Assembly: GCA_018607905.1 (NCBI GenBank)
Contig: JABBAP010000060.1
Span: 5,046 to 41,937 of the forward strand
Origin: Paracoccaceae bacterium
GTDB lineage: Bacteria; Pseudomonadota; Alphaproteobacteria; Rhodobacterales; Rhodobacteraceae
DNA: 36,892 nt
Direction: 5' to 3'
In this document: positions 1 through 36,892 of the stretch, in pieces
Numbering within the stretch: the first letter of the stretch is position 1
Layout of the letters: each line of letters begins with the position of its first letter
Position numbers and translations under genes: made by a program
The notes under the pieces: generated by a model
What the model was told of the DNA's origin: nothing
Databases searched by the model: none
The model's input: the letters and a program-made list of their open reading frames with translations, nothing else

Positions 1-2
1 TC

Positions 3-725
3 AACAACCCCGATGACATGAAATCCTTCATCGAGAAAAACCGCAACAGCGGCACATACCTCTCCGTTCTTGGCTTTGGGCGCGGCAATTACCGCGATGA
101 CATGATGCAAACGCTGGCCCAAAACGGCAACGGCACCGCCGCCTACATCGACACCTTGGCCGAGGCCCAGAAAACTCTCGTCGATCAACTCGCAGGTGCG
201 TTGTTCCCCATCGCAAATGACGTGAAAATCCAAGTGGAATTCAACCCATCCGTCGTCGCTGAATACCGCCTGATCGGATACGAGACCCGTGCCCTAAACC
301 GCGAAGATTTCAACAATGACAAAGTAGACGCAGGCGAGATTGGAGCAGGCCATCAAGTCACCGCACTTTACGAAATCACGCCCGTCGGCTCCCCTGCGAT
401 CCGAAACGATCCATTGCGCTATGCCGCCGATGCAGCACCTTCTGATGCAACCGAAATCGGCTCTTTCAAACTGCGCTACAAATCGCCGGGCGCAACCGAA
501 AGCCAGTTGATCACCACACCAATCACGCCGTTTGAAACACCAACAGATGCAGGGTTCGCCGCTGCAATCGCAGGGTTTGGTCAACTGCTCAAAGGCTCCG
601 ATTACACCAAAGACTACAGCTTTGACGACGCGATAACCCTCGCCACGCAAACCAAAGGCGCAGATCCATTTGGCTACCGCGCCGAGGCTATTCGCCTGAT
701 GAAACTGGCGAAACTCCGCAAATAA
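3..725 (+). CDS. von Willebrand factor A domain protein, YfbK-like, C-terminal part (5' truncated by window edge)
   Basis: The reading frame is open from the first bases (an NNPDD stretch precedes the first ATG at 18), so the true start lies outside the window. The visible start resembles the last helices and strands of a VWA domain, with a segment LSVLGFGRGNYRDD (about residues 23-36 from the ATG). The remainder matches the C-terminal domain found after VWA in YfbK-type proteins (DUF3520): ALFPIANDVKIQVEFNP, then YRLIGYETRALNREDF, then GAGHQVTALYEI. In this family the N-terminal part is normally a lipoprotein or signal-peptide segment, which cannot be seen here. The protein is inferred to be exported and metal/protein binding. 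It ends with LRK before TAA and is followed by a hairpin at 767-795. The function of the family is not settled. Confidence in the domain call is high, in any role low. Confidence 0.85.
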   Translation, partial: NNPDDMKSFIEKNRNSGTYLSVLGFGRGNYRDDMMQTLAQNGNGTAAYIDTLAEAQKTLVDQLAGALFPIANDVKIQVEFNPSVVAEYRLIGYETRALNREDFNNDKVDAGEIGAGHQVTALYEITPVGSPAIRNDPLRYAADAAPSDATEIGSFKLRYKSPGATESQLITTPITPFETPTDAGFAAAIAGFGQLLKGSDYTKDYSFDDAITLATQTKGADPFGYRAEAIRLMKLAKLRK

Positions 726-766
726 ATTAGCTTCTTTTTCGCCTAAAAACCTAGCCCACAAACGCC

Positions 767-795
767 AACCCCCGCTGCTTATCGCAACGGGGGTT
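767..795 (+). terminator. Hairpin after the VWA gene
   Basis: An 8-bp perfect inverted repeat (AACCCCCG at 767-774, CGGGGGTT at 788-795) with a 13-nt loop lies about 40 bases after the VWA stop codon. The downstream tract is only weakly T-rich (CTGTATT), so this is a probable terminator without a strong U-run. Confidence 0.6.
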
Positions 796-796
796 C

Positions 797-960
797 TGTA
801 TTACAGGCCGCGCGCACGGGTAGGGGAACTCAGGCGCAGCGGCGGCTCGGCCAGCCAGTAGGGTATAGTGGCTGGATCTTGGTGCCTTCTTTAAAGGGGA
901 GGTCGAAAGCACCAAACCATTGGTGCTTCGCGAAAATCTCTAGGAGAGCTTGACGCGAAA
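797..960. other. Structured intergenic stretch, no gene seen
   Basis: No plausible reading frame is present. The stretch holds several hairpins. One pairs CCAGCCA (851-857) with TGGCTGG (869-875). The strongest pairs AGCACCAA (908-915) with TTGGTGCT (920-927) around a 4-nt loop, extended by A907-T928 and a bulged CG/CG pair. A third uses GGTGC at 881-885, which can pair with GCACC at 909-913 and so competes with the second. This could be the 3' end of the hsp20 transcript or an untranslated RNA. I do not recognise a known RNA family here. Confidence 0.4.
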
Positions 961-974
961 CACTTTACTTTACA

Positions 975-1009
975 GTGACATATGTCACCCAAATCACATT
1001 CAGTGATTT
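975..1009. repeat. Two adjacent perfect palindromes downstream of hsp20
   Basis: GTGACATATGTCAC (975-988) is a 14-bp perfect palindrome. Two bases further, AAATCAC (991-997) and GTGATTT (1003-1009) form a 7-bp inverted repeat with a 5-nt loop. They sit just past the hsp20 stop at 1032 (minus strand). They could be protein-binding sites or part of the hsp20 3' end; no gene start is suitably placed for them to control. Confidence 0.5.
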
Positions 1010-1031
1010 AGATAAAAACGAACAAATCTTG

Positions 1032-1514
1032 TTACGCTTTGGTCACTTTTTTGGCGACTTTTGCCTCGATCGTTTTGGAGCCATCCGCAATCTCAATGCG
1101 GCGTGGCTTCAACGCTTCGGGCACTTCGCGGACCAATTCGACGTGCAAAATACCGTTTTCGGTCTTTGCGCCTTTAGCACGAACATGATCGGCAAGATGA
1201 AAGCGTTTCTCGAATGTTCGGGCCGCAATGCCACGGTGAAGATAGGTCACATCGTCTGTGGCCTCACCCTCAACTTCGGCTTTCTTGGCGGAAATCACCA
1301 ACTGGCCGTCACGCATTTCAATCGACAATTCATCATCAGAAAACCCAGCAACAGCGACTGAGATTTGATAGTCATTCTCGCCAGTTTTTTCGATATTATA
1401 GGGGGGGTATCCGTTTGTGTTTACATCAACAGTCATGGCACGGTCCATCATGGACGCCAGACGGTCAAAACCAACAGTGGAACGGTATAGGGGTGCAAAA
1501 TCGTAAGTTCGCAT
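1032..1514 (-). CDS. ibpA: Small heat-shock protein, IbpA/Hsp20 family
   Basis: This 160-aa protein is an ATP-independent chaperone that holds unfolding proteins for later refolding, acting in the cytoplasm as large oligomers. The N-terminus MRTYDFAPLYRSTVGFDRL is the typical IbpA opening. The alpha-crystallin domain spans about residues 33-135, with the YNIEKTGENDYQISVAVAGF segment, a GIAARTFEKRFHLADHV loop and a final strand carrying NGILHVELVREVPE, the usual site of the G-I-L motif. The start is placed at the ATG at 1514 because AAGGAGG lies about 10 bases upstream; a TTG two codons earlier is less likely. A heat-shock-like promoter lies upstream at 1621-1649, giving a leader of roughly 100 nt. 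The gene stands alone, behind the protease gene on the same strand. Confidence 0.93.
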   Translation of the reverse strand: MRTYDFAPLYRSTVGFDRLASMMDRAMTVDVNTNGYPPYNIEKTGENDYQISVAVAGFSDDELSIEMRDGQLVISAKKAEVEGEATDDVTYLHRGIAARTFEKRFHLADHVRAKGAKTENGILHVELVREVPEALKPRRIEIADGSKTIEAKVAKKVTKA

Positions 1515-1620
1515 GAGCAAACATCCTCCTTAAGAAGCGACATTTAGATACGGCCTTCCAGAATGGACAGACCTGTAGATTTAGACATCGAACCCCATCA
1601 TGGGCATCCGATACCAGTTA

Positions 1621-1649
1621 ATCTAGGATCGCTTTATTGGAGTTTCAAG
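1621..1649 (-). promoter_or_regulatory. RpoH (sigma-32)-like promoter for hsp20
   Basis: On the minus strand CTTGAAA (1649-1643) is followed after 15 bases by CCTAGAT (1627-1621). This matches the heat-shock sigma consensus CTTGAAA / CCCATnT well at the -35 element and partly at the -10. It precedes the small heat-shock gene by about 107 bases, so the predicted leader is long. It abuts the end of the protease gene. Confidence 0.65.
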
Positions 1650-1650
1650 A

Positions 1651-2481
1651 TCAATTTTTCAAAAAAGCAGAACTCTGTGTTCGGCCCAGTTGTTCGCTCA
1701 ATGATTTGCTGGAAACTTGCTTTCTTTTGAACACGCTTTCATCCAGTGACAACTCCTTCAGAAGTTCTTGCAAAGGCGTTCCCAATGACGTGCCCAACGA
1801 AACGTCTTGATCTTTCCACGTGGCCTTTGCCGAAACAACTGACGCGATTTTGGGCTGGCCGTTTTCGATCACAAAGATCGGCGCGCCCGATGCCCCAAAG
1901 GATGCGCTGCACGACAGCACGAACACCGCCATGCTTTTTCCCAAAATCTCGCAAGGTTCCTCGATCGAAGGCATCTCAGCGCGATCATGGGCATAAGAAA
2001 CCACTTGCACTTTTGTTCCAATCGATGGCCGCGCAGAGCGTTCAAACGGCGTTATCGCTGTGTTGCGAATGGCATGATCCAATTCGACGATGGCGATATC
2101 ATTGCCAACATTTTCAAACTCTGCCTTGCCTTGGTGTTGATACGTCGGGTGCACAACGACACGGCGAACCTTGCGGTGCGCGGCTGCCCGACCTTGGCGC
2201 CAACCCGCAGCAAACGAAATGTCTGCCGCATCCAAACGCTGCGCCGTATAGGGATCATGCACACAATGTGCCGCCGTCAAAACAAGGTTTGGTGCAATCA
2301 ACGCCCCCGTGCAAAACCCGCCATTTGGCAAATTCACACGCCCAACGGCCTGCCAATCACGCGCTTCATCCGCGCTCATCAACTTGCGCGTAGGTTCTTC
2401 GCCGGTTGCTTTTACAAACGTCTGCGCGCTTGCAGTGCCTGCAAACATCACCAAAACCACTGCTAAAATTCGTGAAATCAT
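1651..2481 (-). CDS. Exported trypsin-like serine protease
   Basis: This 276-aa product begins with a signal peptide (hydrophobic core about residues 5-15, ASA-Q cleavage site near 19/20). The chymotrypsin-fold catalytic triad is visible: His72 in LTAAHC, Asp128 in NDIAIVEL and Ser198 in GASGAP. The residue before the catalytic Ser is Ala and the following Gly is replaced by Ala, so the motif differs from the trypsin GDSGGP. That places it nearer the glutamyl-endopeptidase/V8-like bacterial group. Cys57/Cys73 could form the disulfide around the active-site His. The start at 2481 is chosen because it directly precedes the signal peptide and follows AGGTGA; a longer frame to 2532 adds a non-hydrophobic extension. 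It likely acts in the periplasm or outside the cell; substrate unknown. Confidence 0.85.
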   Translation of the reverse strand: MISRILAVVLVMFAGTASAQTFVKATGEEPTRKLMSADEARDWQAVGRVNLPNGGFCTGALIAPNLVLTAAHCVHDPYTAQRLDAADISFAAGWRQGRAAAHRKVRRVVVHPTYQHQGKAEFENVGNDIAIVELDHAIRNTAITPFERSARPSIGTKVQVVSYAHDRAEMPSIEEPCEILGKSMAVFVLSCSASFGASGAPIFVIENGQPKIASVVSAKATWKDQDVSLGTSLGTPLQELLKELSLDESVFKRKQVSSKSLSEQLGRTQSSAFLKN

Positions 2482-2641
2482 CACTGTCACCTGTTTTTCG
2501 TTACGGTGAAAATGACAGGGGACTTGGCCCAAAGAAGGGCGAGAAAAACCAATTATTAGGGCAAGGTTGCGGCAGCCCGCACAGTTGCGCCACTTTTCTG
2601 ACGCAAGATTTAAAGGCGTATTCGATCAATCATTTTCATGT

Positions 2642-2703
2642 ATTGAAACCCAACACCGAGGCCGCACTTGCAAACGCTGGCGCAGTCGGATTTGGGTTTC
2701 AAT
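2642..2703. repeat. 12-bp perfect inverted repeat between GNAT and protease genes
   Basis: ATTGAAACCCAA (2642-2653) recurs inverted at 2692-2703, separated by 38 bases. The right arm also sits in a small alternative hairpin, CGGAT (2687-2691) with ATCCG (2702-2706). The 190-bp gap 2533-2722 holds no convincing gene. The element could be the terminator region of the glc operon or a control site for the protease gene. Confidence 0.5.
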
Positions 2704-2722
2704 CCGATAAAACGAATATGCC

Positions 2723-3208
2723 CTAAGTGGTTAAATCGTACCGTTTGAGCATTCGATCAACGGGCGTTCCATCCTTTAACGGCACGCCTTTGCGCACATC
2801 AAACGGCATAAACCCGATCGCAGCGTAATACGCCATACCAGGCACATTATCCGACCGAATATGCGCGTTAATCTGCGCAAACCCGGCACCCCGCGCCGCC
2901 TCGACAGTCCGTGCAAACAACGCACGCCCAACGCCCTTAACCTTGTTGCTGGCCCGCGCAAACGTCGCGATATCGCCGCAATCCTCGGGCAAATCATCCC
3001 TACGGCCTAATTTCTGATAGCCCAAAACCACGCCATCTTGTTCAGCAACAAAACAACTCACCAAATTCTCATTCTCAAACACTTGCGCATGAAACACCGC
3101 CAACGAAACAACATCTTCTTGCGCAGTCGTGCCACCGATCTCTACAATCTCGTTCAGGATCGCACACATTTGCGCCGCGTCACTGCCCTCTGCTGGTCGA
3201 ACGATCAT
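2723..3208 (-). CDS. GNAT family N-acetyltransferase
   Basis: This 161-aa protein has the GNAT fold. It opens with MIVRPAEGSDAAQM, has a central FVAEQDGVVLGY strand pair, the acetyl-CoA pyrophosphate-binding loop KVKGVGRALF (about residues 93-102) and a C-terminal NVPGMAYYAAIGF segment. It resembles phosphinothricin-type acetyltransferases, which transfer acetyl from acetyl-CoA to a small amine, but the substrate cannot be told. The ATG at 3208 overlaps the glcF stop codon as ATGA, so translation is probably coupled. A longer frame to 3244 runs inside glcF and lacks an independent start signal. It is the last gene of the glc operon, which is an unusual tail for glycolate oxidase genes. Confidence 0.82.
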   Translation of the reverse strand: MIVRPAEGSDAAQMCAILNEIVEIGGTTAQEDVVSLAVFHAQVFENENLVSCFVAEQDGVVLGYQKLGRRDDLPEDCGDIATFARASNKVKGVGRALFARTVEAARGAGFAQINAHIRSDNVPGMAYYAAIGFMPFDVRKGVPLKDGTPVDRMLKRYDLTT

Positions 3209-4488
3209 CCCATCCCCGCCGGTTTCGGCCCCCCCGTCGCCCAATCGAGTAGTTCGACAGTATGCACAATCGGCACCTCAGTCCCCGCGCCGATCTGCAT
3301 CATACAGCCAATATTCCCTGCCGAAATCACATCAGGCATCTTCGCTTCCAATGTCTTCACTTTGCGTTCCTTCAATTGCCCCGAAATCTCGGGCTGCATC
3401 AAGTTATACGTCCCCGCCGAGCCACAACATAAATGTCTATCCGCAGGCTCCACAACCTCAAACCCCACCCGTTTCAACAACGTCTTGGGGTGCGTCTTAA
3501 TCTGCTGCCCATGCTGCAAACTACACGCGGCATGATACGCCACCCGCAGCCCCTGATCACGAACCTCAGGCATCTCCAACTTCATCAAAACCTCGGACAC
3601 ATCCATCGCAATCGCGGCCACACGCACCGCATCCTCCGCCAGCGCATCGCCTTTAAACATGTGTCCGTAATCCTTCACCGTCGTCCCACAGCCCGACGTG
3701 TTAATCACCACCCCGTCCAGCCCAGCACCATCCATCTCGCGCGCCCAAGCCCGTATATTCTTGCCCGCTGACCCGTGGCTCGCCTCGGTCTTGCCCATGT
3801 GATGGGTCAGCGCGCCGCAACACCCCTGCCCTTGCGCAATCACCACGTCACAGCCCAACCGCGTCAGCAGCCGAATGGTCGCGTCATTGATATCGGTGTT
3901 CAACGCCTTTTGCGCACACCCCGTCATCAGCGCCACACGCATTTTGCGCGCGCCAACAGCGCGAAACACCTGCGGATCATCATTACGACTGACAGGCGGA
4001 ATAACCTTTGGCGCCATCGCCAGCATCGCCTTCAGCCGTGGATCAGGCACAAACCGCGCAAAAGGCCGCGCCATCTTGGCGCCTAACAATGCCACCCGAA
4101 ATCGCTTGGGATAGGGTAAAATCTTCGCCAAGGTCCAGCGCAGCAGCCGATCCATCAAAGGCCGCTTGTACGTCTGTTCAATATATTCACGCGCGTGATC
4201 CACCAGATGCATGTAATGCACCCCTGACGGGCAAGTCGTCATACACGCCAAACAGCTCAGACAACGATCCACATGCTTCACCGTCTTTTCATCGGCAGGT
4301 CGCCCCGTTTCCAGCATGTCCTTAATCATGTAAATCCTGCCGCGCGGGCTGTCCAACTCATCGCCTAAAACTTGATACGTTGGACAAGTCGCCGTGCAAA
4401 ACCCGCAATGCACACAAGACCGCAAAATCTCATTGCTGCGCGCAATCGCAGGATCGCTCATCTGCTCTGGCGTAAATTCCGTCTTCAT
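3205..4488 (-). CDS. glcF: Glycolate oxidase iron-sulfur subunit GlcF
   Basis: This 427-aa subunit passes electrons from the flavin subunits of glycolate oxidase (glycolate to glyoxylate) towards the respiratory chain at the membrane. Two 4Fe-4S binding sets are complete: Cys25, 28, 31 and 35 (CVHCGFCTATC), and Cys76, 79, 82 and 86 (CLSCLACMTTC). Two cysteine-rich CCG-type domains follow, with GCCGALTHHMG in the middle and CCGSAGTYN near the C-terminus. The length is as expected for GlcF. The start overlaps the glcE stop by 4 bases (ATGA) and the end overlaps the GNAT start by 4 bases, giving a tight operon. Glycolate is a common phytoplankton exudate, which fits a marine heterotroph (inference). 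Confidence 0.95.
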   Translation of the reverse strand: MKTEFTPEQMSDPAIARSNEILRSCVHCGFCTATCPTYQVLGDELDSPRGRIYMIKDMLETGRPADEKTVKHVDRCLSCLACMTTCPSGVHYMHLVDHAREYIEQTYKRPLMDRLLRWTLAKILPYPKRFRVALLGAKMARPFARFVPDPRLKAMLAMAPKVIPPVSRNDDPQVFRAVGARKMRVALMTGCAQKALNTDINDATIRLLTRLGCDVVIAQGQGCCGALTHHMGKTEASHGSAGKNIRAWAREMDGAGLDGVVINTSGCGTTVKDYGHMFKGDALAEDAVRVAAIAMDVSEVLMKLEMPEVRDQGLRVAYHAACSLQHGQQIKTHPKTLLKRVGFEVVEPADRHLCCGSAGTYNLMQPEISGQLKERKVKTLEAKMPDVISAGNIGCMMQIGAGTEVPIVHTVELLDWATGGPKPAGMG

Positions 4489-5573
4489 CCCATCATCCCC
4501 GCATTCAAAATTCCGCGCGGATCAAACTGCGCCCGCAACCCGTCTGAAACCCGCGCCAAAACACCAACCTCAGACTCAAACACAGGCCCAGCGCCAACAC
4601 CGCGCACCAGCGTCGCATGTCTAACCATCCCGTTCAGCGCACCGCGTACATCCGTCCCAATCGCAACCTCGGCCCAAACCAAACCACCGCCCCAATCATA
4701 CAACAACTTTGCGCCGTCCAGCGCGCCACCAACCTTTGGCCCATCCGAAGGCTTCACCGATATCCGCCACAAATCACCCGTTCCACCCGCAAATTTCACC
4801 CCGTCGCGCACCTCAATCCAATCCGTCGCATCGCTCACAGCAACATCCCCAAACGGGCGCAAAACCGCGCTCAACCGCTCGCCGCGATACGTCACAGAAT
4901 CCGTAAATCCCTCCAAACGCAGCATCGTTTTGCCACTGTCAGGATCATGCGCCGCCCCCGAAACCTCAAACGGTGATCCGAGCGCCGCCGACATCGCAGC
5001 AACCGCCGCCACATCATCCAACCCCGAAACCTCAACCGTCAACGTGGCCTCAATCCCCGGCAACACCTTAAACGCAACCTCGCTCAAAACCCCCAGCGTG
5101 CCCCACGATCCCGCCATCAACTTCACCAAATCATAACCCGTAACATTCTTCATCACGCGTCCACCGTTTTTGATGATATCACCGCGCCCATCGACAAACC
5201 GCACCCCGATCAAACTGTCGCGACACGCCCCTGCCTGAATACGTCGCGGCCCCGAGATATTCGCCGCCACAACACCGCCAATCGTGCTCTCGCCCTCCGT
5301 TCCCAATATCGCACCGTGCAACATCGGCTCAAACGGCAACCGCTGATTTTCCACTTTCAGCGCCGCCTCAATCTCGCGCAACGGCGTTCCCGCTCCCGCC
5401 ACAATCGTCAGCGCGCCTGGCTCATACAGCGATATCCCAGACAGCCCAACGGTGGACAATACCTCGCCCGAAGCTCGCCCCACAGGCCGCGTCCCACCCC
5501 CAACAATCCGCAATGGCCCCGCGGCCCCACGCACCATCTCACTCAACTCAACTTCAGTTTCAGGTTTCATCAT
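4485..5573 (-). CDS. glcE: Glycolate oxidase FAD-binding subunit GlcE
   Basis: This 362-aa product is the shorter FAD-binding subunit of glycolate oxidase. The N-terminal half carries the PCMH-type FAD-binding fold: RIVGGGTRPVGR (about residues 22-33), a YEPGALTIVAGAGTPL segment, then GGVVAANISGPRRIQAG with CRDSLIGVRFVDG, and KNVTGYDLVKLMAGSWGTLG. These are the usual GlcD/GlcE family blocks. The C-terminus ends in DPRGILNAGMMG, the standard RGxLNPG-like tail. It sits 57 bases after glcD and overlaps glcF by 4 bases. Cofactor and complex assignment follow from the family. Confidence 0.94.
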   Translation of the reverse strand: MMKPETEVELSEMVRGAAGPLRIVGGGTRPVGRASGEVLSTVGLSGISLYEPGALTIVAGAGTPLREIEAALKVENQRLPFEPMLHGAILGTEGESTIGGVVAANISGPRRIQAGACRDSLIGVRFVDGRGDIIKNGGRVMKNVTGYDLVKLMAGSWGTLGVLSEVAFKVLPGIEATLTVEVSGLDDVAAVAAMSAALGSPFEVSGAAHDPDSGKTMLRLEGFTDSVTYRGERLSAVLRPFGDVAVSDATDWIEVRDGVKFAGGTGDLWRISVKPSDGPKVGGALDGAKLLYDWGGGLVWAEVAIGTDVRGALNGMVRHATLVRGVGAGPVFESEVGVLARVSDGLRAQFDPRGILNAGMMG

Positions 5574-5630
5574 TTTCTTCTGGCCTCAAATATTCTGGGG
5601 GAGCGTGTAACGCGGGGGCAAAGCCCCAAA

Positions 5631-7070
5631 TCACTCGGCCGCAATCCGCCGCGCTTGCGTCACACCAAGCGGAAACACTTTCGATGGATTCAACAACCAA
5701 GCAGGGTCAAACACATCCTTCACCCGCAACTGCGCCTCCATATCCACCGCGTCAAACTGCGCATGCATCAGATCGCGCTTTTCCACACCAACACCGTGTT
5801 CGCCCGTCAAACAGCCACCAACCTCAACACACAGCTTCAAAATCTCCGCGCCCATCGCCTCGCATTTTTCCAGATCGCCGTCTTTGTTGGCATCAAACAG
5901 GATCAGCGGGTGCATATTTCCGTCGCCTGCATGAAACACATTGCCAACGTCCAGCCCGTATTCCTCCGAAAATTGTCTAATCCGCTTCAAAACATATGGC
6001 AGCTCGGACACGGGGATCGTGCCATCCAAACACATGTAATCGTTGATCTGCCCCATCGCCCCAAACGCCGATTTACGCCCCAACCAAATCGCAGCACTCT
6101 CTTCTTCGCTCGCACTTTCGCGAAATTCTACAGGGTTATGTTTGGCCGCAATTTCGCGGATCAAGCCCAACTGCATATCAATCTCGGCCTCTGATCCCTC
6201 CACCTCGATGATCAGCACCGCCTCGCACTCAGGATATCCAGCCTTCGCGTGCTTCTCGACCACTTCCAAAACCTTCTGGTCCATAAATTCAATCGCCACG
6301 GGCAACACACCCGCCTTGATGATGTCCGAAACGCAGGCCCCCGCCACCTCATTGCTGTCAAACCCAACCAGCGCAGGGCGCGCGCCCTCAGGCTTGTGCA
6401 AAATCCGCAGCGTGGCCTCTGTCACCACACCCAATTGCCCCTCGGATCCGCAAATCAGCCCCAGCAAATCCAGCCCTCCAGCATCCAAATGCCCACCACC
6501 GATTTCCGTCACTGTCCCGTCCATCAAAACCATCGTCACACCCAACAGGTTATTCGTCGTCACCCCGTATTTCAAACAATGCGCCCCGCCCGAATTCATC
6601 GCAACATTGCCCGCAATCGCACAGGCCAGCTGGGATGACGGATCAGGCGCGTAAAAGAAATCCATCTCTTCTACCGCACCTGTCACGCTCAGATTTGTGC
6701 GTCCAGATTGCACCCGAATGTAGCGATCCGCGTAATTGGTTTCGATCACGCCGTTCAACCGCGCCACGCCGAGGATCACACAATCCGCCGTGGGCAACGC
6801 GCCCCCTGCCAGCGATGTCCCCGATCCACGCGGCACAACAGGCACACCCATCGCGTGACACACTTTCAAAACCGCAGAAACCTCCTGCGTACTGCTCGGC
6901 AAAACAGCCGCCAACGGCGGGCATTTATACGCGGTCAGCGCGTCACATTCGTACACACGGGTTTCGTGAGGCTCGTGGATCACCGCATCCATCGGCAACA
7001 CGCCTTGCAACCGCGCAACAATATCGGCTTTGCGCGACAAAACCCGCGCATCTGGCATCGGCATTTCCAT
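5631..7070 (-). CDS. glcD: Glycolate oxidase FAD-linked subunit GlcD
   Basis: This 479-aa FAD-linked oxidase catalyses oxidation of glycolate (or lactate) to the 2-oxo acid. The FAD-binding half shows VVPRGSGTSLAGGALPT (about residues 75-91), a Y-x-R-V-Q-S-G segment, PDPSSQLACAIAGNVAMNSGG and GLICGSEGQLGVVTEATLRI. The C-terminal half has the FAD-linked oxidase blocks GNVFHAGDGNMHPLILFD, GGCLTGEHGVGVEKRDLM and a tail LLNPSKVFP. Its length is typical. The ATG at 7070 is preceded by GAGGA at a good distance. It is the first gene of glcD-glcE-glcF-GNAT. A dyad TTGGT-N11-ACCAA (7094-7114) in the divergent promoter region may bind a regulator. Confidence 0.95.
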   Translation of the reverse strand: MEMPMPDARVLSRKADIVARLQGVLPMDAVIHEPHETRVYECDALTAYKCPPLAAVLPSSTQEVSAVLKVCHAMGVPVVPRGSGTSLAGGALPTADCVILGVARLNGVIETNYADRYIRVQSGRTNLSVTGAVEEMDFFYAPDPSSQLACAIAGNVAMNSGGAHCLKYGVTTNNLLGVTMVLMDGTVTEIGGGHLDAGGLDLLGLICGSEGQLGVVTEATLRILHKPEGARPALVGFDSNEVAGACVSDIIKAGVLPVAIEFMDQKVLEVVEKHAKAGYPECEAVLIIEVEGSEAEIDMQLGLIREIAAKHNPVEFRESASEEESAAIWLGRKSAFGAMGQINDYMCLDGTIPVSELPYVLKRIRQFSEEYGLDVGNVFHAGDGNMHPLILFDANKDGDLEKCEAMGAEILKLCVEVGGCLTGEHGVGVEKRDLMHAQFDAVDMEAQLRVKDVFDPAWLLNPSKVFPLGVTQARRIAAE

Positions 7071-7093
7071 GATGATTCCTCAATTTCGCTAAT

Positions 7094-7114
7094 TTGGTAA
7101 AATAATATGACCAA
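7094..7114. promoter_or_regulatory. Dyad TTGGT-N11-ACCAA in the glcD/DUF599 divergent promoter region
   Basis: Perfect 5-bp half sites at 7094-7098 and 7110-7114 flank an AT-rich 11-base core. The position, 24-44 bases upstream of the glcD start, suits an operator. The spacing is longer than the usual GntR/FadR-type TGGTnnnACCA and nearer a LysR-type T-N11-A arrangement. No regulator gene is adjacent. Confidence 0.4.
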
Positions 7115-7176
7115 TCCACAAAATAACAACAGATTTATGGCCTGACAGCCCCGACACCCTGCGTTAAACCAGCCCT

Positions 7177-7875
7177 ATGAACACACTGCTGCCAGAGATC
7201 CTCGTCCATTTCACCCTGCTCGACGCCTTTGGTGTCGGCGCACTCGTTCTCGCTTGGCTCGGCAGCACCGCGATAATTGAACGTAAGAACGCCAAAAACC
7301 CATCCACCCACATGTTGATGGAATCCTACCGCGAACGCTGGATGGTGCAAATGGTCACCCGCCAACCGCGCATTTTCGACTCCGCCGTCCTCGCCATCAT
7401 GCGCCAAGGAGCAACCTTCTTCGCCTCTTCCTGCATGATCGCCATCGGCGGGTGTGTCGCGCTGTTGGGCGGGGCAGACCAACTGACCATGTTCGCCAGC
7501 GACCTTGCCAACACCCCCGTCGCCCCGAAAATAGTCTGGGAGGTCAAAATCCTCCTCCTCATGGTTTTCCTCGCCAATGGGTTCCTCAAATTTGTCTGGT
7601 CCGTGCGCCTGTTTGGCTATTGCGCCATCGTCATGGCCTCCACCCCCAACGACGCCAACGACGAAACCGCCTATCCCACCGCCACCAAAGCCGCCGAAAT
7701 CGCAAACCACGCCGCACGCTCCTTTAACCGTGGCATGCGCTCCGTCTATTTCACCATTGCCGCGTTAACATGGTTGCTGGGCGCACCTGCGTTAATCATC
7801 GCCACTTTGGTCACCGTGACGCTGATCTATCGGCGCGAATTCAATTCCCGCACCCGCATCGCACTGGCAAGCTAA
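7177..7875 (+). CDS. DUF599 family membrane protein
   Basis: This 232-aa protein has about four hydrophobic segments, near residues 15-35, 77-98, 122-145 and 190-215. It has the DUF599 look: an N-terminal TM, a polar stretch MLMESYRERWMVQMVTR (about 46-62) carrying the conserved arginines, and an internal NPWxx-free loop followed by KFVWSVRLFGYCAIVMA. DUF599 proteins are inner-membrane proteins without a known function. It is divergent from glcD with a gap of about 106 bases. No strong ribosome-binding site precedes the ATG. Nothing ties it to glycolate metabolism other than position. Confidence 0.85.
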   Translation: MNTLLPEILVHFTLLDAFGVGALVLAWLGSTAIIERKNAKNPSTHMLMESYRERWMVQMVTRQPRIFDSAVLAIMRQGATFFASSCMIAIGGCVALLGGADQLTMFASDLANTPVAPKIVWEVKILLLMVFLANGFLKFVWSVRLFGYCAIVMASTPNDANDETAYPTATKAAEIANHAARSFNRGMRSVYFTIAALTWLLGAPALIIATLVTVTLIYRREFNSRTRIALAS

Positions 7876-7906
7876 CGGCCCACGCCCCACCAAATGCCAA
7901 TTTAAG

Positions 7907-7927
7907 AACCTGTGACAAACCGCACTG
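7907..7927 (+). promoter_or_regulatory. Shared upstream element, copy 1
   Basis: A 21-base segment, core GTGACAAACCGCACTG at 7912-7927, matches 19 of 21 bases with a segment at 9814-9834. It lies about 140 bases ahead of the 331-aa gene. It may be a -35-like region or an operator; no clear -10 was seen at 17 bases. Confidence 0.5.
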
Positions 7928-8069
7928 CGCGCACAGCGTTGTCCGTTTAACCTGCCACTATCAAAACACCAAAACTGGCGCTGCCGTTGACGATTCCCAT
8001 TGGTCCGAAACAGGCGTCAAGTTTTTGGAAATTTTCTGATTTAGGAACACAGCCTGAAAGGAGAATACA

Positions 8070-9065
8070 ATGGAGGCAACTTTTCAAGGTGCTGCACGAC
8101 CGCCCAGCCGAACACCGAAAACAAAGAAACCTGTCCGCATCATCCCAAACTGGCCGCCAAGCGGGGCCATCGCAGCACGAATTGCGAACAACGGCAATTT
8201 TTGGACCCATGCCCGTTCCGTTGGGCTCGAAAATCCGTGGGATTTGATTATTTTCAACTTCCAAACCGAAGATCCACTCGAAGTGAACTGGTATTTGCAA
8301 AAGGCAGTTGGGTGCTGGCTCGTCGGTCCCGCTGGTAATTTTGATTTTCAAGATGCTCTGACAAATGACGGCAAAGACGGCCTCATTTACATCCCACGCA
8401 ATGGCTGGAGACCGCCCGCGTCCTTTAAAAAGGGATCAGGCGCTGGAACGTTTATCATGGGTGTCCGCCATTCCGTCGCGGCAATTCTTCGGGATCTATC
8501 GGTCAAAATGCCAACCATCGCGTATGGCGCAACTGTTATGCGACCACAAGATTATCGAACCATTGCAGACCTTATTGATACAAATGTGGTATCCATAGAA
8601 ATCGACCCTGGGCTTGTTGGAAATGGCGGTTATAGCCCCGAAGACAAAGCAATAATTCTGAAACATATGCCGAGGATTGGAAATGCCAAGCACGCGGCCT
8701 CAATCGCCAACGAGGCCGTTCATGTCATCACCCACTATCGCGAAATCCCGCATGACGTTTTGCGAAATGAATACGTTTCTACTGTTGCGGGCGCCATCGC
8801 GATGGGCGTGACAAGCGAGCGTGTCTTGAACGAAAAAGTGAACCCCACAGATCATGAAAATTGGGGGTATTATTATTCCGGATGGGTGTGGATCAATCTG
8901 CTAAAACCAAAAGGAATTTGGCACTTACACCTCACTCAGCTCGACCAACAATTTGAACATCCTAATAATTCAACAACGCCGAATGCGTTCGCTGCATTGA
9001 AAGATTCAATGCGCGAAAACTATGGCAAAAAGGCAGGAACCACAAAAATACCACTGTGGGACTAG
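8070..9065 (+). CDS. Uncharacterised 331-aa protein with a degenerate HExxH-like motif
   Basis: I do not recognise this gene by name. The N-terminus is basic and proline-rich (about residues 8-32) with no signal peptide or TM segment. Residues 32-66 have a LysM-like feel (IAARIANN, ENPWDLIIFNF), followed by EVNWYLQKAVGC (about 71-82) and GLIYIPRNGW. The C-terminal half has a strand GGYSPEDKAIIL, then a helix with N214-E215-A-V-H218 and later E234 in RNEYVSTVAGA. That spacing matches gluzincin-like HExxH...E peptidases of secreted or effector proteins, with the first His replaced by Asn, so it may be inactive or use another ligand set. Start at 8070 is supported by AAAGGAGA. An upstream element is shared with the 61-aa gene at 9889. 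Function unknown. Confidence 0.8.
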   Translation: MEATFQGAARPPSRTPKTKKPVRIIPNWPPSGAIAARIANNGNFWTHARSVGLENPWDLIIFNFQTEDPLEVNWYLQKAVGCWLVGPAGNFDFQDALTNDGKDGLIYIPRNGWRPPASFKKGSGAGTFIMGVRHSVAAILRDLSVKMPTIAYGATVMRPQDYRTIADLIDTNVVSIEIDPGLVGNGGYSPEDKAIILKHMPRIGNAKHAASIANEAVHVITHYREIPHDVLRNEYVSTVAGAIAMGVTSERVLNEKVNPTDHENWGYYYSGWVWINLLKPKGIWHLHLTQLDQQFEHPNNSTTPNAFAALKDSMRENYGKKAGTTKIPLWD

Positions 9066-9140
9066 AATATCCGTTGCTCCCCTTTCCTTGAACTCCAGCC
9101 CCAAAGAACTATGCTTCTTCACTCTGGAAAGGACCAACCG

Positions 9141-9767
9141 ATGAAAACCGACAAAACCTCACGCCGTCGCCTGCTCGCTGGAATGGCAGGGGTTTTGGGC
9201 GCTTCGACCTTCGCCAGCAAAACCGCCGCAGCCGTCCTAACGCCTTCTGCATCTGAGGGCCCTTTTTACCCCCTGCCGTCGATGCGCACGCCGGACATCG
9301 ACAATGATTTGGTCAAAATCACGGGTCTGGTACAAGGCGCGGGCGGAGAGGTCTTCACCCTGCGCGGCACGATCACAAATCGCGACGGACACCCACGCGT
9401 CGGCCACCGGATCGAGATTTGGCAATGCGATTTGGATGGCAATTACCAGCACCCAAACGATCCGCGCAGCGCCAACTTTGACCCCGCCTTCCAAGGATTC
9501 GGCCACGACATCACCGATCAGAACGGCGCCTACGTCTTTCGCACCATCAAACCAGAGGTCTATCCCGGCCGCACACCCCACATCCACGTCAAGATTTTTG
9601 ACGGAGCCTCCGAGCTGCTCACCACGCAAATTTACGTCAAAGGCGACCCAGGAAACCCCCACGACAGCCTGTTCAAACGCATGTCAAAGGCCCACGCCGA
9701 CGCCGTTTCAATGGTATTTGTAAAAGGCGAGACAGGCCCAGAAGCGACGATCAACATCATCATCTGA
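9141..9767 (+). CDS. Exported intradiol ring-cleavage dioxygenase family protein
   Basis: This 208-aa protein belongs to the protocatechuate/catechol intradiol dioxygenase fold, which cleaves catechol rings between the hydroxyls using Fe(III). The four expected ligands are visible: Tyr102 in DGNYQHP, Tyr141 in VYPGRTPHIH, His147 and His149. An SEGPFYPLP segment (about 38-46) is also typical. Unlike cytosolic PcaG/PcaH it starts with a twin-arginine signal, SRRRLLAG followed by a hydrophobic stretch to about residue 31, so it is probably exported folded. Start at 9141 is preceded by AAAGGA; the frame to 9111 has no such support. No other aromatic-catabolism gene is nearby, so the substrate is unknown. 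Confidence 0.87.
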   Translation: MKTDKTSRRRLLAGMAGVLGASTFASKTAAAVLTPSASEGPFYPLPSMRTPDIDNDLVKITGLVQGAGGEVFTLRGTITNRDGHPRVGHRIEIWQCDLDGNYQHPNDPRSANFDPAFQGFGHDITDQNGAYVFRTIKPEVYPGRTPHIHVKIFDGASELLTTQIYVKGDPGNPHDSLFKRMSKAHADAVSMVFVKGETGPEATINIII

Positions 9768-9813
9768 CCCTACCCGTTGGCCACGATTTCCACAGAAATT
9801 CGAAAAACTTCAA

Positions 9814-9834
9814 AACCCGTGACAAATCGCACTG
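9814..9834 (+). promoter_or_regulatory. Shared upstream element, copy 2
   Basis: A 21-base segment, core GTGACAAATCGCACTG at 9819-9834, differs from copy 1 (7907-7927) at only two positions. It is about 55 bases ahead of the 61-aa gene. If GTGACA is a -35, the hexamer 17 bases on is CATTAC, a weak -10. Confidence 0.5.
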
Positions 9835-9888
9835 TGGTGCGCATTACCGCGATCTAGTCTGACCTTAGCAACAGCAAAGGAACACGAC

Positions 9889-10074
9889 ATGGCCGATGAA
9901 TTTGAATTTCGCAGCACGAAAAGCACTGACCCAGAAGAAACGTATTTAGAATTCGAACTTAAGAACGTGACAGTTTCGAGTTACAACACCGGCAGCAGCA
10001 CGGAGAGCAAACCTGTTGATGAGTTCCACGCAAAGGAAACCGCGCCAGATTTCTTCGACGACTTTTTATTCTAA
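9889..10074 (+). CDS. 61-aa protein resembling the C-terminal strands of Hcp
   Basis: The ATG follows AAAGGA at a good distance, and the frame ends before a strong terminator at 10117-10148, so this is a convincing small gene. The segment TYLEFELKNVTVSSYNTGSS (about residues 18-37) strongly recalls the late strands of Hcp, the hexameric tube protein of type VI secretion, where a YL..TLK.V.VSS.STGGS pattern is typical. The product is far shorter than Hcp (about 160 aa) and lacks the N-terminal barrel half. It ends in an acidic, aromatic tail FFDDFLF. No tss/vgrG genes are in the window. It could be a remnant, a domesticated fragment or chance similarity. It shares an upstream element with the 331-aa gene at 8070. 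Confidence 0.7.
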   Translation: MADEFEFRSTKSTDPEETYLEFELKNVTVSSYNTGSSTESKPVDEFHAKETAPDFFDDFLF

Positions 10075-10116
10075 GCAATCTCCCCCAAGAATGTGTTTTT
10101 TGATGCACGTTCGATC

Positions 10117-10148
10117 GAAGCGGTGACGTCTCTCCCCGTCACCGCTTC
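10117..10148. terminator. Strong hairpin terminator between convergent genes
   Basis: An 11-bp perfect stem (GAAGCGGTGAC at 10117-10127, GTCACCGCTTC at 10138-10148) with a 10-nt loop lies 43 bases after the 61-aa gene and about 47 bases before the stop of the opposite-strand operon. It probably serves both directions. The downstream U-tract is weak. Confidence 0.7.
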
Positions 10149-10194
10149 CAAATCTTCTCAACAAACACGATATTTTTGCCCGCGGACGGCGGCG

Positions 10195-12276
10195 CTACCG
10201 CCCCTCAAAGCGCCATGCCGCAACCATCAACCCCGCCACCAGCATCAGTAAAACCCAAGCAGGCAGCACAGGGGTCTGGCGAATATCCGTCGCCAAATAG
10301 GCATTGCGCGGTGTCACGCCCAACCAGCCACGCCCCGCCGCAGATCGCCCTGCACGCACACTGCGCAATCGGGGCTCGCTAACGTCTTCCAACCGCAACA
10401 CACCACCGCCCGTGGCCGTCAAAATCGGCTCCAGAATATCCGCGCTCGCCATTGTCTGTTCAAATTCGCGCGGCGCAGTTGGGCCAACGGCAATCACCGC
10501 ATCCAGCTCGCCGTCGCTTAGCCGATACAGCCCGTTTTCTTCGCCTTCAAACTCCGCTGTCCAACGCCCCGGCGACGCCTCGCTTGTTTCCAACTCCACC
10601 ACGTTTCCATCTGGGCCCGTCACGCTTATCGCGCCACGTTCGGGCGCCAGTGAGCGCCGTGTCACCGTCACCGTATTTCCCTGAACCACCGCCGAAATGC
10701 GTTCTTCTTCCAGCTCGGGTTCTTTCATCGTCCAATGGGCCAAACGGCGCAGCATTTCCAACTGCGGGCCGCCCCCTTCAAACCCACGCGACCACAGCCA
10801 TGCATGATCTGACAACAACATCGCAATGCGGCCTTCATCCACGCGGTCCAGCACCAACAACGGCTTGCCATCAGCCCCCGTCATCACAACGTGGCCCTTG
10901 CTTGCCTCGGTATCAATCAGGCGGAACCAACGCCCCCAACCGGGCGTGCCATCCTCCGCCGTCGGGTTTGGCGCGAAGGTATCCAACCCCTCTGTCACGG
11001 GATGTCGCTGCCCCAATTCCGAAATCATCGGCGTGAACCCGCGCTCAATCACCTGCGCCGTTGGCTTGGCGGGCAACACCTCGTTTAGCGGCGTGCGCGC
11101 AATGCTCTCCACACCCCCGAACGCAGGGCCAGAGGCCACTAAAACCGCGCCCCCACGTCGCACATAATCCGCAACATTCGCCATGTAGCGATTGGGCAAA
11201 ATCCCGCGACGGCGATAGCGATCAAAGATGATCAGATCAAACTCGTCGATCTTTTCCAGAAACAATTCCCGCGTCGGAAACGCAATCAACGACAGCTCGC
11301 GCACAGGCACGCCGTCTTGTTTATCAGGGCTACGCAGGATGGTGAAATGCACCAAATCCACCGCTGTGTCCGATTTCAGCAAATTGCGCCACGTGCGTTC
11401 CCCAGCGTGCGGTTCGCCCGAAACCAGCAGCACCCGCAACCGATCCCGCACGCCGTTCACGGATAAAACCGCACCATTGTTGCGATCCGTCAACTCGCCC
11501 TCTTCGGGCACAACCTGAAACTGCAACACATTCAATCCACCGTGGGGCAGCGTTAGCGGCAGCTCAAATTGTCGCCCAACCTCCACCACAAATTCCTTTG
11601 CCGCGTCCCCATCAATGGAAATGCGCAGTTTGGCTGACCCCGCCACGGCCGCAGGCACCGCGCCTTGATCTTCGACCCGCAAAAACAACGTCACAGGCTC
11701 GCCCACAATCGCAAACGCAGGCGCATTCGTGATCACCAATCGGCGGTCCCAATCATCGTTTTCGCCCGTCAAAACCACATGAACAGGTGCGGGAAACGCC
11801 TCCAGCATCTTGGAATCGTGTACCTGCCCGTCCGTCACCAAAATCGCACCCGCGATACGGCTTTCGGCCACTTCACTTGCCGCTTTCGCCAACGCGGTCA
11901 GGATCATCGAGCCATCATCCGCTGCATTTGGATCGTTCTCAACCTCAACCACACGGGTTTCAAAATCTTTGAGCGAACCAATCTCCGCTTGCAGCGAAGC
12001 AACACCTTTTTCGATCTGCGCAGGGCGCACGTCAACCGATTGGCTTTCTGTTTTATCGACAACAACAAAAACGATATTGGACAGGTTTTCACGTTCTTCT
12101 TGGCGAAACACAGGCTGCGCCAATGCGGCCATCAAAACGGCCAATCCCGCCAATCGCAACCACCAGCCAGAAAGCCCGCGCCAAATCGCCAGCAGCACAA
12201 AAAGCACCGCAATCGCGGCGCAAACGATCAATACAGGCTGCGGAATAAGCGGCGTAAAGGCGATATCGAAATCCAT
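10195..12276 (-). CDS. Large membrane-anchored protein with glutamine-amidotransferase-like domain
   Basis: This 693-aa protein has two N-terminal TM helices (about residues 14-32 and 37-56), a large soluble region and a C-terminal TM helix (about 668-687). The first soluble part resembles a VWA-like fold (NIVFVVVDKTESQSVD, and AILVTDGQVHD). A later block, LRVLLVSGEPHAGERTWRNLL through DLIIFDRYRRRGILP and YVRRGGAVLVASGPAF, has the shape of a class I glutamine-amidotransferase-like fold, but no catalytic Cys is seen at the expected elbow. It starts one base after the stop of the DUF4159 gene, so it is the last gene of the MoxR operon. The family is usual in alphaproteobacteria and its role is unknown, presumably an envelope complex with its neighbours. 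Confidence 0.85.
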   Translation of the reverse strand: MDFDIAFTPLIPQPVLIVCAAIAVLFVLLAIWRGLSGWWLRLAGLAVLMAALAQPVFRQEERENLSNIVFVVVDKTESQSVDVRPAQIEKGVASLQAEIGSLKDFETRVVEVENDPNAADDGSMILTALAKAASEVAESRIAGAILVTDGQVHDSKMLEAFPAPVHVVLTGENDDWDRRLVITNAPAFAIVGEPVTLFLRVEDQGAVPAAVAGSAKLRISIDGDAAKEFVVEVGRQFELPLTLPHGGLNVLQFQVVPEEGELTDRNNGAVLSVNGVRDRLRVLLVSGEPHAGERTWRNLLKSDTAVDLVHFTILRSPDKQDGVPVRELSLIAFPTRELFLEKIDEFDLIIFDRYRRRGILPNRYMANVADYVRRGGAVLVASGPAFGGVESIARTPLNEVLPAKPTAQVIERGFTPMISELGQRHPVTEGLDTFAPNPTAEDGTPGWGRWFRLIDTEASKGHVVMTGADGKPLLVLDRVDEGRIAMLLSDHAWLWSRGFEGGGPQLEMLRRLAHWTMKEPELEEERISAVVQGNTVTVTRRSLAPERGAISVTGPDGNVVELETSEASPGRWTAEFEGEENGLYRLSDGELDAVIAVGPTAPREFEQTMASADILEPILTATGGGVLRLEDVSEPRLRSVRAGRSAAGRGWLGVTPRNAYLATDIRQTPVLPAWVLLMLVAGLMVAAWRFEGR

Positions 12277-12277
12277 G

Positions 12278-15034
12278 CTACTGCCCCAACCGATCCAACA
12301 GCGCAGGCACGTGCACCTGATCTGATTTGTAATTGCCCGTCAGCACATGCATCACCAAATTCACGCCAAAGCGGATGGCAATTTCGCGCTGCCGCTCGCC
12401 TTGTGATCCGCGCCCAACAGGAAACAAAAACCGCCCGTTTTCGCCAATCGCCCACGCACTCGCCCAGTCATTGCCACCAATCACAACGGGGGTCACACCG
12501 TCGTTCAAATTGCGAAACGGCATACCTTCTAACTGCTCTGCATCAGGGGGCGCGGCCTCAACCCAAACATCGGCATTGGCATAGCGGCCTGGAAAATCTT
12601 GCAGCAAATAAAACGTTCGCGTCAAAACGTGATCTTGGGGCACAGGTTCCAGCGACGGAATATCCAAACTGCGCGCAATCGTCTGCAACCGCTTGCCGTT
12701 GGGCGTTCCACCAGAAAGACTGCGGCCAATATTGGCGTCGCGCGTGTCAAACAGGATCATCCCGCCACCGCGCAAAAACGCATTCACCCGCTCCATCGCG
12801 CGGTCCGAAGGCACGTTTTGCGTGTCCGAAACGGGCCAGTACAAAAACGGATACAGCGATAATTCACCCGTTTCCAAATTCACCGCAACAGGGGCAACGG
12901 GCTCGATGCTTGTACGGCGAAACAGTTCCGTCGAAAGCCCCAGCAACCCCGCGCGCGAAACCTCATCCAGCTTTGAATTTCCCGTTTCAACATAGGCCAA
13001 TACCGTATTGTTCGCCGCGTTCAAAATCGCCGCCTCATCCTGCGCATCTGCAGGCTGAACAGGCAAAACCGCAAGCGCCAATGCCGCGATCGCACCGCGC
13101 ATCCACAAGCGCCCGCCAACCAGCAACGTCGCCAAAACATCTATGCACAGCAACGCCAGCGCGGCCATCAACAACCACGCCTGCAACGGCTGTTCCTCTG
13201 ATCGCGTCAACGACAAAAAGTTCGTTCCGAGCGGCCAACCTGCCGCCTCCAACACGCGATCCTTGGCCACTGCATTCAGCGCCACACGCCGATCCCCGCT
13301 CACGTAAACGCCGGGCGGCATATCGTTGCCAAACACGCCGCTTGCCAACCGCGCGCCGTCCACCCCCGCCAACGCAGGGGCATCGCGCAACACGCCAAAT
13401 CCATCCAAAACCTGCTCAGGAACCCAGATCGTTCCTTCCAGCTCTGCCGCGTCCAAATCAGACGTTCGCGCCGAGATTGCCAAGCGTTCCAGCAACTGCA
13501 CAAACAGGCCCGACAACGGCAGCGATGACCATTCCGCATTCGCCGTGACATGGAATAAAACTACGCGCCCCGCACCCTGATCTTTGCCCGTCACCAACGG
13601 CGTTCCATCCGCAAGATTAGCCAAAACCCGCTCTGCCAAATTTGGGTCAGGCTGCGCCATGACCTGGCTTTCAACAAAAACGTCATTTGGCACATCTAAC
13701 CCGAAAAACGGGCTGTTTTCAGGGAACTCTTGCAGCGCCTTGGGCGATCCCCAGCTCATCGCGCCGCCAACATTTCGCCCACCAGCGCGCAATCGCACAG
13801 GTAGCAATGGATCCTCGCTCGATTGGCCGATTCCACTCGCGGCCAGTCGTGGCCCCGCAAAGCGAACCAACATGCCGCCGCCTTCGACCCATTCTAGAAC
13901 TGCGCGGTTTTCTTGCGTCGACATTTCACCAACATCCGCCAAAATAATCACATCAGGATTGGCCTGCAAACTGTCTGTGAAATCCGCTTCGATCACATCC
14001 GCGGTCGGAACCAACGCCTTGCGCAAAAAATGCAACGGCGAGACCAGAACCGCGCCCTCTTGCTCGGTTCCGCCACCAATCAACGCCACTTTGCGCCGCT
14101 GAATGCTGTCATCCGTCACCACAACCGCACCCGCAGATCGCACACCATCCATTACCACACGCTTCACCCGATTGCGCAGCTCGGACGGCAATTCAATCGC
14201 CAACTCCACCTCGCGCGCACCTTCATCAAGCGCACCCTCAGCCCGCGCCAGTGATCGCGTAATCCCAGCAGGGTCAGGCCCTTCTGCCAGCACCGAAAAC
14301 GCACCAGAACCTGCAGCATCCAACCGCAATGCCGTCGTGCTCAGCGCCCCACTTTCAATGCCAATGCCGCGCAATGCAAAAACGGTTCCATCCGCCTCAA
14401 CCACACTCACGTCACCCTTTTCACCAAACGCCGCCATCAACTCCGCGCGACCCTCCCGCGCCAATCCATCCGACAACCACAGCGTTTCAAACGCCTCCGC
14501 CGTACCTGCCGCGCCGATCCAATCCGTGTAATTCGGCTCCCAAGCATTCGGCTCCAAGCCCTCGGCCTTGCTAATCCAATCACCCGCATTCACAAAATTC
14601 AGCGGCTTTTCCCCGCGCGGCCCGTCAGACAGCAAAACCACCGTCACAGGGCGCCCGTCCTGCACCGCAAATTGCAGCACCTCGTTCACCTTGTCCTGCC
14701 GCGCAGCCCAGCTTTGCGCGCTCGCCCAACTGCCATCCATCGTGATCAACAGCGGTGCGTTTCCCGCCACGCGATCCGTCGGGTTCAACACGGGTTGCGC
14801 AAACGCCAAAATCGCCGCTGCGATCGCGGCCATACGTAACAACAACAACCACCAAGGCGTGCGATCAGGGGTCGTTTCGCGATCTTCAAGCCCCAGCAGC
14901 AACGAAACCGCAGGGAACCGTCGCCGCAAGGGCGCAGGCGGCACGGCGCGCAGCAACCACCACAGGATCGGCAACGCCAGCAATCCCAGCAACAACGCAG
15001 GCACCAAAAATCCGAGCGATCCAAATGCAATCAT
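12278..15034 (-). CDS. BatA-like N-terminal domain plus DUF4159 membrane protein
   Basis: The 918-aa product begins MIAFGSLGFLVPALLLGLLA, the aerotolerance-regulator (BatA) N-terminal segment, with a TM helix, the PLRRRFPAV motif and a second TM helix around residues 60-80. A VWA-like region follows (LLITMDGSWASAQ, VTVVLLSDGPRGE). Two more TM helices lie near residues 625-665. The C-terminal DUF4159 domain starts around residue 690 with NTVLAYVETGN, then LYPFLYWPVSD, FLRGGGMILFDTRDAN and a final EIAIRFGVNLVMHVLTGNYKSDQVH. The ATG at 15034 overlaps the DUF58 stop as ATGA; the longer frame to 15106 runs inside DUF58 and is rejected. It likely forms a membrane complex with the MoxR ATPase. Confidence 0.92.
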   Translation of the reverse strand: MIAFGSLGFLVPALLLGLLALPILWWLLRAVPPAPLRRRFPAVSLLLGLEDRETTPDRTPWWLLLLRMAAIAAAILAFAQPVLNPTDRVAGNAPLLITMDGSWASAQSWAARQDKVNEVLQFAVQDGRPVTVVLLSDGPRGEKPLNFVNAGDWISKAEGLEPNAWEPNYTDWIGAAGTAEAFETLWLSDGLAREGRAELMAAFGEKGDVSVVEADGTVFALRGIGIESGALSTTALRLDAAGSGAFSVLAEGPDPAGITRSLARAEGALDEGAREVELAIELPSELRNRVKRVVMDGVRSAGAVVVTDDSIQRRKVALIGGGTEQEGAVLVSPLHFLRKALVPTADVIEADFTDSLQANPDVIILADVGEMSTQENRAVLEWVEGGGMLVRFAGPRLAASGIGQSSEDPLLPVRLRAGGRNVGGAMSWGSPKALQEFPENSPFFGLDVPNDVFVESQVMAQPDPNLAERVLANLADGTPLVTGKDQGAGRVVLFHVTANAEWSSLPLSGLFVQLLERLAISARTSDLDAAELEGTIWVPEQVLDGFGVLRDAPALAGVDGARLASGVFGNDMPPGVYVSGDRRVALNAVAKDRVLEAAGWPLGTNFLSLTRSEEQPLQAWLLMAALALLCIDVLATLLVGGRLWMRGAIAALALAVLPVQPADAQDEAAILNAANNTVLAYVETGNSKLDEVSRAGLLGLSTELFRRTSIEPVAPVAVNLETGELSLYPFLYWPVSDTQNVPSDRAMERVNAFLRGGGMILFDTRDANIGRSLSGGTPNGKRLQTIARSLDIPSLEPVPQDHVLTRTFYLLQDFPGRYANADVWVEAAPPDAEQLEGMPFRNLNDGVTPVVIGGNDWASAWAIGENGRFLFPVGRGSQGERQREIAIRFGVNLVMHVLTGNYKSDQVHVPALLDRLGQ

Positions 15035-15921
15035 CGTGCTGGCCCCGCAATCGCATTGTGAATCCACATCAGCGCGCTCTGCGCTGGCTGATCCGTATGA
15101 TGGCACAGATACATCCAGCCTGTACGCCGCGCCAGCGCCTCTAACTGGTCTTTGCGCTCTGCCAAGCGTTCCAGATAATCATCGCGCAACGCTTTGGCAC
15201 GACGTGTTTCAAAGCTCAGACCACCGCCCATGCTTTCAAAAATCGTACGCCCATCAAAGGGAAAACTTTCCTCGCTCGGGTCTAGCACCTGCACCAAACA
15301 TCCCTGCACCCGCTGATCCGCCGCACGGCTTAACGCTGCGATCACGCTCTCCCAGTCGCCCAGAAAATCGCTAATCAGCAGCGCCCGATTGCCCCGGACC
15401 ATTTCTTTGTTCGGCGGCACACCGTAATCATCGGATGCAGTTTCAACCAACCGCATCGCCATCTTGGTCAACTGACCACGGCCATGTTTGGGGGGTTGCG
15501 GGTCTTCCATCAACCCAACGCTTTCGCCTCCCTTCGCTAGCAAAATCGCCGCTGCCAAGCCCAGTATCCGCGCGCGCTCGCCCTTTAGCGGTAAATCCTT
15601 GTCGCCGCGATATTGCATGGATGCCGAACGATCGACCCACAAATGCACAGCCTGCAAGTTCTGCCATTCCATCTGGCGCACAAAATGCGCATCGGCCCGC
15701 GCCGATCTGCGCCAATCAATTTCGCGCAGCGGATCACCCGCCGTGGCTGGTCGGTATTGCCAAAACTCATCCCCCGGCCCTGCACGTCTGCGCCCATGGG
15801 CACCCAAAGAAATCGTCGCCGCCAATTGGTCCGCGCCCGCCATAAGCGCAGGAAATCCGACCGCGGCCTCCTCGGCGTCACGGCGTAATTGGTCTGGCGT
15901 TATTTGGGCGGCGTCATTCAC
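15031..15921 (-). CDS. DUF58 domain protein
   Basis: This 296-aa soluble protein carries the DUF58 signature: GDEFWQYRPATAGDPLREI followed by DWRRSARADAHFVRQ (about residues 50-85). A VWA-like strand LWVDRSASMQYRG (about 94-106) follows, with the D-x-S-x-S part of a MIDAS metal site, and LLISDFLGDWE further on. DUF58 proteins are almost always encoded next to MoxR ATPases and are thought to be their clients or partners. It overlaps MoxR at its start (4 bases) and the DUF4159 gene at its end (4 bases), so the three are probably made together. The exact role is not established. Confidence 0.92.
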   Translation of the reverse strand: MNDAAQITPDQLRRDAEEAAVGFPALMAGADQLAATISLGAHGRRRAGPGDEFWQYRPATAGDPLREIDWRRSARADAHFVRQMEWQNLQAVHLWVDRSASMQYRGDKDLPLKGERARILGLAAAILLAKGGESVGLMEDPQPPKHGRGQLTKMAMRLVETASDDYGVPPNKEMVRGNRALLISDFLGDWESVIAALSRAADQRVQGCLVQVLDPSEESFPFDGRTIFESMGGGLSFETRRAKALRDDYLERLAERKDQLEALARRTGWMYLCHHTDQPAQSALMWIHNAIAGPAR

Positions 15922-16937
15922 GCGGCGGCCTCTGCCCCCATTGTTTGCGCAGTCAGGCGCGATATCAAATCAGCCAGTTTTTCGCCCCGTGCGCGTGCCG
16001 CAAAGCCCAGCGCCATACGGTGAATCAAAATCGGATGCGCCAGCGCAATCACATCATCCACAGACGGCGCAAGCCGCCCCTGCACCATCGCGCGCGCCCG
16101 CGTTGCCAACATAAACGCCTGCGCCGCACGTGGCCCTGGCCCCCAGCTGACCGCATCGCGCACAAAATCTGGCGCGGTTTCATCTTCGGGCCGCGCAGCA
16201 CGCACCAAATCCAAGATCGCCTCAACCACCGCATCACCAACGGGCATCCGTCGAACAGCCGCTTGCGCCGCTTGCAGCGTCTCTGGCGTGAACACTTCCT
16301 TGGCCTCTGCCTCATCCGCGCCCGTTGTCGCCAACAAGATATCGCGCTCCGTATCGCGGCTTGGAAAGCCCACATCAATCTGCAGAATAAACCGATCCAA
16401 TTGCGCCTCTGGCAACGGATAGGTGCCCTCCTGCTCAATCGGGTTTTGCGTCGCCAAAACATGGAACGGCGCGGGCAAATCATATTCCACCCCCGCGATT
16501 GTCACCTGTCGTTCCTGCATCGCTTGCAACAGGGCGGATTGGGTTCGTGGCGAGGCACGGTTAATCTCGTCTGCCATCAACAACTGGCTAAACACAGGGC
16601 CTTTCAAAAACCGAAACGCCCGCGCCCCATCATCATTGCTCTCTAAAACTTCCGATCCCAGAATATCCGCTGGCATCAAATCTGGCGTAAATTGCACGCG
16701 GTTGGTGTTAAGCCCGAACACTGTCCCCAATGTGTCGACCAGCCGCGTTTTCGCCAACCCCGGCGCACCAACCAACAACGCATGGCCACCACACAACAGC
16801 GCAACCATCGCATTTTCAACAACTTGTTCCTGTCCGATGATCCGTTTGGCGATCCACGCGCGGGAATTCCCCAACAGAACCGAGGCTTTATCAACCTCCT
16901 CCGCCAAACTTGCCAATTCGCTTGCATTCTGGGACAT
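15918..16937 (-). CDS. MoxR-family AAA+ ATPase
   Basis: This 339-aa ATPase has Walker A GAPGLAKT (residues 57-64), Walker B LLMADEINRASPRTQSALL (about 122-140), a sensor-like HVLATQNPIEQEGTYPLPEA segment and a C-terminal lid with SWGPGPRAAQAFMLATRARA. MoxR ATPases are chaperone-like and help assemble or activate VWA-domain protein complexes, which fits the three genes that follow. It is the first gene of the four-gene operon and is divergent from the DUF1285 gene with about 60-70 bases between them. No clear promoter hexamers were assigned. Confidence 0.95.
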   Translation of the reverse strand: MSQNASELASLAEEVDKASVLLGNSRAWIAKRIIGQEQVVENAMVALLCGGHALLVGAPGLAKTRLVDTLGTVFGLNTNRVQFTPDLMPADILGSEVLESNDDGARAFRFLKGPVFSQLLMADEINRASPRTQSALLQAMQERQVTIAGVEYDLPAPFHVLATQNPIEQEGTYPLPEAQLDRFILQIDVGFPSRDTERDILLATTGADEAEAKEVFTPETLQAAQAAVRRMPVGDAVVEAILDLVRAARPEDETAPDFVRDAVSWGPGPRAAQAFMLATRARAMVQGRLAPSVDDVIALAHPILIHRMALGFAARARGEKLADLISRLTAQTMGAEAAA

Positions 16938-17010
16938 GAACCATACCTTTTATCTGGGGCGCCAACAGGCCGTTGAAACCATTTAGAACCAATTAATGCG
17001 GCAAGGACAA

Positions 17011-17613
17011 ATGACAAATCCGAAAGACAGTGAAATAATCGCTAAACCGAGTGCGGACAGCATAGCGCAATCCGTCTCGGCTGCATCGAAAAAGGGGCCA
17101 CCGCCCGTGCATTTGTGGAATCCGCCATTTTGCGGCGATCTCGACATGCGTATCGCGCGCGATGGAACGTGGTTTTACCTCAACTCCCCGATCGGCCGCA
17201 AACCGCTGGTAAAGCTGTTTTCCAGCATCATTCGCAAAGACGGCGACGATTATTTCCTTGTCACACCAGTGGAAAAAGTCGGCATCATCGTGGATGACGC
17301 CCCCTTCGTTGCCATTGATTTCGAAGTAGAAAACGCTGGCCCCGATCAGACCCTAACCTTCACCACCAACGTGGACGATGAAGCCGTCGCAAGCTTTGAG
17401 CAGCCCATCCGCGTTGTGCGTGATCCAGAAACAGGCGAACCCAGCCCCTACATCCTGATCCGCACCAACCTAGAAGCCCTGATCGACCGCAAATCCTTCT
17501 ACCGTTTGGTCGATCTGGGCGTTCACGAAGACCTAAAAGGCGAAAACTGGTTTGGCGTACGCTCAAACGGCGTGTTTTTCCCGATAATACCGTCAGCCGA
17601 GCTGGAGGGGTAA
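17011..17613 (+). CDS. DUF1285 domain protein
   Basis: This roughly 200-aa protein matches DUF1285: PPPVHLWNPPFCGDLDMRIA (about residues 31-50), then DGTWFYLNSPIGRKPLVKLF, then KDGDDYFLVTPVEKVGI and a C-terminal YRLVDLGVHEDLKGENWFGV. No enzyme activity is known for the family. The start is ambiguous. The ATG at 17011 has AAGGA 3 bases upstream and fits the family N-terminus; an ATG at 16996 adds MRQGQ without a ribosome site. The stop TAA is directly followed by the ATG of the kinase gene, so the two are probably co-transcribed. Confidence 0.88.
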   Translation: MTNPKDSEIIAKPSADSIAQSVSAASKKGPPPVHLWNPPFCGDLDMRIARDGTWFYLNSPIGRKPLVKLFSSIIRKDGDDYFLVTPVEKVGIIVDDAPFVAIDFEVENAGPDQTLTFTTNVDDEAVASFEQPIRVVRDPETGEPSPYILIRTNLEALIDRKSFYRLVDLGVHEDLKGENWFGVRSNGVFFPIIPSAELEG

Positions 17614-18102
17614 ATGTACGAAACTGGCCACCTTCACCTCGTCTGCGGCCTCATTTGCGCGGGTAAATCTACGCTGTGCAATGCTTTGGCCGCACAACCG
17701 AACACTGTTCTTCTTAGCGAAGATCACTGGCTCAAAACGCTCTACGGTCCAGAAATGCAAACTGTGTCGGACTATGTGACCTATTCCAAACGCCTGCAAA
17801 ATCTGCTCACATCCCACGTTGCAAACCTTCTGCAATCTGGCACCACTGTCGTGCTCGATTTCCCCGCAAACACGCTCAAACAGCGCAGCTGGCTCATGGC
17901 CGTGATCGAACAAGCAAACTGCCAGCATACTCTACACGTCTTGGATGTTCCGATTGAGGACTGCAAAACCCGTCTCTTCAAACGAAACGCTCAAAGAGCT
18001 CATCAGTTCACCGTTTCAGAAGAACAATTTGATCGGTTTTCAGCGCATTTCGTTGCGCCCAGCGCATCCGAAGGCTTCAACATAGAAACCCACCAACCCT
18101 AA
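17614..18102 (+). CDS. P-loop ATPase/kinase (AAA_33-like)
   Basis: This 162-aa protein has a clear Walker A, GLICAGKST (residues 12-20), right after the first strand, and a second strand TVVLDFPANTLKQR (about 78-91) with an acidic residue as in small-molecule kinases of the AAA_33 group. A later segment, LHVLDVPIEDCKTRLFKRN, resembles the lid/arginine region of these kinases. The substrate cannot be named; relatives act on nucleosides, sugars or tRNA-like targets. It begins immediately after the DUF1285 stop and ends 2 bases before the stop of the opposing DMT exporter, leaving no room for a separate terminator. Confidence 0.82.
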   Translation: MYETGHLHLVCGLICAGKSTLCNALAAQPNTVLLSEDHWLKTLYGPEMQTVSDYVTYSKRLQNLLTSHVANLLQSGTTVVLDFPANTLKQRSWLMAVIEQANCQHTLHVLDVPIEDCKTRLFKRNAQRAHQFTVSEEQFDRFSAHFVAPSASEGFNIETHQP

Positions 18103-18104
18103 CA

Positions 18105-19034
18105 TCACTCCGCCACCAAAACCTCACGCCAAGCATCGCCGCGCTGCGCCACAACAACACCAATCGCCAAAACCGCCGCGCCCAGTGCCTGCATCCAATC
18201 CCAACTGCCGCCCAGCGCCAGAACGATCAGCATCACATAAAACGGTGTCGCGTTCAGGTGAAACGACGCCATCCCGATCCCCAATTTTGCCACACCCAAA
18301 ATCCAAAATATTTGACTAATCGCCAGCCCACAAAACGCGTAAATCAACAGCATCAACAGGCCGTAACCGTCCATCACACCAACTTTGGTGCCAGCCCAGC
18401 CAAACACCATAAACAGGCTCCACACGATCAAATTAAACCCCGTCGCCCCGACCAACGTGATCGTCGCCTGCCCCATATTGCTCATGCCTGGCAGGTTTTT
18501 CACTGCCGCCCGCGACGCCCATGCAAACACAAACGTCCCACAAATTCCGATAAACGCGCCCAGCCCAAATCGGCTGTCGGCCAGCGATGCACCCGATGCA
18601 ACGATGCCCCCAACCAACACCAAAATCACCCCCAGCAAAAACGATCCCGTCAGCCGCCGTCCATCCAACACGACCTCTAGCATCACCGCTGCCACAGGCA
18701 TCATCGCCGCCACCAACGCCGCCGTCACCGCATCCGTCAACGACTGCACCACCAGCAAAATCAACGTACCCGTGCCAAACCCGATGCCGCCAATCACCAA
18801 CCCACGCCCCCAAGGCGCACGGCGTGCCTTCGCCAATCCATCCATGAACAGCCAAATCGGCACCAACAGCGCAGAACTCATCACAATGCGAACCGCGCTT
18901 AACGAAATCGGCTCCCAGCTTTGCAACAACACATCCGCCGCAGGAAATCCCATCGCAAACAGCACCATCGCCAGCACACAAACGCCGTGCCCACGCGCGG
19001 CATCACTGCCACCTACTGTCTCAGATTTTTCCAA
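18105..19034 (-). CDS. EamA/DMT family transporter
   Basis: This 309-aa integral membrane protein has about ten hydrophobic helices arranged as two EamA repeats. Examples are VCVLAMVLFAMGFPAADVLL at the start and ALGAAVLAIGVVVAQRGDAW at the end. The first repeat has the usual ISLSAVRIVMSSALLVPIWL helix. DMT proteins export small metabolites such as amino acids or nucleotides' precursors; no substrate can be told from sequence. The start at 19034 has an adequate N-terminus, although an ATG further in is possible. It lies downstream of gnd on the same strand with a gap of about 150 bases, so it probably has its own promoter. Confidence 0.88.
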   Translation of the reverse strand: MEKSETVGGSDAARGHGVCVLAMVLFAMGFPAADVLLQSWEPISLSAVRIVMSSALLVPIWLFMDGLAKARRAPWGRGLVIGGIGFGTGTLILLVVQSLTDAVTAALVAAMMPVAAVMLEVVLDGRRLTGSFLLGVILVLVGGIVASGASLADSRFGLGAFIGICGTFVFAWASRAAVKNLPGMSNMGQATITLVGATGFNLIVWSLFMVFGWAGTKVGVMDGYGLLMLLIYAFCGLAISQIFWILGVAKLGIGMASFHLNATPFYVMLIVLALGGSWDWMQALGAAVLAIGVVVAQRGDAWREVLVAE

Positions 19035-19163
19035 ATTATTGCCCAGTTCAATAAGAGCCTGAACTTACATTCACGCCTCACAACGCACCCGTCGCGTCGC
19101 ATTGCGACACCAAAGTCGCAAAACAACCCAAACTATTTTTTGTTTCTTAAATATCCAAATTCA

Positions 19164-19183
19164 GCTGCCGCAAAACGCGCAGC
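19164..19183 (-). terminator. Weak hairpin after gnd
   Basis: GCTGC (19164-19168) and GCAGC (19179-19183) form a small stem just beyond the gnd stop, extended by two inner pairs with a bulge, and followed on the minus strand by a T-rich stretch. A second small hairpin, GTCGC-ATT-GCGAC, lies at 19096-19108. Either could end the gnd transcript; both are modest. Confidence 0.3.
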
Positions 19184-19187
19184 CCCA

Positions 19188-20606
19188 TCAATCATGCCAA
19201 GGCCCATTCACCTTCACACCCACGTCTTCACCAATCGCATCCACCCGCTCAAACGTGTGCGCCCCAAACCGATCGCGCAATCCTTGGATCATGTTCGCCG
19301 TCGATGTTTCCGTGCGGCTGGCATTGTAATACGACATCGCCGCATACATCGCAGGCACCGCCAATCGCGCACTAACTGCCATCCCAACAACGCTCTGCAA
19401 CGCCTCTGCGTTTTCCTGCATCAACGCTTTAAACTTTGGCGCAAAGAACAGCCGCCGTGCGCCGTCTTCCTCAAACGCCTCCGACATATCATCGAGCAAG
19501 ACAGACCGAATGATACAGCCCGCACGCCAAACCCGTGCAATCGCCGCCAAATCCAGATCCCAGTCAAACGCGTCAGACGCCCTTCGCAACACTTCAAACC
19601 CTTGCGTGTACGCGCAAATCTTCGCGGCAATCATCGCCTTTTCCAACGCGGCAATACCGCCAGCACGATCCCCCGCATCGCCGCGATCCACCGCGCCAAA
19701 CGCCGCCGCGCCCGCAACACGCCCTTCCAAATCAGCCGAGATGTTGCGCGCTTCAACCGCCGCCTGCATCATGCTGGCAGGCGCGCCCAAATGCAGCGCC
19801 TCGATCACCGACCAACGCCCCGTTCCCTTTTGCCCTGCCCGATCCAAAATCATATCCAGCATCGCGTTATCCGTTTTCGGATCATCCGCCCGCGCCACCT
19901 CGGCGGCAATTTCCACCAAATACGAATTTAGCGGCCCGCCCATCCAGCCGGCAAACACATCGCCCACGGCCTTGGCATCCATACCCCAACCATCGCGCAT
20001 CACGCCGTAACTTTCTGCGATCATCTGCATGTCTGCGTATTCAATGCCGTTGTGCAGCATCTTGATGAAATGCCCCGATCCACCCGGCCCAAACCAATCG
20101 CAACACGGATCGTCTTCAAACTTTGCCGACGCATCCTGCAACGGCCCCTTAACCCGCGCCCAACTGTCCTTGGAACCACCCACCATAATCGCAGGCCCGT
20201 GGCGTGCACCCTCTGCGCCGCCCGAAATCCCCATGCCCAAAAACATCAGCCCCTTGGCCTCCAACTCCGCCACATACCGCTCTGTGTCTTTGTAGTAAGA
20301 ATTGCCCAAATCCGCGATCAAATCGCCCTTATTCAGCAACGGCGACAACGCCCCGATCACACTATCGAGCGGCTTGCCTGAGGGCACCAAAACCAGCACT
20401 GAACGCGGGCTTGGCAAGCTGTTCACAAACGCCGCTTCATCGGCACAGGCAATCAAATCGCCCGTCAAATCAGCACCCGCCACTACGACCTCCTCGGATT
20501 TCGCCAATGTGCGATCCAACAGGCTGACTGAATGGCCCTCTTCGGCCAAATTCAACGCAAATTCGCGCCCCATAACGCCGATTCCGACCAAACCAATATG
20601 TGCCAT
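19188..20606 (-). CDS. gnd: 6-phosphogluconate dehydrogenase, decarboxylating
   Basis: This 472-aa enzyme converts 6-phosphogluconate and NADP+ to ribulose 5-phosphate, CO2 and NADPH in the oxidative pentose phosphate pathway. The N-terminus MAHIGLVGIGVMGREFALNL gives the GxGxMG dinucleotide fold, followed by a DRTLAKSEE strand. The substrate-binding signature GHFIKMLHNGIEYADMQMI (about residues 179-197) contains the catalytic Lys and the Asn, with the matching GISGGAEGARHGPAIMVGG block before it. The C-terminus has the RDRFGAHTFER segment that closes over the neighbouring active site in the dimer. Length is typical. Start at 20606 is preceded by GGAG; the frame upstream to 20699 is rejected. 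It is divergent from a TetR regulator. Confidence 0.95.
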   Translation of the reverse strand: MAHIGLVGIGVMGREFALNLAEEGHSVSLLDRTLAKSEEVVVAGADLTGDLIACADEAAFVNSLPSPRSVLVLVPSGKPLDSVIGALSPLLNKGDLIADLGNSYYKDTERYVAELEAKGLMFLGMGISGGAEGARHGPAIMVGGSKDSWARVKGPLQDASAKFEDDPCCDWFGPGGSGHFIKMLHNGIEYADMQMIAESYGVMRDGWGMDAKAVGDVFAGWMGGPLNSYLVEIAAEVARADDPKTDNAMLDMILDRAGQKGTGRWSVIEALHLGAPASMMQAAVEARNISADLEGRVAGAAAFGAVDRGDAGDRAGGIAALEKAMIAAKICAYTQGFEVLRRASDAFDWDLDLAAIARVWRAGCIIRSVLLDDMSEAFEEDGARRLFFAPKFKALMQENAEALQSVVGMAVSARLAVPAMYAAMSYYNASRTETSTANMIQGLRDRFGAHTFERVDAIGEDVGVKVNGPWHD

Positions 20607-20690
20607 TGCGAACTCCGTTTCTGTTTGCCCCATCTTTGCGCTCATCCGTAACTTGTCCAGCGCAAAACCTAACTTTCCGTAACGCAATGA

Positions 20691-20719
20691 TTGACCCACA
20701 AGTGACCATTGCTTACAAC
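20691..20719 (+). promoter_or_regulatory. Sigma-70-type promoter of the tetR gene
   Basis: TTGACC (20691-20696) and TACAAC (20714-20719) are 17 bases apart, a near-consensus housekeeping promoter. The ATG of the TetR gene begins at 20726, seven bases after the -10, at the expected transcription start. The mRNA is therefore predicted to be leaderless. There is no ribosome-binding site before the ATG, which agrees. Confidence 0.65.
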
Positions 20720-20725
20720 ACTTGC

Positions 20726-21367
20726 ATGGGAGAGGTTCTTAAACTTAAACGCGGCGACCTGCGCGACGCGTTGATCGAATACGCTTTGCAAGCGACAAAG
20801 GACGGCCACATCGAGGTCATGTCTTTGCGCCAAGCTGCGCGTGATCTCGGGGTTTCTTCTGGCGCAGTCTATCGCCATTTTGCCGACAAAGACACGCTGC
20901 TCGCAGAAATTGTCAAAATCGGTTTCTTTGATCTGCGTGACAAATTCGTGACCATTCGCCCCGAAGGTGCAATCGCCAAATCACAGCAACAGGCCATCGC
21001 GCGGTGCCGCGCCACCTGTCGCACCTACATAATGTTTGCGCATGAAAACAACGCGTTATGGCACATGATGTTTGGCCGTGTTGGCATGGCGTGCCGCGAC
21101 GAGCTGATGCAAGATCCCGAACTCAGACGCTACACACCCTTTGATGTTGGTCGCGAATTGGGCCGCGATCTGCACCGCGTTGGCCTACTCGATCACGAGC
21201 CTGATATTTCCGACAACCGTTACATCTGGTCCGCGATCCACGGCGCCGCCGACCTTGCACAATCAGGCGCACGCCTTGATTCTGATCATTTGGATCAAGT
21301 GATCGAGGACACGGTCCAGCGCAATATGCGCATGCTCGGCATTGATCTTACCGTTATCGAAAACTGA
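20726..21367 (+). CDS. TetR/AcrR family transcriptional regulator
   Basis: This 213-aa regulator has the TetR N-terminal DNA-binding domain: DLRDALIEYALQATKDGHIE, then the helix-turn-helix SLRQAARDLGVSSGAVYRHF (about residues 34-53) and the ADKDTLLAEI helix. The C-terminal domain, with TYIMFAHENNALWHMMFG (about 100-117), resembles the WHG-type ligand domain (TetR_C_33-like). The start at 20726 is preferred because a strong promoter places the transcript start on this ATG; in-frame ATGs at 20687 and upstream would need an earlier transcript. It is divergent from gnd and followed about 50 bases later by a PPOX flavoprotein, so either may be its target. The effector is unknown. Confidence 0.85.
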   Translation: MGEVLKLKRGDLRDALIEYALQATKDGHIEVMSLRQAARDLGVSSGAVYRHFADKDTLLAEIVKIGFFDLRDKFVTIRPEGAIAKSQQQAIARCRATCRTYIMFAHENNALWHMMFGRVGMACRDELMQDPELRRYTPFDVGRELGRDLHRVGLLDHEPDISDNRYIWSAIHGAADLAQSGARLDSDHLDQVIEDTVQRNMRMLGIDLTVIEN

Positions 21368-21380
21368 TATCGAAAACTGA
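21355..21380 (+). repeat. Exact 13-bp tandem duplication at the tetR stop
   Basis: TATCGAAAACTGA occurs twice in direct succession (21355-21367, 21368-21380). The first copy contains the TetR stop TGA. This looks like a recent replication-slippage duplication; the second copy is untranslated. Confidence 0.8.
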
Positions 21381-21416
21381 GTTGCCGCGCGCACCGACCC
21401 GTGCAAAGTTACCCCC

Positions 21417-22022
21417 ATGAAAACCATCGCCACCCTCCCCGACCTCGAAGCGCTCTATGATGATGCAGCGCCCGCCTCCCTGACCAAAGTCACCAAGGTC
21501 ATCACGCCCCACTACCGCACGTGGATTGAGGCCTGCCGCTTTACCATCCTCTCCACGGTGGGCGAAGCAGGCACAGATGCCTCTCCGCGCGGCGATGATG
21601 GCCCTGTCGTACGCATCCAAGACCCGAAAACCATCCTCATGCCCGATTGGCGCGGCAACAACCGCCTCGACAGTTTGCGCAACATCGTCACCGATCCGCG
21701 CGTCTCGCTCATGTTCTTAATTCCGGGCGAAAAGAACGTGGTCCGCATCAACGGCACCGCCAAGCTGACGGCCGATCCCAGCGTAACGCAAACCTTCGCG
21801 CAAAAAGGCATGCACCCCAAAACCGTCATCGTCATCACGGTTGGCGAACTCTATTTCCAATGCGCCAAAGCAATCCTACGATCCCGCCTTTGGGACGGCG
21901 TGGATGACACGCTCAACATCCCCACCGCCGGTGATCTGCTAAAAGAAATGCAGGCGGATTTTGACGGGAAAACCTATGACGATGCCTATGTGACACGCGC
22001 AAAAGCGACGATGTGGGGATAG
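21417..22022 (+). CDS. Pyridoxamine 5'-phosphate oxidase-like FMN protein (MSMEG_1061-type)
   Basis: This 201-aa protein belongs to the split-barrel PPOX flavoproteins. Typical pieces are ACRFTILSTVGEAGTDASPRGD (about residues 39-60; phosphate-binding and substrate strands), then DPKTILMPDWRGNNRLDSL (about 69-88), NIVTDPRVSLMFLIPG and VVRINGTAKLT. The RGD-like S-P-R-G-D and W-R-G-N-N-R-x-D-S segments are hallmarks of the MSMEG_1061-like subgroup, which binds FMN or a related flavin. The reaction is unknown and it is not a true PdxH. It follows the TetR gene by about 50 bases in the same direction, and the pair may be co-transcribed. Confidence 0.87.
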   Translation: MKTIATLPDLEALYDDAAPASLTKVTKVITPHYRTWIEACRFTILSTVGEAGTDASPRGDDGPVVRIQDPKTILMPDWRGNNRLDSLRNIVTDPRVSLMFLIPGEKNVVRINGTAKLTADPSVTQTFAQKGMHPKTVIVITVGELYFQCAKAILRSRLWDGVDDTLNIPTAGDLLKEMQADFDGKTYDDAYVTRAKATMWG

Positions 22023-22088
22023 GCGCCTAAAACGACGTCCTGTAAACCACGGCAACGCTCAATAAATCGTCGGTAGGGCACTGGAAAT

Positions 22089-22892
22089 TTATCTGATGTC
22101 TCGCTGGAGCAAGGCCGCAATACGTTTTGGTACTACATCCAAAGGCAACACACCTTTTTTGCGGGCATAGGGTAACACCCCTGCCATCGTTGGTGGCAAA
22201 AGCTGAAAGACCGCTCTCGAAACACGCCGCATACCCGGCTTTTCGCCTCTATGCAGCGTCGCAAACCCATAGAAAAGATCGTCGCCGTGGTTTTGCGTAC
22301 CTTCAAAGAAGCAGGTGCCAAGGAAAAATGAAGGAGATCGTTTTGAATACATTAACGAGAACCCATCAGATGCTCGTGTAACGATGCCCGAAAATTCGCG
22401 CCCGTTGCGCCCGTAAATGGCCGTGTTGCTTTGAAACGTCGGCGCAACCTCATATCCCTTGCAGGTTCGCACATTTCCCACGGTCTTGACTTGCAACATA
22501 AGAACGACAGCATCTGTGTTGTTAGAAAATGCCAAGCGCCAAATAAGATGAAGCCCATCAGGCAACTGTGATTGTGGTACATTGCAATCCAACCCACCAA
22601 TATTCATATCCAACGGAATTTCTTCTGCAGTTTGGGTCAGCGGCCCCCCAGAAACATGCGACATCGCCTTGGCAATCTGCTCTTTTGACAAAGGCTCGAC
22701 ATATATCCGCGCGTCTACGCCGAAGTACTCACACAACGACTTCAAAACAGCAGGTTTCGGAAAAGATTCTCCATTTAAAAACCGATTATATTGAACACGG
22801 TTGATATCGATATCTCGCGCTACAGCAGATACGTTTCCCCGTAACCCGCTTAGAATCCTAAGATTATTTCCAAAAACAAGAGAAATGCTCAC
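22089..22892 (-). CDS. XRE-type helix-turn-helix regulator with C-terminal sensor-like domain
   Basis: This 267-aa protein starts at a GTG (22892). The HTH region is about residues 6-45 (NNLRILSGLRGNVSAVARDI followed by DINRVQYNRFLNGESFPKP), with the usual XRE spacing, and a short extension CEYFGVDARIYVEPL. The remaining two thirds have no motif I know. It is a mixed alpha/beta region with a YGRNGREFSGIVTRASDG stretch and basic residues at the C-terminal end. Codon use and AT content differ slightly from the flanking metabolic genes. It sits in a small islet with the NlpC/P60-like gene, separated by 540 gene-free bases. A 10-bp palindrome, ACAAATTTGT (22921-22930), lies just upstream. Confidence 0.75.
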   Translation of the reverse strand: MSISLVFGNNLRILSGLRGNVSAVARDIDINRVQYNRFLNGESFPKPAVLKSLCEYFGVDARIYVEPLSKEQIAKAMSHVSGGPLTQTAEEIPLDMNIGGLDCNVPQSQLPDGLHLIWRLAFSNNTDAVVLMLQVKTVGNVRTCKGYEVAPTFQSNTAIYGRNGREFSGIVTRASDGFSLMYSKRSPSFFLGTCFFEGTQNHGDDLFYGFATLHRGEKPGMRRVSRAVFQLLPPTMAGVLPYARKKGVLPLDVVPKRIAALLQRDIR

Positions 22893-23432
22893 ACTGAAAC
22901 CCCAATCACAATCAGTTGAAACAAATTTGTATCAAAAACGCCGAGTGGCGTCACGTTAATGTTCAATATTTCAGATAAATGTAACAGGTTTCCCAACCAG
23001 AAATTGGTAGTCCACGCCATGTATACGGTCTTACTCACCTATACGCGTCCTACATCAATACCCCTACATTGGTGTCGGTCGTCGGTGGGGGAATCTTGCA
23101 TATGGACTTGTCGCCATAGAAACCTGTCCAGCAAATTCCTTCACCGGCACTTGTTCCTCAAAACCATTGCATTGTGATTGTGCCGCACTAGAGATTTGCA
23201 AGGATGTCACGGTCAAGAATTCTACAGAGAGCCTTGGTTAGAAGCGGTAATCTAGGTCTCAATGTCAGATTGAAACTCGATCTAAATCCATCCAAGTCAT
23301 ATCAATGCGCCTCGGCCCCTGCGCTTTATCCAGATGCCTCATTTCAATTGAAGTGACTCCTGACACAGATTTCTTTTTTCCCATTTGATTAAACCCAAAT
23401 AGATTTTGAAATTACCAAAGGTGGATAAACCC
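22893..23432. other. 540-bp gene-free stretch between the XRE and NlpC/P60-like genes
   Basis: No reading frame here has plausible codon use; a 72-aa frame at 22959-23177 looks random. The stretch is visibly AT-richer than its surroundings. It contains the palindrome ACAAATTTGT (22921-22930) and a small hairpin ACGCC-GAGT-GGCGT (22938-22951). A run of T residues lies around 23368. I see no tRNA, no repeat array and no att-like duplication. It may carry a decayed gene or the promoters of the two flanking divergent genes. Confidence 0.5.
22921..22930. promoter_or_regulatory. Candidate operator palindrome upstream of the XRE gene
   Basis: ACAAATTTGT is a perfect 10-bp palindrome 29 bases before the GTG of the XRE regulator. 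XRE regulators often bind such short dyads next to their own gene, so autoregulation is plausible; there is no second copy nearby. Confidence 0.3.
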
Positions 23433-23984
23433 ATGGAATTTAATACGAGCAACTTGGTTCGCGTTCTGAATGCCTTGATGGATGCCGATATCAAATATGA
23501 AATGAACGGAATGGTCGGAAAAGTCAGAAACCTTGCTGGCACCGAACCCGATGAAATACACCAGCTCGATTGTTCTGGCTTCGTTGAATACGTGATTTTC
23601 AAAAGCACCGTCCACAACGTGAACATGCCCTCAGGAAGCAGACGACAAAGATCGTTCATTGAAAGAGGCCACACGGAAGTAGATTACGCGAGCAACGCCC
23701 CGCTGATCGACAACACCGTTCGCGTCGGATTTCGCGATGCCGAACACGAAGGGCACGGCAAAGAGCGGCATCGAACAAAGGCAGGGCACGTTTGGCTTGT
23801 TGTGAACGGCACAACATTCGAATCCACGTCACGTGGCGGGCGACGCAAAGGGCCAAAATGTTTTGAATGGAGCGCGCGCACCCGCCAAGCCGATCACTTC
23901 TTCACTTTAGGACCAGCCCCCAATTTCGCAGCGAGCTATGCCTTTCTGGCGCTCCAACAAAATGGATTCTCTTGGCTTGAATAG
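23433..23984 (+). CDS. NlpC/P60-like cysteine hydrolase (uncharacterised, 183 aa)
   Basis: I recognise the fold but not the gene. The nucleophile motif LDCSGFVEYV has Cys47 in the D-C-S-G-F setting typical of NlpC/P60 peptidoglycan peptidases. His119 in AGHVWLVVNG is the expected base, and Glu130 or nearby residues could be the third polar member. There is no signal peptide, TM segment or SH3 domain. A bare cytosolic catalytic domain of this kind is more like secretion-system amidase effectors or phage-related hydrolases than cell-division enzymes. Start at 23433 is supported by AAAGGTGG about 8 bases upstream. It converges with polA, with only 3 bases between the stops. Confidence 0.75.
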   Translation: MEFNTSNLVRVLNALMDADIKYEMNGMVGKVRNLAGTEPDEIHQLDCSGFVEYVIFKSTVHNVNMPSGSRRQRSFIERGHTEVDYASNAPLIDNTVRVGFRDAEHEGHGKERHRTKAGHVWLVVNGTTFESTSRGGRRKGPKCFEWSARTRQADHFFTLGPAPNFAASYAFLALQQNGFSWLE

Positions 23985-23987
23985 GCC

Positions 23988-26786
23988 CTAATGCGCTTCC
24001 GCCCAGTTCTTCCCTTGTCCCGCGTCCACAATCAACGGCACATCAATTTGCACGGCGGGCATCGCGGCCCCTTCCATCACGCCTTTCACAACCGCAATCG
24101 TTTCCTCAACTGCCGCCTCTGGTACTTCGAACAACAATTCATCATGCACCTGCAACAACATCCGCGCAGGCAAATGCGCGGTCGCCGCTGGCATTCTGAT
24201 CATCGCACGGCGAATAACATCCGCCGCCGTTCCTTGGATCGGCGCATTGATCGCGGCGCGTTTTGAAAACCCGGCGTGCGGACCCTTGGCGTTAATCTCG
24301 GGGGTGTGGATTTTGCGCCCAAACAGCGTTTGCACAAACCCCTGTTCCTTAGCGAACGCCACCGTATCATCCATGTAGCCCCGAATGCCTGGAAAGCGTT
24401 CAAAATACTTATCAATAAACGCCTGCGCGTCCTTGCGGGGAATCCGCAAATTCCGCGCCAGCCCGAACCCTGAAATCCCGTAAATCACGCCAAAGTTAAT
24501 CGCCTTGGCCTGCCTGCGCACATCAGGGGTCATCTCATCCAGCGGCACATCAAACATCTGGCTCGCGGTTAGCGCGTGAATATCAATCCCATCCGCAAAC
24601 GCCTGTTTCAACTCAGGAATATTCGCAATATGCGCCAAAATCCGCAGCTCAATTTGGCTGTAATCGAGCGCAACTAACACATTGCCCTCATCCGCCACAA
24701 ACGCCTCCCGAATTTTGCGTCCCTCTTCGGTGCGGATCGGAATATTCTGCAAATTCGGATCGGTTGAGGCCAACCGCCCCGTGCTCGCCCCCGCAATAGA
24801 ATACGACGTGTGCACCCGCCCCGTATCGGCGTTAATATGGTTCTGCAACGCATCCGTATAGGTCGATTTCAGCTTAGACATCTGTCGCCAATCTAGCACT
24901 TTTCCAGGCAATTCGCTGCCCTCTGCCGCCAAATCTTCCAGCACATCCACACCCGTGGAATACGCACCCGTTTTGCCCTTTTTGCCGCCCTGCAACCCCA
25001 TTTCATCGAACAGGATTTCACCCAACTGCTTGGGCGAACCCACATTAAACGAGCGTCCCGCCAGCGTGTGGATTTCATCTTCCAGCCCAGCCATCTTTTG
25101 CGCAAAATTATTCGACATGCGGGAAAGATGATCGCGGTCCACCTTGATCCCGTGCATTTCCATTGTCGCCAGCACCGGCACCAGCGGTTTCTCCAGCGTT
25201 TCATACACCGTCGTCACTTTGCTGACGTGCAACTTGGGCTTAAACATCTGCCACAATCGCAGCGTGATATCCGCATCCTCGGCGGCATATTTCACTGCCT
25301 CGTCAATCGGCACCATATCAAACGTCTTGGCCGATTTCCCCGTCCCCAGCAGCGTCTTAATGCTGATCGGTTTATGATCTAAATACCGCTCACTTAACGC
25401 GTCCATGCCGTGATTGTGCATCCCACCGTGCAGCGCGTACGACAGCAACATCGTGTCCTCAATCGGCCCAATCTCCACACCCTGCCGGCGCATAATCTTT
25501 AGATCATATTTCATGTTCTGGCCGATTTTCACAATCGCTTCGTCTTCCAAAACAGGTTTCAGCATCGCAATTGCCTCGGCAGCATCCATCTGCCCTTCGG
25601 CCAGCGCCGCACCGCCAAATAAATCGCCTTCGCCGTCTTTATGGGCTAGCGGAATGTAACAGGCCTCGCCCGCTTCCACGCTCAGACAAATCCCCACCAG
25701 ATCAACGACCATTTCATCCAGACCCGTGGTTTCCGTGTCAAACGCAACCCAACCACGCTCGCGAATGCGATCAATCCAAACCTGCAACGCACCCGCGTCG
25801 CGCACGCATTCATATTTCTCTGCATCAAACCCAGCCACCGCAGCCGCCGCCAGTGGCGCCGCGCCCTCTGGCTCCTCAATGACAGGCGCATCCACACCCA
25901 GTTTTGCTGCAATCCGCTGCGTTAACGTGCGAAACTCCATCTCTGCCAAAAACGCCAAACAGATCTCTGGATCGGGGTCTTTCACTTCCATATCGGCGAA
26001 ATCAACACCCTCCAGCGGCGTATCCAACCGCAATGTCACCAAATCGCGGCTCACCCGAATTTGATCCGCATTATCAATCAAGGATTGGCGGCGTTTGGGC
26101 TGTTTAATCTCGCCCGCGCGCTCCAACAACGTATCCAGATCACCATATTCGTTGATCAACAGCGCCGCCGTTTTTATCCCGATCCCAGGCGCACCTGGCA
26201 CGTTATCCACGCTATCCCCCGCCAATGATTGCACATCAATCACGCGATCAGGCTTCACGCCAAACTTCTCTTCAACTTCCTCCACACCGATGCGCTTGTT
26301 CTTCATCGCATCGAGCATTTCGACCCCGCCGCCAACCAGCTGCATCAAATCTTTATCGGACGAAATCACCGTCACCCGCGCACCCGCATCGCGCGCCTGA
26401 ATGGCCAGCGTCGCGATGATGTCATCCGCTTCAAAACCAACCGCTTCGATGCAGGATAAATTAAACGCTCGCGTCGCGTCGCGCGTCAGCGGAAACTGGG
26501 GTACCAAATCTTCGGGCGCAGGCGGGCGGTTCGCTTTATATTCTGGATATAGGTCAGATCGAAACGTCTTGCCCTTGGCATCAAAGATCACCGCACAATG
26601 GGTCGGCGCATCATGGCCTTTGTTATCCTCAACAAATTTATACAGCATGTTGCAAAAACCCGCGACCGCACCGACGGGAAGCCCATCCGACTTACGTGTA
26701 AGGGGTGGTAGCGCATGATACGCGCGAAAAATAAAACCCGAGCCATCTATTAAATGCAGATGGTGCCCTTTACCAATGTTGCTCAC
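23988..26786 (-). CDS. polA: DNA polymerase I
   Basis: This 932-aa enzyme does gap filling and RNA primer removal in replication and repair. It has three domains. The 5'-nuclease (about residues 1-300) shows HLIDGSGFIFRAYHAL and the SSDKDLMQLV and GDSVDNVPGAPGIGIKTA segments. The 3'-5' exonuclease (about 330-530) is intact, with FDTETTG, IGQNMKYDLKIM and YAAEDADI giving the DEDDy residues. The polymerase domain has motif A LDYSQIELRILAH, motif B RRQAKAINFGVIYGISG and motif C LLQVHDELLFEV. Length is typical. It shares a short divergent gap (44 bases) with an exported-protein gene and ends 3 bases from the opposing NlpC/P60-like gene. Confidence 0.97.
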   Translation of the reverse strand: MSNIGKGHHLHLIDGSGFIFRAYHALPPLTRKSDGLPVGAVAGFCNMLYKFVEDNKGHDAPTHCAVIFDAKGKTFRSDLYPEYKANRPPAPEDLVPQFPLTRDATRAFNLSCIEAVGFEADDIIATLAIQARDAGARVTVISSDKDLMQLVGGGVEMLDAMKNKRIGVEEVEEKFGVKPDRVIDVQSLAGDSVDNVPGAPGIGIKTAALLINEYGDLDTLLERAGEIKQPKRRQSLIDNADQIRVSRDLVTLRLDTPLEGVDFADMEVKDPDPEICLAFLAEMEFRTLTQRIAAKLGVDAPVIEEPEGAAPLAAAAVAGFDAEKYECVRDAGALQVWIDRIRERGWVAFDTETTGLDEMVVDLVGICLSVEAGEACYIPLAHKDGEGDLFGGAALAEGQMDAAEAIAMLKPVLEDEAIVKIGQNMKYDLKIMRRQGVEIGPIEDTMLLSYALHGGMHNHGMDALSERYLDHKPISIKTLLGTGKSAKTFDMVPIDEAVKYAAEDADITLRLWQMFKPKLHVSKVTTVYETLEKPLVPVLATMEMHGIKVDRDHLSRMSNNFAQKMAGLEDEIHTLAGRSFNVGSPKQLGEILFDEMGLQGGKKGKTGAYSTGVDVLEDLAAEGSELPGKVLDWRQMSKLKSTYTDALQNHINADTGRVHTSYSIAGASTGRLASTDPNLQNIPIRTEEGRKIREAFVADEGNVLVALDYSQIELRILAHIANIPELKQAFADGIDIHALTASQMFDVPLDEMTPDVRRQAKAINFGVIYGISGFGLARNLRIPRKDAQAFIDKYFERFPGIRGYMDDTVAFAKEQGFVQTLFGRKIHTPEINAKGPHAGFSKRAAINAPIQGTAADVIRRAMIRMPAATAHLPARMLLQVHDELLFEVPEAAVEETIAVVKGVMEGAAMPAVQIDVPLIVDAGQGKNWAEAH

Positions 26787-26830
26787 GTGCCTACCTCTAA
26801 GAAGAACCCAATTTGTCAGGTCCAGCCTAA

Positions 26831-27340
26831 ATGAACGCCAAAGCCTTTGCGATAGCCATTTTATGTTTCACCGCCCCGTTTGGGGCAACGGCGCAAGAAA
26901 CCTGCAATCTTGCGCCCGACAACCCCGAAAACTGCGCCCGCTTTGTCGGTTGCTTTAACGAGGGCGAAACTGTGATCTCAGGCACATCACGCGGCTGGGA
27001 AACGGGCACACTTTACGGTGAAACCCCCGAAGGTCTGACGTGTTCAGGCACATGGGAATTTGACGGCTTTGTCGAAAAAGGCGAAGGCAAGATCACCTGT
27101 AGCGATGGCGACAGCGTTGACATCAACTTCTTCACGCGCGGTGACACCACCCAAGCCATAACAGGGGTCGCGATAACCGAACAAGGCAAACGACTGCGAC
27201 TTTGGGCCAGCCCCGACTTACCCGCATTTTTCAAAGAACAATTCCCAGACGCCGCGCATTCCGGATATCAATGCGGCGACGCATGGATGCCGATGCCCAA
27301 GATTTTCCCCGAAGCGCCAGCCGCCGTGCCCGCTGATTAG
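26831..27340 (+). CDS. Small exported protein of unknown function
   Basis: This 169-aa product has a signal peptide (hydrophobic about residues 5-18, ATA-Q cleavage near 21/22). The mature part is glycine- and acid-rich with cysteines at about residues 25, 35, 41, 70, 89 and 148, which could form disulfides. Segments such as GWETGTLYGETPEGLTCSGTWEF have a repeated beta-strand feel similar to MORN-like strands, but I see no regular repeat. No lipobox is present, so it is probably periplasmic or secreted. It is divergent from polA and has no close partner. Function unknown. Confidence 0.8.
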   Translation: MNAKAFAIAILCFTAPFGATAQETCNLAPDNPENCARFVGCFNEGETVISGTSRGWETGTLYGETPEGLTCSGTWEFDGFVEKGEGKITCSDGDSVDINFFTRGDTTQAITGVAITEQGKRLRLWASPDLPAFFKEQFPDAAHSGYQCGDAWMPMPKIFPEAPAAVPAD

Positions 27341-27363
27341 ACCTGCCTGCTGATTAAATGGGC

Positions 27364-27540
27364 TTAATGCCCCGCGTCGGCACCGTCTTTGACCACAAAC
27401 TTGCAATCGCAATACGGGCATTCCACCCAACCGTGTTCCGTAGGAATTTGCAGCCAAACACGCGGGTGCCCGCCCTCGCCGCCATCACAGGCCACACGGT
27501 AGCTGTCTACTTCTTTGGTCTCTGGTGCGTCCGTGCTCAT
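27364..27540 (-). CDS. zf-CHCC zinc-finger domain protein
   Basis: This 58-aa protein has Cys18, His25, Cys41 and Cys44 arranged as in the zf-CHCC family ([15 protein letters not shown], then [15 protein letters not shown]), the domain related to the NDUFS6 subunit of mitochondrial complex I. In alphaproteobacteria this small protein may be an accessory of NADH dehydrogenase; that link is family knowledge and is not shown here. The ATG at 27540 has GGAG 8 bases upstream; a TTG two codons earlier is less likely. It follows the HIT gene on the same strand after 77 bases. Confidence 0.87.
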
Positions 27541-27617
27541 ATCCAAAACTCCGATGAATGGCGTTGTGTCTTATTTTCAGGAAAGCGGCGTATTTGCAAG
27601 ACTGATCCGCGCAACAT

Positions 27618-27995
27618 TTAACTGCGCTCCACCATCCGCCCTGTCGATGCACCACCCAAGATATGCACATGCAGATGGGGAACCTCTTGCACCCCGTGCT
27701 CGCCAGAATTTGAAATCATCCGATACCCGTCACCGCCATCAGGGCTCACGCCCAGCGCATCGCAAACTTTGCCGATAGTGCGGGTGAAATCCAAAACCTC
27801 TGCGTCCGAAGCGCTTGCCGCGAAATGGTCGAAATTCACATACGCCCCTTTCGGGATCACCAAAACATGTTCGGGCCGCGCAGGCTGAATATCGCGAAAC
27901 GCCAAACAATGATCGGTTTCCATCACAGTTGTATTCGGAATTTCCCCGCGCAAAATTTTGGCAAAGATATTTTGATCATCATACTCATAGGCCAT
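27618..27995 (-). CDS. HIT family hydrolase
   Basis: This 125-aa protein is of the HINT branch of the histidine-triad hydrolases, which hydrolyse nucleotide phosphoramidates or related nucleotide bonds. The catalytic triad motif His107-x-His109-x-His111 is seen as HLHVHIL near the C-terminus, preceded by SGEHGVQEVP. The N-terminal part has DDQNIFAKILRGEIP and the F-R-D-I-Q-P-A-R-P-E-H-V-L-V-I-P strand pair of this family. It starts 11 bases after the stop of the glycosyltransferase gene and may be read through from it. Confidence 0.93.
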   Translation of the reverse strand: MAYEYDDQNIFAKILRGEIPNTTVMETDHCLAFRDIQPARPEHVLVIPKGAYVNFDHFAASASDAEVLDFTRTIGKVCDALGVSPDGGDGYRMISNSGEHGVQEVPHLHVHILGGASTGRMVERS

Positions 27996-28006
27996 CTGCC
28001 AAATCC

Positions 28007-29581
28007 TTAATCTGCAAACAAGAAAGGCGTATGCGCAATTTCGCGGGCCTTATCTTCGGTGACATCCATAAACGCAGAAATCTGCATCGTGTTTTCTTCG
28101 GGTTCATTGCGATCCGAGATGGAATAGAAATTCGGATAATTCCGATCCCGTACCGCGTTGCTCTCATAGGCGAAATCCATGCGGATCGTCGGCACGATGC
28201 GTTTGATCGTGTCCTCCGAACTAGTTGGCCCCGCCAGCCCCGTTCGTATCGCATGACCGCGCAAATACTCGTCGTCAAAACTACAGGCCAACTCCAACAT
28301 CCGCGTGGTGCAGCGATCCGAATAGAAATCCTCTAACAACTCCACATTTGCCGGGTCCGCACAGATCATCAGACGATCCGTGAAAGATCGCTCAAACAAC
28401 AACCGCATCACCGCGCGTCTATGGCGCGCGCGTTTTTCCAATGTGCGCTCAATGCCGCCCATATCGGGCATCGCCGTGTCTTGTTCATCAAACAAATAGG
28501 CATAGCTGCGAATGCCCGTGGCCTGTTCGGCTGCATGCACCAGTCGTTTAGCCACATGCCACTTTTTACACACCACAATCAGCAATTCGCGTTCCCGCCC
28601 AATCGTGCTTTCCCGCTCCCAGAACCGCGTTGCAAACCGCCGCCCTTCGCGCCCCCGCGTTGTTAGGAACTTGTGCAAAACGCGCCCTTCGTTGGTCAGG
28701 TTCAGCTCCACATCGCCGCCAGAATACAGCCGCCCCAGTTTGTCCTTCAGATCATGCGCCTCAGCCGAGATTTTGCGCGCAAACAGGCTGTCTTGGGACA
28801 ACAGGAAATCATATTGATCGTTAAAGAATGTCACCGGCATCCCGTAATCCGAAAACATCAGGAACGTCAGCGTGCGGTTTACGATTTCTTCTTTTGGCAC
28901 CAAATGCAGCACGACGGTCTGGAAAAATGTCTCATCAGGGATCCACGTGGTTTTGAAAAACTTGATCACATCTTTGCGCTCTTGCACAAATTTCAAAACC
29001 GCCTCGACCGTGCGACGGCGCAAACACCACCACTGTGACCCGATCTTCATGCTCAACCCTTTGGGCACTTCGCGTTTTAGCCCCAGCGTTTTTTGCAGTT
29101 TGTAAGTGTTGTAAAACAGTGCTTTGTTTTCGCGTTCGTTGAAAAAATGTCGGTAATGCAACCGATCCTCTTTCATCCCCGTCTTGATCCAATCACTTTC
29201 GAAAAAGTCATTGCATTCAATGAAATCGACGTCGTTTTCATCCAGAAAACGGTGGGTATAAGACGCGGGCTTAATTGCCATGCAATCGCCTGACACCATG
29301 TAAAAATGGGTCGCATCGGGAAACGCATCGTTTGCTGCTTTCATCGCATTCAGCGACCCTTGCACCAACGACCATTCGCCCCACCCACAACTAACACGTT
29401 TGGCAAAAACAACATTCGGATTATCCCCGAGCGCCGTGGTGATCTGCGCATAGGCCGCGCTGTCAGCACTCGCATCAAAGTGGATCGCGATACAATCGCC
29501 CACAGATGTCAGGCCCTCGGCCTGTTGAATGATCGCTTCAGGGTCTTTGTGACACAAAAGAATATAGGCAATTTTTGCCAT
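28007..29581 (-). CDS. Core-2/I-branching-type glycosyltransferase with DUF5927/DUF5928
   Basis: This 524-aa protein starts with a Branch-type glycosyltransferase domain (about residues 1-260): MAKIAYILLCHKDPEAI, then the ASADSAAYAQI region, RVSCGWGEWSLVQGSLNAM, FYMVSGDCMAI and the KIGSQWWCLRRRTVEAV stretch. Enzymes of this fold add beta-1,6-N-acetylglucosamine or xylose to a glycan. The rest (about 270-524) looks like the DUF5927/DUF5928 region common in Rhodobacteraceae copies, with RERELLIVVCKKWHVAKRL and MLELACSFDDEYLRGHAIRTG. No TM segment or signal peptide is present, so it acts in the cytoplasm, possibly at the membrane. It is divergent from a sulfotransferase gene across 156 bases, suggesting that a glycan is built and then sulfated. 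Confidence 0.87.
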   Translation of the reverse strand: MAKIAYILLCHKDPEAIIQQAEGLTSVGDCIAIHFDASADSAAYAQITTALGDNPNVVFAKRVSCGWGEWSLVQGSLNAMKAANDAFPDATHFYMVSGDCMAIKPASYTHRFLDENDVDFIECNDFFESDWIKTGMKEDRLHYRHFFNERENKALFYNTYKLQKTLGLKREVPKGLSMKIGSQWWCLRRRTVEAVLKFVQERKDVIKFFKTTWIPDETFFQTVVLHLVPKEEIVNRTLTFLMFSDYGMPVTFFNDQYDFLLSQDSLFARKISAEAHDLKDKLGRLYSGGDVELNLTNEGRVLHKFLTTRGREGRRFATRFWERESTIGRERELLIVVCKKWHVAKRLVHAAEQATGIRSYAYLFDEQDTAMPDMGGIERTLEKRARHRRAVMRLLFERSFTDRLMICADPANVELLEDFYSDRCTTRMLELACSFDDEYLRGHAIRTGLAGPTSSEDTIKRIVPTIRMDFAYESNAVRDRNYPNFYSISDRNEPEENTMQISAFMDVTEDKAREIAHTPFLFAD

Positions 29582-29623
29582 TGGTGCTGCCGCCCGCTTT
29601 TTGTACTGCTACCTCGTTACCCG

Positions 29624-29686
29624 TCTATCTTTAAAAATTGCCCCAATAAACACTTTTTCTTGGCAATCTGTTGTCTAAAAGGTAGA
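29624..29686. promoter_or_regulatory. Composite dyad in the divergent glycosyltransferase/sulfotransferase promoter region
   Basis: Inner arms ATTGCC (29637-29642) and GGCAAT (29662-29667) are nested inside imperfect outer arms TCTATCTTT (29624-29632) and AAAGGTAGA (29678-29686; one G-T mismatch). The element is midway between two divergent starts and could bind a shared regulator or form a leader hairpin. Confidence 0.4.
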
Positions 29687-29737
29687 TCATACGAACAGAC
29701 CAAAGCGCAAAAGCGCGGCAAAGCAGGAGTAGAGAGT

Positions 29738-30544
29738 ATGGGCTTACCAGGAACCTGGATGACCGAAAGCGAAAGCATGGCGTACCGCGTTGTGCCCAAA
29801 TGTGCGTGTTCGACCATCGGGCAAATCATGTTCTACTCCGATCATGGCCGCTTTTTTGATGGCGATATCCACGACAGCACCGAAGGGTTGCACAAGTGGT
29901 CTCAGGAACATTCCCAAGGCCCGATCACGGATCGTGTCACGGCCCAAGACACCTATACATTCACCTGCGTGCGCAATCCCTACACTCGTATCTTGTCGTC
30001 CTTTTTTGATAAAATTTGCGGCATTCAGCGCAACGGTAAACGCTATCGCGGCAACCTTGTACCAAACATTATCCGCAAATATGGCGTAGAAGTTGAGGGC
30101 GATTTCGATCAAATCCAATCCTTCCGCCGCTTCCTTTTGTTTGCGCGCGACACCATCAAATACCGCCGCCCGATGGACCCAGATATCCACTGGTCCGCGA
30201 TGGCAGGTCACGCGTCCACGCTGGTGATTAATGGTGGTAAATACGATAAAATTATCACAACCGAGAATTTCAAAGAGGGCATGAAAGACGTTTTGAAAAA
30301 CATCGAGGTCAAACACGACGTCGATGTCGACAACATGCCCCGCTTTAACGAATCCGAAGGCCACGGCCCAAAACGCGCCCACCCAGTGGAGGATTACTTC
30401 GACGATCTGTCCATGCACATGGTCTATGAAATCTACAAACGCGATTTCAACCTGTTCAAATACGACGCAACAGACCCCAGCCGCAAAGAAGCGCTAAGCG
30501 AGCCCGACATGGAAGAAATCTACGCTAAATTGGGCGATAATTAG
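29738..30544 (+). CDS. Sulfotransferase family 2 protein
   Basis: This 268-aa protein has the PAPS-binding blocks of the carbohydrate sulfotransferase (Sulfotransfer_2) family. The 5'-phosphosulfate loop is VVPKCACSTIG (about residues 18-28), with the P-K-C-x-C-S-T pattern of this branch. The 3'-phosphate strand-helix is TCVRNPYTRILSSF (about 75-88). It transfers sulfate from PAPS to a sugar hydroxyl; the acceptor is unknown. The start at 29738 is chosen for AGGAG 8 bases upstream; the longer frame from 29306 runs over the glycosyltransferase gene on the other strand. It is followed by a clear bidirectional terminator. Confidence 0.9.
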   Translation: MGLPGTWMTESESMAYRVVPKCACSTIGQIMFYSDHGRFFDGDIHDSTEGLHKWSQEHSQGPITDRVTAQDTYTFTCVRNPYTRILSSFFDKICGIQRNGKRYRGNLVPNIIRKYGVEVEGDFDQIQSFRRFLLFARDTIKYRRPMDPDIHWSAMAGHASTLVINGGKYDKIITTENFKEGMKDVLKNIEVKHDVDVDNMPRFNESEGHGPKRAHPVEDYFDDLSMHMVYEIYKRDFNLFKYDATDPSRKEALSEPDMEEIYAKLGDN

Positions 30545-30569
30545 GGCTAGTTAATCTTCGAGAAAATAC

Positions 30570-30597
30570 AAAAGCCGCGCTTATCAGTGCGGCTTTT
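30570..30597. terminator. Bidirectional rho-independent terminator
   Basis: AAAAGCCGC (30570-30578) and GCGGCTTTT (30589-30597) form a 9-bp stem with a 10-nt loop, followed by TCTTTG on the plus strand. On the minus strand the same stem ends in a T-rich run. It lies between the converging stops of the two sulfotransferases (30544 and 30614). Confidence 0.85.
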
Positions 30598-30613
30598 TCT
30601 TTGCTTGCGTCGC

Positions 30614-31258
30614 CTAAAACCCATACCCAAACCGCGCCACGTCATCGGCGAACAGTTCGCCCACCAACGTGCGATCCCCGTCCGAATAATACCCCTGATA
30701 CGCCCCGCGATCCGACCTGTTTTCATGTGGAACCAACCCCAACCGAACACCAATCGCATCTTCCAGAATTTCCACATCCTGCGCCAAATGCTCCAACCGA
30801 ATGTACAAATTACACCGATCAACGCCCGTTTGATCACTCACGTACCGCGCCGCGCCATCATTCGCCATCATCGCTTGCGTTAAGCCGTCATTCAGAAACG
30901 GTGAAAACCCCACGCTTTTCGCAAGCGCCACATGGGGATGATCGAACGTCTGATCCTTCAGCCAGTGATAATAACTCACCATCCGATCCCAAGGATTGCG
31001 CACCAACGTAAAGACGAAATAGTTCTCCATCTGCGCCTGATCGACCAATCCATAGACATCCGCCAGCTTTGAATGTTTCCACAACCGCCCCGAGGTTTGC
31101 ACATCCTTCAACCGCTTGCGCCGCTGCTTGGCCTTGGGCGTATCGCCCACCAGCACATCATCCTTCATCGCCTTGCCTTCCAACGCGAGCGCCAGCGACG
31201 TCCCTCCAGTTTTAGGGATATGCACGAAAATATACTTGCGACCGAGGGAAATAATCAT
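30614..31258 (-). CDS. Sulfotransferase family 2 protein (second copy)
   Basis: This 214-aa protein has the classic PAPS motif FVHIPKTGGTSLA (about residues 11-23) and the 3'-phosphate motif LVRNPWDRMVSYYHWL (about 86-101). It is a Sulfotransfer_2 family member but differs in both motifs from the neighbouring copy at 29738, so it is not a recent duplicate. It is cytoplasmic by appearance. The acceptor is unknown. It follows a DMT exporter gene on the same strand by 8 bases and is likely in one transcript with it. Confidence 0.88.
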   Translation of the reverse strand: MIISLGRKYIFVHIPKTGGTSLALALEGKAMKDDVLVGDTPKAKQRRKRLKDVQTSGRLWKHSKLADVYGLVDQAQMENYFVFTLVRNPWDRMVSYYHWLKDQTFDHPHVALAKSVGFSPFLNDGLTQAMMANDGAARYVSDQTGVDRCNLYIRLEHLAQDVEILEDAIGVRLGLVPHENRSDRGAYQGYYSDGDRTLVGELFADDVARFGYGF

Positions 31259-31266
31259 GCCTAAAC

Positions 31267-32166
31267 CTAGGCCTCTGCACTGCGCAGCGCAATCACAGCG
31301 CCCGACACAATGATCATCGCAATCCCGATCATGCTCAAAACACCCAGACTATCGCCAAACAAAACAAAGGCCCAAAAGCTCGCAAATATCAGGAAACTAT
31401 ATTCAAAAATCGAAATGTAACTGGTGTCCCCCACCTGATACGCCCGCGTCAGCATCGACACGGCGATCATCGAAAACACCGCCTGAACGATGGTCCATTT
31501 CCAAAACACCGCAGTTGGTTCAACCCAGCCCGTGCCAACAAAACTAACGCCATCGCCTAGTCCAGCGGCCATAAGACCCAGCCCAATTGCACCCAAAACC
31601 CCAAGCGCGAAAAAGAACCAAAACAGCAGCGTCACAGTGTCTTCGCCCACGCATAAATACCGCGTGCTCAGCGCCGTTAACGCCCATGTCACGCCGGCCA
31701 GCATCGGCAACACCGCAATCACCTGCAACGCGCTGAAATCCAGTTGCAGCACCATCAAAACGCCCGCAAACCCGACAACCGCCGCCACAATGCGCCAAAT
31801 GCCAATCCGCTGGCCGAAAAACAAAACCGAAAACAGCAGCACGAACAATGGCGCGGTGAACAGGCCTGCACCGACTTGTGCAATCGGCAAAACAGCCAAC
31901 GCGCCGAAATACACGCCCATTGAAATCGCACCACACACAGATCGCACCGCAACACCGCGCCAATTGCGCGGCTTGATCCGCCACCCAAACATCATCGCCA
32001 ACGGGATCAACGCCCCACACACCATGCAGGAACGCAGAAAATGGAACTGCCAAAGCCCCGCCTCGCCCGCGATGATTTTGACGTAATTGTCGACCAACCC
32101 AATGATCGCCATACACCCCACCATCAACATCGCCCCTTGGGGCGTGTTCGTCTGCACCGTTGTCAT
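31267..32166 (-). CDS. EamA/DMT family transporter (second)
   Basis: This 299-aa membrane protein has about ten TM helices in two EamA repeats, for example AMLMVGCMAIIGLVDNYVKI at the start and MIGIAMIIVSGAVIALRSAE at the end. A conserved helix pair shows FLRSCMVCGALIPLAM and TYISIFEYSFLIFASFWAFVL, as in the RhaT/EamA exporters. The ATG at 32166 is preferred to the TTG/GTG-type start at 32205 because the latter adds a non-hydrophobic tail. The substrate is unknown. It is followed by the second sulfotransferase gene on the same strand and is divergent from the MBL-fold gene, with about 60 bases between the starts. Confidence 0.88.
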   Translation of the reverse strand: MTTVQTNTPQGAMLMVGCMAIIGLVDNYVKIIAGEAGLWQFHFLRSCMVCGALIPLAMMFGWRIKPRNWRGVAVRSVCGAISMGVYFGALAVLPIAQVGAGLFTAPLFVLLFSVLFFGQRIGIWRIVAAVVGFAGVLMVLQLDFSALQVIAVLPMLAGVTWALTALSTRYLCVGEDTVTLLFWFFFALGVLGAIGLGLMAAGLGDGVSFVGTGWVEPTAVFWKWTIVQAVFSMIAVSMLTRAYQVGDTSYISIFEYSFLIFASFWAFVLFGDSLGVLSMIGIAMIIVSGAVIALRSAEA

Positions 32167-32227
32167 CTGGAAATTCCCAACTAAACTCACGGCATCTACC
32201 CACAACCGCTCACGTCAGGCAACACCC

Positions 32228-33091
32228 ATGCGCCCACAAACCTTTGGTGACGTCACCATCCACCGCATACTCGAAATCGAAGGGCCGTTCACACGCCCCG
32301 ATGCCGTGTTCCCAAACGCTACACCAAAGGCGCTTGAACCTGATATGCACTGGCTGATCAACCACGCCATCTGTGCGGACACGGGCAAACTGATCCTGCC
32401 GATCCAGTCCTACGTCGTGCAAACGCCAGACCACACCATCCTGATCGACACTTGCGTCGGCTGCGGGAAAACCGACGATTTCCCCGATTGGAACAACCGC
32501 GATGACGACACATGGTTGCGCAACTTGCGCGCCGCAGGTTTTGCAGTTGAAGACATCGATTTCGTTTTCTGCACCCACCTGCATTCCGATCACACAGGCT
32601 GGAACACGCGCCTGCTTGATGGGCGTTGGGTTCCCACTTTCCCAAACGCGAAATACATCCTTTCACGGGTCGAGGTCGCCAACGCCGAGGCAAAAGGATC
32701 GAACACCTACAAACAAAACGTCGCTCCCATCCTTGAGGCTGGCCAAGCCCAACTCGTAGAAACCGACTTCGCCCTAAACGATATGATCCACCTCTCCCCC
32801 ACGCCTGGTCACACAGCAGGCCACGTTTGCGTCCACATTCATTCAAACGGCCACCACGGTGTGATGATCGGCGATGCCATGCACAGCCCGATCCAGCTTG
32901 CCCACCCCGATTGGTCAATGATCTTTGACGACGACATGGAACTGGCCGCAAAAACTCGCCAATCCCTGCTCGACTCTCTGTGCGAAACCAAAACCATGGT
33001 CTTCACCGCACACCTGCCATCCCCCTCCGCAGGCCGCGTCACCGCACACCCCGACCGCCCGTTTGATTTCAAATACGTTGAAAAGGATTAA
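32228..33091 (+). CDS. Metallo-beta-lactamase fold hydrolase
   Basis: This 287-aa protein has the metal-binding motif His117-x-His119-x-Asp121-His122 in THLHSDHTGW, a later metal-binding His in TPGHTAGHVCVHIH and an Asp in VMIGDAMHSP. A final His lies in FTAHLPSPSAGRV. It is a hydrolase of the lactonase/AHL-degrading or glyoxalase-like part of the superfamily; the substrate cannot be told. Start at 32228 is preceded by AGG at a short distance; frames upstream run into the exporter gene on the other strand. The following sulfotransferase starts 2 bases after its stop, so MBL, sulfotransferase and RidA form one tight operon. Confidence 0.9.
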   Translation: MRPQTFGDVTIHRILEIEGPFTRPDAVFPNATPKALEPDMHWLINHAICADTGKLILPIQSYVVQTPDHTILIDTCVGCGKTDDFPDWNNRDDDTWLRNLRAAGFAVEDIDFVFCTHLHSDHTGWNTRLLDGRWVPTFPNAKYILSRVEVANAEAKGSNTYKQNVAPILEAGQAQLVETDFALNDMIHLSPTPGHTAGHVCVHIHSNGHHGVMIGDAMHSPIQLAHPDWSMIFDDDMELAAKTRQSLLDSLCETKTMVFTAHLPSPSAGRVTAHPDRPFDFKYVEKD

Positions 33092-33093
33092 CC

Positions 33094-33708
33094 ATGACCA
33101 CCGATCTAAAGGTCATCGGCACAGGGTTTGGGCGCACGGGCACGGATTCCATGCGCGAAGCCCTCAACCTCCTCGGTTTTGGCCCCTGCCACCACATGCG
33201 CAGCCTGCTGGAGGACAAAGCTCATCAAAACGACTGGCGCGATTTCGTCGCAGGCGGCCCGTGCAACTGGGATACCCTGCTAAATGGCTCCAAATCCTGC
33301 ATTGATTGGCCAACCGCCCATTTCTGGCCCGAACTCATCGACAGGTTTCCAAACGCCAAAGTCCTGCTGACGTGGCGCACCGCCGAAAGCTGGTGGGCAA
33401 GTTTTGAGAAAACCGTTCTACCCATGATCCTTGAAGCCAGCAAAAAACCAATCCAGCCCCCCGGCAGCCAACTGATCTTACAACAGGTCTTTGCCAATAA
33501 ACCCCCGACCCGCGACCACTGCATCGCCACCTACAACGCCAACGTCGAGCGGGTCAAAGCCACCGTCCCTGCCGAGCGCCTGCTTGTCTACAAAATCGGC
33601 GATGGTTGGGGCCCACTGTGCGCCCACCTCGATGTGCAAGTCCCCGATCAACCCTTCCCACGCTCCAACTCCACCGCGGAATTTCACACTGGTATCGGCG
33701 CAAAATAA
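33094..33708 (+). CDS. Sulfotransferase (Sulfotransfer_4 family)
   Basis: This 204-aa protein has the N-terminal strand and loop VIGTGFGRTGTDSMREAL (about residues 7-24), which is the PAPS-binding loop of the Sulfotransfer_4 group. The matching downstream segment is VLLTWRTAESWWASFEKTV (about 89-107). It is often annotated as an NAD-dependent epimerase by mistake because of the glycine-rich start. It differs from the two family-2 sulfotransferases in this window. The stop TAA shares its last base with the ATG of RidA (TAATG), giving coupling. The acceptor is unknown. Confidence 0.85.
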   Translation: MTTDLKVIGTGFGRTGTDSMREALNLLGFGPCHHMRSLLEDKAHQNDWRDFVAGGPCNWDTLLNGSKSCIDWPTAHFWPELIDRFPNAKVLLTWRTAESWWASFEKTVLPMILEASKKPIQPPGSQLILQQVFANKPPTRDHCIATYNANVERVKATVPAERLLVYKIGDGWGPLCAHLDVQVPDQPFPRSNSTAEFHTGIGAK

Positions 33709-34100
33709 TGACCAAACGCGCCCTTATTCCCGATGCTGCACGCCCCGCGGCTGAACAACTCAAAATGTCACCAGGTATCTTATCAGGCGATCATGTTTTC
33801 CTAACTGGCGTCACTGGCAGCGGCTCCACAGGCGACATGCCGTCCGATCCCGAAATCCAATTCCGCAACGCATTTGCCAAAATCGGCGCAGTTCTTGCAA
33901 AGGCTGACCTGACATTTGATCACATCGTTGAAATGACCAGCTATCACATCGGCCTGCGCGATCATTTCGATCTGTTCGACCAAATCCGCCTCGACCACCT
34001 GTCCGAACCCTACCCCGCTTGGACTGCGGTTGAGGCAGGCGGATTACGCCGCATCGGCGCGCTCGTTGAAATTCGCATAATCGCCTGCACAAAAGCATAA
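33708..34100 (+). CDS. RidA family protein lacking the catalytic arginine
   Basis: This 130-aa protein has the RidA/YjgF fold: GILSGDHVFLTGVTG (about residues 23-37), then IQFRNAFAKIGAVLAKADLTFDHIVEMTSY and GALVEIRI. RidA hydrolyses reactive enamine/imine intermediates using Arg105. Here the equivalent position appears to be Trp105 in PAWTAVEA, where the usual sequence is P-A-R-T-A-V. The enamine deaminase activity is therefore doubtful, and this belongs to another Rid subgroup. It overlaps the sulfotransferase stop by one base and precedes the acyl-CoA ligase by 75 bases. Confidence 0.87.
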   Translation: MTKRALIPDAARPAAEQLKMSPGILSGDHVFLTGVTGSGSTGDMPSDPEIQFRNAFAKIGAVLAKADLTFDHIVEMTSYHIGLRDHFDLFDQIRLDHLSEPYPAWTAVEAGGLRRIGALVEIRIIACTKA

Positions 34101-34121
34101 GCACAGACCACACAAACGCTC

Positions 34122-34138
34122 GACAAACTTTAATTGTC
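34122..34138 (+). promoter_or_regulatory. Dyad GACAA-N7-TTGTC ahead of the acyl-CoA ligase
   Basis: Perfect 5-bp half sites at 34122-34126 and 34134-34138 lie in the 75-base gap before the acyl-CoA ligase. A possible operator or promoter element; low certainty. Confidence 0.3.
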
Positions 34139-34175
34139 TGACATATAAAAAGCGAACCTTGGGAGGGGAATCATC

Positions 34176-35807
34176 ATGGCACACATGGCAGACGAAACAG
34201 GCCTCGACAAATGCGCAGCGAACTATGTTGCGCTCACCCCCCTGTCCCATCTAAACCGCGCCCGCGACGTGTTCCCAAACCGCGACGCGCTGGTTTACGG
34301 CGCGCGCCGCCACACTTACGCAGAATATCACGCGCGCTGCTCGCAACTCGCCTCCGCCCTGATCAAACATGGCATCCAAGCTGGTGAAGTCGTCTCCACC
34401 ATCTGCCCCAACATCCCCGCCATAGTTGAGGCAAACTTCGGCGTCCCAGCCTCTGGCGCGGTTCTTAACACCATCAACACCCGCTTGGACGCCGACACAA
34501 TCGCCTATATTTTTGATCACGCTGAAGCCAAAATCGCGCTTGTTGATACTCAATTCCTCCCCGTCGCGCTGGACGCCATCAAACTCATGGACGGCACAGC
34601 ACCCCTGATAATCGAGGTCGCAGACGAAGCCGCAGGCTACCCTGCCACGGGCGACCACCTTGAATACGAAGACCTGATTGCGCAAGGCGACCCGAACCAC
34701 GAATGGGACATGCCGAGCGATGAATGGGACGCCATTTCGCTCAACTACACCTCGGGCACCACCGGCCGCCCCAAAGGCGTCGTTTGCCACCATCGCGGCG
34801 CGTATTTGATGACAATGGGCACGGCGCTCAGCTGGCAAATCGGGCTTTATCCGAAATACCTCACCATCGTGCCGCTGTTCCATTGCAACGGCTGGAACCA
34901 CACGTGGATGATGCCATCGCTCGGCGGGCAAATCACCTGCTGCCGCGACATCACCGCCGCCGCAATCTTCAACGCGATCGAAGCTGAAGGCATCACCCAT
35001 TTTGGCGGCGCACCCATCGTGCTCAACACCCTCATCAATGCCAAAGCGGATGAAAAGAAATCCTTCGCCCACGACATCAACGTCCTCACCGCAGGCGCGC
35101 CGCCCTCCCCCGCCACGATCAAAGGCGCAGAAGCACTCGGCTTTAAAATCATGCAAGTTTATGGGCTGACAGAAACCTACGGCCACGTCACCGAAGCCGT
35201 GGAACCAGACGATTGGGCGCAACTGCCAGCCGAAGAACGCTACGCTAAAATGGCCCGCGTCGGCGTGCAATACCCCATGATGGAAGACATCGACGTGGTG
35301 GATCAAGACACCCGCAAACCCGTCCCACGCGACGGCAGAACAATCGGCGAAATCGTCATTCGCGGTAATTCCGTGATGAAAGGCTATTACAAAAACCCAT
35401 CAGCCACCGCAGAGGCTTTCAACGGCGGCGCATTCCGCTCAGGCGACATCGCCGTGCGCCACGCAGACGGCTACATCCAGATCACGGATCGCATGAAAGA
35501 CATCATCATTTCGGGCGGCGAAAACATCTCCTCGGTCGAGGTCGAGAACACCCTAATGTCCCACCCCGCCGTGTCCCTGTGTGCCGTGGTCGCCAAACCA
35601 GATGAAAAATGGGGCGAAACCCCCTGCGCCTTTATCGAACTAAAAGACGGCGTCGCGCAACCCACCCAAGAAGACATAATCGCCCACACCCGCGCGCATC
35701 TGTCAGGCTTCAAATGCCCCAAGACTGTAGTGTTTCAGGAGCTACCTAAGACAAGCACAGGAAAGATACAGAAGTTCGAATTGCGGGTGGTGGCTAAGGG
35801 GTTGTGA
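34176..35807 (+). CDS. Acyl-CoA synthetase, DmdB-like (3-methylmercaptopropionyl-CoA ligase candidate)
   Basis: This 543-aa enzyme activates a carboxylic acid with ATP and CoA through an acyl-adenylate. The adenylate-forming motifs are present: NYTSGTTGRPKGV (about residues 188-200), LFHCNGWNHTWMMP, the YGLTET core, RSGD, and DRMKDIIISGGENISSVE in the hinge. Lys530 in KTSTGKIQK is the catalytic lysine. The sequence strongly recalls the DmdB group of roseobacters, which acts on 3-methylmercaptopropionate in DMSP demethylation, and also medium-chain acyl-CoA ligases; which one cannot be fixed from sequence. No dmdA, dmdC or dmdD is in the window. Start at 34176 has a GGGAGGGG ribosome site. Confidence 0.9.
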   Translation: MAHMADETGLDKCAANYVALTPLSHLNRARDVFPNRDALVYGARRHTYAEYHARCSQLASALIKHGIQAGEVVSTICPNIPAIVEANFGVPASGAVLNTINTRLDADTIAYIFDHAEAKIALVDTQFLPVALDAIKLMDGTAPLIIEVADEAAGYPATGDHLEYEDLIAQGDPNHEWDMPSDEWDAISLNYTSGTTGRPKGVVCHHRGAYLMTMGTALSWQIGLYPKYLTIVPLFHCNGWNHTWMMPSLGGQITCCRDITAAAIFNAIEAEGITHFGGAPIVLNTLINAKADEKKSFAHDINVLTAGAPPSPATIKGAEALGFKIMQVYGLTETYGHVTEAVEPDDWAQLPAEERYAKMARVGVQYPMMEDIDVVDQDTRKPVPRDGRTIGEIVIRGNSVMKGYYKNPSATAEAFNGGAFRSGDIAVRHADGYIQITDRMKDIIISGGENISSVEVENTLMSHPAVSLCAVVAKPDEKWGETPCAFIELKDGVAQPTQEDIIAHTRAHLSGFKCPKTVVFQELPKTSTGKIQKFELRVVAKGL

Positions 35808-35832
35808 TTTTTCACAATCCCCGAGATTGTTA

Positions 35833-36774
35833 CTAATGTGAGTCATTTTTTGGATTAGAAGCCATCATCTCAGCAAGAAGCGAGCCTTTTGAAGTCAACC
35901 GATAGTGATTTTTACCTTCCTCACTTAAAATCTTTCTTTCTTTCAGGAGATTAACACCATTTTGAAACTCTACATCATCAAGTAAAATGATTTCAATTCC
36001 ATTATTAACTTGAATTTTATGAATAGATCCAATTAGTTTTGCGTCAAACGCAAATAAGTGTGTTCCGGCAGCCATTTCAAATAGCTTTTGCTCAATTTCG
36101 CTGGAAAAGAATGTATCGATACGATTAGCACCTCCCCAATCGGTACCATTTAGAGCGTCAAAGATGACGTCAGTTGAATTCTTACCTCGCTCCTCCTCCA
36201 ATTGCCCCTCAACTCTCGCCCTCAGTTCCGCATTCTCAATCTTACTCGCCTCTAAATCAGCTTTCGCCCGATCCAATATCTCCTGCTCATTTCGCCGGTC
36301 TTCATCCCGTTTTTTATCCGCTCGCTCTTGCTCTTTACGCCGCGCCTCTTCTCGTTCCAACGCAGCGACTTCCTCCGCCTCTCGAAGTTTCGCGATTTGT
36401 GCTTCCGCTTCCAACTTCGCCGCTTCGTTCAATTCTACCTTCAAAGCGTTTCGATTGTGTAAACGCTTCGCTGCCATTCCATCTACAATCGCGCGGCGTT
36501 CTTCGTTCGGCTTAATCACCGCCTTTGTTGCGTAGACGTCAATCCGTGGCGCCAACCAAAAATACGCTAATCCCAGCACCACTGGTGCCGCATAATCATA
36601 CCAAATCAAACCCGTATGAAGGACACCCAACCTGTCTTCAAACACACCTTCCCCAAACAACAAGGTTAAAACCTCGCGCCAATTCCAAACCGCAAAGGCG
36701 ATAACAATGGACCCCAAAATTGGGCTGCGCACTCGATTCGACAGGGCGTCCATTATCTCTTTGATGCTTTCCAT
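35833..36774 (-). CDS. Membrane-anchored coiled-coil protein of unknown function
   Basis: This 313-aa protein (from the ATG at 36774; a TTG five codons earlier gives a longer frame) has two N-terminal hydrophobic segments, about residues 20-42 (PILGSIVIAFAVWNW) and 58-77 (APVVLGLAYFWLAP). A long charged coiled coil follows, about residues 90-195, rich in E, R, K and A (EEVAALEREEARRKEQERAD). The C-terminal globular part, about 200-305, has VIFDALNGTDWGGANRI and a winged-helix-like end GVNLLKERKILSEEGKNHYR. I do not recognise the family. The gene is AT-richer than its neighbours, with codons such as AAA, TTA and TCA more often, suggesting recent transfer. It stands alone and convergent with the acyl-CoA ligase. 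Confidence 0.75.
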   Translation of the reverse strand: MESIKEIMDALSNRVRSPILGSIVIAFAVWNWREVLTLLFGEGVFEDRLGVLHTGLIWYDYAAPVVLGLAYFWLAPRIDVYATKAVIKPNEERRAIVDGMAAKRLHNRNALKVELNEAAKLEAEAQIAKLREAEEVAALEREEARRKEQERADKKRDEDRRNEQEILDRAKADLEASKIENAELRARVEGQLEEERGKNSTDVIFDALNGTDWGGANRIDTFFSSEIEQKLFEMAAGTHLFAFDAKLIGSIHKIQVNNGIEIILLDDVEFQNGVNLLKERKILSEEGKNHYRLTSKGSLLAEMMASNPKNDSH

Positions 36775-36838
36775 TCCCAAAAATCCCAAAACTCAATCTA
36801 AAGCAGAATAGCGCCTCACTCCCCCCAAACACAACACT

Positions 36839-36892
36839 ATGATAAAACGCCCCATTCCTCTAATCTACGCCAGCAAACCCACCCCAACGCGG
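36839..36892 (+). CDS. Possible start of a gene cut by the window edge
   Basis: An ATG at 36839 opens a frame that stays open for 18 codons to the window end (MIKRPIPLIYASKPTPTR). Codon choice fits the neighbourhood. There is no obvious ribosome site and the fragment is too short to identify. Confidence 0.3.
   Translation, partial: MIKRPIPLIYASKPTPTR

What the first reader, a model, noticed from the sequence alone, without database searches (positions are those of the whole stretch)
9889..10074. Solitary 61-aa protein that resembles the last strands of Hcp
Residues about 18-37 show the YL-x-x-x-L-K-x-V-x-VSS pattern plus TG/GS that marks the late beta-strands of the type VI secretion tube protein. 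The gene has a good ribosome site, its own terminator and an acidic aromatic C-terminus, so it looks maintained and not just a scar. No other type VI gene is in view. A stand-alone Hcp fragment could be a tube-capping, chaperone-like or immunity-like piece.
Basis: partly seen in the sequence, partly recalled or inferred. Interest (0 to 1): 0.7.

Follow-up and report, generated by a model that had tools for sequence, protein, structure and literature searches.

The report
Stand-alone fragment of secretion tube protein
A marine bacterium with no detectable type VI secretion machine keeps a tiny 61-residue gene that looks like one piece of that machine's tube protein; a related species keeps the same gene in the same place, so it seems to be a maintained small protein of unknown job and not a scar.

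Summary
Window 9889-10074 is an intact 61-residue gene whose only Pfam hit is Hcp: E 2.4e-4, 21.8 bits, under the 23.5 cut-off, profile positions 80-118 of 129. Against a profile of 21 Hcps, none found with this gene as query, it scores 20.1 bits; the best of 10,000 shuffles scores 9.5. A profile of 6 genus Hcps barely sees it. One orthologue exists: 62 residues, 49% identical, in an uncultured Amylibacter MAG, at the same site. The flanks of the two genomes match at about 80% DNA identity; the 2.4 kb between is replaced except for this gene and a short upstream element. Purifying selection is supported by this one pair (pN/pS 0.40, bootstrap 0.27-0.57). The host genome has no other Hcp and no TssC; the orthologue's genome has a T6SS. 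The AlphaFold model is too poor to use. Best reading: an Hcp-derived hairpin plus a new acidic, aromatic tail, kept as a small binding protein with unknown partner. It is not filed as an Hcp.

The parts
9889..10074 (+). 61-aa gene: Hcp-like segment (residues about 6-47) plus a new acidic/aromatic tail ending in the pattern PDFxDDFLF
9876..9881 (+). ribosome-binding site AAAGGA, conserved in the orthologue
9811..9834 (+). 24-bp conserved upstream element (core ACCYGTGACAANNCNCACTG at 9815-9834), 87.5% identical before the orthologue; that BLAST match alone has E 0.23
7908..7927 (+). second match of the core element, before the 331-aa gene; no other match in this genome at up to 1 mismatch. The pattern was written from the three sites, so their exact fit is by construction
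10117..10148 (+). 12-bp perfect hairpin after the gene, no T-tract; possible bidirectional terminator
   Evidence: not listed by the terminator scan
7786..10194 (.). variable interval between two conserved flanks; content differs between relatives
   Evidence: three of its four 500-bp blocks from 8000 to 9999 have lower GC (0.47-0.52) than any other block from 5000 to 13999 (0.54-0.61)
8070..9065 (+). 331-aa neighbour with a match of the upstream element; relatives in genome G036; no Pfam or NCBIfam family
9141..9767 (+). intradiol dioxygenase-like protein with a Tat-like leader, between the 331-aa gene and the small gene
   Evidence: PF00775, E 1.6e-22; start codon and leader read by eye
7177..7875 (+). 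DUF599 gene, conserved left flank
10195..12276 (-). 693-aa gene, conserved right flank (its last 400 residues found in 26 of 33 genus genomes)

Best explanation
This is a small protein, probably cytoplasmic, derived from a type VI tube protein. It keeps one segment of about 40 residues from the C-terminal half of Hcp (the YLxxxLxNVxVSSY hairpin) and lacks the N-terminal 80 positions, including the inter-ring loop, and the last strand. In their place it has a new conserved acidic, aromatic tail. It should not be able to form a tube. The most likely mode of action is partner binding: the hairpin adds to an exposed strand or Hcp-binding surface of another protein, and the tail forms a second contact. 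It is probably expressed from its own conserved upstream element, and probably descends from the hcp of an orphan effector island at a site where genes are swapped. Shown: the gene, the Hcp likeness, the orthologue, the synteny, the selection on one pair and the absence of TssC and other Hcp in the host. Inferred: descent from Hcp (about 75-80%), location, promoter, the partner-binding mechanism (about 35%) and the orphan-island origin.
For: PF05638 is the only Pfam family listed for either orthologue (up to E 10 and E 1), at overlapping profile positions 80-118 and 81-111. Profile of 21 Hcps not retrieved with it: 20.1 and 15.8 bits against best shuffles of 9.5 and 7.1; hhalign 94.7%. As a query over 394 family genomes its three best foreign hits are full-length Hcps, and 9 of the 19 foreign loci fetched (29 foreign rows) are Hcps; with the two-row profile over 389 relatives, 6 of 23 fetched foreign loci (25 rows), the best one included, partly the same genes. 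The same length, start and stop in two species, 30 invariant columns including TDPEETY and PDFxDDFLF, pN/pS 0.40. A conserved upstream element without further matches in four genomes. Same site in both genomes, everything between the flanks otherwise replaced.
Against: The match stays under Pfam's cut-off (21.8 of 23.5) and covers about 40 residues, a length at which convergent hairpins are possible. The profile of the 6 genus Hcps barely sees it. The profile search of solved structures found no Hcp. The second- and third-ranked foreign hits are not Hcps. The predicted structure has no strands, at useless confidence. Only two members are known, so 'maintained' rests on one pair. A 58-aa ORF in G114 reached 22.2 bits with the circular profile yet has no Pfam hit and no clear relative, a warning about short Hcp-like stretches found in very large searches. 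No partner is known.
Confidence: 0.4

Rival explanations
1. Unrelated small acidic protein: the gene is real and selected, but the Hcp likeness is convergence on a common two-strand pattern.
For: Sub-cut-off score and short match; profile of the 6 genus Hcps gives 6.1 bits, rank 3 of 10,003; the G114 ORF shows that Hcp-like stretches occur; no Hcp among solved structures with the two-row profile; no strands in the low-confidence model.
Against: Both orthologues hit the same Hcp register, each above its own 10,000 shuffles; searches with the window protein retrieve Hcps at the top.
Confidence: 0.2
2. Decaying remnant of a lost hcp gene that happens to be open.
For: Host genome has no TssC and no other Hcp; the gene diverges much faster than its flanks (49% protein identity, against 90% over 400 residues of the right flank and 85% over 113 residues of DUF599).
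Against: pN/pS 0.40 with bootstrap 0.27-0.57, third-position differences 0.66 against 0.33 and 0.28; same start, stop, ribosome site and upstream element in two species; a new conserved tail that Hcp lacks.
Confidence: 0.15
3. Anti-T6SS decoy: it binds Hcp subunits, the cell's own or those injected by neighbours, and blocks their assembly, which would explain retention without a T6SS and fast divergence.
For: Carries an Hcp strand pair that could exchange into an Hcp subunit (inferred); retained in a genome without TssC; fast divergence.
Against: No binding data; the orthologue's genome has its own T6SS; of the 27 genus genomes without a TssC match, 26 lack the gene too, some of them incomplete.
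Confidence: 0.1
4. Adaptor or chaperone for a neighbouring cargo protein: the 187-aa ORF that starts about 24 nt downstream in G028, or the 331-aa protein with a match of the upstream element here.
For: Close same-strand spacing in G028; element match in the window; orphan hcp islands often carry effector genes (passage in PMC13098142).
Against: The two candidate cargos look unrelated and differ between the genomes; the 187-aa ORF has no family and no confident relative (best E 0.0013, not followed), and its model is unusable.
Confidence: 0.15

Closest known systems
Hcp / TssD, type VI secretion tube protein (Pfam PF05638, NCBIfam TIGR03344)
   Same: Residues 4-46 align to profile positions 80-118, the YLxxxLxNVxVSSYxT segment.
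   Different: 61 aa against about 160; the N-terminal 79 profile positions and the last strand have no counterpart; below the curated cut-off; has a new C-terminal tail; genome without TssC.
Orphan hcp islands (hcp genes away from a T6SS cluster, as defined in passages of PMC13098142)
   Same: Hcp-related gene alone in a variable gene site with varying neighbours.
   Different: Not a full-length hcp; no identified effector-immunity pair; no TssC in the window's own genome.
Full-length Hcp of the G028 T6SS (L061, 161 aa)
   Same: Same genome as the orthologue; the corresponding stretch there is EYMIITMTNVLVTSVATGGS.
   Different: Absent from the orthologue's 21 BLAST rows up to E 10 against 35 Hcps (the window protein's list was cut at 19 rows), so the small gene is not a recent copy of it.

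Membership tests
Hcp (PF05638) | Score at or above Pfam's gathering cut-off of 23.5 bits | tested here: not met
   21.8 bits, and 18.1 for the orthologue
Hcp (PF05638) | Whole barrel domain (129 profile positions) | tested here: not met
   only positions 80-118 match
Hcp (PF05638) | Sequence homology to the family over the part present | tested here: met
   20.1 bits against 9.5 for the best of 10,000 shuffles; hhalign 94.7%; weak with the 6-Hcp profile
Hcp (PF05638) | Extended loop that contacts the next ring (residues 40-56 in the Hcp1 of PMC4650826, passages read) | tested here: not met
   the aligned part starts at profile position 80, after that loop
Hcp (PF05638) | Hexameric ring formation | not testable with these tools
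   needs purified protein
Hcp (PF05638) | Late Hcp strand arrangement in the structure | tested here: inconclusive
   AlphaFold model pLDDT 54.3, no strands
Hcp (PF05638) | T6SS core genes in the genome | tested here: not met
   no TssC match in the window's genome, 95.88% complete; present in the orthologue's genome
Orphan hcp effector island | hcp next to an effector and its immunity gene | tested here: inconclusive
   neighbours are a 331-aa protein without family and a dioxygenase here, and a GNAT protein and a 187-aa ORF without family in G028

The most novel reading that the evidence does not exclude
A single hairpin of the T6SS tube protein has been domesticated as a free-standing 61-residue protein with a new tail, and it serves a bacterium that has no T6SS, for example by strand exchange with Hcp subunits that attackers inject. 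As far as my limited searches show, no stand-alone Hcp hairpin under selection has been reported.
Probability: 0.1. Interest if true: 0.75.

Novelty: new variant of a known kind. Interest (0 to 1): 0.45.

Why it matters
If the gene is truly Hcp-derived and works without the tube, part of a contractile weapon has been turned into a small binding protein, possibly a defence against that weapon. It would also give a 61-residue Hcp hairpin with which strand exchange and interference with tube assembly could be tested directly. If not, it is a caution about reading Hcp into short ORFs.

Tried and rejected
Structure route: AlphaFold of the small protein with its two-row alignment gave pLDDT 54.3 and no strands; I ran no fold search on it because a low-confidence model gives meaningless matches. 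The 187-aa ORF of G028, folded alone, gave pLDDT 33 and was dropped.

Second small-Hcp family: a 58-aa ORF in G114 looked like an exported peptide with the same Hcp stretch. It has no Pfam hit up to E 10. Among 284 genomes the foreign rows have E 0.006-0.1; I did not examine them, and I treat the ORF as chance.

Wider search for orthologues: plasmids, phages and viral contigs gave none; the first genome-contig scan gave none and the second gave the G028 contig. I looked at the 10 non-Hcp foreign loci and the 17 with tblastn (in some the best hit was not the original one). None is a convincing stand-alone relative; the nearest are a 74-aa frame in G046 (37% over 54 columns, with gaps) and a 37-aa frame at the edge of a G008 contig, which lies opposite a long ORF that reads like a solute-binding protein.

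The upstream element as a general promoter: rejected as genome-wide, since only its 3 source sites match in four genomes at up to 1 mismatch. At a looser setting (14 bases, up to 3 mismatches) the window holds 11 matches where 4.5 are expected, so looser likeness is common. No common -10 box was found by eye. Rfam found nothing over its gathering scores in 7000-11000.

Solved structures: a profile search with the two-row alignment gave only weak unrelated chains (best E 0.13), no Hcp.

First profile test rejected as main evidence for circularity and replaced, where the 15 plasmid Hcps were chosen by me from the 50 rows listed of 142 records, preferring environmental strains.

Full report
What is there. 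Window 9889-10074 (+) holds an intact 61-residue ORF with a good ribosome site. The protein is acidic (pI 4.1, 15 D/E against 5 K/R, 10 aromatic residues). After it lies a perfect 12-bp hairpin at 10117-10148 without a T-tract, which the terminator scan does not list.

Is it Hcp-like? PF05638 is the only Pfam family listed up to E 10 (E 2.4e-4, 21.8 bits, cut-off 23.5; residues 4-46 on positions 80-118). In the whole host genome this is the only PF05638 match at E 0.001 (20.7 bits). NCBIfam's Hcp model gives 12.6 bits, E 0.095. I built three profiles. The first, of 20 Hcps, gave 30.1 bits against 10.7 for the best of 10,000 shuffles, but 14 of the 20 had been fetched with the small gene or its alignment as query. 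The second, of the 6 distinct Hcps that PF05638 found in the genus, gave only 6.1 bits, rank 3 of 10,003. The third, of those 6 plus 15 plasmid Hcps found with the G028 Hcp, gave 20.1 bits against 9.5, and for the orthologue 15.8 against 7.1 for its own 10,000 shuffles; hhalign gave 94.7%, P 6.3e-8. In reverse, the small protein as query over 394 family genomes found full-length Hcps as its three best foreign hits, and 9 of the 19 foreign loci fetched, of 29 foreign rows, are Hcps. With the two-row profile over 389 relatives the best foreign hit is an Hcp (E 0.013), the next two are not, and 6 of 23 fetched foreign loci are Hcps. I take descent from Hcp as about 75-80% likely.

What part of Hcp? 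The aligned part covers the end of the strand before, and the strand of, YLxxxLxNVxVSSYxT (strand names from general knowledge of the fold). The N-terminal half, the loop that contacts the next ring (residues 40-56 in the Hcp1 of PMC4650826, passages read) and the last strand with its NF motif (visible in the Hcps) have no counterpart. The tail PDFxDDFLF stands there instead and is conserved. It should not be a working tube subunit (inferred).

Relatives. One orthologue: G028, contig CALLAV010000213.1, an uncultured Amylibacter MAG, 62 aa, 49% identical. 2 of 33 genus genomes have the gene. Beyond the genus, none of the foreign loci fetched (394 genomes; 389 genomes) is a convincing stand-alone relative; 10 and 2 weak rows without a locus were not examined. 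Plasmids, phages and viral contigs have none. Both carriers are draft assemblies (76 contigs, 95.88% complete; about 350 contigs, 72% complete).

Synteny (genes named by eye). Of 26 genus loci with the right-flank gene, that gene is followed by the FAD-linked oxidase in 13 and by DUF599 in 4; 6 have other neighbours; the remaining 3 are the window's genome, G028 and G020. tblastn finds the small gene in 2 of the 26 loci. G020, as close as G028 (90% on the right-flank gene), has DUF599, a small reverse-strand ORF and then the right flank, with no small gene. G028 has DUF599, a similar reverse ORF, a GNAT gene, the small gene, a 187-aa ORF about 24 nt later, then the right flank. The window has DUF599, a 331-aa gene, a dioxygenase, the small gene, then the right flank. 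DNA comparison of G028 and the window breaks at 7785 and resumes at 10195; between these only the small gene (two pieces, E 0.002 and 0.019) and 9811-9834 (E 0.23) align at E up to 1. Whether G020 lost the gene or the others gained it is unresolved.

Upstream element. A pattern written from three sites, ACCYGTGACAANNCNCACTG, matches only those three at up to one mismatch in four genus genomes: before the small gene here, before the orthologue and before the 331-aa gene here (7908-7927); 0 in G020 and G012; reversed-pattern control 0. At a looser setting the window alone holds 11 matches of a 14-base version against 4.5 expected, so the 331-aa site is the less certain one. It suggests shared control of the small gene and the 331-aa gene. 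The regulator is unknown.

Selection. Between the two orthologues pS is 0.82 (saturated), pN 0.33, pN/pS 0.40 (bootstrap 0.27-0.57), position differences 0.33, 0.28, 0.66. The flanks have pN/pS 0.11 (400 residues of the right flank) and 0.15 (113 residues of DUF599) at 90% and 85% identity. So the gene is constrained but evolves several times faster than its flanks. This rests on one pair.

T6SS context. The window's genome has no TssC match and no other Hcp. G028 has TssA-like, TssB, TssC, Hcp, TssF/G-like and ClpV-like genes (names beyond TssC and Hcp read by eye). TssC is in 6 of 33 and Hcp over cut-off in 7 of 33. In the window, Pfam scans of 22 other ORFs show no T6SS gene.

Structure.

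Mechanism. I commit to a small partner-binding protein made from an Hcp hairpin and a new tail. In G028 the partner could be the cell's own Hcp or the 187-aa product; in the window it must be something else, such as the 331-aa protein or foreign Hcp. The tail's acidic, aromatic end with a final F reminds me of the tip of single-stranded DNA-binding protein; this is recalled and untested. All of this paragraph is inference.

Literature. Searches for truncated, mini, partial, shortened, fragment or pseudogene Hcp found no report of a stand-alone Hcp hairpin: one listing; passages of PMC4379610, concern a built mutant; four listings; passages of PMC6907878, PMC7733977 and PMC12396204 are primers, cloning and secretion level; PMC3925238 seen in the listing only; 10 listed of 217; two listings. 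Amylibacter with type VI gave one listing. PMC13098142 (12 of 28 passages shown) describes orphan hcp islands; the word 'truncated' does not occur in it. The library lacks most subscription papers.

Verdict. Interest is moderate: two members, one pair for selection, no partner.

Noticed in passing
window 8070-9065: 331-aa protein without Pfam or NCBIfam family. Two relatives in G036 (40% and 35% identity) share an N-terminal part ending in ENPWDxIIxNF that reads like LysM by eye, and one has HEAVH where this one has NEAVH, so it may be a degenerate metallopeptidase.
   Followed up: partly
window 7908-7927 and 9815-9834: Two matches of a 20-bp element before two genes 1.9 kb apart; no others at up to 1 mismatch in this genome.
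   Followed up: partly
L023 3378-3938: 187-aa ORF about 24 nt after the orthologue, rich in Gly and Cys, no family and no confident relative.
   Followed up: partly
window 7786-10194: Gene-swapping site between DUF599 and the 693-aa gene: different content in G000, G028 and G020; in G012, G002 and G004 the two genes are about 50 nt apart.
   Followed up: partly
window 10195-16937: Reverse-strand run of the 693-aa gene, a BatA/DUF4159 protein, DUF58 and a MoxR-type AAA protein.
   Followed up: no
window 29306-33708: Three sulfotransferase-like genes close together beside a Branch/DUF5928 glycosyltransferase.
   Followed up: no
L025 1429-1917: Full-length Hcp in G027 with no TssC found in that genome (81% complete): a possible orphan hcp.
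   Followed up: no
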